The notes below the pieces were generated by a model that saw only the letters and a list, made by a program, of their open reading frames with translations, was not told the origin of the DNA and searched no databases. Made by a program: the position numbers and the translations under genes. This document shows positions 1-64,000 of a DNA stretch of 64,000 nt, one piece after another. This DNA comes from Xylophilus sp. Leaf220. Its GTDB lineage: Bacteria > Pseudomonadota > Gammaproteobacteria > Burkholderiales > Burkholderiaceae_C. Every line of letters starts with the position of its first letter. Position 1 is the stretch's first letter. The stretch covers positions 248,339-312,338 of the forward strand of contig NZ_LMKO01000022.1 in assembly GCF_001421705.1 (NCBI RefSeq). The letters are read 5' to 3'.

Positions 1-1
1 C

Positions 2-1465
2 GGCAACGCGGTGCTGGCCATCTACCAGCAGCCCGAGACGCTCGACCCCTACAACACCAACACGACCATCACCACGGCCGTCACCAAGAGCTTCTACGAA
101 GGCCTGTTCCAGTTCGACAAGGACCTGAAGATCAAGAACGTGCTGGCCGAGAGCTACGAGATGTCGAAGGACGGCGTGGTCTACACCTTCAAGCTGCGCC
201 AGGGCGTGAAGTTCCACGACGGCACCGACTTCAACGCCGCCGCCGCCAAGGCCACCCTCGACCGGGTGATGGACCCCGCCAACCGGCTGCTGCGCGCCAA
301 CCAGTTCAACCGGGTGGCCAAGGTCGAGGCGGTCAATCCGCAGACCCTGCGCATCACGCTGAAGGAGCCCTTCGGCCCGTTCATCAACACGCTGGCGCAC
401 GCCTCGGCCGCGATGATCTCGCCCGCCGCCCTGGCCAAGTGGGGCAGCAAGGACATCGCGTTCCACCCGGTCGGCACCGGCCCGTTCGAGTTCGTCGAAT
501 GGAAGCAGACCGAGGCCATCGTGGGCAAGAAGTACGCCGGCTACTGGAAACAGGGCTACCCCAAGGTCGACCAGGTCACCTGGAAGCCGGTGATCGAGAA
601 CAACACCCGCGCCGCCATGCTGCAGACCGGCGAGGCCGATTTCGCCTTCACCCTGCCCTACGAGCAGATCGCCACGCTCAAGAAGAGCGACAAGGTGGAG
701 GTCATTTCCTCGCCGTCCATCATCCAGCGCTTCCTCACGTTCAACCTGCTGCAGAAGCCCTTCGACAACCCGAAGGTGCGCGAAGCCATCGGCTACGCGA
801 TCAACAAGGACGCGTTGGCCAAGGTGGCCTTCAACGGCTATGCGTTCCCCGCCCAGGGCTTCGTGCCGCAGGGCGTGGAATACGCGGTGAAGATGCAGCC
901 GATCCCCTACAACGTGCAGAAAGCCAAGGACCTGCTGAAGGAGGCCGGCTTCCCGAACGGCTTCGAATCGGTCCTGTGGAGCGGCTACAACAACACGACC
1001 AGCCAGAAGGTGATCCAGTTCCTGCAACAGCAGTTGCAGCAGGTCGGCATCAAGGTGTCGGTGGAAGCGCTGGAGCCCGGCAAGCGCGCGGAACTGGTCG
1101 ATTCCTGGGCCGACCCCAAGACCGCCAAGGCGCGCCTCTACTACATCGGTTGGTCTTCTTCCACCGGCGAGGCCGACTGGGCGCTGCGTCCGCTGTTCTC
1201 GACCGAATCCTGGGCACCCAAGCTGGCGAACTACGCGTTCTACAGCAACCCGGTGGTCGACGAGTCCATCGCCAAGGCCCTGCTCACCGCGGACAGCGCC
1301 GAGCGCGCCGCCCTCTACAAGACCGCGCAGGAGCAGCTCGCCAAGGACCTGCCGCGCATCCCGCTGGTGACCGAGGAAGTCCTCTACGCCCACGCCAAGC
1401 GCCTGTCGGGTGTCTTCGTCATGCCCGACGGCAACATCAACAGCGACGAGATCGCGCTGAAGTAA
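2..1465 (+). CDS. Peptide ABC transporter substrate-binding protein (partial, 5' end outside window)
   Basis: Periplasmic solute-binding protein of the SBP_bac_5 (DppA/OppA/GsiB) family, which captures oligopeptides and delivers them to the inner-membrane permeases encoded next. The frame is open from base 2 (G-N-A-V-L-A-I-Y...), so the signal peptide and first residues lie left of the window; the GTG at 11 is probably internal. 487 residues remain, close to the full mature size of the family. Typical features are the early ETLDPY stretch, the FHDGTDF segment and a conserved GTGPFEF motif. The gene ends in TAA and is followed by a strong hairpin before the first permease gene. The ligand is unknown; the two downstream aminopeptidases suggest small or D-residue-containing peptides. 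Confidence 0.93.
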
Positions 1466-1471
1466 GCCCCT

Positions 1472-1491
1472 GGCCCCGCGCAGGCGGGGCC
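1472..1491 (+). promoter_or_regulatory. Intercistronic GC hairpin after the binding-protein gene
   Basis: A perfect 8-bp stem (GGCCCCGC / GCGGGGCC) with a 4-nt loop starts 6 nt after the binding-protein stop codon. No T-tract follows, so it is unlikely to be a full terminator. In ABC-transporter operons such structures often protect the 3' end of the binding-protein mRNA or cause partial attenuation, so more binding protein is made than permease. That role is inferred; the structure is seen. Confidence 0.6.
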
Positions 1492-1535
1492 GCTCTCCGT
1501 TTCCCTACAACGCTGCGCACCGCAGCGCCGCATCC

Positions 1536-2456
1536 ATGCTGAACTACTCCCTCAAACGACTGCTGGGGCTGCTGCCCACCTTGCTGATCGTGGCGGTGCT
1601 GGTGTTCCTGTTCGTCCACATGCTGCCCGGCGACCCCGCGCGCCTAGCAGCCGGACAAGACGCCGACGAAGCCACGGTGCAGCTCGTGCGCCAGGAGCTG
1701 GGCCTCGACCGGCCGCTGCCCGAGCAGTTCGTGCACTTCTTCTCGCGCATGGTGCAGGGGGACTTCGGCACCTCGATCCGGACCCGACGGCCGGTGGCCG
1801 CCGAGATCGGCGAACGCTTCATGCCCACGCTGCTGCTGACCATCAGCAGCATGGCGTGGTCGGTGGTCTTCGGCATGGGGATCGGCATCGTCTCGGCGGT
1901 CTACCGCAACCGCTGGCCCGACCGGCTCGGCATGACGCTGGCGGTCTCGGGCATCTCGTTTCCGGCCTTCGCGCTGGGCATGACGCTGATGCAGCTGTTC
2001 TCGGTGCAGCTGGGCTGGCTGCCCACCGTGGGCGCCGCGACCTGGCAGCACTACATCCTGCCCTCGCTCACCCTGGGCGCGGCGGTGGCGGCGGTGATGG
2101 CGCGCTTCACCCGCGCCTCCTTCGTCGAGGTGGTGCAGGAGGACTTCGTGCGCACCGCGCGCGCCAAGGGCCTGAACGAGCGGGTGGTGGTCCTCAAGCA
2201 CTGCCTGCGCAATGCGCTGATCCCGGTGGTGACCATGATGGGCCTGCAGTTCGGCTTCCTGCTGGGCGGCTCGATCGTGGTCGAGATGGTCTTCAACTGG
2301 CCCGGCCTGGGCCGCCTGCTGGTCGATGCGGTGACCATGCGCGACTACCCGGTGATCCAGACGCTGGTGCTTCTGTTCTCGCTGGAATTCATCCTTATCA
2401 ACCTGGTGGTGGACGTGCTGTACGGCTTCATCAACCCCACGATTCGCTACAAGTGA
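1536..2456 (+). CDS. Peptide ABC transporter permease (DppB type)
   Basis: 306-residue inner-membrane permease of the BPD_transp_1 family, DppB/GsiC subgroup. It has the N-terminal membrane helix typical of this subgroup ([22 protein letters not shown]), followed by the [11 protein letters not shown] and [11 protein letters not shown] signatures. Further helices follow, and the cytoplasmic EAA coupling loop (RTARAKGL...) lies at about residue 207. It pairs with the next permease to form the translocation channel. No ATPase gene is present in the window; it may lie upstream. The next gene begins 26 nt downstream, consistent with one transcript. Confidence 0.93.
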
Positions 2457-2482
2457 ACGCCGCCCGTTCCGAGGTACCCGGC

Positions 2483-3424
2483 ATGACCACGCCCTCCATC
2501 CCCACCCCGCCCGACGCGGCGCAGATCGCGGCGGCCTCCGTCGCCGCCACCGCGCAATCGGCCTCGGCCGGCGCGGTCCGCACGCCCTGGCGCGAGTTCT
2601 GGCGCAAGTTCAGGAAGCAGCACGTGGCCGTCGCCGCGCTGGCCTTCGTGCTGCTGCTGGTGGCCGTCGCGGCGCTGGCGCCCTGGCTGGTGCCCTTCGA
2701 CGCCGAGAACTACTTCGACTACGACCGCCTCAACGACGGCCCGTCGGCGATGCACTGGTTCGGCGTCGATCCGCTCGGCCGCGACATCTTCAGCCGCATC
2801 CTGATGGGCGCACGCATCTCGCTGGCCGCGGGCTTCCTGTCGGTGCTGGCGGGCGGCGCGATCGGCACCGTGCTCGGCCTGCTGGCCGGCTACTACGAAG
2901 GCTGGTGGGACCGGATCGTGATGCGCATCTCGGACGTGCTCTTCGCCTTCCCCGGCATCCTGCTGGCGCTCGGCGTGGTGGCGATCCTGGGCAGCAGCAT
3001 GACCAACGTGGTCGTCGCGGTGGCGGTGTTCAGCGTGCCGGCCTTCGCGCGGCTGGTGCGCGGCAACACGCTGGTCTTGAAGCAGATGACCTACATCGAA
3101 TCGGCGCGGAGCATCGGCGCATCGGACTGGACCATCATCGTCCGCCACATCCTGCCGGGCACCATCTCGTCGATCGTGGTGTATTTCACGATGCGCGTCG
3201 GCACCTCGATCATCACCGCGGCCAGCCTGTCCTTCCTGGGCATGGGCGCCCAGCCGCCGACGCCCGAATGGGGCGCGATGCTCAACGAGGCGCGGGCCGA
3301 CATGGTCAACGCGCCGCACGTGGCGCTGTTCCCCAGCCTGGCGATCTTCTTCACCGTACTGGCCTTCAACCTGCTGGGCGACGGCCTGCGCGACGCGCTC
3401 GACCCCAAGATCGACCGCACGTGA
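2483..3424 (+). CDS. Peptide ABC transporter permease (DppC type)
   Basis: 313-residue permease of the DppC/GsiD subgroup and the partner of the preceding DppB-type protein. The ATG at 2483 was chosen; longer readings upstream only run over the previous gene. The N-terminus is Ala-rich and cytoplasmic, followed by a first membrane helix (about residues 52-74). The diagnostic [17 protein letters not shown] motif, a glycine-rich second helix and the EAA loop ([13 protein letters not shown]) follow. The stop codon overlaps the GTG start of the following peptidase (GTGA), implying translational coupling of uptake and peptide hydrolysis. Confidence 0.93.
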
Positions 3425-4518
3425 CACCGGTACCGCCCCGCGTCGGCACCCTGCCCGCCGGCCCGCGCGACGCGATCACCGACGTGGCGGGCGTCACCGT
3501 CGGCCATTGCACGCTGGCCGACGGCGAGGTGCAGACCGGCGTGACCGTGGTGCGGCCGCACGCCGGCGACGCGTTCCGCGACAAGGTGCCGGCCGCGGCC
3601 GTGGTGCTCAACGGCTTCGGCAAGAGCGTGGGCCTGGTGCAGGTGGAGGAACTAGGCACGCTGGAGACGCCGATCGCGCTGACCAACACCTTCTCGGTCG
3701 GCAGCGTGGCTGCGACGCAGATCCGTGCCTGCATCGCCGACAACCCCGAGACCGGCCGCTCGCTGCCGACGGTGAACCCGCTGGTCTTCGAATGCAACGA
3801 CGGCTACCTGAACGACATCCAGCGGATGGCGGTGGCCGAGGCGCACTACCGGCAGGCGCTGGATGCCTGCGGCGCACAGGTCGAACAGGGCGCGGTGGGT
3901 GCGGGCCGGGGCATGTCGAGCTTCGACCTGAAGGGCGGCATCGGCACCGCATCGCGCGTCGTCTGCCTGCGCGACGGCACCCACCATACCGTCGGCGCGC
4001 TGGTGCTGGCGAACTACGGGCGCCTGCCGCAGCTGGTGCTGTCGGGGCATGCCATCGGCGCCGCACTGGCGGCGCGGATCGCTGCCCCACCTGCCGACAC
4101 CGATGCCCCCGAGCGCGGGTCGATCATCCTGCTGGTCGCCACCGACGCGCCGCTCGACGCCCGCCAGCTGCGGCGCCTGGCGCTGCGCGCTGGTGCCGGC
4201 CTGGCGCGCACCGGCTCGGTCTTCGGCCACGGCAGCGGCGACATCGCGCTGGCCTTTTCCACCGCCTATACCGTGCCGGCCGATCCAGCCCGGCCGATGC
4301 CGGCCGTGGCGATGCTGCACGACGCGCTGCTCGACCCGCTGTTCCAGGCGGTGGCCGACGGCACCGAGCAGGCGATCGTGCACGCCCTGTGGCACGCCCG
4401 CGCGGTGACCGGCCGTGACGGCCACCACCGCCCCGCGCTGGCCGACCTGCTGGCGCAGGGCGCGCCGCTTCTTCCTCCGACACCCAACCCGCCGCACGGC
4501 GGCGCGCACGCAGCATGA
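3421..4518 (+). CDS. P1/S58 family aminopeptidase (DmpA-like, self-processing)
   Basis: 365-residue member of peptidase family S58 (DmpA / beta-peptidyl aminopeptidase type), N-terminal-nucleophile-like enzymes that cleave themselves between Gly and Ser to expose the catalytic serine. The expected precursor site is visible as [14 protein letters not shown], giving Gly233/Ser234. The family's [20 protein letters not shown] stretch lies upstream of it. Starts at GTG 3421, overlapping the permease stop. Family members release N-terminal L-amino acids, D-Ala amides or beta-residues; the exact substrate here cannot be told. No signal peptide is visible, so it should act in the cytoplasm on imported peptides. 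Confidence 0.9.
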
Positions 4519-5333
4519 AAGTCCTGATCTCCACCGACATCGAAGGCGTCGCAGGCGTCTACCATCCCGAGCAGGTGCGCCCCGGCAACCCGGAGTACGA
4601 ACGCGCCCGCCGGCTGATGACCGACGAGGCCAACGCGGCGATCGCGGGTGCGTTCGACGCGGGTGCCGCCGAGGTGTGGGTCAACGACTCGCACGGCGGC
4701 TTCCGCAACCTGCTGCCCGACCTGCTCGATCCGCGGGCGCAGGCGGTGCAGGGCAAGCCGCGCTACCTCAGCATGGTGTCGGGCGTGGAGCACGGCATGG
4801 ACGCGGTCTGCATGGTCGGCTACCACGCCAAGGCCCAGGCGCCCGGCATCCTCGCGCACACGATCAACAGCTTCGCCTTCGCCGGCATCTGGCTCGACGG
4901 GCAGGAAGTGGGCGAGGCCGGCCTCTACGGCGCGCTGGCCGCGAGCTACGGCGTGCCGGTGGCCATGGCCAGCGGAGACGACGCTTTCATCGCGGAGACG
5001 CAGCCGCAGTTCCCGCAGGCGCATTTCGTGCAGACCAAGCGCGCGACCGGGCAGAACAGCGGCATCTCGCTCTCGCCCGCCGCCGCCTGCTCGGCGATCC
5101 GCGCCGGCGTGGTGGCCGGACTGGCGCAACGGGTGGCGCCGGACCGGCCCGCCCCTGCCCAGCCGGTTGCGGTGCGTCTGCGCACCCAGACGCCGGCGCT
5201 GGCCGACCTGTTCTGCCAGTGGCCGACGCTGGCGCGCACCGGCGGCGTGGAGTTGACGTTCGGCGCGCCGACCATCGAGGCCGCGGTGCGGATGCTCAAC
5301 TGCCTGTCGGCGATGTCGAGCATGCTGCGGTAG
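4515..5333 (+). CDS. M55 family D-aminopeptidase (DppA-like)
   Basis: 272-residue zinc aminopeptidase of family M55. Bacillus DppA removes D-Ala from D-Ala-containing peptides as a decameric ring. Metal-site residues are recognisable: D8 and E10 in STDIEGVAGV, H60 in NDSHGG, H104 in GYHA and E134 in the GQEVGEAG segment. The ATG overlaps the stop of the S58 gene (ATGA), so the two peptidases are translationally coupled. Together with the transporter genes this looks like a pathway to import and degrade peptides with D-residues, for example peptidoglycan fragments (inference). The gene ends shortly before a hairpin and faces hisF. Confidence 0.92.
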   Translation: MKVLISTDIEGVAGVYHPEQVRPGNPEYERARRLMTDEANAAIAGAFDAGAAEVWVNDSHGGFRNLLPDLLDPRAQAVQGKPRYLSMVSGVEHGMDAVCMVGYHAKAQAPGILAHTINSFAFAGIWLDGQEVGEAGLYGALAASYGVPVAMASGDDAFIAETQPQFPQAHFVQTKRATGQNSGISLSPAAACSAIRAGVVAGLAQRVAPDRPAPAQPVAVRLRTQTPALADLFCQWPTLARTGGVELTFGAPTIEAAVRMLNCLSAMSSMLR

Positions 5334-5381
5334 GCGGGCTGCAGGCGGGCCGAACGGGGTTTTCAAGCGTTTCGTCGCCAC

Positions 5382-5402
5382 AGCCGGCGCTGTTCGCCGG
5401 CT
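5382..5402. terminator. Hairpin between convergent M55 peptidase and hisF genes
   Basis: Perfect 8-bp inverted repeat (AGCCGGCG / CGCCGGCT) with a 5-nt loop in the 99-bp convergent gap. A T-rich stretch follows at 5412-5418 inside the adjacent 17-nt repeat. The position suggests a bidirectional terminator; the T-tract is offset by about 10 nt, so it is not a textbook intrinsic terminator. Confidence 0.5.
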
Positions 5403-5406
5403 CCTA

Positions 5407-5423
5407 GCTATTCTTTTTATAGC
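5407..5423. repeat. 17-nt AT-rich near-palindrome, copy 1
   Basis: GCTAT-N7-ATAGC with a T-rich loop, directly after the hairpin at 5382-5402 and 10 nt beyond the hisF stop codon. Same architecture as the elements at 25470, 28729, 44550, 45939 and 61380. Confidence 0.7.
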
Positions 5424-5432
5424 ACGGGCATT

Positions 5433-6233
5433 TCAAAGCCGCACCGGAATCCCACGCTCCGCCATCCGCGCCTTGGCTTCGCCCACCGTGTGTTCGCCGT
5501 AGTGGAAGATGCTGGCGGCCAGCACCGCGTCGGCGCCGCCCTGCTGCACGCCGTCGGCCAGGTGGTCGAGGTTGCCGACGCCGCCCGAGGCGATCACCGG
5601 CACCGAGACGGCGTCGCTCACCGCGCGGGTCAGCGCCAGGTCGAAACCGCTCTTGGTGCCGTCGCGGTCCATGCTGGTCAGCAGGATCTCGCCGGCGCCC
5701 ATGCGGGCCATCCGGGTGGCCCAGGCGACCGCGTCCAGGCCGGTGTTCTTGCGGCCGCCGTGGCTGTAGACGTCCCAGCCCGGGCCGGCGGCGCGGCCGT
5801 CGCCGTCCAGGCGCCGCTCGTCCTCGGCGCTGCGGCGCTTGGCGTCGATCGCCACCACGATGCACTGCGCGCCGTAGCGGGCCGATGCGTCGGCGATCAC
5901 CTGCGGGTTGGCGATGGCGGCCGAGTTGAAGCTGGTCTTGTCGGCCCCGGCGTTGAGCAGGCGGCGCACGTCCTCGACCGTCCGCACGCCGCCGCCGACG
6001 GTCAGCGGAATGAAGACCTGCGACGCGACGGCTTCGATGATCGGCAGGATCAGGTCGCGTTCGTCGCTGGTGGCGGTGATGTCGAGGAAGGTGAGCTCGT
6101 CGGCGCCCTGCAGGTTGTAGCGCGCGGCGATCTCCACCGGATCGCCGGCGTCGCGCAGTTCCAGGAAATTGACGCCCTTGACGACACGGCCGCCGGTCAC
6201 GTCGAGGCAGGGAATGATGCGTTTGGCCAGCAT
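5433..6233 (-). CDS. hisF: Imidazole glycerol phosphate synthase, cyclase subunit HisF
   Basis: 266-residue (beta/alpha)8 barrel that condenses PRFAR with ammonia from HisH to give IGP and AICAR in histidine synthesis. Start [20 protein letters not shown] has the catalytic Asp of the CLD motif. Later family motifs are [23 protein letters not shown], and [16 protein letters not shown] with the second catalytic Asp. It is slightly longer than usual (about 255) because of an extra stretch after IDAKRRS. It stands alone: its usual neighbour hisA is about 17 kb away and hisI/hisE are not next to it. It lies 62 nt behind the mutarotase gene on the same strand and may be co-transcribed with galE. 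Confidence 0.97.
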
Positions 6234-6295
6234 GGGAGATCCGCGGAAAGAGAAGAAGAAGAAGGTGGGTGTACGGAGCGCCGGGCGCCTGCGGG

Positions 6296-7159
6296 CTAGG
6301 CCAGTTGCAGCCGCTGGAATCCCGACCAGTGCGCTCCGGGCGCGAGCGGCACCGGCGTGTCGACGCAGGCGGCCTCGACGCAGAGCATCCGGCGCCAGCC
6401 GTCGGCCGGCATGTCGGGCAGCGTGGCGCAGAGCGCTTCGCCGGGATTCCAGACGACGGTGTTGGTCCACGACGGGCTGTTGGCGATCTGGATGGTGGCG
6501 TCGCCGGCCTGCAGCCGCAGCGGGCCGGGCGGCGCCGAGAACACGCAGTCGTACTCGCCGCCGAAGCCGACCGGACCCTGCTGCACCGCATGCACGTCGG
6601 CCACCGAATCCCAGCGGGCGCAGCCGTCCAGGCCGTCGAGCCGGGCCTGCGCCACGTCGTCCACCTGCAGGTAGGTGTGCAGCGCGGCGGTGAAGTCCCA
6701 GGCGGTGTCGCCGGTGTTGCGGGCGGTCAGTTCGACCTGCAGGTGGGCGTCGGCCAGTTCCACCGCCAGGCGGGCGGCGAAGCCGTGCGGCCACCAGGCG
6801 CGGGTCTGCGGCGTGTCGTCCAGGGCCAGGACGGCGCGCACGCCATGGTCGTCGGCACCGCTGTGTTCGACCCGCCAGGGCAGGTTGCGGGCGAAACCAT
6901 GCTTGGCGAGCGGTCCGCGCTGGTTGAACTGCGGGAAGCAGACCGGCACGCCGCCGCGGATCGCACCGTGGCCGTCGAGCCGGGCCCGGGGGCTGAGATA
7001 GAGGCGTTCCGCCCCGCCGGCCGGCCTCCAGGACAGCACCTGCGCGCCCTGCAGGGCGACGACGGCGGATGCGCCGCCGGGCAGGGCCAGGTGCAGCGCG
7101 GGAAGTCCATGGAAAGGCGCGTGGCGCACGGCCTGGAATGCGGGAAAAATGGCAGGCAT
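6296..7159 (-). CDS. D-hexose-6-phosphate mutarotase-like protein (aldose 1-epimerase family)
   Basis: 287-residue beta-sandwich protein of the YeaD/glucose-6-phosphate 1-epimerase group. Family features are [25 protein letters not shown] (substrate-site Arg/His segment at about residue 90-115), the mid-protein TARNTG...LHTYLQV, and a C-terminal [17 protein letters not shown] region. Proteins of this group interconvert anomers of hexose 6-phosphates. Start ATG 7159 was chosen because it gives a standard N-terminus; longer readings enter the galE region. It lies between hisF and galE on the same strand, so a role in sugar supply for the adjacent polysaccharide cluster is possible but not shown. 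Confidence 0.85.
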
Positions 7160-7242
7160 GCGGCGATTGTAGGAGCCGCACTTTGCGCCGCCTGCGGCCG
7201 TCTCCCCGGCTGCGGGACCGGCCGCGGGGCGGCTACAGGAAG

Positions 7243-8250
7243 CTACAGCGACCGGCCGACGCCGTCCTGCCAGCGCCAGGCATCGGCGCACATCCGCTCC
7301 AGGCCGTGCTGCGCCTTCCAGCCCAGCAGTTGCTCCGCCCGCGCCGGATCCGCCCAGCAGGCGGCGACGTCGCCCGGCCGGCGGGCGACGATGCGGTAGG
7401 GCACCGGCCGGCCGCTGGCCTGCTCGAAACCGCGCACCATCTCCAGCACCGACACCGCGCGGCCGGTGCCCAGGTTCACCGTCAGCAGGCCGGGGTGCTC
7501 GCGCAGGTAGCGCAGCGCGGCCACGTGGCCGTCGGCCAGGTCGCAGACATGGAGGTAGTCGCGCACGCCGGTGCCGTCGGGCGTCGGGTAGTCGTCGCCG
7601 TAGACGCTCAGGCTTTCCCGCATGCCGACGGCCACCTGCGCCACGTAGGGCATCAGGTTGTTGGGAATGTCCTGCGGGTCTTCGCCGATCAGGCCGCTCT
7701 CGTGCGCGCCGACCGGGTTGAAGTAGCGCAGCCGCGCGATCCGCCACTGACCGGGCTCGGCCGCGTCGACGTCGGCCAGCACCTGCTCCATCATCAGCTT
7801 GCTCCAGCCGTAGGGGTTGGTGGCCGAGAGCGGGAAGTCTTCCCGGATCGGCAGCGAGGCCGGGTCGCCGTACACCGTGGCCGACGACGAGAACACCAGG
7901 GTGCGCACACCGGCCTTCTGCATCGCGCGCAGCAGCGTCACCGTGCCGGCCACGTTGTTGTCGTAATAGCGCAACGGCTCGCGCACCGATTCACCGACCG
8001 ACTTGAGCGCGGCGAAATGCACCACCGCCTCGATAGGATGCTCGGCGAACAGGCGGGCCAGCAGGGCCTCGTCGCGCACGTCGCCCTCCACATGCTGCGG
8101 CACCGCGCCGGTGATCTTCTCCACCCGCTCCAGCACCGACGCACGGCTGTTGCAGAAGTTGTCGAGGATCAGGAAGGGGATGTTCGCGGCCGCCAGGGCC
8201 ACGCAGGTGTGTGAGCCGATGAAGCCGGCGCCGCCGGTGACGAGAATCAT
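7243..8250 (-). CDS. galE: UDP-glucose/UDP-N-acetylhexosamine 4-epimerase (GalE family)
   Basis: 335-residue short-chain dehydrogenase fold epimerase. It has the N-terminal NAD-binding GGAGFIGSHT motif (about residues 6-15), the SSSATVYG segment and the catalytic YGWSK (Y-x3-K). It interconverts UDP-Glc/UDP-Gal; some members also act on UDP-GlcNAc/UDP-GalNAc. The residue that aligns with E. coli GalE Tyr299 is Cys298 here (in GDVAACWADP). Human GALE likewise has Cys at this site and accepts N-acetylated sugars. The gene is divergent from pelA across a 317-bp gap, which suggests it supplies UDP-GalNAc for Pel, like PelX of some pseudomonads. The ATG at 8250 is preferred; a longer reading to 8337 adds a non-family N-terminus. 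Confidence 0.93.
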   Translation of the reverse strand: MILVTGGAGFIGSHTCVALAAANIPFLILDNFCNSRASVLERVEKITGAVPQHVEGDVRDEALLARLFAEHPIEAVVHFAALKSVGESVREPLRYYDNNVAGTVTLLRAMQKAGVRTLVFSSSATVYGDPASLPIREDFPLSATNPYGWSKLMMEQVLADVDAAEPGQWRIARLRYFNPVGAHESGLIGEDPQDIPNNLMPYVAQVAVGMRESLSVYGDDYPTPDGTGVRDYLHVCDLADGHVAALRYLREHPGLLTVNLGTGRAVSVLEMVRGFEQASGRPVPYRIVARRPGDVAACWADPARAEQLLGWKAQHGLERMCADAWRWQDGVGRSL

Positions 8251-8331
8251 GTTTTTCCTTGTTGACGAATCCGGACGGCCGCCGCGTGCGTACTGCCGAC
8301 GGTACGCGGCAAGCCGCTGCGATACCCCGGT

Positions 8332-8359
8332 TTGCACATTCGCGAATCGCCTCTATAGT
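8332..8359 (+). promoter_or_regulatory. Candidate sigma-70 promoter for the pel operon
   Basis: TTGCAC (8332-8337) and TATAGT (8354-8359) separated by 16 nt, in the AT-rich part of the galE-pelA gap. Transcription would start near 8366 and leave a leader of about 200 nt before the pelA start codon. Prediction from sequence only. Confidence 0.45.
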
Positions 8360-8419
8360 GCCATCGTGAGATATTTATACGGGTTAAATTAGCCGAATGC
8401 CAGGTCTACCGAACGGAGG

Positions 8420-8465
8420 GGCTTACAAAGTCGCATATGCTCGCGCCGTAAGAAAACGGTAAGCC
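8420..8465 (+). promoter_or_regulatory. Possible structured element in the pelA leader
   Basis: GGCTTAC (8420-8426) pairs perfectly with GTAAGCC (8459-8465). Inside this, CCGT (8446-8449) can pair with ACGG (8456-8459), which shares base 8459 with the outer stem, so the two pairings would compete. This could be a regulatory switch or protein-binding site. It does not match any riboswitch I recognise, and may be chance. Confidence 0.3.
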
Positions 8466-8567
8466 GAGTATCCACATGCATCGCTCCGGAGGTGGTGCAG
8501 GCATGCACAAATGGCGTAGCGTATCGAAGTCTGCCGCCTTATTTCTATCCGCTCATTTCCTTTCGTC

Positions 8568-11387
8568 GTGTTGCACAAACTCCTCTCCCTATTCCTCTGC
8601 CTGTGCTGCGCTTTCCCGCTGTGGACGACCGCAGCGCCGGCGGTGGCCCTGCACTACGGGCCGATCGCCGGCCTGCCGGAACTGAAGCTCTTCGACATCG
8701 TGGTGGTCGAGCCCGACCACGGCCAGGACCCGGTCGCCTACCGCAAGACCGGCAGCGAGCTCTACGCCTACGTGTCGGTGGCCGAGGTGCAGGCGTCGCG
8801 GCCCTACTACCCCGAGATTCCCGTAGCCTGGAAGATGGCGCGCAACGGCGACTGGAACTCCGACGTGGTCGACCAGACGCCGGCCGAATGGCCCGAGTTC
8901 TTCGCCAACAAGGTGGTGGGACCGCTCTGGCAGAAGGGCTACCGCGGCTTCTTCCTCGATACTCTCGACTCCTACCGGCTGGCCAAGCAGTTCGACGAGG
9001 CGGCGCAGCAGGCCGGCATCGTCCGGGTGATCGAACTGCTGCACCAGCGCTACCCCGGTATCCAGCTGATCCTCAACCGGGGCTTCGAGATCGTGCCGCG
9101 GGTCAAGGACAAGGTGAAGATGGTGGCGGTCGAATCGCTCTTCCGCGGCTGGAACGCCGGCACCCAGCGCTACGAGCCGGTGAAGCCCGAAGACCGCGAG
9201 TGGCTTCTGGGCCAATTGCGCACCATCCGCGAGCGCGACGGCCTGCCGATCCTCGCGATCGACTACGTGGCGCCGCAAGACAGGGCACTGACCCGCTCGA
9301 CCGCCGAGCAGATCAAGGCGCTGGGCTTCATCCCCTGGGTGACAGACGGCCATGTGAAGACGGTCGGCATCGGCGCCGTCGAGCCGGTACCGCGGCGGGT
9401 GCTGGTGCTCTACAACGGCGGCGAGACGCCGGCGCTCAACTACACGCCGGCCCACCGCTTCCTGCAGATGCCGCTGAACCACCTGGGCTACGTGGTCGAC
9501 TACGTGGACGTGCGCGAGGCGCTGCCCGCCGAGGTGTACCAGGACCGCTATGCCGGCGTCGTGACCTGGTTCTCGGGCTTCCTGCCGGAGAACCGCATCA
9601 AGCCGGTGCAGCAGTGGCTGCAGGCGCGCCTGGCCGAGCAGATGCCGGTGGCGGTGCTGGGCAATTTCGGCTCGGCACTCGACCGGCCGCTGGTCGAGGC
9701 GCTGGGCATCCAGCCCAACAGCGCCGCGCCCCGCGGTAGCCAGCAGCCGGTCGCCCGCGACCCGATGATGGGCTTCGAGACGGCGCTGGAGCCCGCCACC
9801 CGCGCGCAGTTCGAACTGGTGCTGCGCAACGGCGCGCCGGTGCAGGCGGCGCGCCCGCTGGTCGAATTCAAGGACCAGCGCAACCAGTCGGTGCTGGGCG
9901 GCGCGGTGATGCCCTGGGGCGGCTTCCTGCTGGATCCTTTCGTGGTGGTCGAGGTGCCGGGCACCGACTACGCCCGCTGGGTGGTCGACCCGTTCGCCTT
10001 CCTGGCGCAGACGCTGCGCCTGCCGGCGGTGCCGGTGCCCGACGTCACCACAGAGAACGGCCGCCGGCTGCTGTTCTCGCATGTCGACGGCGACGGATTT
10101 CCGTCGCGCGCCGAACTGCCCGGCAGCCCCGACGCGGGGCAGGTGCTGCTCAAGGAGATCTTCGAGAAGTACCGCACCGTGCCGCAGACCATGTCGGTGA
10201 TCGAAGCCGAGATCGCGCCGCACGGACTGCACCCCGAGATGAGCCAGGAGCTGGAAGGCGTGGCGCGCCGCATGTTCGCGCTGCCGCACGTCGAGATCGC
10301 CAGCCACACCTATTCGCATCCGTTCCTGTGGGACCGCAACGTCCGCCACGGCACCTTCAGCGACAACTCCGAGGCGGCGATGAGCCTGGAGGTGCCGGGC
10401 TACACGATGGACCTGACACGCGAGATCGTGGGCTCTACCGACTACATCAACAGCCGCCTGGCGCCGCCGGGCAAGAAGGTCCGGATCCTGCTGTGGTCGG
10501 GCGACACCGCGCCCAACGCCGAGGCGCTGGCGATCACCGCCAAGGCCGGTCTGCTCAACATGAACGGCGGCGACACCTCGATCACCCGCACCAACCCTTC
10601 GCTCACCGCCATCGGTCCGCACGGCATCCAGAAGGGCGGCCTTCTGCAGGTCTACGCCCCGATCACCAACGAGAACATCTACACCAACCTGTGGAAGGGG
10701 CCGTACTACGGCTACGAGCAGGTGCTGCAGAGCTTCGAGATGACCGGCACGCCCCGCCGCATCAAGCCGGTCGACATCTACTACCACGTGTACTCCGCCA
10801 GCAAGCGGGCCGGCCTGAACGCGCTGCGCAAGGTGTACGACTGGGCCCAGGCGCAGCCGCTGCATCCGGTGTTCGCATCGGAATTCATCCGCAAGGTGCA
10901 GGACTTCCACACCTACGCCGTGGCCCGCGACGGCGACGGCTGGCGGGTGCGCGGCGACGGGGAACTGCGCACCCTGCGCATGCCGGCCGCGCTCGGCACG
11001 CCCCTGCCCCAGGCCAGCCAGGGCGTGGCCGGCTACACCGCCGCGGCCGAGGGCGGCACCTATGTGCACCTGACCGGCGGTGCCGCATGGCTGCAGATGC
11101 GCGCCGGCGACGCCGCCGCGCCGGCCGCACCGCAGGGCCCGTACCTGTCCGACGCCAACGCCCGATTGGCCGAATGGACGGTGCGCGACCAGGGCCGTAC
11201 CGATTTCGCCCTGAAGGGCTACGCACCGCTGGCTTTCGGCCTGGCCAATGCCGGCAATTGCCAGGTGCGCGCCAACCAGCGCCTGCTGACCCCCACCCGC
11301 GCGGCTTCCCCGGCCACCCCGGCCGTCCAACAATTCCGACTCTCCGATGCTGCAGCGCAAATCCAGCTCCAGTGCCCAGCCCGCTGA
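8568..11387 (+). CDS. pelA: PelA: periplasmic Pel glycoside hydrolase/deacetylase
   Basis: 939-residue exported protein. Signal peptide at residues 1-23 (start GTG 8568; TTG 8571 also possible). An N-terminal TIM-barrel glycoside hydrolase domain follows (about 24-265), related to endo-alpha-1,4-N-acetylgalactosaminidases, with a probable catalytic Glu189 in VAVESLFRGW. Then comes a Rossmann-like central region and a polysaccharide deacetylase domain with metal-site residues D507/D509 (HVDGDGF) and H580/H584 (SHTYSHPF). PelA partially deacetylates Pel during export, making it cationic, and can cleave it. First gene of a pelABCDEFG operon; its 3' end overlaps pelB by 41 nt. Size and domain order match PelA of Pseudomonas. 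Confidence 0.96.
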   Translation: MLHKLLSLFLCLCCAFPLWTTAAPAVALHYGPIAGLPELKLFDIVVVEPDHGQDPVAYRKTGSELYAYVSVAEVQASRPYYPEIPVAWKMARNGDWNSDVVDQTPAEWPEFFANKVVGPLWQKGYRGFFLDTLDSYRLAKQFDEAAQQAGIVRVIELLHQRYPGIQLILNRGFEIVPRVKDKVKMVAVESLFRGWNAGTQRYEPVKPEDREWLLGQLRTIRERDGLPILAIDYVAPQDRALTRSTAEQIKALGFIPWVTDGHVKTVGIGAVEPVPRRVLVLYNGGETPALNYTPAHRFLQMPLNHLGYVVDYVDVREALPAEVYQDRYAGVVTWFSGFLPENRIKPVQQWLQARLAEQMPVAVLGNFGSALDRPLVEALGIQPNSAAPRGSQQPVARDPMMGFETALEPATRAQFELVLRNGAPVQAARPLVEFKDQRNQSVLGGAVMPWGGFLLDPFVVVEVPGTDYARWVVDPFAFLAQTLRLPAVPVPDVTTENGRRLLFSHVDGDGFPSRAELPGSPDAGQVLLKEIFEKYRTVPQTMSVIEAEIAPHGLHPEMSQELEGVARRMFALPHVEIASHTYSHPFLWDRNVRHGTFSDNSEAAMSLEVPGYTMDLTREIVGSTDYINSRLAPPGKKVRILLWSGDTAPNAEALAITAKAGLLNMNGGDTSITRTNPSLTAIGPHGIQKGGLLQVYAPITNENIYTNLWKGPYYGYEQVLQSFEMTGTPRRIKPVDIYYHVYSASKRAGLNALRKVYDWAQAQPLHPVFASEFIRKVQDFHTYAVARDGDGWRVRGDGELRTLRMPAALGTPLPQASQGVAGYTAAAEGGTYVHLTGGAAWLQMRAGDAAAPAAPQGPYLSDANARLAEWTVRDQGRTDFALKGYAPLAFGLANAGNCQVRANQRLLTPTRAASPATPAVQQFRLSDAAAQIQLQCPAR

Positions 11388-14300
11388 GCGGCCGGTCCTG
11401 GCGCCCCCGTGGCTCATCGCCCTGCTGGCCAGCATGGTGGGGGGAGGCCTGTGGCTGCTCTACCCGAAGCAGGACCTGGAGCGGCGGCTCTCCGATACGC
11501 CCGACGTGGCCCTGTCGGTCGCCTACCTCAACAACCTGCTGCGCAGCGACCCGGACAATCCCCGCCTGCGCCTGCTCCTGGCCCAGCGGCAGATCACGAT
11601 GGGCGACATGGCCAACGCGCGCGCGACGCTGCAGCCGGCGCTCGATTCGCCCGATCCCGAACTGCACCGCGACGCGCTCTGGAGCCTCTGGGACCTGACC
11701 TATGCCGACTACCAGCGCACGCCCGAAAAAGAAGCCGAGCGCCGCAAGGGCCTGCGCGAAGACCTCAGGCGCCAGTTGAAGGCGCTGACGCAGGAGCGCT
11801 GGCCGATCGAACGCCAGATACTGCTGGCGCGCCGTGCGGCCGACCTCGAAGACCGTGTAGTCGGCGTCGTGCTGACCCGGCAGCTGGCCGCGGAAGCGAC
11901 CGACCCGCGCGAAGCCGCGCGCCTCTACGAGCGGGCCGCCAAGGAGGCGCTCGGTACCTCCGACTACGCCGCCTGCGCCGAGCTGTACCTGCTGGCGCGC
12001 CAGGCCACGCCCGACCCGCAGCAGGCCAAGGTCTACTACACCGCCGCGGTGAAGGCCCTGCAATCGGGCAACCAGCCGGTCGCCGCCCTGGCACTGGCAG
12101 AGCGCGAGCTGGGCCCGCTGTCGGACGATGTGCAGACCCTGCTGATGATCACCAACCTGGCGCGTGCTGCGGGCAAGCCGGCCGTGGCCGACCGCTACGT
12201 GCGCCGCCTGCTGCGCATCTCCGTGCTGCAGCAGATGCCCGATACGGCGGCGATCCTGGTCGGCAGCATGGCACCGGTCGGCGCGCTCCTGCGCCCGCTG
12301 CATGGTGCCGCGTTGGATGCGCCGCCCGCGCAGTACGGCTACGACGACGGCGCCCACCTGATGCTGCCGCCCGCGATGGCGGTGGCCGACGCCGGCACGT
12401 GGCAGCAGCGCCGCATGGCGCAGGAAGCGCCCCGCCCTGCGGCTGCCCCCGCACCCGCGGCGGCGGCACCGCTGCCCGCGCCGCGCCCCGGTGCGGTGCC
12501 CAACCTGCCGTTCGACGACAAGATCTACACGCTCGGCTACGAGGTCTTCGTCGAGAACCGCAAGCTCGACGACGCCTGGTCGCTGGCGAACGTCGCGGTG
12601 CAGAACCTGCCGCAGGACCTGGTGTGGCGCGAGCGCCTGGCCCGGGTGTCCGACTGGACGCTGCGATCCTCGTCGGCGCTGGAAAACTGGCTCTACATCG
12701 CCCGCAAGACCGACCGCGACGAGGCCTGGCAGTCGGTGCTGCGGCTGGCGCCCGGCCAGTTCGACGACCGTGCCCTGGTCGAGGGCCTGCGCCACCAGCT
12801 GCGCGGCCGCCCCGAGGATTTCGCGCTGATGCGCGCCCTGGTCGACGCCTACGAACGCATCGGCGAGCCGCAGCCCGCACTCGACTACCTGAAGGTCCAC
12901 GCCCGGACGGCGCCGGCGGTGGAACTGCTCGCCAACCTGGCCGAACGTGCCGGACAGCCGACCCTGGCGCTCGACAGCTGGCGCCGCCTGCTGTCCGACA
13001 AGGCCCAGGTGACCCAGGCCCGCGCCATGCGCGCCGCCGTCCTGGCCCTGACGCACGGCCGGCCCGACGAAGGCCTGCGCTGGCTCGAGACCGCCCAGCA
13101 GCAGCCGAGCGCGGGCACCGACCAGAACGACTACTGGCGCCTGACCGCCCAGCTGGCCGAAAGCCGCCAGCGCAACGATCTGGCGGTGCAGGCCTACCGC
13201 CGGCTGGTGGAAGGCAAGGACACCGACAGCTCCGACTACGACGCGCTGGTGCGCCTGCTCAACAACGACCAGCCGCTCGAAGCGGCGCGGGTGTCGGTGC
13301 TGGCCTGGGAACGCTTCGACGAGCCGCGCTACCTGGTCGATGCACTCTCCATCTACTCCAGCCGCAACCGCTGGGACGACGTCGGGCTGCTGCTCAAGCG
13401 CCTGGATGCGACCCCGCAGGCCACCCGCCGCGCCGCGTCCCGCTTCCGGCAGATGCCCGAGTTCCTCCGGCTGGCTGGGAGCTACTACCAGAACACCGGC
13501 AACCTGCCCGAGGCCCGCCGCTACTTCGAGGCCGGCCTGCAGCAGAGCCCCGATTCGTCGGAGATGCGCCAGGCGCTGCTGTGGCTGTTCATCGACAGCA
13601 ACGACGCGGTGTCGCTGCGCACCCTGCTGGCCACGCAGGAACGCGTCTGGGCCCGCGACGAGGATGTGCACGACGCGCTGGCGGCCGCCTACCAGGCGCT
13701 GTCGCTGCCACAGGTCTCGCTCGACCGCTACCTCACGCCGCACCTGAAGGCGCACCAGGGCGACTTCCTCTGGCTGATGAACTACGCCGACGCGCTCGAC
13801 CAGAACCAGCAGACCGACCGTGCCTGGCGGCTGCGTCGCGAGCTGCTGTCGCGCGAATGGCAGACGGCGCGCAAGGGCGACGGCGGCCAGCGGCTTTCGG
13901 CCGAAGAGGCACGCGCCCGCTGGCTGACCGACGAGGGCCTGGACCAGACGCGGCGGATCGCCCGCACCCGTCTGTTCATCACCCAGCGGCCGGGCGACCC
14001 GGCGCAGGAAGTGCTGCGCGAACTGCTGCGGGTCGACCGCGACGGGCGCGGCGGCTACTCCAACGCCGCGGCCGAGACCGCCATCGGCTGGCTGCAGGAC
14101 GCGGGCGAATACACCGCCGAGCGCGGCTTCCTGCGCCACCAGTACGCGCGCAGCCAGGGCCAGCGGAGCAACCGGCCGCTGTGGGCGGAGATCACCGTCG
14201 CGCTAGCCGAGGACGACAAGTCCGCCACCGGCCAGCTGCTGCAGGCGTTCGACGAGCGCCTGCCCCGCTACGACCGGGTCAACGCCGCCCGCGCGGTGGA

Positions 14301-15336
14301 CGACATCCGGCTGGCGCAGACTGCCGCCTTCGAGGCGCAGCAGGACCAGCACGACGACCAGCCGCTGCACCTGCAACTCACCGAGAACCTGCTGGCCTTC
14401 AGCGATACGGTGGGCGGCGGCCTGAAGCTGCAGCGCCTGGGCGGTATGGACGAGGACGAGGTCGACACGGTGCTGCACATCGCGATCGACCCGCGGCTGT
14501 CGCTGGACCTGGAGTTCGCGAGCATCCGCCGCAGGGCCACCGATGCGCTGGTGATCGTCAACCCGCCCGACGAGCGGGCCTTCGACATGAAGCTCAACTG
14601 GCGCCACAACGACGGCACGACGATGCTGCGCGCCGGCCGCCGCGAAAGCCTGGGTTCCTACAACCCGCTGCAGATCGAGCACCAGCAGCGGATCGACAAC
14701 CGCCTGATGCTGACGCTGGACCTGGGCACCGATCTGCCCAGCCAGGAAAGCCTGGCCCTGCGCATCGCCGGCAAGAAGCGCCGGGCCGGCGCCGCCCTGC
14801 GCTACCAGGCCACCCGCCAGGACCAGTTCACCCTGGGCTATTCGGACGAGGCCTACAGCCTGCAGACCGGCGCGGCGCTAGGCAACGGCCAGCACACCCG
14901 GCTCAACTACAGCCACACCTACCGGCAGGAGGCGCCGGTGGTCGAGTTCGGCGCATTCTGGTCGCGCCACAATTTCTCGCGCCGCGACCTGGCGGGCCTG
15001 GGCCCGAACGACCTGGCCTTCACCCGCATCGTGCCGCCGAGCGCGGGCACCGTGGGCCAGGACTATTTCCTGCCCGACAGCTTCAGCTTCTACGGGCTGC
15101 AGGTCTCCACCAACATGCGCTACGAGCAGGAGTACACCCGTGCCGCCCTGCCCTTCGCCACCCTGAGCCGCACCTGGCACAGCGTCCTCGGCCCCGGCTA
15201 CGAGCTGCGCATGGGCGTGGCCGGCAGCGTGCTGGGCGCCGACCACCTGGGCCTGAGCTGGGGCGTCGGCAAGTCGGGCCTGCAGGTCCGGGGCCTGACC
15301 CGCAGCATGCTGCTCACCTACCGTCTCCATTTCTGA
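11347..15336 (+). CDS. pelB: PelB: TPR scaffold and outer-membrane Pel export pore
   Basis: 1329-residue protein. A single N-terminal membrane anchor (about residues 19-40, PPWLIALLASMVGGGLWLLY) is followed by a long array of tetratricopeptide repeats through about residue 1000. An Ala/Pro-rich low-complexity linker interrupts it near residues 350-385. The C-terminal third is rich in alternating aromatic/polar strands ending in TYRLHF, typical of an outer-membrane beta-barrel. In Pseudomonas the TPR region binds PelA and modulates its activity while the barrel exports Pel. It starts inside pelA and its stop overlaps (TGATG) an alternative pelC start. Confidence 0.95.
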   Translation: MLQRKSSSSAQPAERPVLAPPWLIALLASMVGGGLWLLYPKQDLERRLSDTPDVALSVAYLNNLLRSDPDNPRLRLLLAQRQITMGDMANARATLQPALDSPDPELHRDALWSLWDLTYADYQRTPEKEAERRKGLREDLRRQLKALTQERWPIERQILLARRAADLEDRVVGVVLTRQLAAEATDPREAARLYERAAKEALGTSDYAACAELYLLARQATPDPQQAKVYYTAAVKALQSGNQPVAALALAERELGPLSDDVQTLLMITNLARAAGKPAVADRYVRRLLRISVLQQMPDTAAILVGSMAPVGALLRPLHGAALDAPPAQYGYDDGAHLMLPPAMAVADAGTWQQRRMAQEAPRPAAAPAPAAAAPLPAPRPGAVPNLPFDDKIYTLGYEVFVENRKLDDAWSLANVAVQNLPQDLVWRERLARVSDWTLRSSSALENWLYIARKTDRDEAWQSVLRLAPGQFDDRALVEGLRHQLRGRPEDFALMRALVDAYERIGEPQPALDYLKVHARTAPAVELLANLAERAGQPTLALDSWRRLLSDKAQVTQARAMRAAVLALTHGRPDEGLRWLETAQQQPSAGTDQNDYWRLTAQLAESRQRNDLAVQAYRRLVEGKDTDSSDYDALVRLLNNDQPLEAARVSVLAWERFDEPRYLVDALSIYSSRNRWDDVGLLLKRLDATPQATRRAASRFRQMPEFLRLAGSYYQNTGNLPEARRYFEAGLQQSPDSSEMRQALLWLFIDSNDAVSLRTLLATQERVWARDEDVHDALAAAYQALSLPQVSLDRYLTPHLKAHQGDFLWLMNYADALDQNQQTDRAWRLRRELLSREWQTARKGDGGQRLSAEEARARWLTDEGLDQTRRIARTRLFITQRPGDPAQEVLRELLRVDRDGRGGYSNAAAETAIGWLQDAGEYTAERGFLRHQYARSQGQRSNRPLWAEITVALAEDDKSATGQLLQAFDERLPRYDRVNAARAVDDIRLAQTAAFEAQQDQHDDQPLHLQLTENLLAFSDTVGGGLKLQRLGGMDEDEVDTVLHIAIDPRLSLDLEFASIRRRATDALVIVNPPDERAFDMKLNWRHNDGTTMLRAGRRESLGSYNPLQIEHQQRIDNRLMLTLDLGTDLPSQESLALRIAGKKRRAGAALRYQATRQDQFTLGYSDEAYSLQTGAALGNGQHTRLNYSHTYRQEAPVVEFGAFWSRHNFSRRDLAGLGPNDLAFTRIVPPSAGTVGQDYFLPDSFSFYGLQVSTNMRYEQEYTRAALPFATLSRTWHSVLGPGYELRMGVAGSVLGADHLGLSWGVGKSGLQVRGLTRSMLLTYRLHF

Positions 15337-15359
15337 TGTCGTCCCGAGAGGAATCCACC

Positions 15360-15911
15360 ATGCCCCACCACCGCTTTCTGCTGCAGCGCCGGCACGCCCT
15401 CGTCGCCGGCAGCCTCGCCCTGCTGCTCGGCGCCTGCTCCACCATCGACCGCGGCCAGCCGCCCGAGCTGGAGCGCAACGCCACCTGGGTGGTGCTGCCC
15501 TTCGCCAACCACACCGAGACGCCGCTCGCCGGCAACCGGGCCGAGGCGATCGCGCAGGCCCTGCTGCAGACCCGCGGCGTCGGCCGCATCCAGCGCTATC
15601 CGACCAGCACCCAGCAGGAAGCGCTGTTCGACGCGGGCGACGCCAGGCGCCAGCAGGAAGTGCTGGCCTGGGCCCGCGAGCAGAAGGCCAGGTACGCCCT
15701 GACGGGCGCGGTGGACGAATGGCGCTACAAGGTCGGCGTCGACGGCGAACCCGCTGCCGGCGTGACGCTGCAGATCCTCGACGTGGCCTCGGGCGACACG
15801 CTCTGGAGCGGCACCGGCGGCAAGAGCGGCTGGAGCCGCGAATCGCTCTCGGGCGTGGCGCAGAAGCTGATCCGCGATCTGCTCGACGCCGGCCTGGCGC
15901 GGGCGCGCTGA
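15360..15911 (+). CDS. pelC: PelC: outer-membrane lipoprotein of the Pel exporter
   Basis: 183-residue lipoprotein whose signal peptide ends at Cys26 (lipobox LLGAC). PelC forms a 12-subunit ring at the periplasmic face of the outer membrane that guides the positively charged polymer to PelB. The compact alpha/beta fold is suggested by NATWVVLPFANHTETP and the later ALTGAVDEWRYKVG. ATG 15360 is preferred over ATG 15336 because a purine-rich ribosome binding site (GAGAGGA) sits 8 nt upstream. pelD follows after 7 nt. Confidence 0.94.
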   Translation: MPHHRFLLQRRHALVAGSLALLLGACSTIDRGQPPELERNATWVVLPFANHTETPLAGNRAEAIAQALLQTRGVGRIQRYPTSTQQEALFDAGDARRQQEVLAWAREQKARYALTGAVDEWRYKVGVDGEPAAGVTLQILDVASGDTLWSGTGGKSGWSRESLSGVAQKLIRDLLDAGLARAR

Positions 15912-15918
15912 TCCCGCC

Positions 15919-17313
15919 ATGGCCTCCGAGACGACCACGCCCGCCGCGCGCCGCCGCACGGTCAAGCCGACGCCGATCGCGGCCAAGTCGAAGAAAGTCA
16001 CCCACCTGCCGTCCAACCTGCTGGGCAAGCTGGCCGATCCCGACGCCCGCGCGCCGGTCATGCTGGTCGAGACCCTGCTGCTGCCGCTGGTCGCGCTGGC
16101 GCTCGGCCTGTGGCTGGAGCCGCAGGACCCGATGTGGGTGCAGGCGCCCTTCCCGTGGTCGTGGCTGGCGCCGGTCATCGTCGCGCTGCGCTACGGGCCG
16201 CTGGCGGGGCTGGGCGCCGCCTGCGTGCTGGCGATCGGATGGCTGGGGCTGAACCCGGGGCGCTACGACGGATTTCCGCAGGTCTACTTTCTCGGAGGCC
16301 TGATTCTGGTGATGCTGGTCGGCGAGTTCTCGAGCCTGTGGCAGGCGCGCACCCGGCGGGCGGAGAACGTCCAGGTCTATCTCGACCAGCGGCTGGAGCA
16401 TCTGGTGCGGCAGTACTACCTGCTGCGGCTGTCGCACGACCGTCTGGAGCAGGAGCTGATCGGCCGGCCGATGTCGATGCGCGACGCGCTCTCCACCCTG
16501 CAAAGCGTGGGCAGTCCCGACCAGAACGTGGCACAGGGCGCCGAGACGCTGCTGCGGCTGCTGGCCCAGTACTGCCAGCTCGAGTCGGCCACGCTCTACG
16601 CGGCCGACGACGAGCACATCGACGCGGAGCCGATCGCGCGTCTGGGCAACGGCGCGGCGATCGACCCGTACGATCCCCTGGTGCAGCAGGCCATCGAGAC
16701 GCGCAAGCTCTGCCACGTCAGCCAGGTGCTGGCCGGACAGCAGCAGACCCAGTACCTGGCGGCGGCGCCGCTGCTCGACCTGGGCGGCGAGATCTACGGC
16801 CTGCTGGTGATCGACGACATGCCCTTCTTCTCGCTGCAGGACGAGAACCTGCAGACGATCAACCTGCTGCTGGGCTACTACACCGACGGCCTGGCGATGA
16901 AGGCGCTGGCCGAGCCGATCCAGGCACGGCTGCCCGAGTGCCCGGCGACCTTCGCCTTCGAATCGCAGCGGCTGGCGCACATCCGCGATACCGCGCAGGT
17001 GCCGAGCGTGATCGTGGCGCTCGAATTCCTGCCGCGGGCGATCGACGCCGGCCTGCCCGGCCAGATCCAGCGCCTGAAGCGCGAACTGGACGAGGGCTGG
17101 CTGATCCAGGGCGAGCACCGGCACGTGCTGGCCATGCTGATGCCGCTCGGCGACAGCGCCACCGCCGAGGGCTACATCAACCGGCTGGAGTTGTGGTCGG
17201 ACCAGAAGACCGGCCAGCCGCTGGCCGAATCGGGCGTGTTCCCGCACATCGTGCCGCTCGACGGCGAGCCGCTGTCGGTGCTGCAGCGGATCCACGGAAT
17301 GGCCCATGCTTAA
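15919..17313 (+). CDS. pelD: PelD: c-di-GMP-binding inner-membrane regulator of Pel synthesis
   Basis: 464-residue protein. A basic N-terminus leads to about four membrane helices (residues 48-140) and a short coiled-coil. A GAF domain (about 180-320) and a degenerate GGDEF domain (about 330-455) complete it. PelD binds c-di-GMP through an inhibitory-site-like RxxD; the best candidate is R388-E-L-D391 in LKRELDEGW. No intact GGDEF catalytic motif is visible, as expected for a receptor and not a cyclase. Pel production is therefore probably controlled post-translationally by c-di-GMP. The last 8 nt overlap pelE. Confidence 0.94.
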   Translation: MASETTTPAARRRTVKPTPIAAKSKKVTHLPSNLLGKLADPDARAPVMLVETLLLPLVALALGLWLEPQDPMWVQAPFPWSWLAPVIVALRYGPLAGLGAACVLAIGWLGLNPGRYDGFPQVYFLGGLILVMLVGEFSSLWQARTRRAENVQVYLDQRLEHLVRQYYLLRLSHDRLEQELIGRPMSMRDALSTLQSVGSPDQNVAQGAETLLRLLAQYCQLESATLYAADDEHIDAEPIARLGNGAAIDPYDPLVQQAIETRKLCHVSQVLAGQQQTQYLAAAPLLDLGGEIYGLLVIDDMPFFSLQDENLQTINLLLGYYTDGLAMKALAEPIQARLPECPATFAFESQRLAHIRDTAQVPSVIVALEFLPRAIDAGLPGQIQRLKRELDEGWLIQGEHRHVLAMLMPLGDSATAEGYINRLELWSDQKTGQPLAESGVFPHIVPLDGEPLSVLQRIHGMAHA

Positions 17314-18322
17314 CCTCAAGTTCGGCATCTCGGCGCTGCTGCTGGAGATCGGTGCCTGGAGCGGGCCGGCCCTGCTGCAGGGCCGCTCCGACGCCGCCCT
17401 GCTCAGCTACCTGACGGTGCACGGATTGGCCTGCGTCATGCTGTCGCTGTTCCTGCTGCCCCTGCTCTCGGGTGCCCAGGCCAAGCCGCGCACGCCGGTA
17501 CTGGCGCTGATGGCGGCCTTCAGCTACACCGTGCCGGTCGCCGGCTTCGTCGGGGTGGCGCTGGCCGTTATCGTGCTGCGGGTCTACCGCAGCCCGGCCG
17601 CGCAGGACGCCTTCGAATCCCTGCGCCTGCCCGAGTTCGACCGCCACCAGCGCCTCCAGGGCAGTTTCCGGCAATCCGGTCTGCGCTCGTTCCTGGGCAA
17701 CAGCCAGGCGCCGATGCAGACCCGCATGCGGGCGATGGTGGCACTGCAGCGTGTCTCCGGCCGCATCGCGTCGCCGCTGCTGCGCACCGTGCTGAGCGAC
17801 CCGAGCGAAGACCTGCGGCTGCTGGCCTACGGCATGCTCGACACGCTGGAAAAGCGCATCAACCGCACGATCGACAGCGAACTCGACGCGCTGCGCCAGG
17901 CCCGGGAAGCCGAAGGCGACACGCCCGGGCCGCTCACCACCGAATCCAACTACCGGCTCTCGGACCTGTACTGGGAGCTGGTCTACCAGGAACTGGTGCA
18001 GGGCGACCTGCGCGACCACGCGATCAAGGAATCGCTGCGCTACTGCGAACAGGTGCTGGAGCACCGGCCCGAGCATCCGCATCTCAACCTGCGCCGCGGC
18101 CGGCTTCTGCATCTGCTGGGACAGACCCAGGCCGCCGAGGCCGCCTACGGGCTGGCGCGGGCTCTGGGCCTGCCGGCCACGCGGGTGCTGCCGTACCAGG
18201 CCGAGCTGTGCTTCCAGCGGCGCGACTTCGAGCAGACGCGGCAGCTGGTGCACGAGCTGGCCCAGTGGCGCGCCCTGCCCCGTCTGCGGCCGATCCTCGA
18301 CTACTGGGAGCCGCCGCGATGA
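17306..18322 (+). CDS. pelE: PelE: inner-membrane TPR subunit of the Pel synthase
   Basis: 338-residue protein with two N-terminal membrane segments (about residues 33-55 and 66-92) followed by a soluble alpha-helical, TPR-like region (about 110-338; ...EHRPEHPHLNLRRGRLLHLLG...). PelE joins PelD, PelF and PelG in the inner-membrane synthase complex. It overlaps pelD at the start and pelF at the end (ATGA), indicating coupled translation. Identification rests on position and topology; the family is poorly conserved. Confidence 0.92.
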   Translation: MLNLKFGISALLLEIGAWSGPALLQGRSDAALLSYLTVHGLACVMLSLFLLPLLSGAQAKPRTPVLALMAAFSYTVPVAGFVGVALAVIVLRVYRSPAAQDAFESLRLPEFDRHQRLQGSFRQSGLRSFLGNSQAPMQTRMRAMVALQRVSGRIASPLLRTVLSDPSEDLRLLAYGMLDTLEKRINRTIDSELDALRQAREAEGDTPGPLTTESNYRLSDLYWELVYQELVQGDLRDHAIKESLRYCEQVLEHRPEHPHLNLRRGRLLHLLGQTQAAEAAYGLARALGLPATRVLPYQAELCFQRRDFEQTRQLVHELAQWRALPRLRPILDYWEPPR

Positions 18323-19851
18323 GCCATCCCAAGGCCGGCCAGGCCGACATCGCGCTGCTGCTGGAAGGCACCTTCCCGTACGTGAGCGGCGGCGTCTCGA
18401 GCTGGATCAACCAGATCATCCGGGCCTATCCCGAATACACCTTCGCGATCATCTTCCTCGGCAGCCGCCAGGAGGACTATTCGAACTTCAAATACGAACT
18501 GCCCGCGAACGTGGTGCATTTCGAGGAGCACTATCTCTACGACCATCTGGGCGCCCGCGGCATGCCGGCCCGGCGCACGGGCAACCGGGCCGCGCTCGAC
18601 ATGGTGCGCACCCTGGTCGAGTCTTTTCGCACCGGCGACCGCAGCGCCGAGACGATGGCCGCCTTCCGCGAGCTGACGCTGCAGATGCAGCCGGGCGGCA
18701 CGCTGCCGCTGGAGGATTTCCTCTACAGCGAGCGGGCCTGGGAGATCATCTGCCAGGGCTACCGCGACCACTGCACCGACCCGTCCTTCGTCGACTATTT
18801 CTGGACGGTGCGGATCATGTACCAGCCGCTCTGGACGCTGGCCCGGGTGGCGCAGCAGATGCTGCCGGTGCGGATGGTGCACTGCGCCTCGACCGGCTAC
18901 GCCGGCTACCTGGGCGGCCTGGTGCAGCACATGCGGGGCGTGCCGCTGATCCTGTCGGAGCACGGCATCTACACCAAGGAACGCAAGATCGACCTGTTCA
19001 AGAGCGAGTGGATCCGCGACAACCGCAACATCTTCCAGCGCGACCCGACCGAGCTGTCGTACTTCCGCCAGATGTGGATCCGCTTCTTCGAATGGCTCGG
19101 CTACTACTGCTACGCCGCGGCCGATCCGATCATCGCGCTCTACGAGACCAACCGCCTGCGCCAGGTCACCGACGGCGCCGAAGCGGCCCGCACCTTCAAC
19201 ATTCCCAACGGCATCAACCTGGCGCGCTTCGCACGGCTGCGCGACCAGCGGCCGGTCGAGGTGCCGCAGGTGCTCTGCCTGATCGGCCGCGTGGTGCCGA
19301 TCAAGGACATCAAGACCTTCATCCGCGCGATGCGCCGGGTGGTCAACCAGCTGCCGCTGGCCGAAGGCTGGATCGCAGGGCCTACCGAGGAAGACCCCGC
19401 CTATGCGCAGGAGTGCACGAACCTCGTGCGCAGCCTGGGACTGGAGAACAACATCCGCTTCCTGGGCTTCCAGCGGGTGGAGGACCTGATGCCGCGGATC
19501 GGCCTGGTGATCCTCTCGTCGATCAGCGAGGCGTTGCCGCTGGTGATCCTGGAGGGCTACGCCGCCGGCGTGCCCACCGTGTCGACCGACGTCGGGTCGT
19601 GCCGCCAGCTGATCGAAGGACTGGACGAGGAAGACCGCGCGCTGGGCGCCTCCGGCAAGGTGGTGCCTATCGCCGATCCGCAGCGGCTCGCCGACGCGTC
19701 GATCGCGCTGCTCAAGGATTCGGATGCCTGGCACGCCGCCAGCCGCGCGGCGATCGCGCGGGTGGAGCGCTACTACACCGACACGATGATGTTCGACCGC
19801 TACCGCCGGGTCTACGAGACGGCGTTCCAGAAAACAGAGGGAGCGCGCTGA
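18319..19851 (+). CDS. pelF: PelF: GT4-family glycosyltransferase (Pel polymerase)
   Basis: 510-residue soluble glycosyltransferase of family GT4 with a GT-B fold. It has the PelF-specific N-terminal motif EGTFPYVSGGVSSWINQII, a central HGIYTKERKIDL segment, the nucleotide-sugar part LIGRVVPIKDIKTFIRAM, and the C-terminal E-x7-E type motif EALPLVILEGYAAG. PelF uses UDP-activated N-acetylhexosamine to build the chain. Its length matches known PelF proteins (about 507). Start ATG 18319 overlaps the pelE stop. Confidence 0.96.
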   Translation: MSHPKAGQADIALLLEGTFPYVSGGVSSWINQIIRAYPEYTFAIIFLGSRQEDYSNFKYELPANVVHFEEHYLYDHLGARGMPARRTGNRAALDMVRTLVESFRTGDRSAETMAAFRELTLQMQPGGTLPLEDFLYSERAWEIICQGYRDHCTDPSFVDYFWTVRIMYQPLWTLARVAQQMLPVRMVHCASTGYAGYLGGLVQHMRGVPLILSEHGIYTKERKIDLFKSEWIRDNRNIFQRDPTELSYFRQMWIRFFEWLGYYCYAAADPIIALYETNRLRQVTDGAEAARTFNIPNGINLARFARLRDQRPVEVPQVLCLIGRVVPIKDIKTFIRAMRRVVNQLPLAEGWIAGPTEEDPAYAQECTNLVRSLGLENNIRFLGFQRVEDLMPRIGLVILSSISEALPLVILEGYAAGVPTVSTDVGSCRQLIEGLDEEDRALGASGKVVPIADPQRLADASIALLKDSDAWHAASRAAIARVERYYTDTMMFDRYRRVYETAFQKTEGAR

Positions 19852-21224
19852 TGGCCGGCATTGGATTCGAGCTGCGGCGCATGCTGCGCAAGGACACGCT
19901 GACCAGCCTGGTGCAGGCCTATGCCTATGCCGGCGTGATCGGCTCGGGGCCGTGGGTGTTCTCGATCGTCGGCATCCTGCTGATCGGTATCTTCAGCGCC
20001 AGCGTGGTGGTGCCGGCCTCACTGGTCACCCAGTTCCAGACGTCGGTCACCTACCTGGTGGCGGGCAGCCTGATCCTCACCGGGCTGGTGCAGCTGGCCT
20101 TCACCCGGTTCGTGTCGGACCGGCTATTCGAGAAACGCCGCGACCTGATCCTTCCGAACCTGCACGGCCTGCTGCTGGTGGTGACCGTCGCCTCGGGCGT
20201 GCTGGGCACCCTGGCCCTCTTCGTGGTGCTGCCCAACCTGGGCCTGGTCTACCGGATGCTGATGCTGGCCGGCTTCGCGCTCATGTGCAACGTCTGGGTG
20301 CTGACGGTGCTGCTGTCCGGCATGAAACGCTACAAGGTCATCGTGGCGCTGTTCGGCCTGGCTTACGCGGTCATCGTCGTCGCCTCGCTGCTGCTGCGGC
20401 CCTGGGGGCTGGAGGGACTACTGGCGGGTTTCGTGCTGGGCAACTACCTGCTGCTGGCGGGCATGTGGGTGCTGGTGGTGCAGGAGTTCAACCCCAAGGG
20501 CAAGCTGATCGCGTTCGACTTCGCGCGGCGCAGGATGCTCTATCCGTCGCTGGTGGCGGTGGGGTTCCTCTACAACTTCGGCATCTGGGCCGACAAGTTC
20601 ATGTTCTGGTACTTCACCCCCACGTCCCAGAGCATCATCGGCGGGCTGCGCGCCTCGATCATCTACGACCTGCCGGTGTTCCTGGCCTACCTGTCGATCA
20701 TCCCGGGCATGGCGGTATTCCTGGTCCGGATCGAGACCGACTTCGTCGAGTTCTACGACAAGTTCTACGACGCGGTGCGCAGCGGCGGCTCGCTGGAATA
20801 CATCGAGGCGATGCGCGACGAGATGGTCTATTCGATCCAGCAGGGCCTGGGCGAGATCGGCAAGATCCAGACGCTGGCGGTGCTGGTCACCTTCGTCGCC
20901 GGACCGGCCCTGCTCGACGTGCTGGGCATCTCGCGGCTCTACCTGCCGCTGCTGCATGTGCAGGTGATCGGCGCCGGCCTGCAGGTGGGGCTGATGGCGA
21001 TCCTGAACGTGTTCTTCTACCTCGACCAGCGGCGCATCGTGCTTTTCCTGTGCCTTCAGTTCGTGCTGCTCAACATCGTCTTCACCGGCTTCACGCTGCA
21101 TGCCGGCGCTGCGCTCTACGGCTACGGATTCGCGCTGTCGACCCTGCTCACCCTGTGCACTGGCATGTACCTGCTGTCGCGCCAGCTCAACCGGCTGGAG
21201 TACGAGACCTTCATGCTCCAGTAG
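19851..21224 (+). CDS. pelG: PelG: polytopic inner-membrane Pel transporter
   Basis: 457-residue integral membrane protein with about 12 hydrophobic segments, related to the MOP/Wzx flippase superfamily. The N-terminal MAGIGFELRRMLRKDTLTSL is characteristic of PelG. It is thought to move the growing Pel polymer across the inner membrane. The start overlaps the pelF stop by one base (TGATG). The stop codon is followed by a small hairpin (GGCCC/GGGCC, 21224-21238), and the first GH135-like gene begins 58 nt downstream. Confidence 0.95.
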   Translation: MAGIGFELRRMLRKDTLTSLVQAYAYAGVIGSGPWVFSIVGILLIGIFSASVVVPASLVTQFQTSVTYLVAGSLILTGLVQLAFTRFVSDRLFEKRRDLILPNLHGLLLVVTVASGVLGTLALFVVLPNLGLVYRMLMLAGFALMCNVWVLTVLLSGMKRYKVIVALFGLAYAVIVVASLLLRPWGLEGLLAGFVLGNYLLLAGMWVLVVQEFNPKGKLIAFDFARRRMLYPSLVAVGFLYNFGIWADKFMFWYFTPTSQSIIGGLRASIIYDLPVFLAYLSIIPGMAVFLVRIETDFVEFYDKFYDAVRSGGSLEYIEAMRDEMVYSIQQGLGEIGKIQTLAVLVTFVAGPALLDVLGISRLYLPLLHVQVIGAGLQVGLMAILNVFFYLDQRRIVLFLCLQFVLLNIVFTGFTLHAGAALYGYGFALSTLLTLCTGMYLLSRQLNRLEYETFMLQ

Positions 21225-21282
21225 GCCCCGCAAGGGCCGCCCCGCTACCATCGGTTCCCACCCACCGTCGATCGGCCGCTTC

Positions 21283-22467
21283 ATGAAACCACCTTCCCTG
21301 CGTGCACTTCCCCGGTGGCTGAACCTGGCCCTGGCCGCGCTGGTGGCGGCGTGCGGCGGTGGAGGTGGTGGCGGCAGCGGCGGCGCGCCCGTCGCCGTGC
21401 CGGTCGTCACCGTCACCATCGGCGCGCCGGGCGACCAGGCGATCTTCGAGATGGGCGGCCCGGTCAGCGTGAACGCCCGGGTGACGGTCGACGGCGCGGT
21501 GCCGGCCGACGGCACCGCGGTGCGTTTCGCGGCGTCGTCCGGCACCTTCGCGCCGGCCAGCCCCACCACCCAGGCAGGCGTGGCGACCGCGTCGTTCAGC
21601 GCCACGGCGCCGGGGCGCCAGGAGATCACCGCGTCGGTCCAGATCGGCGGCCAGACGGCCAACGCGGTGCGGGTGGTGTACCTGCGGCCCGCGCCGGCGC
21701 CGCTGGAGCTGCTGGTGCCGGCCTACTTCTCGCCGACCACTACCAGCCACTGGAACACGCTGGTCGCCGGCGCCGCGTCCCATCCAGGCGTTGCGGTCAC
21801 CGCCATCATGAACCCCGACAACGGCATCTTCACCAACGCCAGCGCCGACTACCTGCGCGTGCTGACGCAGCTGTCCGCGGCCGGCGGCCGGACGGTCGGC
21901 TACGTCTACACCGGCTACGGCACCGGGTCCCGGTCGATGGCGTCGATCAAGGCCAACATCGACAGCTACCTGGCGCTGTACGGCCGCGCGCTGATCGGCG
22001 GCTTCTTCCTCGACGAGATGGCGTCCGCCGCCAACCGGCTGGATTTCTACCGCGAGATCTACGGCTACATCAAGGCCAGGGACGCAGGCCTGCGGGTGAT
22101 CGGCAACCCCGGCACCTTTCCCGACCCGGGCTACGCGGCGGTCGCCGACATCCTGGTGAATTTCGAAAACAGCGCCGCCGCCTTCGCCGACTACGACCCG
22201 CGCAACGGGCAGGCCTGGCTCTACCAGTACCCCAACAGCCGTGCGGGCGCTCTGGTCTACGGCACGCCTACCTGCGCAGCGATGCAGACCGCCGTACGGG
22301 CCGCCGCCACCGCGCGCTTCAACGCCGGGCCGCTCTACATCACCGACTTGCCGTACAACCCGGTGACCGGAGCCGGCAACCCCTGGGCTGCCTTGCCAAG
22401 CTATTGGTTGCAGATGCTCGACACGGTCGCAGCGGTCAACCGCGGCAGCACGCTGCCTGCCTGCTGA
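21283..22467 (+). CDS. Lipoprotein with Ig-like and spherulin-4/GH135-type domains (copy 1)
   Basis: 394-residue lipoprotein: signal peptide to Cys24 (VAAC), a Gly-rich spacer, one bacterial Ig-like (Big_1) domain (about 40-140), then a spherulin-4 type TIM-barrel domain (about 145-390). The second domain has the family's VTAIMNPDNGIF, YVYTGYGTGS and GGFFLDEM motifs. The Asp-Glu pair (D244/E245) and a later Glu295 (VNFEN) match the three conserved acidic residues of fungal Sph3 (GH135), which hydrolyses N-acetylgalactosamine-rich galactosaminogalactan. Directly behind pelG, it is a candidate Pel hydrolase or Pel-binding surface protein. The function is inferred; no close characterised homologue is known to me. 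Confidence 0.85.
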   Translation: MKPPSLRALPRWLNLALAALVAACGGGGGGGSGGAPVAVPVVTVTIGAPGDQAIFEMGGPVSVNARVTVDGAVPADGTAVRFAASSGTFAPASPTTQAGVATASFSATAPGRQEITASVQIGGQTANAVRVVYLRPAPAPLELLVPAYFSPTTTSHWNTLVAGAASHPGVAVTAIMNPDNGIFTNASADYLRVLTQLSAAGGRTVGYVYTGYGTGSRSMASIKANIDSYLALYGRALIGGFFLDEMASAANRLDFYREIYGYIKARDAGLRVIGNPGTFPDPGYAAVADILVNFENSAAAFADYDPRNGQAWLYQYPNSRAGALVYGTPTCAAMQTAVRAAATARFNAGPLYITDLPYNPVTGAGNPWAALPSYWLQMLDTVAAVNRGSTLPAC

Positions 22468-22659
22468 TCTGGGCTGTTCGGCCGCCCAGCGGCGGCACGG
22501 CACCGCCGATGCGCTGTTGCCCGGATGTCCGCAAGACACTGCGGTATATTTAAAGCACGGGTAAAACCAACCGTCGGACAGGCCCGACCGACGGCCATCG
22601 CTGCGGTTAGCAACTGTCGCCCAGGTGACTATCATCCGATTTTTTGCGGATCGCCCACC

Positions 22660-23895
22660 ATGCAGCTTTTCGGACCGCTCTCCCGTTTCAGTCTTCTGGC
22701 CGCGGCGGCGGCGCTCGTGGCGGGCTGCGGCGGAGGCGGAGACAGCACCACCACCGCGGCGACCTCCAGCGTTACCGCCGCGGGGGAAGCCGACATCATC
22801 GTCGGCACCCAGGCGGCCAAGGCCAAGCTCCCGGTGCTGTCGCTGGCTTTCACCACCCCGGACGATCAGGAGGTGCTGACCGTCGGTACCGCGGCCACCG
22901 TCGCGGCACGGCTGAAGATCGACGGCGTGGCAGCGGTAGACGGCACCGCGGTGCGCTTGGGCGCGCCGTCGGCCCACTGGCTGCCGGTCCTTCCCACGAC
23001 CGTGGCCGGCTTGACCACCACCGCCTTCACCGCCACCGCACCCGGCCGCCAGGAGATCACCGCCACCGTGCAGGCCGGCGGCCAGACAGCCAGTGCGGTG
23101 CGGGCTGTGTATGCCCGGCCGGCCCCCGCACCGCTCGAGATCCTGGTTCCCGCCTACTTCTCGCCCGCCGACTCGACCGACTGGGCGAAGATGACCGCCG
23201 GCGCCGCCGCCCATCCGACGCTGGCCGTCACCGCGATCATGAATCCGAACAATGGCATCTTCACCGCGGCCGATCCGGACTACCTGCGGGCGCTGGCGCA
23301 GTTCGCCGCGGTGGGCGGCCGCACGGTGGGCTATGTCTACACCGGCTACGGCACCGGATCGCGCTCGCTGGCCTCGATCAAGGCCAACATCGACCGGTAC
23401 CTGGCGGTCTACGGCCGCCCCTTGATCGGCGGCTTCTTTCTCGACGAGATGGCCTCCGATCCGAAGAGGCTGGCCTTCTACCAGGAGATCTACCGCCACA
23501 TCAAGGCCCGCGACCCGGGCCTGCGGGTGATCGGCAACCCCGGCACCGTGCCGGATGCGGTGTATGCGGGCGTGGCCGACACCCTGGTCACCTTCGAAGA
23601 CCGCGGTACGGCCTACACCCGCTACGACCCGCGCCAGGGCAATGCCTGGCTGTACCTGCAGGCCAACAGCCACCAGGCGGCGCTGGTCCACAACGCGAGC
23701 TGCGCGGCGATGCAGCGCGCCGTCGCCGCGGCCGCCACGGCACGGTTCAACGCCGGGCCGGTGTACATGACCAACCTCAAGTTCAACCCCGAGACCGGCG
23801 TGGGCGATCCCTGGAAGGCCCTGCCCGGCTACTGGATGCAGATGCTGGACACCGTCTCGGCCGTCAACCGGGGCGTGCCACCGACGGCCTGCTGA
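22660..23895 (+). CDS. Lipoprotein with Ig-like and spherulin-4/GH135-type domains (copy 2)
   Basis: 411-residue paralogue of the preceding lipoprotein, roughly 70% identical by eye over the catalytic-type domain. Lipobox Cys23 (VAGC) is followed by a Ser/Thr/Ala-rich linker longer than in copy 1. An Ig-like domain (about 60-155) and the spherulin-4 type domain with D262/E263 (FFLDEM) and E313 (VTFED) complete it. Both copies keep the putative catalytic acids, so both may be active. A 192-bp gap with AT-rich patches separates the copies, so copy 2 may have its own promoter. It converges on hisA with a hairpin between them. Tandem duplication is the simplest origin. Confidence 0.85.
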   Translation: MQLFGPLSRFSLLAAAAALVAGCGGGGDSTTTAATSSVTAAGEADIIVGTQAAKAKLPVLSLAFTTPDDQEVLTVGTAATVAARLKIDGVAAVDGTAVRLGAPSAHWLPVLPTTVAGLTTTAFTATAPGRQEITATVQAGGQTASAVRAVYARPAPAPLEILVPAYFSPADSTDWAKMTAGAAAHPTLAVTAIMNPNNGIFTAADPDYLRALAQFAAVGGRTVGYVYTGYGTGSRSLASIKANIDRYLAVYGRPLIGGFFLDEMASDPKRLAFYQEIYRHIKARDPGLRVIGNPGTVPDAVYAGVADTLVTFEDRGTAYTRYDPRQGNAWLYLQANSHQAALVHNASCAAMQRAVAAAATARFNAGPVYMTNLKFNPETGVGDPWKALPGYWMQMLDTVSAVNRGVPPTAC

Positions 23896-23913
23896 GGCCG
23901 CCGCGCGTCCGGT

Positions 23914-23941
23914 GGCCGGCGGCGCATGTCCTGCGCCGGCC
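23914..23941. terminator. GC-rich hairpin between convergent lipoprotein gene and hisA
   Basis: GGCCG...GCGCA pairs with TGCGC...CGGCC around a 5-nt loop, with a 3-nt bulge on the left arm. It sits in the 58-bp gap between two converging stop codons. No T-tract is present, so a terminator function is a positional inference. Confidence 0.35.
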
Positions 23942-23953
23942 GATCGCGCAGGG

Positions 23954-24691
23954 TCAGGCCAGTTCGTCGGCGCGGGCCTGCGCCGCAGCGAAGTCGAGGT
24001 CGCCCGAGTAGATGGCGCGGCCGCAGATGACGCCTTCGACGCCTTCGGCCTCCACCGCGCAGAGGCCCTCGATGTCCGCCATGTTCGACAGGCCGCCCGA
24101 CGCGATCACCGGGATCGTCAGCGCCTGGGCCAGCTTGACCGTCGCGTCGATGTTGATGCCCGAGAGCATGCCGTCGCGGCCGATGTCGGTGTAGATGATC
24201 GACTCGACGCCCCAGTCCTCGAACTTCTTGGCCAGGTCGACGACCTCGTGGCCGGTGAGCTTGCTCCAGCCGTCGGTGGCGACCTTGCCGTCCTTCGCGT
24301 CCAGTCCCACGATGATGTGGCCGCCGAAAGCGCTGCAGGCGTCCTTCAGGAAGCCCGGGTTCTTGACCGCCGCGGTGCCGATGATCACGTAGCGCAGGCC
24401 GCCGTCGATGTACTTCTCGATCGTGTCCAGGTCGCGGATGCCGCCGCCCAGCTGCACCGGGATGTCATCGCCCACGGCCTTCAGGATCGACTTGATCGCC
24501 GCGTAGTTCTGCGGCTTGCCGGCGAAGGCGCCGTTCAGGTCCACCAGGTGCAGGCGCCGTGCGCCCTGCTCCACCCACTTCAGCGCCATCGCGGCCGGGT
24601 CTTCCCCGAAGGTGGTCGATTGGTCCATGTCGCCCTGTTTCAGGCGGACGCAGTGACCGTCTTTCAGGTCGATCGCAGGAATGAGGATCAT
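23954..24691 (-). CDS. hisA: ProFAR isomerase HisA
   Basis: 245-residue (beta/alpha)8 barrel that opens the ribose ring of ProFAR to PRFAR in histidine synthesis. Motifs: [17 protein letters not shown] with catalytic Asp8, [11 protein letters not shown], and the second catalytic Asp in [13 protein letters not shown]. It follows hisH by 123 nt. In relatives hisF comes right after hisA; here the following genes on this strand are absent and the Pel/GH135 block begins instead. Confidence 0.97.
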
Positions 24692-24814
24692 GGTGCCGTG
24701 GTCAGCTGGAAGACTCGAAGGGATGGAAATGCAGGTCGATGTGCGAAGCCGCCGCCGCGGCCGGATTCTCGTGCGCAATCCGAGTGCGGACGCAGTGGCC
24801 CTCGCGGCAAGCGT

Positions 24815-25483
24815 TCAGGGTGCCCAGTGCAGGAAGTTGCGGTAGAGCGCCAGCCCGTGGTCGGCGCTCTTCTCGGGATGGAACTGGGCGGCAAAAATGT
24901 TATCGCGTGCCACGGCGGCGGTAAAGCGTCCGCCGTAGTCGGCCTCGCCCGCAGTGTGGCGGGCATCCGACGGACGGGCGTAGAAGCTGTGCACGAAATA
25001 GAAGTGCGTGCCGTCGGGAATGCCCTGCCACAGCGGATGCACCGCGCCGCCGTGCGACGACTGGAACACCTGGTTCCAGCCCATCTGCGGTACTTTGAAG
25101 CGGCTGCCGTCGGGCTGCATCCTGCCGGCCAGGTCGAACTTGACGACGCGGCCGGGGAACAGCGCCAGGCCGTCGGTCGGGCCCTCGTCGCTGGCGTCGA
25201 GCAGCATCTGCATGCCGACGCAGACGCCGAAGAGCGGTTTCTGCGCCGCCGCCTCCAGCACCGAGGCGCGCAGGCCCGAATCGGCCAGCTCGCGCATGCA
25301 GTCGGGCATGGCGCCCTGGCCGGGCAGCACGATGCGGTCGGCGGCGCGCACCGTCTCGGGCTCGGCGGTCACTACCACGTTCCAGCCGGTGCCGGCGGCG
25401 GCGGCCCGCACCGCCTGCGACACCGACCAGAGGTTGCCCATGCCGTAGTCGACCACGGCCACGGTCTTTGCTACATTATTCAT
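24815..25483 (-). CDS. hisH: Imidazole glycerol phosphate synthase, glutamine amidotransferase subunit HisH
   Basis: 222-residue class I glutaminase that feeds ammonia to HisF. Nucleophile Cys88 (FGVCVGMQ) with His202/Glu204 (QFHPEKS) form the triad. The start [17 protein letters not shown] (ATG 25483) was chosen because it places the conserved AVVDYGMGN at the usual distance. The start codon lies inside a 17-nt repeat element, so M-N-N-V-A is partly dictated by the repeat. The gene lies 54 nt after hisB. Confidence 0.96.
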
Positions 25484-25486
25484 AGC
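25470..25486 (-). repeat. 17-nt AT-rich near-palindrome, copy 2, carrying the hisH start codon
   Basis: On the coding strand GCTATGAATAATGTAGC, in which bases 4-6 are the hisH ATG. Stem of 4 bp plus a T-G wobble, 7-nt AT-rich loop. Same design as copy 3 at hisD. Confidence 0.75.
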
Positions 25487-25537
25487 TAGAAGCCGGCTTC
25501 GGGCGCCGGCCAGAGGCACTTTTGATGCTCGAAACCG

Positions 25538-26170
25538 TCACAGCGACCCCTTGGTCGACGGAATGACGCCGGCCATCCGCGGATCGCGCTCCAGCGCGGC
25601 ACGCAGCGCCCGGGCGAAGGCCTTGAACACCGTCTCGCACTGGTGGTGGGCGTTGATGCCCTTGAGGTTGTCGATGTGCAGCGTCACGCCCGCATGGTTG
25701 GCGAAGCCCTGGAAGAACTCGTAGACCAGCTGCGTATCCAGCGTGCCGACCATGCCGCTGGTGAACGGGATATGCAGGTGCAGCCCCGGCCGGCCCGAGA
25801 AGTCGATCACCACCCGCGACAGCGCCTCGTCCAGCGGCACGTAGGCATGGCCGTAGCGGCGGATGCCCTTCTTGTCGCCGACCGCCTTGGCGAAGGCCTG
25901 GCCGAGCGTGATGCCCACGTCTTCGACCGTGTGGTGGCCGTCGATGTAGAGGTCGCCATCGGCCCGCACGTCGAGGTCGATCAGCCCGTGCCGGGCGATC
26001 TGGTCGAGCATGTGGTCGAAGAAGCCGATGCCGGTGGCGAGCGTCGCGCGGCCGGTGCCGTCGAGGTTGACGCGCACGGTGATCTTGGTCTCTGCGGTGT
26101 CGCGCGAGACCTCGGCGACGCGTTCGAGTGACGGGTCGAGGGCGGGGCCGGTCGGGTCGGGAGTGGTCAT
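25538..26170 (-). CDS. hisB: Imidazoleglycerol-phosphate dehydratase HisB
   Basis: 210-residue manganese enzyme that dehydrates IGP to imidazole-acetol phosphate. This is the stand-alone dehydratase, not the bifunctional enterobacterial form. Metal ligands are in the conserved [23 protein letters not shown] and GINAHHQCE motifs. A 15-20 residue unconserved N-terminus precedes the domain. The ATG overlaps the hisC stop (ATGA). Confidence 0.97.
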
Positions 26171-27351
26171 CGGGTGGGGGCGTCGGTGGGCAGGGACAGC
26201 GTCGGGGATGGGGCCAGCGCCTGCTGCAGCGCCGCCAGCATGCGGGTGTTCTCGTCTTCGGTGCCCACGGTCAGGCGCAGGCAGCCGGCCAGCAAGGCAT
26301 GCATTCTAGAAACGTTCTTGACCAGGATGCCCGAGCGCCGCAGCGCGTCGAACACCCGCTGGGCGCCGGCCTCGCCGCCGGGCATGCGCACCAGCAGCAT
26401 GTTGGCGTCGCTGGGCCACGCCTGCACGCCGGGCAGCGCGGCCACGGCGTCGGCCAGGCGTTGGCGCTGGGCGCGGATGTCGGCAGCCTGCGCCTCGAAC
26501 ACCGCGGCATGCTCCAGCGCGAACAGCGCGCATTCGGCGTTCAGCACGCTGATGTTGTAGGGCGGGCGCACCTTGTCGATCTCCGCGACCAGCGCGGCGG
26601 GCCCCATCAGGTAGCCGAGGCGCACGCCCGCCAGGCCGAACTTGCTCAGGGTGCGCATCAGCAGCACATGGGCGTGGCCCGCCGGGTCGCGCCGGATCGC
26701 ATCCTGCCAGCTGCGGCTGGCGAAGGGCTGGTAGGCCTCGTCGACCACCACCAGGCCGTCCACGGCCGCAGCCGCGGCGATGACGCGGGCCATCGCGTCG
26801 GCGTCCCACAGGTTGGCGGTCGGGTTGTTGGGATAGGCCAGGTAGGTGATAGCGGGGCGGTACGCGGCGATCGCCGCGCACATCGCATCCGTATCGAGCT
26901 GGAAGTCGGCCGAGAGCGGCACGCCGACGAAGCGCAGGCCCTGCAGTTGCGCGCTGATCGCATACATCACGAAGCCGGGCAGCGGCGCCAGGATCGCCGG
27001 CGGCAGGCCGTCGGGCGTGTCGGCGGCGGGTACGTCGCAGGCCATCGCCAGCAGCGAGATGATCTCGTCCGAGCCGTTGCCGAGCACCAGCGCATGGCCC
27101 TCGGGCAGGTCGACGTGCGCGGCCAGGGCGCGCTTCAGGTCGTCGATCCGCGGGCCGGGATAGCGGTTGATCGCCAGCGCGCCCAGCCGGGCGCCGAGGG
27201 CCGCCTGCAGGTCGGCCGACAGCGTGTGCGGGTTCTCCATCGCATCGAGCTTGACCATGCCGGCCGCGTCCTGCACCGCATAGGCGTGCATCGACTGCAC
27301 GTCGGCGCGGATGCGCCGCAGCGCCGGGATGGCCGAGGCGTCGGCGCTCAC
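26167..27351 (-). CDS. hisC: Histidinol-phosphate aminotransferase HisC
   Basis: 394-residue PLP-dependent fold-type I aminotransferase converting imidazole-acetol phosphate to histidinol phosphate. Recognisable parts: [10 protein letters not shown] at the N-terminus, [29 protein letters not shown], and the PLP Schiff-base Lys237 in [11 protein letters not shown]. It overlaps hisD upstream and hisB downstream by 4 nt each, so hisD-C-B are tightly coupled. Confidence 0.97.
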
Positions 27352-28742
27352 GCTTGCGCCCTCTGCGGCGGCACGTCCTTCAGCCGCAGTTCGGCGGCGC
27401 GGGCGTGGGCCTGCAGGCCCTCGCCGTAGGCCAGCTCGGCGGCGATGGTGCCCAGCACCTGGGCGCCCTGCTCGCTCACCTCGATCAGGCTGCTGCGCTT
27501 CTGGAAGTCGTAGACGCCGAGCGGGCTGGAAAAACGCGCGGTGCCGCTGGTGGGCAGCACGTGGTTGGGGCCGGCGCAGTAGTCGCCCAGGCTCTCGCTG
27601 GTGTAGGCACCGAGGAAGATCGCGCCGGCGTGGCGCAACAGCGGCTCCCAGCGGTGCGGGTCGCGGCTGGAGACCTCCAGGTGTTCCGGCGCGATGCGGT
27701 TGCTGATGGCGCAGGCCTCTTCCATGTCGCGCGTCAGGATCAGCGCGCCGCGGCCGTTGAGGCTCTTGGCGATGATCTCGGCACGCGGCAGCGTCGGCAG
27801 CAGCCGGTCGATCGCCTCCTGCACCGCGTCGATATACGCGGCGTCCGGGCAGAGCAGGATGCTCTGGGCCAGCTCGTCGTGCTCGGCCTGGCTGAACAGG
27901 TCCATCGCCACCCAGTCGGGCGGCGTGCTGCCGTCGGCCAGCACCAGGATCTCGCTGGGGCCGGCGATCATGTCGATGCCGACGGTGCCGAAGACCCGCT
28001 TCTTGGCGCTGGCCACGTAGGCGTTGCCCGGGCCGGTGATCTTGTCGACCTGGGGCACGGTGGCGGTGCCGTAGGCGAGCGCCGCCACCGCCTGCGCGCC
28101 GCCGATGGTGAACGCGCGGGTCACGCCGGCCACGTAGGCGGCCGCCAGCACCAGCTCGTTGCGCTCGCCGCGGCTCGATGCCGCCTGCTCGCCCGATCCC
28201 CCGGTGGCCACGCTGCCCCGCACCGGCGTAGGCACGACCATGACGATCTCCTGCACGCCGGCCACGTGGGCCGGGATGGCGTTCATCAGCAGGCTGGAGG
28301 GGTAGGCCGCCTTGCCGCCCGGCACGTAGATGCCCACCCGGTCGAGCGGGGTGACCTTCTGGCCGAGCAGGGTGCCGTCGACGTCGCGGTAGCTCCAGCT
28401 CTCGCCCGAGGCCTTCTTCTGCGCCTCGTGGTAGCTGCGCACGCGCTGGGCGGCCGCCTGCAGGGCGTCGCGCTGGGCCTGCGGAATGGCGTCGAACGCG
28501 GCCTTGAAGTCGGCCTGGGTCAGTTCGAGTGCCGCCATGTCGGGGGCCGACAGGCCGTCGAAGCGCGCGGTGTACTCCAGTACCGCGGCGTCGCCCCGCT
28601 TCTGCACGTCGGCCAGGATGTCGGCGACGCGCTGCTCGATCGCGGCGTCGGTATCGGCCGACCAGTGCAGCCGGGCCTTGAAATCCGTGTCGAAAGTGGC
28701 CGAGGCCGTGGAAAGACGCTGGGGTTTAGCTACAAATTCCAT
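27348..28742 (-). CDS. hisD: Histidinol dehydrogenase HisD
   Basis: 464-residue zinc/NAD enzyme catalysing the last two steps from histidinol to histidine. Typical segments: [61 protein letters not shown] and [10 protein letters not shown]. Longer than the usual 430-440 residues, mainly from an unusual Gly/Ser-rich insert at about residues 174-193 (after MVVPTP). Start ATG 28742 lies inside a 17-nt repeat; the N-terminus reads MEFVA. Confidence 0.97.
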
Positions 28743-28745
28743 AGC
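28729..28745 (-). repeat. 17-nt AT-rich near-palindrome, copy 3, carrying the hisD start codon
   Basis: On the coding strand GCTATGGAATTTGTAGC, with the hisD ATG at bases 4-6. Same 5-7-5 layout as copy 2. It lies just after the hisG stop codon (28759), in the only gap of this part of the operon. Confidence 0.75.
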
Positions 28746-28758
28746 ATTCCGGAAAACT

Positions 28759-29424
28759 TCAGTCGGGAGAGTCGGGGGAGACGGCGGATGCGAAGGCGTC
28801 CACGATGCGGCGGATCGGCTCGCGCTTGAGCTTGAGCGCCGCCGGGTTGACGACCAGGCGGGAGCTGATGTCCATGATCCGCTCCACCTCGACCAGGTGG
28901 TTGGCCCGCAGCGTGTTGCCGGTCGAGACCAGGTCGACGATCGCATCGGCCAGGCCGGTGAGCGGCGCCAGTTCCATGCTGCCGTAGAGCTTGATCAGGT
29001 CGACGTGCACGCCCTTGGCCGCGAAGAACTCGCGGGCGATGCCGAGGTACTTGGTGGCCACCCGCAGCCGCGAGCCCTGCTTGACCGCGCTGGCGTAGTC
29101 GAAATCGGCCCGCACCGCGACGCTGACGCGGCAGCGGGCGATCTTCAGGTCGAGCGGCTGGTACAGCCGGGCGCCGGCCGCCTGCTCCATGTTGTGCTCC
29201 AGCAGCGTGTCGAGCCCGGTCACGCCCAGGTCGGCGCCGCCGTACTCGACGTAGGTGGGCACGTCGCTGGCGCGCACCAGCACCACCTGCACGTCGGGCT
29301 GGTTGGTCGGCAGGATCAGCTTGCGGGATTTGTCGGGGTCTTCCAGCACCCGGATGCCGGCGGCCGCCAGCAGCGGCAGCGTCTCGTCGAAGATGCGTCC
29401 CTTGGACAGCGCCAGCGTGATCAC
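28759..29424 (-). CDS. hisG: ATP phosphoribosyltransferase, short form HisG
   Basis: 221-residue catalytic subunit for the first, feedback-regulated step of histidine synthesis (ATP + PRPP to phosphoribosyl-ATP). The short form lacks the C-terminal regulatory domain and normally needs HisZ, which is not in this window. Motifs: [15 protein letters not shown] at the start and [16 protein letters not shown] (PRPP site). The start codon is GTG, overlapping the murA stop (GTGA), so histidine genes are coupled to the cell-wall gene. Confidence 0.96.
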
Positions 29425-30695
29425 GTCGAAATCCTCTGAATGTCCGCGCCGATGCCGCGCAGCTTGGCTTCCATCCGGTCGTAGCCGCGGTCGAGGTGGT
29501 AGATCCGGTCGACCACCGTCTCGCCCTCGGCGACCAGGCCGGCGATCACCAGACTGGCCGAGGCGCGCAGGTCGGTCGCCATCACGGTGGCGCCCGAGAG
29601 CCGCTGGCCGCCTTCGACCAGCGCCACCTTGCCGTCGGCCTGGATGCGGGCACCCAGGCGGGCCAGTTCCTGCACATGCATGAAGCGGTTCTCGAAGATC
29701 GTCTCGGTCACCTTGCTCGCGCCTTGCGCCACGCAGTTGAAGGCCATGAACTGGGCCTGCATGTCGGTCGGAAAGCCCGGGTATTCGGTGGTGCGGAAAC
29801 TCTGCGCCCGCAGGCCGCCGCCCTGCACGCCCGGTGACTGCACCCGCACGCCGCCGGCTTCAGCGGTGACGGTGACGCCGGCCTGCGCCAGCTTGTCGAG
29901 CACCGCATCCAGGTGCTCGATCCGCGCGTGGCGCAGCAGCACGTCGCCGCCCACGGCGGCCACGGTCACGAGGAAGGTGCCGGCCTCGATCCGGTCGGCC
30001 ACCACCGCGTGGGTGCAGCCGTGCAGCGTGTCGACACCCTGGATGTGGATGCGGCTGGTGCCGTGGCCCTCGATCTTCGCGCCCATGGCGATCAGCATCT
30101 CGGCAAGGTCGGAGATCTCGGGCTCCTGCGCCGCGTTCTCGAGCACCGTTTCGCCCTGGGCGAGAGCCGCGGCCATCATCAGGTTCTCGGTGCCGGTGAC
30201 GGTGACCATGTCGGTGGTGATGCGGGCGCCCTTGAGCCGCGTGGCGCGGGCCACGATGTCGCCGTGCTCGAACTGGATGTCGGCGCCCATCGCCTGCAGG
30301 CCCTTCAGGTGCTGGTCCACCGGGCGCGAGCCGATGCTGCAGCCGCCGGGCAGGGACACCTTGGCCTCGCCGAAGCGGGCGACCATCGGCCCCAGCACCA
30401 GGATCGAGGCGCGCATCAGCTTCATGAACTCGTAGGGCGCCTCGCGCGTCTGCAGCGTGCCGGCATCCAGCAGCAGCTCGTCGTGGCGCTCGGGATTGCG
30501 CGCGGCCTGCGCGCCCATGTGGCGCAGCAGCTTCGACGCGGTGATCACGTCCTGCAGGCCCGGCACGTTGCGCAGCACGACCGGCTCGGCGGTCAGGAGC
30601 GACGCGAAGATCTCGGGCAGCGCGGCGTTCTTCGCGCCCGACACCAGCACCTCGCCCTGCAGGCGGTTTCCGCCGCGGATCAACAGCTTGTCCAT
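29421..30695 (-). CDS. murA: UDP-N-acetylglucosamine 1-carboxyvinyltransferase MurA
   Basis: 424-residue cytoplasmic enzyme that transfers enolpyruvate from PEP to UDP-GlcNAc, the first committed step of peptidoglycan synthesis and the fosfomycin target. The reactive Cys119 lies in the [13 protein letters not shown] loop, so it is of the fosfomycin-sensitive (Cys) type. The N-terminus [22 protein letters not shown] and the late [14 protein letters not shown] are characteristic. Only 3 nt separate it from the BolA gene upstream. Confidence 0.97.
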
Positions 30696-30698
30696 CGC

Positions 30699-30944
30699 TC
30701 AGTCCTTCGGCAGTGCGGCCCATTCGGCCGGCGTGTAGGTCTTCATCGAGAGCGCGTGCACCTCGTCGGTCTGCATGCGCCCGCCCAGCGTGGCGTAGAC
30801 CTGCTGGTGGCGCTGGATCGGCCGCTTGCCTTCGAACGCCGCCGAGACGATGGTCGCGAACCAGTGGCGGCCGTCGCCCTCGAGCGCCAGGTGCTCGCAG
30901 GCGAGGCCTGCACGGATGATGGTTTGGAGTTCTTCGGCGGTCAT
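30699..30944 (-). CDS. BolA family protein (IbaG-like)
   Basis: 81-residue BolA/IbaG protein. The fold-specific part is HWFATIVSAAFEGKRPIQRHQQVYATLGGRM, with the conserved His that can help bind a [2Fe-2S] cluster with a monothiol glutaredoxin. The C-terminal EVHALSMKTYTPAEW is typical of IbaG. It lies immediately before murA, the usual location in beta- and gammaproteobacteria. Confidence 0.92.
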   Translation of the reverse strand: MTAEELQTIIRAGLACEHLALEGDGRHWFATIVSAAFEGKRPIQRHQQVYATLGGRMQTDEVHALSMKTYTPAEWAALPKD

Positions 30945-31020
30945 CGCAGGGCGGGAGAAAAGAAAAGGGGAATGCCGGGCACCACGGTCCGCGCCGTCCA
31001 CGGCACGCAAACGCGGCAGG

Positions 31021-31779
31021 TCAATGGCGGATCTTGTAGCCGGTCTTGAGCAGGTGCAGCGCGAGCGCCCCGGTGGCCACGCAGGCACCGCCCACCATCG
31101 CCAGGCTGAGCCAGGGCGAGGCGTCGCTCACCCCGAAGAAGCCGTAGCGGAAGCCGTCGATCATGTAGAAGAACGGGTTCAGGTGGCTCACCGTCTGCCA
31201 CACCGGCGGCAGCGATCCGATCGAATAGAACACGCCCGAGAGGAAGGTCATCGGCATGATCAGGAAGTTCTGGAACAGGGCCATCTGGTCGAACTTCTCG
31301 GCCCACAGCCCGGCGATCAGCCCCAGCGTTCCCAACAGCGCGGCGCCCAGGAAGGCGAACGCGAAGATCCACAGCGGCGCCACGTAGGTCAGCTTGGCGA
31401 AGAACAGCGCGGTGACCGCGAAGACGCCCAGGCCCACCGCCAGGCCGCGCACGATGGACGAGCCCACGTAGGCCAGGAACAGGTCCCAGTGCGACAGCGG
31501 GGTGAGCAGCACGAACACCAGGCTGCCCATGATCTTGCTCTGGATCAGCGAGGACGAGCTGTTGGCGAAGGCGTTCTGCAGCACGCTCATCATCACCAGA
31601 CCCGGCACAAGAAAGGCGGTGTAGCTCACCGTGCCGTAGACCTTCACATGGTCTTCGAGCGTGTGGCCGAAGACCAGCAGGTACAGCACCGCGGTGAGGA
31701 TCGGCGCGCCGACCGTCTGGAAGCCCACCTTCCAGAAACGGAGCACCTCTTTGTAGAAAAGCGTTTGCCAGCCGGTCAT
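31021..31779 (-). CDS. ABC-2 type transporter permease (YadH-like)
   Basis: 252-residue membrane protein with six predicted helices of the ABC2_membrane family. Strong family features are VLQNAFANSSSSLIQSKIMGSL and the FLSGVFYSIGSLPPVWQ motif before the last helices. It works with the ATPase encoded 10 nt upstream. Substrate unknown. This pair is regularly found between mla and murA genes in Burkholderiales. Confidence 0.9.
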   Translation of the reverse strand: MTGWQTLFYKEVLRFWKVGFQTVGAPILTAVLYLLVFGHTLEDHVKVYGTVSYTAFLVPGLVMMSVLQNAFANSSSSLIQSKIMGSLVFVLLTPLSHWDLFLAYVGSSIVRGLAVGLGVFAVTALFFAKLTYVAPLWIFAFAFLGAALLGTLGLIAGLWAEKFDQMALFQNFLIMPMTFLSGVFYSIGSLPPVWQTVSHLNPFFYMIDGFRYGFFGVSDASPWLSLAMVGGACVATGALALHLLKTGYKIRH

Positions 31780-31789
31780 GTCGCGTCCT

Positions 31790-32728
31790 TCATACCGGGG
31801 CCTGCCAGCGCTTGCCGCCGGCGTTCTGGTCGGAGGCCATCACCTCGAGGAACACGTCCTCCAGGTCAGCCTTGCGGATTTCCACGTCGTCGACCGCCAG
31901 GCCGGCCTGGCGCACCGCGGCCAGGTACTGCTCGATCGCATGCGCGTCGGGCGCCGGCAACTGCACGATCCGGCCGGTGACGCGCGCCTGGGCGGCCAGG
32001 GCTGGCGGCAGCGCGCCGTCGGTCTTGAAGCGCAGCACGTTGCCCGAGGCCATGCGCAGCAGGTCGCTGGTGCGGTTGAGCGCCACCAGCTTGCCTTTCT
32101 TGAGCATCGCCAGGCGGCTGCAGAGCGCCTCGGCCTCTTCCAGGTAATGGGTGGTGAGCAGGACGGTGTGGCCTTCGCGGTTCAGGCGCGCCACGAACTG
32201 CCACAGGGTCTGCCGGAGTTCGACGTCGACGCCGGCCGTCGGCTCGTCGAGCACGATGATCGGCGGCTTGTGCACCAGCGCCTGGGCCACCAGCACCCGG
32301 CGCTTCATGCCGCCGGAGAGCTGGCGCATGCCGGCGTTGGCCTTGTCGGCAAGGCCGAGGGCTTCCAGCAGCTCGTCGATCCAGGCGTCGTTGTTCTTGA
32401 CGCCGAAGTAGCCCGACTGGATGCGCAGCGTTTCGCGCACGTTGAAGAACGGGTCGAACACCAACTCCTGCGGCACGACGCCGAGCTTGCGGCGGGCGGA
32501 GGCGAAGTCGCCCTGCACGTCGCTGCCGTCGACCAGCACCCGGCCGCCGGAGGCCCGGGCCAGGCCGGCGAGGATGCTGATCAGGGTGGTCTTGCCGGCG
32601 CCATTGGGGCCGAGCAGGCCGAAGAACTCGCCCGGCGCGATGTCGAAACTGACCTCGTCGAGCGCCTTGAGCGAGCCGCGGGGCGTGTCGTACTGCTTGG
32701 AAACGGACTGGAAGGAGATGGCGGGCAT
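31790..32728 (-). CDS. ABC transporter ATP-binding protein (YadG-like)
   Basis: 312-residue ATPase. Walker A GPNGAGKTT at about residues 41-49, signature LSGGMKRRVLVAQAL, Walker B IIVLDEPTAGVD and H-loop TTHYLEEAE. A C-terminal extension (about 230-312) is typical of ABC exporters of the YadG/CcmA-like group. Start ATG 32726-32728 was chosen to begin at MPAISFQSVSKQY. Partner of the ABC-2 permease downstream. Confidence 0.93.
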   Translation of the reverse strand: MPAISFQSVSKQYDTPRGSLKALDEVSFDIAPGEFFGLLGPNGAGKTTLISILAGLARASGGRVLVDGSDVQGDFASARRKLGVVPQELVFDPFFNVRETLRIQSGYFGVKNNDAWIDELLEALGLADKANAGMRQLSGGMKRRVLVAQALVHKPPIIVLDEPTAGVDVELRQTLWQFVARLNREGHTVLLTTHYLEEAEALCSRLAMLKKGKLVALNRTSDLLRMASGNVLRFKTDGALPPALAAQARVTGRIVQLPAPDAHAIEQYLAAVRQAGLAVDDVEIRKADLEDVFLEVMASDQNAGGKRWQAPV

Positions 32729-32822
32729 GGGAGCCCGGCATTTTACGGCCTGGCGTCGTGCGGGACCGACGCTGCCAAAGAAGACCTTGCCCGCGCCGCC
32801 AGGGCGCAAGGCGAGGAGAAAG

Positions 32823-33206
32823 TCAGCCGGCGGGCAGAAGCGCCGACACGCCGTAAAGGCCCGCCAGTCCGGCCAGACGAGGATGCAGCCCCCGCACGAC
32901 GAAACTGCGGCCGATGGCCAGCGCCTCCCGCCGGCAGGCCAGCAGCACCGCCAGCGCGGAGGAATCGAAGCTCGACAACGCCGAGGCATCGGCGACCACC
33001 GGCACGTCCTTGGGCTGGGCCCCGTGCTGGAGGCCCTGGGTCAGCATGCGCAGGCAGGCCTGGGCATCCTCATGCACCAGCCGGGTCGGCAGCACCAGCA
33101 TCTGGGCCTGTGCAGGGGCTTCCGCCACCGGCGCAGGAACCGTGGCCGCCACCGCCGGCTTCTCGGCGCGGGACGCCTTCACCGTCTGCTTGCGTGCCGT
33201 CGCCAT
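32823..33206 (-). CDS. mlaB: STAS-domain protein MlaB
   Basis: 127-residue cytoplasmic protein. A Lys/Ala-rich N-terminus is followed by a STAS domain (about 45-127) with DASALSSFDSSALAVLLACRREA, the conserved Ser/Thr phospho-site region. MlaB binds and stabilises the MlaF ATPase in the phospholipid transporter. Last gene of the mla operon, starting 1 nt after the mlaC stop. Longer than enteric MlaB because of the N-terminal tail. Confidence 0.88.
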   Translation of the reverse strand: MATARKQTVKASRAEKPAVAATVPAPVAEAPAQAQMLVLPTRLVHEDAQACLRMLTQGLQHGAQPKDVPVVADASALSSFDSSALAVLLACRREALAIGRSFVVRGLHPRLAGLAGLYGVSALLPAG

Positions 33207-33207
33207 G

Positions 33208-33858
33208 TCAGCCCTTGTTGCCCTTCTGGACATTGCTGCGGTTGCGCGCTTCGAGCGTGGCGATCAGGCCGTCAATGCCCTTGCCGTTGTTCAGTTCCTG
33301 CGCGAACTGGCTGCGGTAGGTCTCGACCAGCCACACGCCCAGCACGTTCAGGTTATAGATCTTCCAGCCGGCGCCCTGGCCAGGCGTCTTCTCCATGCGG
33401 TAGTCGAGCTGGATCGGGTCGCCGCGGCCGGTGACCTCGGTGCGCACGACGACTTCCTTGTCGTCGTCGGCCGCACGCAGCGGCTTGACGTTGATCGACT
33501 GGTCGCTCACCTGCGAGAGCGCGCCCGAATAGGTGCGGACCAGCAGCGTCTTGAACTCGTCGGCCAGCTTGGTGCGCTGCTCGGGCGTCGCCTGGCGCCA
33601 CTGCGGTCCGACGGCCGACGCGGTCATGCGCTGGAAATTGACGTTCGGCATGATCTTGCTGTCGACCAGTGCCATCACCTTGGTCAGGTCGCCGCCCTTG
33701 AGAGCCGGATCGGCCTTGATCGTTTCGAGCGTTTCGGCGGACAGGCGCTTGATCAGCGCGTCGGGGGCTTCGTCGGCAGCACGCACGGCCAGCGGCAGTG
33801 CCAGGGAAGCGATGGTCAGGAAGCCGGCGGCCAAGCGGCCAAGGGAGCGTCGATCCAT
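33208..33858 (-). CDS. mlaC: Periplasmic phospholipid-binding protein MlaC
   Basis: 216-residue secreted protein. Signal peptide with cleavage after AVRA (about residue 27), then the Tol_Tol_Ttg2 domain (ALSQVSDQSINVKPL..., GWKIYNLNVLGVWLVETYRSQF). It ferries phospholipids through the periplasm between outer-membrane MlaA and the inner-membrane MlaFEDB complex. A 173-bp gap separates it from mlaA. Confidence 0.95.
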   Translation of the reverse strand: MDRRSLGRLAAGFLTIASLALPLAVRAADEAPDALIKRLSAETLETIKADPALKGGDLTKVMALVDSKIMPNVNFQRMTASAVGPQWRQATPEQRTKLADEFKTLLVRTYSGALSQVSDQSINVKPLRAADDDKEVVVRTEVTGRGDPIQLDYRMEKTPGQGAGWKIYNLNVLGVWLVETYRSQFAQELNNGKGIDGLIATLEARNRSNVQKGNKG

Positions 33859-34031
33859 GGGGAACCTCTTTCGATGAATAGCGGCGTGGTCCGGGATGCC
33901 GTCGAGAACCGCCGGCCTGCCCCTGCGCCACGCGCGCGTCGGGATGTTGGAACCACGATGCTGGCATACGGTTCCGGCGGCCGCACCACGAGATGCAACA
34001 GCCGGCAACCCCAGCCCGCCGTGGCGGTCGG

Positions 34032-34847
34032 TCAGCGTGTCGGCGTCGGCGGCGCCAGATCGGCCGCAGGGGCCGCGCCGCTGCTGGTCCGGCTGTAGTC
34101 GGCCTCGTAGCCGTCGCCGTCGGAATCGGTCGTGTCCTTGTTGCGCGGCTGGTTGCGGCGCAACTGCAGGTAGGCATCGCGGGTGAAGGTGTACTTGTCG
34201 AGCGCGGCGGCGTCCAGCACCGAGCTGGCGCGCAGCAGGTTGGCCCGCACATCCACCGCGCGCAGCACGTAGAGCGAATTGCGCACCGGGATCTCGTCGA
34301 TGCCCGACAGCAGGTTGGCGCGCGTATCGACGGTGAAGGTCGCGGTGTCGCGCACCGTCGAAGGGCCGAGCAGCGGCAGCACCAGGTACGGACCGGTCGG
34401 CACGCCGTAGAAGGCCAGCGTCTGGCCGAAGTCCTGGCGGTGCTGGTCGATGTCGGCCGCGCCGGCGATGTCGAGCACGCCGCCCAGGCCGAACACCGTG
34501 TTCACCGCGAACCGGATCCAGGTCTCGCCCGCGTCGCGGATCTTCAGCTGCAGCACGTTGTTGACCAGCGACCACGGCTCGGTCAGGTTGCGGAAGAAGT
34601 TGCCCACGCCGGTGCGCACCAGCGGCGGCGTGACGTCGCGGTACACGGTCGCGACCGGGCGTACCACCGCGTCGTCGATGCGTTCGTTGAACTCGGACAC
34701 TCCGCGGTTGAAGGGCTCGAAAGGATCGCGCGGATTGCGGGATCCGGTGGTGGCGCCGCTGGAGGCGCAGCCGGCGACCAGCAGGCTGCCTGCCAGCGCC
34801 AGGACCAGCATGGCACGGTGGCCGAGGGAGTGGGATGTCGTTTTCAT
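34032..34847 (-). CDS. mlaA: Outer-membrane lipoprotein MlaA (VacJ)
   Basis: 271-residue lipoprotein with lipobox Cys27 (LVAGC). It has the conserved DPFEPFNRGVSEFNERID, NFFRNLTEPW, and GLGGVLDIA...DFGQTLAFYGVPTGPYLVLPLLGPS motifs. MlaA removes mislocalised phospholipid from the outer leaflet and hands it to MlaC. The C-terminal tail after RRNQPRNKD is disordered and acidic. Located between mlaD and mlaC, the betaproteobacterial order; its ATG overlaps the mlaD stop. Confidence 0.96.
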   Translation of the reverse strand: MKTTSHSLGHRAMLVLALAGSLLVAGCASSGATTGSRNPRDPFEPFNRGVSEFNERIDDAVVRPVATVYRDVTPPLVRTGVGNFFRNLTEPWSLVNNVLQLKIRDAGETWIRFAVNTVFGLGGVLDIAGAADIDQHRQDFGQTLAFYGVPTGPYLVLPLLGPSTVRDTATFTVDTRANLLSGIDEIPVRNSLYVLRAVDVRANLLRASSVLDAAALDKYTFTRDAYLQLRRNQPRNKDTTDSDGDGYEADYSRTSSGAAPAADLAPPTPTR

Positions 34848-35344
34848 TTCTTGCTCGTCGCACCGGGCGTCGTGGCCGCCGGCTTGTTGCCTTCTTCGGC
34901 CTTGTTGTAGAGGAACTGGCCGATGAGGTTTTCCAGGACCACGGCGGACTGGGTCGAGGTGATCGTGTCGCCGGCGGCGAGGGTCTTGTCGTCGACGCCG
35001 GCCTCGATGCCGATGTACTGCTCGCCCAGCAGGCCGCTGGTGAGTATCTTGAGCGAACTGTCCTTGGGGAACGCATAGCGGTCCTGCAGGGAGATGGCGA
35101 CCGAGGCCTGGAAGGTCTTGGTGTCGAAGGTGATGCCGTCGACCCGGCCGACCACCACCCCGGCGCTCTTGACCGCCGACTGCGGCTTCAGGCCGCCGAT
35201 GTTGTCGAAGCGGCCCACCACCTTGTAGGTGGACTGGAAGTTGAGGCGCAACAGGTTGGCCGACTGCAGGGCCAGGAACAGCACCGCGGCCAGCCCCACC
35301 AGCACGAACAGCCCGACCCACACGTCGCTTTTGGAGCGTTCCAT
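34844..35344 (-). CDS. mlaD: MCE-domain protein MlaD
   Basis: 166-residue inner-membrane anchored protein. One N-terminal helix (about residues 8-28) and one MCE domain (about 38-118) with SAVKSAGVVVGRVDGI and SGLLGEQYIGIEAG. It forms the hexameric periplasmic ring of the Mla transporter. The C-terminal helical tail is FLYNKAEEGNK. The stop overlaps the mlaA start. Confidence 0.96.
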   Translation of the reverse strand: MERSKSDVWVGLFVLVGLAAVLFLALQSANLLRLNFQSTYKVVGRFDNIGGLKPQSAVKSAGVVVGRVDGITFDTKTFQASVAISLQDRYAFPKDSSLKILTSGLLGEQYIGIEAGVDDKTLAAGDTITSTQSAVVLENLIGQFLYNKAEEGNKPAATTPGATSKK

Positions 35345-35360
35345 CGTCTTTCCTATCTCG

Positions 35361-36143
35361 TCAAATGCTGAACATCAGCGCGGTCAGGATGAAATCCAGA
35401 CCGAGTACCGCCAGCGAAGCCACCACCACCGTGCGGGTGGTGGCGCGCGAAACGCCTTCGGGCGTCGGCTTGGCCACGTAGCCCTGGAGCAACGCGACGA
35501 ACGTCACCGTCACGCCGAAGACCAGGCTCTTGACCACGCCGTTGCCGACGTCGCGCAGCACATCGACGCCGCCCTGCATCTGGCTCCAGAAGGCGCCGCC
35601 GTCGATGCCGATCATGACCACGCCCACCAACCATCCACCGATGATGCCGACCGCGCTGAACACCGCCGACAGCAGCGGCAGGGCGATGACCCCGCCCCAG
35701 AAGCGGGGCGCCAGGATGCGCTTGACCGGATCGATCGCCATCATCTCCATCGCGCTCAGCTGCTCGCCGGCGCGCATCAGGCCGATCTCGGCGGTGAGCG
35801 AGGTGCCGGCCCGGCCGGCGAAGAGCAGGGCGCTCACCACCGGGCCCAGCTCGCGCACAAGGCTGAGCGCCACCAGCAGGCCGAGCGCGTCGGACGCGCC
35901 GTAGCGCTGCAGCGTGTAGTAGCCCTGCAGGCCCAGCACGAAGCCGACGAAGAGGCCCGACACGGTGATGATGGCCAGCGAATAGTTGCCGAGGAAATGG
36001 ATCTGCTCGGCCACCAAACGGAAGCGCCGCAACGCGGGCCCGGTCAGGGCCAGCAGCCGCAGGAACAGGCGCGCGCCGGCGCCCAGGTCGGCCAGCTTGC
36101 CGCGCACGGCGAAGCCCAGATCGGCCGGATGCCACCACCTCAT
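35361..36143 (-). CDS. mlaE: Phospholipid ABC transporter permease MlaE
   Basis: 260-residue permease of the MlaE family with five or so helices. Characteristic stretches are [29 protein letters not shown] and [34 protein letters not shown]. Dimer core of the MlaFEDB complex. The ATG overlaps the mlaF stop (ATGA). Confidence 0.96.
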
Positions 36144-37024
36144 CGCTTGCCCCCGTACGGCACGCCGCCGAAATCGTCGTCGACTGTCGGCGCCGGGTAG
36201 TGGAACCGCACCGGGCCGTCGGCCTCGGCATGGATGAACTGGTGCACCAGCGGATCGGTGCTGGCGCGGATCACCTCGGGCGGCCCCTCGACCGCGATGC
36301 GGCCGTTGGCCAGCACGATGACGTGGTCGGCGATGCCCAGCGTCTCGTCCACGTCGTGCGACACCACGATGCTGGTGAGCGCCATCGCATCGTTGAGCTG
36401 GCGGATCAGCCGCGCGGCGATGCCGAGCGAAATCGGGTCCAGGCCCGCGAAAGGCTCGTCGTACAGCACCAGCTCGGGGTCGAGTGCGATCGCACGGGCC
36501 AAGGCCACGCGCCGGGCCATGCCGCCCGAGATTTCGCTCGGCCGCAGGTCGCGGGCACCGCGCAGGCCCACCGCGTCGAGCTTCATCAGCACGATGTCGC
36601 GGATCAGCTCTTCGCTCAGGTCGGTGTGTTCGCGCAAGGGGAAAGCCACGTTGCCGAAGACATCGAGGTCGGTGAACAGTGCGCCGAACTGGAACAGCAT
36701 GCCCATCCGGCGGCGGGCGGCATACAGGCTTTGCGCATCCAGCCCACCGATGTCCTTGCCGTCGAACACCACCTGGCCCGACTGGGCCTTGACCTGTCCG
36801 CCGATCAGGCGCAGCACCGTGGTCTTGCCACCGCCGGAAGCGCCCATCAGGGCCGTGACCTTGCCGCGCGGCACCGCCAGCGACACCCGCTCGAGCACGC
36901 TGCGCCCGCCGTAGCCGAAAACGACATCGCGAAGCTCGACCAACGGGGCAGGCGAAGAAGACAAGAAGGCGATCCGAAAGGAAGAAGGGAGAGTGGCGGC
37001 CGGTGCCTGAAAGGAACGCTGCAA
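36140..37024 (-). CDS. mlaF: Phospholipid ABC transporter ATPase MlaF
   Basis: 294-residue ATPase. Walker A is the MlaF-type GASGGGKTT; signature [21 protein letters not shown], Walker [14 protein letters not shown]-loop VSHDVDE. First gene of the mla operon. The 28 residues before [14 protein letters not shown] are not family-like, so a start nearer the domain cannot be excluded; ATG 37024 is the only ATG offered. Confidence 0.93.
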
Positions 37025-37291
37025 CTAAACGTTCATCCGTGAATGTATAGGCCGCAATATAACCGGTGGCGGTGCCACCCGATGTCAGCCACGATCGCCG
37101 ACATCGCCGATGCCTGTTACAAAACGGGCCGGCGCGCGGAGCATAACGCACGCCCACCGCACAAATGAGAAAGGCGTCCGTTCGACGCCACATCTCTTCA
37201 CCGCTTCCGCATCACGCCGCTCCTCTCCACGCGACGGCAGCGGATGCTGGTTCCGGCCGGGCCCTGCCGAAGCGAGGGCCGGTCCGGCCGC

Positions 37292-38770
<1,479 letters not shown>

Positions 38771-38807
38771 GACCGTGGTGTCCTTCTAATCGTGGTGGTA
38801 CGGCGCA

Positions 38808-43556
<4,749 letters not shown>

Positions 43557-43611
43557 GGCGTGCTCCTGTCTTGAATCGCTGAGGGCGCGGGATTTTTCGC
43601 GTGGGATGCGA

Positions 43612-43640
43612 AGCATAGTGCGATGCAACAAAGAAGCCAA
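43612..43640 (-). promoter_or_regulatory. Candidate sigma-70 promoter of gltBD
   Basis: On the minus strand TTGGCT (43635-43640) and TATGCT (43612-43617) are 17 nt apart. Transcription would start near 43605, about 50 nt before the gltB ATG. Predicted from sequence only. Confidence 0.45.
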
Positions 43641-43648
43641 ACTATTTA

Positions 43649-43710
43649 AATGGGGTCAGATTCCAAATAATAGTTGAATATTTTCATCGGAAAATAATAG
43701 GGGACACATC
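43649..43710. repeat. AT-rich flank of the RAYT gene with TGGGGTCAGA / GGGGACACA boxes
   Basis: AT-rich stretch between the gltB promoter and the transposase stop, containing TGGGGTCAGATTCC (43651-43664) and TAGGGGACACATC (43698-43710). Boxes of this kind (GGGGTCAGA, GGGGACA) commonly border REP-associated transposase genes in betaproteobacteria. It is probably a remnant of the element's end. Confidence 0.45.
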
Positions 43711-43748
43711 AAATTCGCGAGGTAGAGAAGAGAGCTTTTGCCATCGAA

Positions 43749-44453
43749 TCAGATGGAGGCGTTCGGCCGGCCCGGCGGGCGCCCGGCGCGTGCACGCGTC
43801 ACCCGGCGCGCCGTTTGCGCCTGCAAGGCCGCAGCGAATTCCGGCGACCCCATCGCCCATCCACGCTGCGTGTCGCTCTCGATCCGCTCCCGGTCGGCGG
43901 CAGAGAGTCCTGCTTCGACCAGTGCCGCATAGGCCGCCTCGCGCGCGAACGGCGTGTTGCCGAGGTCCCACACCACCGGATGCGGCTTGAGCCAGCGTTC
44001 CTGCACCTGCCCGATCCAGTGCCGGTGGCTCGACCAGCCGTGGTCGGCCGGCCGGAGGGTCAGCTGCGCATGCACGGCAGCCAGGTCGATCGCCACCATG
44101 CAGGGCAGCAGGTAGCGGCCGGCCTCCACCACCGTCGACCGGTAGCGGCCCTCCCACAACGTGCCGGTGCGGCCGTGCCGGTCGTTGAAATACCGCACGT
44201 ACCGCCGGCCGACGGCCTGCATCCAGCCCGGCAACCCGCTCTCGGACCCCTCGGGCGTCACCAGGAGCTGCAGCCGGTTGTCGAGCAGCGTGTACGCATG
44301 CACTGCGATGCCGAACGCCGCCGCATGGTCGGCCAGCAGGTGCACCATGAACGCCCGGTCCGCATCGTCGCGGACGATCGGCACGCCGTCGTTGCCGCGC
44401 AGCATCACATGGTGGGGAAGACCGGCAACGGTCAGACGGGCGAGACGGGCCAT
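43749..44453 (-). CDS. REP-associated (RAYT, Y1-type) transposase, catalytic motifs lost
   Basis: 234-residue protein recognisable as an IS200-like REP-associated transposase: MARLARLTVAGLPHHVMLRGN at the N-terminus, GRTGTLWEGRYRSTVV in the middle and a WSSH segment after it. The metal-binding HUH motif, normally N-H-x-H-L-L, reads NRLQLL (Arg60, Gln62). The region where relatives have R-Y-I-E-L-N-P with the nucleophilic Tyr reads V-A-I-D-L-A-A (Ala121). It is therefore probably unable to cut DNA, although the frame is intact. A near-palindrome lies 97 nt upstream of its start. Confidence 0.8.
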   Translation of the reverse strand: MARLARLTVAGLPHHVMLRGNDGVPIVRDDADRAFMVHLLADHAAAFGIAVHAYTLLDNRLQLLVTPEGSESGLPGWMQAVGRRYVRYFNDRHGRTGTLWEGRYRSTVVEAGRYLLPCMVAIDLAAVHAQLTLRPADHGWSSHRHWIGQVQERWLKPHPVVWDLGNTPFAREAAYAALVEAGLSAADRERIESDTQRGWAMGSPEFAAALQAQTARRVTRARAGRPPGRPNASI

Positions 44454-44549
44454 GGCGCGATGATAGGGAGTGACTCGCCGCCGGGGCCGGCCTGCGCAAC
44501 CGAGCAGTTGCCAGGCAGTCACGGATCCAGCACCTGCTGGAACGCAAAT

Positions 44550-44566
44550 GCTACATTTTTAGTAGC
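44550..44566. repeat. 17-nt AT-rich near-palindrome, copy 4
   Basis: GCTAC-N7-GTAGC, a perfect 5-bp stem with a T-rich loop, in the 240-bp gap upstream of the degenerate transposase gene. The rest of this gap (44454-44693) holds no gene I can recognise. Confidence 0.7.
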
Positions 44567-44693
44567 GCAAGGTCCTTATGGATAGCCGGCCGGGAACCGC
44601 TTTGCTTACCTATTCGGATGTGGGACCACGCGACCTCGGAACCGCCGACCAACAACCGCGGGCACCAGCCGGATATGCGGGAGGTCCCGGCGC

Positions 44694-45590
44694 TCAGACG
44701 GGCATCGGCACCCGCGCAAAACGGGTTTCCGCCAGCGCCTGCAACCCGAACTGCTCCAGGATCGCATGGAGCCGTTTGGCAGCGCTGCGCTTCTTCTGAC
44801 CGGTCCAGCGGGCCACGATCAGCTCGTTCTTCATGCTGTGCTCCCAGCCGACCAGTTCGGTCACGGTGACCTGGTAGCCGCTGGCCTCCAGGTACAGGCA
44901 GCGCAGCACGTTGGTGATCTGGCTGCCGAGTTCGCGGGTGTGCAGCGGATGGCGCCACAGCTCTGCCAGCGGCGTGCGGGCCAGCGCCAGGGCCTTGTTC
45001 TGGCGTAGGCACGCGGCGGCTTCCGCCTGGCAGCAGGGCACCAGCACCATGCAACGCGCGTTCTTGGCCAGGCCGAAGTCGATCGCGTCGTCGGTGGCGG
45101 TATCGCAGGCATGCAGGGCGGTGACCATGTCGATCCGCGCCGGCAAGGCGTCGGAGGTGGTCGATTCGGCCACGCTCAGCGGAAGGAAGGACATGCGATC
45201 GAACCCCAGTCGCGCCGCGAGGGCCTGCGACTTCTGCACCAGTTCGGCACGGGTCTCGATGCCGTAGATATGGCCCGACCCGAGGGCCTTGAAGAACAGG
45301 TCGTAGACGATGAAGCCGAGGTAGGACTTGCCCGCCCCATGGTCGGCCAGCGTGGCGCCGGCGCCGCCCTCGGGCAGTTCCTTCAGCAGCGTCTCGATGA
45401 ACTGGAAGAGGTGGTAGACCTGCTTCAGCTTGCGGCGCGAATCCTGGTTCAGCCGGCCGTCGCGGGTGAGGATGTGCAGTTCCTGCAGCAGCTCGATCGA
45501 CTGCCCGGGACGCAGTTCGTCGGCCACCGACGGTGCCGGCGGTGCGCCGCGTGCGGGCGCCTTGTGCAGAGGGCGTGCGGTCTTGTTCAT
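44694..45590 (-). CDS. SAM-dependent methyltransferase (Methyltransf_32 type)
   Basis: 298-residue class I methyltransferase. SAM-binding motif I is LADHGAGKSYLGFIVYD (about residue 85-100). The hallmark ALHACDTATDDAI lies at about 160-172 and is followed by LVPCCQAE, both typical of the Methyltransf_32 (PF13679) group. Substrate unknown; some eukaryotic relatives act on RNA, which does not prove the role here. It overlaps the DUF1415 gene upstream by 4 nt (ATGA). Confidence 0.82.
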   Translation of the reverse strand: MNKTARPLHKAPARGAPPAPSVADELRPGQSIELLQELHILTRDGRLNQDSRRKLKQVYHLFQFIETLLKELPEGGAGATLADHGAGKSYLGFIVYDLFFKALGSGHIYGIETRAELVQKSQALAARLGFDRMSFLPLSVAESTTSDALPARIDMVTALHACDTATDDAIDFGLAKNARCMVLVPCCQAEAAACLRQNKALALARTPLAELWRHPLHTRELGSQITNVLRCLYLEASGYQVTVTELVGWEHSMKNELIVARWTGQKKRSAAKRLHAILEQFGLQALAETRFARVPMPV

Positions 45591-46204
45591 ACACCCTCCC
45601 CTGCGGCACGGTGCGCGGCGCCGGCCGATACGTCGAGCGCCGACCAGCCGGCGGATCCGATCCGCTCCAGCGTCTCCATGTTGCGCTCGTAGATCGCTTC
45701 GGCCTCCGGAAACGCTTCCACCGCCCGGTCGAGGCTGGTCTCCCGCAACAGGTGCAGGGTCGGCCAGGGTGCGCGGTTGGTGCAGTTGGTCACATCGTCG
45801 GGCTCGGTGCCGGCGAAGCAGTAATCGGGATGGAAGCTGGCCAGCTGCAGCACGCCGTCGAACCCGGCGCGCCGCAGACGGCGCTCGGCGCGGCCGAGAA
45901 AATCGTTGAAATCCAGAAAATCTCTCAGACAGCCTGTCGCTATCAAAAGTGTAGTGTCCAGCCGGCGCGGGTCTTCGGCTACGAGGCTTTTCGCTTCGGA
46001 TTCCAATGCGTCCAGCAGATCGCCTTCCGACGCCGTGGCGCAGGCGGCGTACCGCACCTGCGCCTTGGCATGGACCGCCTTGGCGAAAGGACACAGGTTG
46101 AGCCCGATCACGGCGCGCTCCAGCCAGCGCCGGGTATCGGCGATGGCGGCCTCGTCGCAGGCGACCGGCGCGGAATCGGAAACAGGAAGGGGCACGGCGG
46201 TCAC
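45587..46204 (-). CDS. DUF1415 family protein
   Basis: About 205 residues. The family hallmark is TRRWLERAVIGLNLCPFAKAV near the N-terminus, followed later by LDFNDFLGRAERRL and LASFHPDYCFAGTEPDDVTN. Function unknown. Two conserved Cys (in NLCPFAK and DYCFAG) hint at metal or redox chemistry, but that is speculation. GTG 46204 is used as start; an upstream GTG at 46270 is also possible and neither has a good ribosome binding site. A degenerate 17-nt repeat lies within the coding sequence. Confidence 0.8.
   Translation of the reverse strand: MTAVPLPVSDSAPVACDEAAIADTRRWLERAVIGLNLCPFAKAVHAKAQVRYAACATASEGDLLDALESEAKSLVAEDPRRLDTTLLIATGCLRDFLDFNDFLGRAERRLRRAGFDGVLQLASFHPDYCFAGTEPDDVTNCTNRAPWPTLHLLRETSLDRAVEAFPEAEAIYERNMETLERIGSAGWSALDVSAGAAHRAAGEGV
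45939..45955. repeat. 17-nt AT-rich near-palindrome, copy 5 (degenerate, intragenic)
   Basis: GCTATCAAAAGTGTAGT, matching the 5-7-5 design except for the last base. It lies within the DUF1415 coding sequence, where it contributes the residues TTLLIA. Confidence 0.5.
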
Positions 46205-46306
46205 CAGGAAGGATTCGGCGGACGGCAGATGCACCGCTCGCAGGGGCGCGAATTTTACGGTGCGCCGCACTTTCGCGGTCCCGCCGCGGCCGGAGCCCTG
46301 CCCGCG

Positions 46307-47473
46307 CTAGGGGAAGAGGCGGATGCCGGTGAGCCGCTCGTGCTCGCGGGTGGCGAAGCGGTCGGTCATGCCGGCCACGTAGTCGGCCACCACGCGCTCG
46401 GGCGACATCGGCCCTTCGCCGTCGCTCGCATGCGCACGAGCGTTCGGGCTGGCCCGCATCTCGCCCGGTGCCGAGCGGTAGGCATCGAACAACTCCCGCA
46501 CCACCCGCCGTGCATGGCCGGTGGTGGCCATCACCTGAGGATGCCGGTAGAGGTCCTGGAACAGGAAACGCTTGAGCGCGGTCGATTCGCGGCGCATCGC
46601 GTCGCCGAAACGCACCAGCGGCGAACCCTGGCGCGCGGCATCGGCCGTCGGCGGCGCCGCATGGCCTACCGCGACGCCGGTGGCATCGATCACGTCGTAG
46701 ACCTGCGCGCTGAGCATCCGGCGGATCGTCTCGTGCAGCAGGCGCCGCCTGGCGCCATCTGCCGCCAGCGACGGATGGGCAGCCAGCGCCTCGTCGCGGT
46801 AGCGGGCGAAGAGCGGCACCGCATCGAGTTGCTCCAGCGTGATCAGGCCCGAGCGCACGCCGTCGTCGATGTCGTGCGCGTTGTAGGCGATCTCGTCGGC
46901 CAGGTTGCAGAGCTGCGCCTCCAGGCTCGGCTGGGTGCGGTCGAGGAACCGACGCGCGACACCGCCAGGCTCCTGCGCGTCGATCCGCTCGGCATTCGCG
47001 CGCGAACAGTGCTTGAGGATGCCTTCGCGCATCTCGAAGCAGAGGTTCAGCCCGTCATAGTCGGGGTAGCGCTCTTCCAGCAGGTCGACCACCCGCAGGC
47101 TCTGCAGGTTGTGCTCGAAGCCGCCGTGGCCGGCCATGCAGGCATCCAGCTCGTCCTGGCCGGCATGCCCGAACGGCGTGTGGCCCAGGTCGTGCGCCAG
47201 CGCGATGCCTTCGACCAGGTCCTCGTTGAGCCGCAACGACCGTGCGATCGACCGGCCGAGCTGCGCCACCTCCAGCGAATGGGTCAGCCGCGTGCGAAAT
47301 AAATCGCCCTCGTGGTTCAGGAATACCTGCGTCTTGTAGACCAGCCGCCGGAATGCGGTGGAATGCACGATCCGGTCGCGGTCGCGCTGGAAATCGGTAC
47401 GGGTGGGCGCGGGTATCTCGGCAAAACGCCGGCCGCGGCTCCGGTAGGGGTCGCTGGCGTACGGTGCCAGCAT
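46307..47473 (-). CDS. dgt: dGTP triphosphohydrolase-like HD-domain protein (Dgt)
   Basis: 388-residue HD-superfamily protein. Metal ligands: H65 (TRLTHSLEVA), H94-D95 (ALAHDLGHTPFGHAG) and the later ADEIAYNAHD. Members hydrolyse dGTP or other dNTPs to nucleoside and triphosphate. It follows aroB, with its ATG overlapping the aroB stop by one base. aroKB-dgt downstream of pilMNOPQ is a standard betaproteobacterial order. Confidence 0.94.
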   Translation of the reverse strand: MLAPYASDPYRSRGRRFAEIPAPTRTDFQRDRDRIVHSTAFRRLVYKTQVFLNHEGDLFRTRLTHSLEVAQLGRSIARSLRLNEDLVEGIALAHDLGHTPFGHAGQDELDACMAGHGGFEHNLQSLRVVDLLEERYPDYDGLNLCFEMREGILKHCSRANAERIDAQEPGGVARRFLDRTQPSLEAQLCNLADEIAYNAHDIDDGVRSGLITLEQLDAVPLFARYRDEALAAHPSLAADGARRRLLHETIRRMLSAQVYDVIDATGVAVGHAAPPTADAARQGSPLVRFGDAMRRESTALKRFLFQDLYRHPQVMATTGHARRVVRELFDAYRSAPGEMRASPNARAHASDGEGPMSPERVVADYVAGMTDRFATREHERLTGIRLFP

Positions 47474-48636
47474 CACGCCGGCACGCAGCACGCGTCGATC
47501 ACCTGGCGCACCAGCGCGTCCGGCGCCGACCGCACCACCGCGCGACCGGGGCCGTCGATCAGCACGAAACGGATTTCGCCGCCTTCGGCTTTCTTGTCGA
47601 CCTGCATCAGGTCGAGGTAGCGGCCCGCGTTGTCGGCCGCATTCAGCACCGGTCCGACGACCGGCAGGCCGGCACGCACCACCAGCGCCGTCAGCCGCTC
47701 GACGAAGGCGGCATCGACCAGCCCCAGCCGCTGCGACAGGTGGGCGGCCATCACCATGCCGCAGCCGACGCCTTCGCCGTGCAGCCAGTTGCCGTAGCCC
47801 ATGCCCGCCTCGATCGCGTGGCCGAAGGTGTGGCCGAAGTTCAGGATCGCCCGCAGCCCGGTCTCGCGCTCGTCGGCCGCCACCACGGTCGCCTTGATCT
47901 CGCAGCTGCGGCGCACCGCATAGGCCAGTGCGTCGACCTCGCAGGCCCGCAGCGCATCGACGTTCGACTCGATCCAGTCGAAGAAGTCCATGTCGTAGAT
48001 CGGGCCGTACTTGATGACCTCGGCCAGGCCCGCGCTGATCTCGCGCGGCGGCAGGGTGCGCAATGTGTCGAGATCGCACACCACCAGTTGCGGCTGGTAG
48101 AACGCGCCGATCATGTTCTTGCCCAGCGGATGGTTGATCGCCGTCTTCCCGCCCACCGACGAATCCACCTGGGCCAGCAGCGTGGTCGGCACCTGTACGA
48201 AGGGCACGCCGCGCATATAGCAGGCGGCCGCGAAGCCGGTCATATCGCCCACGACCCCGCCGCCGAGGGCGAAAAGGACGGTCTTGCGATCGCAGGCGTT
48301 GGCGAGCAGCGTGTCGAAGACGAGGTTCAGCGATTCCCAGGTCTTGTGGCTTTCGCCGTCGGGCAGCGAGACCGTGTGCAGCTGAGCGTACTGCGGCGCG
48401 AGCGCGGCACGCAGGCGCGCTTCATACAGCGGCGCGACGGTGGGGTTGGTGACGATCAGCGCAGTACCGGCACGTGGAAGATCGCCATACGTCTGCGGGG
48501 CCCCGAGCAGGCCCGGGCCGATTGCGATGCCGTAGCTGCGCGGACCGAAGTCGATCCGCACCTCTTCTACTGGCTTTGCAGTCACGGAAGACAGCGGTAC
48601 TGCCGGATATGAAAAGACGGAAGCATTTGCGGGCAT
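47473..48636 (-). CDS. aroB: 3-dehydroquinate synthase AroB
   Basis: 387-residue NAD- and zinc-dependent enzyme of the shikimate pathway (DAHP to 3-dehydroquinate). Motifs: [31 protein letters not shown], and zinc ligands in [22 protein letters not shown] and LHGEGV. The N-terminal 15-20 residues are unconserved; a GTG at 48585 would give a more typical 370 residues. A 239-bp non-coding gap (48637-48875), in which I see nothing recognisable, separates it from aroK. Confidence 0.95.
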
Positions 48637-48875
48637 CGAACACTAAGCCTGATAGGCGACGAAAGGAGGGGGCGAATCCGGCAGGAAACCGGCGACAGCT
48701 GGTTTCAGACAGCAGCAAAGGTATGGCCGTGAGATCGGGCCGGGAGCCAGTGTAAGAGGTCAGCGTATACCCGCCATTCCTTCGACCTGCGACCGGAAAG
48801 CAGCTCGAATGCGCCAGGGCACGGCAGGCCGTAGTTGCAGATGCTACGGACCCAGGAAGCGCACCATCTCTGAAG

Positions 48876-49397
48876 TCAAGCGTGCGGACGGCCGGGGCCG
48901 ACGAGCGATTGCACCAGCACGCTGGCCGGCAACCTGCCCGTCTCGATGATTTCATGCGCGATTTCGCGGTACAACGGATCGCGGTCGTGGTACAGAGACT
49001 TCAGCCGCTGCATCGGATCATCGACCTGCAGCAGTGGCCGGGTGCGGTCATGGCGCAGCCGCCGAAACAGATTTTCCGGTGCGGAGTGCAGGTAGATAAC
49101 CCGACCCGCCCGCCGCAACGATTGCCGATTCTCGGCCCTGAGGACCGCGCCGCCGCCTGTCGCCAAAACCACGGCCGTCCGGCCACACAGTTCCCGCAGC
49201 ACTTCGCTTTCGAGCAGGCGAAAGGCGGCTTCACCCTCCTGTTCGAAATACGAGAGCACACTGCAGCCCAGCCGCTGCTCGATCACATGGTCAGTGTCGA
49301 GGAACTGCAGGCCGAGGTGGTGGGCCAACTGGCGGCCGATGGTGGATTTCCCGGATCCGGGAAGACCCACCAAGGCGATGGCGCTCGCGTTGCTCAG
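48876..49397 (-). CDS. aroK: Shikimate kinase AroK, probable CTG (non-AUG) start
   Basis: P-loop kinase phosphorylating shikimate. Walker A GLPGSGKST, substrate-binding DTDHVIEQ, the FRLLESEVL segment, GGGAVLR, and the lid-domain RTRPLL. The reading frame has no ATG before the P-loop. GTG 49373 or TTG 49376 would cut into the first beta-strand, while CTG at 49397 gives LSNASAIALVGLPGSG, which restores a normal shikimate-kinase start and 173 residues. It begins 1 nt after the stop of the upstream lipoprotein gene, so it may be translated by termination-reinitiation. Confidence 0.9.
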   Translation of the reverse strand: MSNASAIALVGLPGSGKSTIGRQLAHHLGLQFLDTDHVIEQRLGCSVLSYFEQEGEAAFRLLESEVLRELCGRTAVVLATGGGAVLRAENRQSLRRAGRVIYLHSAPENLFRRLRHDRTRPLLQVDDPMQRLKSLYHDRDPLYREIAHEIIETGRLPASVLVQSLVGPGRPHA

Positions 49398-49398
49398 G

Positions 49399-51438
49399 TC
49401 AAGGCACCGTAACGTTGATTTGCGATGTCTTGTTGATCGAGCCCGACGTCACCGCCACCTTCACTGCAATAGTTTGACCCGAAGCACAGCCTGCCAACGT
49501 TACACGGTGCTCGGTAGGCTCAATACTGCTACCGATGGCGGTGCCGCCAATCGTCGGGACACAGGTTCCGGCCGTTCCCACAACAGACACTGAAAGGCCG
49601 GCATCTGCAGGCAGTGGATTGCCGTCGAGGTCAGCCAAACGAATGTCGAAGCCGCTGCTCGAAAGACTCAGCAGTGCAGTTCGCTTGTTAGCCGGAATGG
49701 TCGCGTCGTAACTGTTAGGGGAACCAATCTCGCCACCCGAAAATACGACAGTGATCGATCGACGAACCTTTCCGTATCCGTCCCACTTGCCATTACATGT
49801 ATTGGCTTGGGAAAGACCAACATTGGTGTTGGATGAGCAAGCCTGGGTTCCAACCGCCGACGCCTGAATCGGATAGGTCACTTCACCTTCATCCGTACCG
49901 GTAACCAGATTCTTGTAAGCCGGCGTGAACGTCTTGTTTTCGTCCTTGTCGAGGAACGGGATGCCCATGTCCTCAAACTTTTCGCCACTGTCGTACCGGT
50001 TGTTGTTATTGGCGTCGATAAAGTCTTCTTCGCCGTCAGCATATGCCAGGATGGTTACGCGGCCTGGGCGAGGATCCCCATTCGGAGCAGAAGATCCCAA
50101 TGGACGGTAATTCTGGCCAATCAGCGTCACCGTGCAACGGCCGCCAGATATCACACAGCTGCTTGCGCCGGCGGTGTTGAGTTGACCACCTTCCGCAACG
50201 AGCACTACCGGCGTCCCATCCGGAACAGGGTTACCCTGACGGTCTGCTGCAAAAACGGAGATGCCTACGCTGTTCCCGTTGAACTGATCAGTGAACTGTC
50301 CCCCAGCATAGAAGTTGAACTGAGTAGTAGATATGTCGAAAAACCGCTGAGTCGGCAGACCGGTCTGGATGGTCAACAGGTTGGAGGCCGCAAACAAGGC
50401 TGGCGCGCTTACCAGCGAGGCCCGAACCTGAACAGTTGCGGGCAGCGTACCGGCGCACACCGAATAAGACACCACGCCGTCAGCGCCCGACGTCGCCACC
50501 GATGGAGCACCGCAGAAATTGATACCGCCGTCGGTATTGGTTAGCACGGCACTGACATCCTGCCCTGCAACTGCACTACCGACAGCGTTTACGACCCGGA
50601 AACTCACGATCGAACGGCTTACGCCTGGAGAGCCGGTCTGGTAAATGAGCGTGGGGGCCGCACTCACGAACTGAACACCGGTCGTGGGTGGCGCAGTCAC
50701 GGTATAGCCAGCAGATGCATTGACGGTGCCCGCTTGGGCATTGACAGTGCAACTGCCAACGTTAGTCGTTTGAATGACCGCGCTGGCCTTCCCGTTGTTA
50801 TCGACGGCAGAACTTGCCGGGGAAACAGTTCCGCAGGAACTGCTGAAAACAACCGACGCCGAATTGGATGTGGCAGCTTGGCCATTGACCAATACATTGA
50901 CACTTACGCTCACCGACTGACCGCTTTGCACTGATGTTGGCGACACGGTCAATCCTTGCAGCGCCACGGTACCTGCGGTGATGGTCAGATCATAAGTTTG
51001 CGTGAGCGTTGCTCCCGCCACATCCGCCGTCACCGTGGCGCGCACCACGCCTACCGAACTGACAGAAGCAGGTGCGACGCGTATCAGTGCGACTCCGTTG
51101 TCGTCGGTTAGCTGACTGGATGCCACCGGCAGTACAGCCTGCGTACTATCGAGCGCAACAACAACCCGCTGAGATTTGACCGGAACACCAGCGGCGTTTT
51201 TGACAGTAGCCTTGATGAAAAATGGCTGCGTTAGAGAGAGCACCCGGCTGGTCGATTCAACCCCGTTGGCATCAGCGCCCGTGACAACCAAAGTTGCAGT
51301 TGCAACAGGCGTCGTAGTACCACCGGTGCCCGTACCACCCCCCAGGCCCGGCGTTCCGGAACTGCCCCCGCCGCCGCCACAACCCGCGATGAGAGCCGTT
51401 GTGATAGCCAAAGCAGCTATGTTCTTGATTTGTTTCAT
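49399..51438 (-). CDS. Ig-like domain lipoprotein inserted between pilQ and aroK
   Basis: 679-residue lipoprotein: signal peptide to Cys20 (IAGC), a Gly/Thr-rich spacer, then several bacterial Ig-like (Big_1/invasin type) domains with repeated Val/Ser/Thr strands. A calcium-loop-like segment D475-x-N477-x-N479-x-x-x-D483-x-G-E486 (DANNNNRYDSGE) is present. No enzyme motif is visible. Base and codon use are less G+C-rich than in the surrounding pil genes. It starts 34 nt after the pilQ stop with a good ribosome binding site (GAAGGGGAAGG), so it is probably co-transcribed with the type IV pilus genes. It may be a surface or secretin-associated adhesin (inference). Confidence 0.85.
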   Translation of the reverse strand: MKQIKNIAALAITTALIAGCGGGGGSSGTPGLGGGTGTGGTTTPVATATLVVTGADANGVESTSRVLSLTQPFFIKATVKNAAGVPVKSQRVVVALDSTQAVLPVASSQLTDDNGVALIRVAPASVSSVGVVRATVTADVAGATLTQTYDLTITAGTVALQGLTVSPTSVQSGQSVSVSVNVLVNGQAATSNSASVVFSSSCGTVSPASSAVDNNGKASAVIQTTNVGSCTVNAQAGTVNASAGYTVTAPPTTGVQFVSAAPTLIYQTGSPGVSRSIVSFRVVNAVGSAVAGQDVSAVLTNTDGGINFCGAPSVATSGADGVVSYSVCAGTLPATVQVRASLVSAPALFAASNLLTIQTGLPTQRFFDISTTQFNFYAGGQFTDQFNGNSVGISVFAADRQGNPVPDGTPVVLVAEGGQLNTAGASSCVISGGRCTVTLIGQNYRPLGSSAPNGDPRPGRVTILAYADGEEDFIDANNNNRYDSGEKFEDMGIPFLDKDENKTFTPAYKNLVTGTDEGEVTYPIQASAVGTQACSSNTNVGLSQANTCNGKWDGYGKVRRSITVVFSGGEIGSPNSYDATIPANKRTALLSLSSSGFDIRLADLDGNPLPADAGLSVSVVGTAGTCVPTIGGTAIGSSIEPTEHRVTLAGCASGQTIAVKVAVTSGSINKTSQINVTVP

Positions 51439-51472
51439 AGGTAGGTCCCTTCCCCTTCGGTCGATGTCAGTC

Positions 51473-53635
51473 TCAGCGCGCAGCCGTGCGGTCCGCGATC
51501 ATTTTCGGCGTGATGAACACCAGCATTTCCGTCTTGTTCGAAATCCGCGAGCGGTTCTTGAACAGGTTGCCGGCGATCGGGATATCGCCCAGCAAGGGGA
51601 CCTTGGTCTCGTCCACCGTCTCGTTCAGTTCGAAAATTCCACCGATTACCACCGTGCCGCCGTTCTCGACCACCACTTGCGTCTTGACGTGCTTGGTGTT
51701 GATGGCGATACCGCTCGACGTCGTCTCGCCACGCGAGTCGCGGGTGATGTCGAGGTCGAGGTCGAGAATGATATTTCCTTCCGGGGTGATTTGCGGGATC
51801 ACTTCCAGCTTGAGCACGGCCTTGCGGAACGCGATGGAGGTGCCGCCGGTCAGGCCACCGGCGTTCTGCTGGTAGGGATACTCGGTACCTTGCTCGATCA
51901 GCGCCTTGACCTGGTCGGCCGTCACCACGCGGGGGCTCGACACCACTTTGCCCTTGCCGTCCGCTTCCAGGGCCGACAGTTCCAGCGCCAGGAACCGGTT
52001 TGCTGCCGAGTTGAAGATCGACAGGCCGAAGGTGGCGGCGGAGCCGTTGGTGCTGGAGACCACCGGCAGGTTGACGAAGTTGCCGCTCGTGTTGACCGTG
52101 CCGCCCGCACCGGCCGAAGCCACTGCGTTGGCATAGCCGGTGCCGATCGCGACCCGGTTGTCGCCGCTGAGCTGGTAGCCGCCGTTGCCGCCGTTCTGGG
52201 CGCGCAGGTCGCCGCCGCCCAGGCGGACGCCCAACTGCCGGCTGAAGGTGTCCGAGGCTTCGACGATGCGCGCTTCGATCAGCACCTGCCGCACGGCACG
52301 GTCCAGACGAGAAATCAGCTCCTGTACCTGGACCAGCTTGGCGCCGGTGTCGGTCACGAACAGCTGGTTGGTACGCGGCTCGGCGATGGCACTCCCACGC
52401 TCGGTCAGGAACCGCGCGTTGTTGGTACCGCCGGTGGGGATGCCCGAACCGGGAATTCCGACGCCCAGCAGCTGCGGCACCATCTCGATCGCCTTGGCGT
52501 AGTTCAGCTGGAATGCCTGCGTACGCAGCGGCTCCAGCTTCTGGATCGCCAATTCGGCTTCCAGATCCTTCTTGGTCCGTGCATCGATTTCGTCCTTCGG
52601 CGCGATCCACAGCACGGTGCCGTTCTTGCGCATGCCGAGGCCCTTGGCGTCCATGATGATCTGGAGCGCCTGGTCCCACGGAACGTCCTTCAGGCGCAGC
52701 GTGAGCGTGCCGACGACGGTGTCCGAGGTGACGATGTTGAAGTTGGTGAAATCGGCGATCACCTGCAGCAGCGAGCGCACCTCGATGCTCTGAAAGTTCA
52801 GCGACAGCTTCTCGCCCGAGAAACCGGGGCCCTGGGACAGCTTGTTGAAGTCGGTCTTCTTCGGACGCACTTCGATCACGAACTGGTTGTCGCTCTGGTA
52901 GGCGCTGTGCTCCCAGTCGCCGCGCGGCTGGATCGTCATGCGCACCCGCTCGCCGACCTGCGTCGTCGAGATGGTCTGGACCGGCGTGCCGAAGTCGGAC
53001 ACGTCCAGCTTGCGGCGCAGGCCTTCGGGCATCGAGGTCTGCAGGAAATCGACCACCAGCGCGGGGCCCTGCTGGCGCAGGTCGACACCGACCTGGTTGC
53101 TCGGCAAGGTCACGACGATACGGCCGGTGGCGTCGTCGGCCCGGCGGAAATCGATGTCGCGCAGGGCCGCCACGTCAGAAGTCGACGGTTCGGCAAAGGT
53201 GGCACGGGTTTGGGACGCAACGGCAGCGGGCGCCGCAGGCGCCAGCGATACCAGCAGCGAGCGCCCCTGGATCTGCGCGGTGTAGGTCGTCGCCACTTTC
53301 AGGTTGAGCACGACGCGGGTGCGGTCGCCCGCCTCCACCACCATGGCCGACCGCAGATTGCCCTGGTTGAGCTCGACCGCGTTGCGGCCCAGGCCGTTGG
53401 TGGTGCCCGGAAAGTCGAGCGCGATACGCGCGGGCGACTGGATCGCGAAGCCGGTCGGCACGGCCGCGAGCGGCTCCGAGAAATCGACCCGCAGGATTTC
53501 CGACCCGCCCTGCACCGAGCCGGAGATGGATTGGATCGCGCCTTGCGCGTGCGCCGCGATGCCGTGAAGCAGGGTTGCAGCGAACAATGCGCCGCAGAGC
53601 ATGGTGCTCTGCATCCGCCGGGACCAGTTTTTCAT
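51473..53635 (-). CDS. pilQ: Type IV pilus secretin PilQ
   Basis: 720-residue outer-membrane secretin forming the gate for the pilus. Signal peptide ending at AHAQ (about residue 31), two AMIN domains (about 35-130 and 165-265), then an STN/secretin N-domain region (SLNFQSIEVRSLLQVIADFTNFNIV). The C-terminal secretin core includes VLIEARIVEASDTFSRQLGVR and VPLLGDIPIAGNLFKNR. The start overlaps the pilP stop by 4 nt. Last of pilMNOPQ. Confidence 0.96.
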   Translation of the reverse strand: MKNWSRRMQSTMLCGALFAATLLHGIAAHAQGAIQSISGSVQGGSEILRVDFSEPLAAVPTGFAIQSPARIALDFPGTTNGLGRNAVELNQGNLRSAMVVEAGDRTRVVLNLKVATTYTAQIQGRSLLVSLAPAAPAAVASQTRATFAEPSTSDVAALRDIDFRRADDATGRIVVTLPSNQVGVDLRQQGPALVVDFLQTSMPEGLRRKLDVSDFGTPVQTISTTQVGERVRMTIQPRGDWEHSAYQSDNQFVIEVRPKKTDFNKLSQGPGFSGEKLSLNFQSIEVRSLLQVIADFTNFNIVTSDTVVGTLTLRLKDVPWDQALQIIMDAKGLGMRKNGTVLWIAPKDEIDARTKKDLEAELAIQKLEPLRTQAFQLNYAKAIEMVPQLLGVGIPGSGIPTGGTNNARFLTERGSAIAEPRTNQLFVTDTGAKLVQVQELISRLDRAVRQVLIEARIVEASDTFSRQLGVRLGGGDLRAQNGGNGGYQLSGDNRVAIGTGYANAVASAGAGGTVNTSGNFVNLPVVSSTNGSAATFGLSIFNSAANRFLALELSALEADGKGKVVSSPRVVTADQVKALIEQGTEYPYQQNAGGLTGGTSIAFRKAVLKLEVIPQITPEGNIILDLDLDITRDSRGETTSSGIAINTKHVKTQVVVENGGTVVIGGIFELNETVDETKVPLLGDIPIAGNLFKNRSRISNKTEMLVFITPKMIADRTAAR

Positions 53636-54171
53636 TTCGACCTTTCCTGCAGCTGCAAGCTCGTGACGCGTTCCACCCAGTCGCCGGTGGCGTCGGGCAC
53701 GATCTCGCGCAACGTAATTTCGGTTTCCGTAATCTTCAACACCCGGCCGAAGTTCTGGCCGAGGTACTCGCCTACGCGCACCTGGTAGAGCAGGTTGTTC
53801 GCCCGGACCAGCCCGACCGGCTTGCCGGCCTTGACCATGCTGCCGACCATGGCCATCGCATCGAGCGGGAATGCTTCGAGCGGCTCCTTGCGGCGCTGCA
53901 TCTCGGGCGTGATCAGCGCCTCGTTGGCCGAAGAGCGGGAGGAATCGCGGCGCAGGGCCTGCGTGAGCTTCTCCGCATTGAACGGATCGACCGTGTTCTG
54001 CTGGGTGTAGTCCTGCGGCGTGAACTGCTTGGGTTCGGTCAGCGGCGTGATGCGGGGCCGCGTCTGCGCCTTCTGCTCGTTCATCCAGGCCTGGATTTCC
54101 TCCTGGCCCGATCCGGCGCAGCCACCGAGGAGCGCCGCGCACACGGCGAAGAAACCGACGCGACGCATCAT
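53632..54171 (-). CDS. pilP: Type IV pilus assembly lipoprotein PilP
   Basis: 179-residue inner-membrane lipoprotein; lipobox Cys18 (LLGGC). A disordered N-terminal half carries the PilN/PilO-binding region, and a C-terminal beta domain is recognised by GLVRANNLLYQVRVGEYLGQNFGRVLKI. It links the inner-membrane alignment complex to PilQ. The start MM at 54171 overlaps the pilO stop. Confidence 0.95.
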   Translation of the reverse strand: MMRRVGFFAVCAALLGGCAGSGQEEIQAWMNEQKAQTRPRITPLTEPKQFTPQDYTQQNTVDPFNAEKLTQALRRDSSRSSANEALITPEMQRRKEPLEAFPLDAMAMVGSMVKAGKPVGLVRANNLLYQVRVGEYLGQNFGRVLKITETEITLREIVPDATGDWVERVTSLQLQERSK

Positions 54172-54848
54172 TTGGCGGCCCCCGGTGCAGCCGTCGCCTT
54201 GCGCTGGGCGGCGATCTCGTCCGCGTCGAGATAGCGGAAAGTGCGCGCGGTCACGTCCATCACGAGACCTTCCTTGTCTTTTTCCTTGGCAGGCGAAATC
54301 GAGAGATTGTTGAGCGTCACGATCCGGGAAAGATGGGCGATGTCGGAAGCGAAGGCGCCCATGTCGTGGTAGCGGCCAGTGACCCGCACCGCGATCGGCA
54401 GCTCGGCGTAGTACTCGCGCACCCGGATCTCGCCGGGGCGGAACAGTTCGAACTGCAGGCTGCGGCCCAGGCCGGCCTGGTTGATGTCCGACAGCAGCGC
54501 CGACATCTCGGACTTGCTGGGCAACTGCTTCTCGAGCTGGAGCACGTACTGCTGGACCTGCTCGCGCTGCTGCTTCAAGGCTTCGAGGTTGACCGCCTTG
54601 GCGAGCTTGACCTGGTAGTCCTTGCGCAGGGTCTCCTCCTTGGCGACCTCGGACTCCAGCTGGGTCTGGTAATCCGAGAGCCAGAGGTACCACAGCGCAC
54701 CGACCACCGCCGCGGCCAGCAACAGGCACAGCAGCCCGCGCGGCACGACTGGCCAGAGCGAGGGATCCTTGCGGTCGAGGTTGCGGAACTGCCGCGACAG
54801 CTGGTCGAGCCTGATCGACGGTGCTTTGGGGGACTTGCGGGTGGCCAT
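54168..54848 (-). CDS. pilO: Type IV pilus inner-membrane protein PilO
   Basis: 226-residue bitopic protein. A cytoplasmic N-terminus, one membrane helix (about 40-60, LLCLLLAAAVVGALWYLWL), a coiled-coil (about 63-110), and a ferredoxin-like periplasmic domain with LPIAVRVTGRYHDMGAFASDIAHLSRIVTLNN. It forms heterodimers with PilN. 8 nt downstream of pilN. Confidence 0.95.
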   Translation of the reverse strand: MATRKSPKAPSIRLDQLSRQFRNLDRKDPSLWPVVPRGLLCLLLAAAVVGALWYLWLSDYQTQLESEVAKEETLRKDYQVKLAKAVNLEALKQQREQVQQYVLQLEKQLPSKSEMSALLSDINQAGLGRSLQFELFRPGEIRVREYYAELPIAVRVTGRYHDMGAFASDIAHLSRIVTLNNLSISPAKEKDKEGLVMDVTARTFRYLDADEIAAQRKATAAPGAAK

Positions 54849-54856
54849 GGCGAACC

Positions 54857-55513
54857 TCAGGGGCGGACAGCCGCGGGAGTGGTGGCGGGCGCAGCCGCCG
54901 GCGCCGCACGCTTGGCAGCGGCCTCCGCCGCGGCGGCGGCGGCCTGCACTTCGCTGGAGCGCAAAAGCCGCAGCGAAATGGTGAAGTTGGCGACGCGGCG
55001 TTGGTCCCGCGCCGACAACGCGACCGTGCCGGTGACGATTTCCACCAGCTGCGGCTGGGCGAACCACGGCGTGCCGCTGCCCAGGTTGCGCAGCAGTTCG
55101 GACACCCGCTCGTTCGACTGGGCAGAACCCTTGATCGTGACGTTCTGCTCGACCTGCTTCAAGTCGGTGAGGTAGACGCCGTCGGGCAGCTGCTTGACCA
55201 GCTCGTTGAGCAGGTGCACCTGCAGGTTGCGGTCGGACTGCAGGTCCTCGACCGCCTTCTGGCGGGCGCGCAGCGCGGCGATCTCGGATTCGAGATTCGC
55301 GATTTCCTTGATCTGCGATTCCAGCCGGGATATCTCGGTCTGCAGGAATTGGTTGCGGCCCTGCTGGTCGTCGATCTGGGCCTGGTACCACAGGTAGATG
55401 CCGCCGGCGATGAGCACGCCGAAGAGGGCCGCCGCGACCAGCGACGCATTGAACGCATCGCGTCGGCGCTTGCGGGCCGCTTCGCGGTGCGGCAGCAGGT
55501 TGATCAGAATCAC
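54857..55513 (-). CDS. pilN: Type IV pilus inner-membrane protein PilN
   Basis: 218-residue bitopic protein starting at a GTG (MILINLLPHREAARKRRR). This conserved cytoplasmic tail (INLLP) inserts into PilM. One membrane helix (about 24-43), a coiled-coil and a ferredoxin-like domain follow, then an Ala-rich C-terminal tail. The start overlaps the pilM stop (GTGA). Confidence 0.95.
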   Translation of the reverse strand: MILINLLPHREAARKRRRDAFNASLVAAALFGVLIAGGIYLWYQAQIDDQQGRNQFLQTEISRLESQIKEIANLESEIAALRARQKAVEDLQSDRNLQVHLLNELVKQLPDGVYLTDLKQVEQNVTIKGSAQSNERVSELLRNLGSGTPWFAQPQLVEIVTGTVALSARDQRRVANFTISLRLLRSSEVQAAAAAAEAAAKRAAPAAAPATTPAAVRP

Positions 55514-56589
55514 TGCAGGAACCTCCGCATGGCCAGGCCGCAGGCGGTGAGATAGGAGGCGGATTGCTGGACGGCCTTCTTGGCGCGCACCGAGGAGCCG
55601 ACCTCCATGCCTTCGAACGGATTGGCGAGGCTGCAGGCGAAGCCCGACTGGCGGGCGACCGCCTCGGCCAGGCCGGGGAGCGACGCGGAGCCACCGGCCA
55701 GCATCACGTGGTCGACCCGGTTGTAGGGCGTGCTGGTGAAGAAGAACTGCAGCGCGCGCACGACTTCGGCGGCCATGTTGTCGACGAACGGGCGCAGCAC
55801 GGCGGTGTCGTAGTCGTCGGGCAGTTCGGCGTTGCGCTTCTTCGATTCGGCCTCTTCCGGCGAGAAGCCGTACTGGCGCACGATCAGCTGGGTGAGCTGG
55901 CCGCCGCCGAACGCCTGCTCGCGCTCGTAGAGCACTTCGTCGTTGCGGATGACCTGCAGGCCGCTGGCGGCGCCGCCGATCTTGAACAGGGCCACCACCG
56001 CGCCGACGCCCTGCGCGGGCAGGGTCTCCAGCAGTCGGCCGGCGGCCAGGCGGGCGGCATAGGATTCGATGTCGAGCACCACCGGCTTCAGGCCGGCGGC
56101 TTCGGCCAGGCCCTGGCGGTCCTGGACCTTCTCGCGGCGGGAGGCGGCGATCAGCACCTCGACATCGCCCGGCGAGCCGGCGCTGGGGCCGATCACGCAG
56201 AAATCGAGGCTCACCTCGTCGAGCGAGAACGGGATGTACTGGCTGGCTTCGGATTCGACCTGGACTTCGAGCTCCAGCTCGCTCAGGCCTTCGGGCAGGA
56301 CGATCTTCTTGGTGATCACCGCCGACGAGGGCAGCGCCAGGGCGACATGCTTGGCGCGGGCGCCGCTCTTCTTGACCAGGCGGCGCACCGCCTCGGCGAC
56401 CTCGTCGAATTTCTCGACGTTGCCGTCGACGATCCAGCCGCGCTCCAGCGGTTCGATCGCGCAGCGCTCGAGGACCCACTGGCCGCCCTTGTTGCGCCCG
56501 AGCTCCACCAGCTTGGCACTGGAGGAACTGATGTCTATACCCAGCAGCGGCGCGGCTTGGCGCTTGAACAGCGACCCCGAAGAGATCAA
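55510..56589 (-). CDS. pilM: Type IV pilus actin-like ATPase PilM
   Basis: 359-residue actin/FtsA-fold cytoplasmic protein that binds ATP and the PilN tail. Features: LLGIDISSSSAKLVEL (phosphate-1 loop), SQYIPFSLDEV and MLAGGSASLPGLAEAV (adenosine region). The start codon is TTG with an AGGGGG ribosome binding site about 8 nt upstream; no ATG is available in a suitable place. First gene of pilMNOPQ, divergent from mrcA. Confidence 0.95.
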   Translation of the reverse strand: MISSGSLFKRQAAPLLGIDISSSSAKLVELGRNKGGQWVLERCAIEPLERGWIVDGNVEKFDEVAEAVRRLVKKSGARAKHVALALPSSAVITKKIVLPEGLSELELEVQVESEASQYIPFSLDEVSLDFCVIGPSAGSPGDVEVLIAASRREKVQDRQGLAEAAGLKPVVLDIESYAARLAAGRLLETLPAQGVGAVVALFKIGGAASGLQVIRNDEVLYEREQAFGGGQLTQLIVRQYGFSPEEAESKKRNAELPDDYDTAVLRPFVDNMAAEVVRALQFFFTSTPYNRVDHVMLAGGSASLPGLAEAVARQSGFACSLANPFEGMEVGSSVRAKKAVQQSASYLTACGLAMRRFLQ

Positions 56590-56644
56590 GTCGGCCCCCT
56601 GAAGTGAATTGGAAAAGACAGTGCAACAAAAGCTAACACTTCAC

Positions 56645-56659
56645 ACTGATGCTATCAGT
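56645..56659. promoter_or_regulatory. Perfect palindrome upstream of pilM (possible operator)
   Basis: ACTGAT-GCT-ATCAGT, a 6-bp inverted repeat with a 3-nt spacer in the mrcA-pilM divergent region. It overlaps a weak promoter-like pair on the minus strand (TTACTG and TGTTAG, 17-nt spacing). The regulator is unknown. Confidence 0.35.
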
Positions 56660-56802
56660 AACTTTTCGGAATCTCCAAGCGCGGGTGCCCGGCCTGTCGC
56701 CGCTCGTTGCCAAAACAATACGTTCTCTGCAATATGCCCGGGCGACGACCCTCGGGCGGCCGATGGTTGCAGGCAGGGCCGCCCGTGCCCTGCCGCAATT
56801 TT

Positions 56803-56808
56803 TATAAT
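56803..56808 (+). promoter_or_regulatory. Consensus -10 element upstream of mrcA
   Basis: A perfect TATAAT lies 26 nt before the mrcA ATG, after an AT run in otherwise GC-rich DNA. No good -35 box is found at standard spacing, so the promoter may be weak or activator-assisted. Confidence 0.45.
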
Positions 56809-56834
56809 GCGCGGTTACCCCCAAGCGAGACGCC

Positions 56835-59255
56835 ATGCCCTCCTCCCCGAAATCTCCGGACGCGCCACAGGGCTCTCCGCGCCGCCCACAGAAGGACAAG
56901 CTGGTCTCGCTCGGCAAGGCGGGCTGGCTCACCTGGCTGTTGCGCGCCCTGCTGGCGATGGTGGGGCTGGTCGTGGCCGGGGCGGTATCGCTGGTGCTGG
57001 TCATCGCGGTGGCGCTGGCCGTGGCCTACCCCAACCTGCCCGACATCTCCGATCTGGCCGACTACCGGCCCAAGCTGCCGCTGCGGGTGTACTCGACCGA
57101 GGGCGCCCTGCTGGGCGAGTTCGGCGAGGAGCGGCGCAACCTCACCCCGATCGCCGACATCCCCAAGGTGATGATCGACGCGGTGCTGGCCGCCGAGGAC
57201 ACCAGCTTCTACAGCCACGGCGGCGTCGACTACAAGGGCGTCCTGCGGGCGGGCCTGGCCAACCTGAACCGGGCCAAGAGCCAGGGCGCCTCCACGATCA
57301 CGATGCAGGTGGCGCGCAACGTGTACCTGTCGTCCGAGAAGACCTTCACCCGCAAGATCTACGAAATCCTGCTGACCTTCAAGCTGGAGCACATGCTCTC
57401 GAAGGACCGCATCCTCGAGATCTACATGAACCAGATCTACCTGGGCAACCGGGCCTACGGCTTCGCCGCGGCCTCCGAGGCCTACTTCGGCAAGCCGCTG
57501 CAGAAGATCACCGTGGCCGAGGCGGCGATGCTGGCCGGCCTGCCCAAGGCCCCCACCGCCAACAACCCGATCAACAACCCGCGCCGCGCCCGCGGCCGCC
57601 AGCTCTACATCGTCGACCGGATGGAAGACGCCGGCTTCATCACCCGCGACGAAGCGAAGCAGGCCCGCACCGAGGAACTGAAGATCCGCACCGGCCCCGA
57701 CACCACCCGGGTCCATGCCGAGTACATCGCCGAGATGGTGCGACAGCTGATCTTCTCGCAGTACGGCAACGAGGCCTACACCCGCGGCCTCAACGTCTAC
57801 ACGACGGTGAACGCCGGCGACCAGGACGCCGCCTACCGCGCCCTGCGCAAGGGCCTGATGGACTACGAGCGCCGCCAGATCTACCGCGGCCCCGAGGAGT
57901 TCGTCACCCTGCCCGCCAGCGGCAGCGAACTCGACGAGGCGGTCGACGATGCCCTGGCCGACCGTCCCGACAACGGCGACGTGCTGGCCGCGGTGGTGCT
58001 GGAGGCCGGCCCGAAGAAGATCGTGGCGATGCGACCCGGCGGCGACCGGATCGAGATCACCGGCGAAGGCCTGCGCCCCGCCCAATCCGGCCTCAGCGAC
58101 AAGGCGGCGCCGAACATCCGGCTGCGGCGCGGCGCGGTGGTCCGCGTCGTCAAGACGCCGAAGGACACCTGGGAGATCACCCAGATTCCCGAGGTCGAGG
58201 GCGCCTTCGTCGCGCTCGACCCGCGCACCGGCGCGATCAAGGCCCTGGTCGGCGGCTTCGACTTCGGCAAGAACAAGTTCAACCACGTGACGCAGGCCTG
58301 GCGCCAGCCGGGATCGAGCTTCAAGCCCTTCATCTATTCGGCCGCGCTCGAGAAGGGATTCACCCCCGCCACCGTGATCAACGACGGCCCGCTGTTCTTC
58401 GACGCCGGCACCACCGGCGGCCAGCCGTGGGAGCCGAAGAACTACGGCGGCACCTTCGACGGCCCGATGTCGATGCGCAAGGCGCTGGAGAAATCAAAGA
58501 ACATGGTGTCGATCCGTATCCTGCAGTCGATCGGCACCAAGTACGGCCAGGACTGGATCACCCGCTTCGGTTTCGATGCCGACAAGCACCCGGCCTACCT
58601 GCCGATGGCCCTCGGCGCCGGCGCGGTCACGCCGATGCAGCTGGCCGCGGGCTACTCGGTCTTCGCCAACGGCGGCCACCGGGTCAATCCGTGGCTGATC
58701 GCGAAAGTGACCGACCAGAAGGGCCGCGTACTGCTCGAGACCACGCCCCCGCCGCTCGACCAGAGCAACCAGACGATCGACCCGCGCAACGCCTTCGTGA
58801 TGGACAGCCTGCTGCAGTCGGTCGCGCGCTACGGCACCGCCGCCCGCGCCCAGGCGGCCCTGAAGCGGCCCGATATCTACGGAAAGACCGGCACCACCAA
58901 CGATTCGATGGATGCCTGGTTCGCCGGCTTCCAGCCGACGCTGGCCGCCATCTCCTGGATCGGCTACGACACCCCGCGCAACCTGGGCGACCGCGAGACC
59001 GGCGGCGGCCTGAGCATGCCGGTGTGGATCAGCTTCATGGAGTACGCCCTGAAGGGCGTGCCGGTGGCCGAGATGCAGCCGCCCGCCGGCGTGGTGAACG
59101 TGGGCGGCGAATGGTTCTACGACGAGTACGCCCGCAACGGCGGCATCCCGAGCCTGGGCACCGAGGCCGCCGCCGGCGCGACCGATCCGGGTGCACAGCA
59201 GGCGCCACCCGCGCCCGAGGAGCGCAACCGCATTCTGGATCTCTTCAAGAACTAG
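56835..59255 (+). CDS. mrcA: Penicillin-binding protein 1A (bifunctional peptidoglycan synthase)
   Basis: 806-residue class A PBP. A cytoplasmic N-terminus, one membrane helix (about 38-65), and a glycosyltransferase domain with catalytic Glu121 (AAEDTSFYSHGG) and GASTITMQVARNVYLS. An OB-like insert (about 330-400) and a transpeptidase domain with active-site S494-x-x-K497 (SSFKP) and K684-T-G-T follow. It polymerises and cross-links peptidoglycan. Divergent from pilM, the conserved arrangement in proteobacteria. Confidence 0.97.
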   Translation: MPSSPKSPDAPQGSPRRPQKDKLVSLGKAGWLTWLLRALLAMVGLVVAGAVSLVLVIAVALAVAYPNLPDISDLADYRPKLPLRVYSTEGALLGEFGEERRNLTPIADIPKVMIDAVLAAEDTSFYSHGGVDYKGVLRAGLANLNRAKSQGASTITMQVARNVYLSSEKTFTRKIYEILLTFKLEHMLSKDRILEIYMNQIYLGNRAYGFAAASEAYFGKPLQKITVAEAAMLAGLPKAPTANNPINNPRRARGRQLYIVDRMEDAGFITRDEAKQARTEELKIRTGPDTTRVHAEYIAEMVRQLIFSQYGNEAYTRGLNVYTTVNAGDQDAAYRALRKGLMDYERRQIYRGPEEFVTLPASGSELDEAVDDALADRPDNGDVLAAVVLEAGPKKIVAMRPGGDRIEITGEGLRPAQSGLSDKAAPNIRLRRGAVVRVVKTPKDTWEITQIPEVEGAFVALDPRTGAIKALVGGFDFGKNKFNHVTQAWRQPGSSFKPFIYSAALEKGFTPATVINDGPLFFDAGTTGGQPWEPKNYGGTFDGPMSMRKALEKSKNMVSIRILQSIGTKYGQDWITRFGFDADKHPAYLPMALGAGAVTPMQLAAGYSVFANGGHRVNPWLIAKVTDQKGRVLLETTPPPLDQSNQTIDPRNAFVMDSLLQSVARYGTAARAQAALKRPDIYGKTGTTNDSMDAWFAGFQPTLAAISWIGYDTPRNLGDRETGGGLSMPVWISFMEYALKGVPVAEMQPPAGVVNVGGEWFYDEYARNGGIPSLGTEAAAGATDPGAQQAPPAPEERNRILDLFKN

Positions 59256-59362
59256 GCTCGCCCCCAGGCTGCGCACTGCGTGTCTTCGCCTACCCCCTGC
59301 CGGAGGCGATACCGGTGGCCCGGCAGAGCCGGTTCCACGGTATACCTGGTTTGGGAGACTCG

Positions 59363-59704
59363 CTAGTTGCCGGGAGTGTTGTTAAAACCGATCGTCACGC
59401 CGGCCTGGGCGGCGGTCTCGCGTTGCAGGATGGCGAGGAGTTCGCCCTGGCCCTTGGTGTCTTGCCAGGCGGCGCCGTCCCACTTGAAGTGGTAGCCGCC
59501 GGAGCGCGCCGCCAGCCACAGCTCGTGCAGCGGCCGCTGCATGTTCAGCACCAGCTGGCTGCGGTTGCGGAAGGTGAGCGTGACCATGCCGCCGGAGCGC
59601 TGGCTGTCGATGTCGGCATCGGTCTCCTCGTTCACCCGGTCGCAGCTTTCCTCCACGGTCTGGAGGAGGTGCTCGGCGCGGTCGAGGAATTCGAGGTCGG
59701 TCAT
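59363..59704 (-). CDS. cyaY: Frataxin-like iron-sulphur assembly protein CyaY
   Basis: 113-residue frataxin homologue that regulates iron use by the IscS/IscU machinery. It has an acidic first helix ([25 protein letters not shown]), the [12 protein letters not shown] strand, [15 protein letters not shown] and the [14 protein letters not shown] end. Divergent from lptM; convergent with mrcA. Confidence 0.95.
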
Positions 59705-59715
59705 ACAATTTGCGG

Positions 59716-60060
59716 ATGTTGAAAGTCCACGGAATTCTAGTGAGAGCGCTTGTCCTTGCCGGCAGTGCGGCGGCGCTCGCCGGCTGCGGCCAGAAGGGGC
59801 CGCTCGCGTTTCCGCAAGGACCGGCGGCCGCCAACCGCGCCACCCTCGTCGAGACGCTGAAGTTTCGCGTGACCGGCGATCCGCAGCAGAAGAAGGCCGC
59901 GCCGGGCACCGCGCCCGCGGCGGCCGCCGCACCGGCCGCATCCGCCGCCGCCACCAACGCGGCACCCGCCACCCCGCCCATGACCGAGCAGTCGTACGAC
60001 CTGATGATGGTGCCCGAGAGCACCATGCCGCCGGTCACGGCACCCAACAACACCCCATGA
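59716..60060 (+). CDS. lptM: LptM-type lipoprotein (YifL/LppL)
   Basis: 114-residue lipoprotein. The lipobox at Cys24 (LAGC) is followed by the family hallmark GCGQKGPL. LptM of E. coli helps the LptD/LptE lipopolysaccharide translocon mature. Only the first 35 residues are conserved; the rest is an Ala/Pro-rich tail. ATG 59716 was chosen; TTG 59710 would add two residues. It overlaps lysA by 4 nt, the usual yifL-lysA arrangement. Confidence 0.9.
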
Positions 60061-61343
60061 CCCTCACCGCCCTGCCCGGCCAGCCCCAGCTGGCGTACCG
60101 CGGCGACACGCTCTTCCTGGAAGAGGTGCGCCTGTCCGACCTGGCCGCCCGCTACGGCACGCCGCTCTTCGCCTATTCCAAGGCGTCGATGCTGTCCGCG
60201 CTGGCCGCCTACCAGCGCGGCTTCGCCGGCCGCGATGCGCAGATCTGCTATGCGATGAAGGCCAACTCCTCGCTCGGCGTGCTGCAGGTCTTCGCCCGCG
60301 CGGGCTGCGGTTTCGACATCGTCTCGGCCGGCGAATTGAAGCGGGTGATCGCCGCCGGCGGCGATCCGCGCAAGGTGATCTTCTCGGGCGTCGGCAAGAC
60401 CCGCGCCGAGATGCGCACCGCGCTCGAGGCCGGCATCGGCTGCTTCAACGTCGAGAGCACCGCCGAGCTCGAGGTGCTGCACGAGGTGGCGACGGAGCTG
60501 GGCACGCAGGCGCCGGTGAGCATCCGCGTCAACCCGAACGTCGACCCGCAGACGCACCCCTACATCTCCACCGGCCTGAAGGGCAACAAGTTCGGCGTGG
60601 CGCACGAGGAGACCGTCGCCACCTACCAGCGCGCCGCGTCGCTGAGCGGACTGCGCGTAGTGGGCATCGACTGCCACATCGGCTCCCAGATCACGCAGGA
60701 GAGCCCTTACCTCGATGCGATGGACCGCATCCTCGACCTGGTGGCCGCCATCGAGGCGGCCGGCGTGCCGCGGCTGCAGCACATCGATTTCGGCGGCGGC
60801 CTAGGCATCGACTACCAGGGCGACACGCCGCCCGCGGCCGACGCCCTGTGGGCCCAGCTGCTCGCCAAGATCGATGCCCGCGGCTACGGCGACCGCAAGC
60901 TGATGATCGAGCCGGGCCGCTCCCTGGTCGGCAACGCCGGCGTCTGCCTGACAGAGGTGCTCTACCTGAAGCCCGGCGAGCAGAAGAACTTCTGCATCGT
61001 CGATGCCGCGATGAACGACCTCCCCCGCCCGGCGATGTACCAGGCCTGGCAGGCGATCGTGCCGTTGGAGCGCACGCCCGATGCGGCAGAGCGCCCGGCC
61101 TACGACGTGGTCGGCCCGATCTGCGAAAGCGGCGACTGGATCGGCCGCGACCGCCACCTGGGCCCGGTGCAGGCCGGCGACCGGCTGGCGGTGCTGTCGG
61201 CCGGCGCGTACTGCATGAGCATGTCGAGCAACTACAACACCCGCGGCCGGGCCGCCGAGGTGCTGGTCGACGGCGACCAGGTGCATCTGATCCGCGAGCG
61301 GGAGTCGGCGGAAGACACGTTCCACAAGGAGCGGCTGGTTTAG
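60057..61343 (+). CDS. lysA: Diaminopimelate decarboxylase LysA
   Basis: 428-residue PLP enzyme of fold type III catalysing the final step of lysine synthesis. PLP Lys68 (YAMKANSS), HIGSQI, FGGGLGIDY, EPGRSLVGNAG and the active-site Cys of GPICESGDW are all present. The ATG overlaps the lptM stop. It ends at TAG and is followed by a hairpin and a 17-nt repeat. Confidence 0.97.
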   Translation: MTLTALPGQPQLAYRGDTLFLEEVRLSDLAARYGTPLFAYSKASMLSALAAYQRGFAGRDAQICYAMKANSSLGVLQVFARAGCGFDIVSAGELKRVIAAGGDPRKVIFSGVGKTRAEMRTALEAGIGCFNVESTAELEVLHEVATELGTQAPVSIRVNPNVDPQTHPYISTGLKGNKFGVAHEETVATYQRAASLSGLRVVGIDCHIGSQITQESPYLDAMDRILDLVAAIEAAGVPRLQHIDFGGGLGIDYQGDTPPAADALWAQLLAKIDARGYGDRKLMIEPGRSLVGNAGVCLTEVLYLKPGEQKNFCIVDAAMNDLPRPAMYQAWQAIVPLERTPDAAERPAYDVVGPICESGDWIGRDRHLGPVQAGDRLAVLSAGAYCMSMSSNYNTRGRAAEVLVDGDQVHLIRERESAEDTFHKERLV

Positions 61344-61351
61344 CCGGGAGC

Positions 61352-61380
61352 CGATCCCAGGCGCTTGCCGCCCGGGATCG
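61352..61380. terminator. Hairpin after lysA
   Basis: CGATCCC (61352-61358) pairs with GGGATCG (61374-61380) around a 15-nt loop, 8 nt after the lysA stop codon. It is immediately followed by the 17-nt repeat copy 6. Possible terminator between converging lysA and msrQ; no T-tract. Confidence 0.4.
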
Positions 61381-61396
61381 CTATGGATTAGATAGC
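61380..61396. repeat. 17-nt AT-rich near-palindrome, copy 6
   Basis: GCTAT-N7-ATAGC, a perfect 5-bp stem, directly abutting the hairpin after lysA. A matching half-site GCTAT lies at 61467-61471, at the msrQ stop codon. Confidence 0.7.
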
Positions 61397-61401
61397 ATGA
61401 T

Positions 61402-61461
61402 GCCGGCGTCCAGCGCGGACTTCGGGCACTGATCTAGCGCAAAGCCGCGCTGCACGCCGGC
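61402..61461. repeat. 60-nt near-perfect long inverted repeat between lysA and msrQ
   Basis: Arms of 17 nt, GCCGGCGTCCAGCGCGG (61402-61418) and CCGCGCTGCACGCCGGC (61445-61461), pair with a single mismatch around a 26-nt loop. It fills most of the convergent gap and would make a very stable hairpin in either transcript. Probably a bidirectional transcription stop or RNA-stabilising structure; alternatively a mobile palindromic repeat. Confidence 0.6.
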
Positions 61462-61467
61462 CCGCTG

Positions 61468-62121
61468 CTATCGTTTTCGAATGGCGGCAGCAGGCGCAGG
61501 CGTGGCAACCGACTGCCGTGCCGCCCGCTTGCGCAGCGCCTGCACCACCCGGAATCCCAGCAGCACCGCGATGATCGCCGCATACACGAACACCTCGTTG
61601 AAGTTGTTCTTGCCGGCCCGCATCCAGAAGAAGTGCAGCAGCCCCAGCCCTGCGATCAGATAGATCAGCTTGTGCAGCGCCTGCCAGCGCTTGCTGCCCA
61701 GCGCCTTGATCGCCCGGTTGAACGAGGTGGCGGCCAGCGGCGTCAGCAGCAGGAAGGCGGCGAAGCCGACCAGGATGAACGGCCGCTTGGCGATGTCCTT
61801 GGCGATCTCGGGCACGTCGAAGCCCATGTCGAACCAGCTGTAGCACAGCAGGTGCACCACCACGTAGAAGTACGCGAAGAGCCCCAGCATCCGCCGGTAG
61901 CGCGCCAGGCCGTTCCACTTGCTGATCACCCGCAGCGGCGTGACGGCCAGCACGATGCAGATGAAGCGCAGCGTCCAGTCGCCGGTGGCGCGGATCAGCG
62001 CCTCGGCCGGGTTGGCGCCCAGCGTGTCGGCGAACGCTCCGTAGGCCAGCCAGGCGAAGGGCAGCAGGCACAGCAGGAACACGACCGGCTTGGCCGCAGG
62101 GTGCAAAAGCAGCTTGTTCAT
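61468..62121 (-). CDS. msrQ: Heme-binding membrane subunit MsrQ
   Basis: 217-residue inner-membrane protein with about six helices of the ferric-reductase-like family. Heme-ligand histidines are likely in FAYFYVVVHLLCYSW and KRWQALHKLIYLIAGLGLLHFFW. It passes electrons from the quinone pool or flavin reductase to MsrP for repair of oxidised periplasmic methionines. Start ATG 62121 (MNKLLLHP) is preferred to GTG/ATG options nearer 62148. 135 nt downstream of msrP. Confidence 0.94.
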   Translation of the reverse strand: MNKLLLHPAAKPVVFLLCLLPFAWLAYGAFADTLGANPAEALIRATGDWTLRFICIVLAVTPLRVISKWNGLARYRRMLGLFAYFYVVVHLLCYSWFDMGFDVPEIAKDIAKRPFILVGFAAFLLLTPLAATSFNRAIKALGSKRWQALHKLIYLIAGLGLLHFFWMRAGKNNFNEVFVYAAIIAVLLGFRVVQALRKRAARQSVATPAPAAAIRKR

Positions 62122-62256
62122 CGGATGTTTGTTATTGCAGCGCCGCATGGAGCGGTCGCCGTGGTTTTTCCGAAAGCACCTTCAGATGGCGGTGTCGCCT
62201 TTTCCGAAAGGGATGCCGAAACCTGCGACGCGTCGCGCCGAACGCGGGTCCGGCGT

Positions 62257-63255
62257 CTAGAAGTTCTTCTTCAGGTCCATGCCGGCATAGAGTTGGCCGA
62301 CCTGCGCCTCGTAGCCGTTGAACATCTCGGTCTTGCGGCGCTTGGCGAAGAGGCCGCCGCCGTCGCCGATGCGCCGCTCCGACGCCTGGCTCCAGCGCGG
62401 ATGGTCGACGTTCGGGTTCACGTTGGAATAGAAGCCGTACTCGTTGGCCGCGGCCTTGTTCCAGGCGGTGGACGGCTCCTTGTCGGTGAAGCGGATCTTG
62501 ACGATCGACTTGGCCGACTTGAAGCCGTACTTCCACGGCACCACCAGCCGCACCGGCGCGCCGTTCTGGTTGGGCAGCACCTCGCCGTACATGCCGAAGG
62601 ACAGCAGGGTCAGCGGGTGCATCGCCTCGTCCATCCGCAGGCCTTCGGTGTAGGGCCAGTCGAGCACCGCCGAGCCGACGTAGGGCATGGTCTTCTTGTC
62701 GGCCAGGGTGACGAACTCGACGAACTTGGCGCCGGGCTGCGGCTCGACCTTCTTGATCAGCTCGGCCAGCGAGTAGCCGACCCACGGGATCACCATCGAC
62801 CAGCCCTCTACGCAGCGCAGCCGGTAGATGCGCTCTTCCTGGGCGCTGAGCTTGATCAGGTCCTCGATGCCGTACTTGCCCGGCTTCTTGACCAGGCCCT
62901 CGATCTCGACCGTCCAGGGTTTCGTCTGCAGGGTGTGGGCGTTCTTGGCCGGGTCGGCCTTATCGGTGCCGAACTCGTAGAAGTTGTTGTAGGTGGAGGC
63001 GTCCTTGTAGTCGGTCACCTTCTCTAACGCCATCGCGCCGGCCACCGACGACTTGGCACCGGGCAGCGGCGCCAGCTTGCCTGGCGCGGCCGTCTGGGCC
63101 AGTGCCTCGCGGCCGGCCCAGGCGGCCAGCGCGCCGCCCGCAGCGCCGCCGGCCAGCAGCTTCATCATCCTGCGGCGGTCTTCGTAGACGGCGCGGGGCG
63201 TGATCTCGCTGGCGCGGGGATGGTCGAAGCCGGAGGAAGAGGATCGGATGGGCAT
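62257..63255 (-). CDS. msrP: Periplasmic methionine sulfoxide reductase MsrP
   Basis: 332-residue molybdopterin oxidoreductase that reduces protein-bound Met sulfoxide. It has a twin-arginine signal ([13 protein letters not shown], about residues 25-37), so it is folded with cofactor before export. The Mo-coordinating Cys is Cys148 in [12 protein letters not shown]-terminal [15 protein letters not shown] and [12 protein letters not shown] are family-typical. Operon with msrQ. Confidence 0.96.
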
Positions 63256-63367
63256 GGGAGGCCTTGTGGTCGAGGGGGAGGTGCAAGCGGGGCTGCTGAC
63301 GGAAGGTTCTACGCGCCGGCCGCCCTGGCGGTTTCAGCGTGTTTCCAAGCGTTCGAGCGGCCCGGAG

Positions 63368-64000
63368 CTAAAGCGTTCCGTAGCTGTGCAGTCCGCTCAG
63401 GAACATGTTCACGCCCAGGAAGGCGAAGGTGGTCACCGCCAAACCGACCAGCGCCCACCAGGCCGAGATCGCGCCGCGCATGCCCTTCATCAGCCGCATG
63501 TGCAGCCAGGCGGCGTAGTTGAGCCAGACGATCAGTGCCCAGGTCTCCTTCGGGTCCCAGCTCCAGTAGCCGCCCCAGGCCTCGGCCGCCCACAGGGCAC
63601 CCAGCACGGTCGCGATGGTGAAGAACGCGAAGCCGACCGCGATCGACTTGTACATCACGTCTTCCAGCACCGGCAGGGCCGGCAGCTTGGAGGCGATGCG
63701 CTTTCGGCCCAGCAAAATGCCGGCCACGATCAGCGCCGAGACGCCGAAGTACACCGCCCAGTAGCTGCCGCCCGGCTCCGACACCGTCTTGCGGAACACG
63801 ATCGGCTCGAAGCAGAGCACCACGCCCAGCGCCCACAGCGGCGCCAGCCTGTACCAGCGGGTCTCGCCCGCCTGCTGCTTGATCAGGTAGGCGAAGGCGA
63901 CCATCGCCGCCATCGCGAAGGTGCCGTAGCCGATGAAGTTGGCGGGCACGTGCAGCTTCATCCACCAGCTCTTGAGCGCCGGTACCAGCGGCTGGATCTC
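63368..64000 (-). CDS. ccsB: Cytochrome c biogenesis protein CcsB/ResC-type (partial, 5' end outside window)
   Basis: Membrane protein of system II cytochrome c maturation, which exports heme and attaches it to apocytochromes with ResB/CcsA. The heme-handling tryptophan-rich motif WGGYWSWDPKETWAL is visible, with LHVPANFIGYG before it and the C-terminal VNMFLSGLHSYGTL. The frame stays open to the right edge (residues E-I-Q-P-L-V-P-A-L-K-S-W-W precede the first internal Met), so the N-terminal part is missing. ResB would be expected just outside the window. Confidence 0.92.
   Translation of the reverse strand, partial: EIQPLVPALKSWWMKLHVPANFIGYGTFAMAAMVAFAYLIKQQAGETRWYRLAPLWALGVVLCFEPIVFRKTVSEPGGSYWAVYFGVSALIVAGILLGRKRIASKLPALPVLEDVMYKSIAVGFAFFTIATVLGALWAAEAWGGYWSWDPKETWALIVWLNYAAWLHMRLMKGMRGAISAWWALVGLAVTTFAFLGVNMFLSGLHSYGTL

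Follow-up and report, generated by a model that had tools for sequence, protein, structure and literature searches.

Two tandem lipoprotein genes, here termed GH135a and GH135b, lie directly behind a complete pel operon in Xylophilus sp. Leaf220, and we think it likely that their products are Sph3-like enzymes, namely catalytically competent, retaining endo-alpha-1,4-N-acetylgalactosaminidases, which are anchored in the membrane and attack the Pel polysaccharide that the cell itself makes. Bacterial GH135 sequences are numerous; the characterised member of the family named in a recent account is the fungal Sph3 (PMC12054363). Here, position, common loss and catalytic decay connect GH135 with a defined biosynthetic locus, which makes a role in Pel metabolism directly testable.

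The pel locus and its surroundings

The window (the whole stretch of DNA analysed, 64,000 nucleotides of a 4.48 Mb genome whose nearest named relative in the comparison is Xylophilus ampelinus) holds pelABCDEFG complete, seven genes in canonical order, within a split his operon. The features are as follows, in order of position.

hisF, 5457..6218, minus strand: left-hand side of the inserted unit
Mutarotase-like aldose epimerase gene, 6299-7159, minus strand: between hisF and galE
galE, 7246..8247, minus strand: UDP-glucose/UDP-GlcNAc 4-epimerase, divergent from pelA (TIGR01179, 437 bits)
pelA, 8568..11387, plus strand: GH166 hydrolase and deacetylase, full length (Glyco_hydro_114, 68.8 bits; solved PelA 9cgy, E 2e-190, residues 25-901)
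pelB, 11347..15336, plus strand: TPR and outer-membrane barrel (PF24604, 311 bits)
pelC, 15360..15911, plus strand: lipoprotein, reading frame open from 15336; assigned by its place between pelB and pelD, its lipobox and a same-position homologue in the compared pel operons
pelD, 15919..17313, plus strand: GAF and degenerate GGDEF domains, c-di-GMP receptor (PF16963, 102 bits)
pelE, 17306..18322, plus strand: TPR membrane protein, assigned by position, weak TPR matches and conserved order
pelF, 18313..19851, plus strand: glycosyltransferase, the Pel synthase (DUF3492, 340 bits, and glycosyltransferase group 1)
pelG, 19851..21224, plus strand: membrane exporter (PF16933, 527 bits)
GH135a, 21283..22467, plus strand: 394 aa lipoprotein, weak Ig-like domain, Spherulin4/GH135 barrel at about residues 143-382, with D244/E245/E295
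Inter-copy spacer, 22468..22659, plus strand: 192 bp, with weak promoter-like (22607-22635) and terminator-like (22529-22544) matches
GH135b, 22660..23895, plus strand: 411 aa, second lipoprotein copy, Spherulin4/GH135 barrel, with D262/E263/E313
hisA, 23954..24700, minus strand: right-hand boundary of the unit, followed by hisH, hisB, hisC, hisD and hisG

The alignment of PelA to 9cgy spans the whole length of the protein, the hydrolase and the deacetylase regions included. The galE-pelABCDEFG-GH135 block stands between hisF and hisA (5457-24700), which is a conserved insertion place in the clade of PelG proteins described below, and galE, which the first-pass annotation of this DNA did not mention, adjoins pelA in every genome of that clade but one (12 of 13), the exception being G093, which lacks it. 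A galE gene next to pel is also known from Gram-positives (PMC7112168).

The twin lipoproteins

The first-pass annotation had described two tandem lipoproteins directly behind pelG, and coordinates, strand, signal peptides and lipoboxes all bear this out. Both genes follow the complete operon (8568-21224) on the strand of pelG, with 58 bp between the pelG stop at 21224 and the GH135a ATG at 21283, a gap in which a terminator-like site was sought and none was found. Each protein starts with a signal peptide and a lipobox, LVAAC-GGG in GH135a and LVAGC-GGG in GH135b, and in each the lipobox Cys is followed by Gly, rather than Asp, at +2, as is typical of lipoproteins destined for the outer membrane. 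By their lipoboxes, the two are thus probably membrane-anchored. The earlier description of them as surface-anchored holds as to the anchor; as to the face of the membrane, the sequences carry no signal that tells outer from inner, and the outer face is their putative location. The claim of one Ig-like domain each fares less evenly: the N-terminal domain in the GH135b model (see below) is all-beta, a part of the model that the fold search barely covered, but Pfam Big_1 scores 23.7 bits in GH135a, under the cut-off of 34.9, and does not match GH135b.

As to the origin of the pair, the two barrels are 70% identical to each other, and in the GH135 tree the a copy of the window pairs with the a copy of X. 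ampelinus (100/98) and b with b (100/100), so the duplication is older than the split of the two species. Among the genomes compared, twin adjacent copies are found only in these two species, a single adjacent GH135 gene being the common state. Values of dN/dS between the window genome and X. ampelinus are 0.22 and 0.23 for GH135a and GH135b and 0.05-0.08 for pelF and pelG, indicating that both copies are under purifying selection, yet change faster than the neighbouring pel genes. The promoter-like and terminator-like matches in the spacer between the copies are to be regarded as weak because they do not recur in that form in X. ampelinus; they score modestly above shuffled sequence, and we do not claim a promoter of its own for GH135b.

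Family, fold and catalytic residues

Both proteins had been proposed to contain a spherulin-4-type barrel with an Asp-Glu pair and a later Glu, and a comparison with the family profile, which was free to contradict this, gave 159.1 bits for GH135a and 160.9 bits for GH135b against PF12138 (Spherulin4; cut-off 30.2 bits), from profile position 1 or 2 to 239 of 239. The search of NCBIfam gave no model matching either protein. Among solved structures, phmmer found Sph3 of Aspergillus clavatus (5c5g, 5d6t) with E of about 1e-14 for each copy (6.6e-15 for GH135a), and a 23-row profile found it with E 6e-39 and no other significant match. The bacterial motifs GGFFLDEM and V.FE fall onto GIFFDE and VVFE of Sph3, and in the alignment to 5c5g the trios D244/E245/E295 (GH135a) and D262/E263/E313 (GH135b) coincide with the Sph3 acidic residues, which we take to be D166/E167/E222 in Sph3 numbering. 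Across 37 homologues from the family and the order, D244 is identical in all 37, E245 in 33 and E295 in 34, the conserved or nearly conserved positions being V145, P146, Y148, W157, N177, G181, D244, N275-G277, E295 and T354.

The structural overlay that had been suggested as a check agrees. Prediction of GH135b from its single sequence gave a pLDDT of 39 and was replaced by an AF2 model of residues 56-411 built on a 16-row alignment (sequences from the window, from X. ampelinus L011 and from viral contigs), with a pLDDT of 85. The best match of this model in VIA-align is Sph3, at Z 27.3 (229 residues superposed with an rmsd of 2.3), against Z 15.6 for the second-best fold. The sequence alignments put the acidic residues in the right places. 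By profile, then, both proteins belong to GH135/PF12138, by the model of GH135b the barrel is of the Sph3 type, and from family, fold and residues they are probably endo-alpha-1,4-N-acetylgalactosaminidases. The net charges of their barrels (-1 and +2), compared with -1 for the GH166 domain of PelA, are uninformative.

Association with pel in relatives

The proposal that GH135 is associated with pel beyond this one genome is strongly and recurrently supported by the survey of neighbourhoods. In the family (251 genomes), GH135 is present in 29 genomes, PelG (above cut-off) in 33 and both in 20, with about 4 expected (Fisher p 1.9e-14), and in a sample of the order (300 genomes) the respective numbers are 9, 34 and 8 (p 1e-7), these counts being descriptive, as they ignore the relatedness of the genomes. 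In the phylum sample GH135 occurs in 8 of 398 genomes, too thin a presence for an association to be tested beyond the order.

Ten genomes of 5 genera (the window genome, G441, G483, G171, G300, G517, G506, G414, G435 and G304) have a GH135 gene immediately behind pelG in the same orientation; they represent one clade of operons and are not phylogenetically independent counts. In the PelG tree these ten and G434, G133 and G093 form a single group (support 90/87, with a core of 11 at 98/95), and of the 19 operons examined in the rest of that tree none has an adjacent GH135 gene. GH135 is present in all 13 genomes of the group, which come from 6 genera: adjacent in ten, displaced by rearrangement in two and relocated in one. 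In one of the two displaced cases (G133) the gene is about 17 kb away and still convergent with hisA, as if a GH135-his block had been inverted, and in the other (G434) a small contig carries it next to the mutarotase gene and hisA; the relocated gene (G093) is elsewhere in the genome. The GH135 tree gives a matching picture: all 12 of the pelG-adjacent copies belong to one clade of 19 (98/94), the rest of which consists of 4 copies from genomes with pel elsewhere and 3 from genomes without pel. The link between pel and GH135 is thus no local accident.

The association has exceptions on both sides, pel being found without GH135 in 13 of the 33 family genomes with pel, and GH135 without pel in 9 of the 29 with GH135. 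Replicons of Streptomyces, Caballeronia and Vitreoscilla also carry GH135 genes in settings without pel, so that GH135 as a whole cannot be called specific to Pel. Taken with the fact that fungal galactosaminogalactan (GAG) is the substrate of Sph3, these settings lend some colour to the idea that the lipoproteins attack a foreign polymer, be it fungal GAG or the Pel of a competitor, the site behind pelG serving merely for convenient co-expression. We give this idea little credence, as the evidence described below (presence and loss in common with pel, the deletion scar, catalytic decay once pel is gone) points to the cell's own polymer, and a lipid anchor would be unusual for a foraging enzyme.

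Several further families of the order also bear pel, and in these L108 and L109 (G121, G226) and L110 (G120) are unlinked, single-domain GH135 genes without a lipobox, whose neighbours differ and do not account for them; one pel-less genome (L027 of G330) has two neighbouring, divergent GH135 genes. Plasmid records yielded three distant GH135 genes, and the two whose surroundings were read are not beside pel genes.

Common loss and decay of the catalytic site

The his locus also records the absence of the unit. In two congeners, G524 and G320, pelG and GH135 are absent genome-wide; in the his locus of G524 the mutarotase-like gene alone separates hisA from hisF, and galE, pel and GH135 are missing, while the draft assembly of G320 breaks at the site. 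In G383 and G049, hisA and hisF are nearly contiguous. From the comparison of carriers with non-carriers, the unit therefore either occupies one particular place in the chromosome or is missing from it. One telling example is G518, which shares its genus with the carriers G304 and G435 and has neither pelF nor pelG. The order at its site is hisA, a 41-codon, in-frame C-terminus of a GH135 gene with its own stop, galE and hisF, and the remnant has 75-78% DNA identity to the genes of relatives, which means that pel and most of its GH135 gene were lost together. Strand, the short gap to pelG, conserved position, common absence and this deletion scar make the GH135 genes part of the pel genetic unit. 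As GH135 moves and disappears with the Pel genes, it probably trims the cell's own Pel.

Three pel-less genomes, G383, G480 and G518, retain a displaced GH135 lipoprotein elsewhere, with E245 replaced by Gly and E295 by Ala or Thr:

L105:8046-9326, L106:7478-8854 and L107:7540-8907: displaced GH135 pseudo-enzymes in pel-less genomes, both catalytic glutamates gone, lipobox and family match kept

In the same GH135 clade, all 16 of the members from pel-bearing genomes keep E245 and E295. A second, partial loss (E to Q) is seen in G490. The decay represents one or two events, and one loss lineage amounts to a natural contrast, not a statistic; it points to the catalytic site not being maintained when Pel is gone. 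The retention of lipobox and family match in these catalytically dead versions could also be read to mean that the lipoproteins bind Pel instead of cutting it, as a lectin-like clamp that would keep cell-bound Pel on the outer membrane with the aid of the N-terminal beta domain, and a lipid anchor with a spacer would fit such an anchoring role. This seems to us rather improbable, since the dead versions are found only where pel is gone, all copies in pel-bearing genomes keeping the catalytic trio.

Likely role in Pel metabolism

The substrate of GH135a and GH135b, the cleavage, the membrane face and the biological effect we infer from these observations together with the published chemistry. 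Pel is mainly an alpha-1,4 GalN-GalNAc repeat, and Sph3 and the hydrolase domain of PelA (PelAh) are both endo-alpha-1,4-N-acetylgalactosaminidases; PelAh tolerates GalN, while Sph3 needs an acetylated polymer, cleaving poly-GalNAc as well as Pel that has been re-N-acetylated, and leaving native Pel of P. aeruginosa uncut (PMC9135694). Sph3 does break up aggregates of Streptococcus intermedius Pel, which is GalNAc-rich (PMC12345266). In the scheme that we propose, GalE would supply the UDP-GalNAc precursor, PelF with PelD, PelE and PelG would build and export the alpha-1,4-GalNAc chain, and PelA would partly deacetylate it and cleave it with its GH166 domain. GH135a and GH135b, held at the outer membrane by lipid and spacer domain, would cleave the stretches that are still acetylated, assuming a preference of the Sph3 type, and so complement the GH166 domain of PelA. 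Such a division of labour, with PelA acting on partly deacetylated and GH135a and GH135b on acetylated stretches, is suggested by the published chemistry and the full-length PelA. The two enzymes may in this way control chain length, the balance between cell-bound and free Pel, or release from the biofilm. In Bacillus cereus and P. aeruginosa, biofilm rises when hydrolase activity is removed (PMC7112168, PMC12345266), a hint as to which way the effect would go.

The sparing of native P. aeruginosa Pel by Sph3 implies that GH135a and GH135b act on acetylated stretches, differ from Sph3 in specificity, or meet a GalNAc-rich Pel, and with the deacetylase domain kept in PelA, much of the host Pel may be a poor substrate for them. 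The role of Pel hydrolase assigned to them at the outset is accordingly worded here as putative; the reading is otherwise supported by the sequence evidence.

Relation to known systems

The closest relative of known function is Sph3 of Aspergillus (5c5g/5d6t), with which the two proteins share the fold, the D-E pair and later E, and a place in a locus for an alpha-1,4 galactosamine polymer. Unlike Sph3, to which they are about 24% identical, they come from a bacterium, are lipoproteins, have an additional beta domain at the N-terminus and are present in two copies, and their activity is predicted. This low identity and the wide spread of the family in bacteria leave a recent transfer from fungi unsupported.

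The layout of the fungal cluster, to which the locus had been likened, turns out to be closer than was realised. The GAG cluster of Neurospora comprises an epimerase, a synthase, a deacetylase, a GH135 and a GH114 enzyme (PMC11356417), and like this cluster (NCU05132-05137) and that of Aspergillus, the bacterial unit has galE, PelF, the PelA deacetylase with a GH114-like GH166 domain (named GH114 in Pfam, formally GH166) and GH135. A bacterial locus and a fungal exopolysaccharide cluster thus coincide in their enzyme types. The two differ in that synthase and export in the bacterium are Pel proteins, and in that PelA unites the deacetylase and the GH114-like domain in one protein; the two loci were presumably assembled separately.

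With this likeness in mind, the pel operons of the clade could make a different polymer, more acetylated or galactose-containing like fungal GAG, to which GH135 would be tuned. The presence of galE inside the unit, the equality of the parts list with that of the fungal cluster (PMC11356417) and the requirement of Sph3-type enzymes for an acetylated substrate (PMC9135694; compare the GalNAc-rich Pel of S. intermedius, PMC12345266) would all agree with such a polymer. We nevertheless regard it as unlikely, as the full-length match of PelA to 9cgy takes in the deacetylase region, so that deacetylation is to be expected, and galE beside pel in Gram-positives (PMC7112168) makes its presence here less telling. 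A related and wider conjecture, that a betaproteobacterial Pel clade converged on the full fungal GAG parts list and produces an acetyl-rich Pel resembling GAG, with GH166 required for its partly deacetylated and GH135 for its acetylated portions, is tentative, and we are doubtful of it ourselves. Our preferred reading is the Sph3-like trimming of the cell's own Pel.

Within the Pel systems, the locus resembles the canonical pelABCDEFG of P. aeruginosa in its seven genes in order and in a PelA with GH166 and deacetylase domains, and differs from it in the one or two GH135 lipoprotein genes behind pelG and the galE before pelA. Accessory hydrolases beside pel operons have precedents in PelAH of B. 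cereus (BCE_5582) and SIR_1591 of S. intermedius, both of which break up biofilms or aggregates of the Pel type (PMC7112168, PMC12345266); unlike GH135a and GH135b, these are Gram-positive, of the PelA-hydrolase type and of a DUF4832/TIM barrel type. The view that such a hydrolase-rich Pel system is unusual and without a described case must therefore be narrowed, accessory hydrolases of other families being known. For GH135 it stands: a literature search, weak in that subscription journals were mostly outside its scope, gave no paper in which a bacterial pel locus is connected with GH135 or spherulin. The endo-galactosaminidases of GH114, GH166 and GH191 share with GH135 a related barrel, the type of acidic pair and the class of substrate (PMC12054363), GH191 structures being farther from the GH135b model (Z 14.3-14.8) than Sph3.

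Bacterial homologues of Sph3 are possible biofilm-dispersing enzymes. Spherulin4 barrels are also encoded on viral contigs of IMG/VR (L078-L090), some of them within proteins that look structural or like tail fibres; one (L082:2761-4302) is flanked by collagen-like repeats, and another contig (L080) has two barrels in tandem. These viral proteins are possible candidates for phage depolymerases directed against GalNAc polymers.
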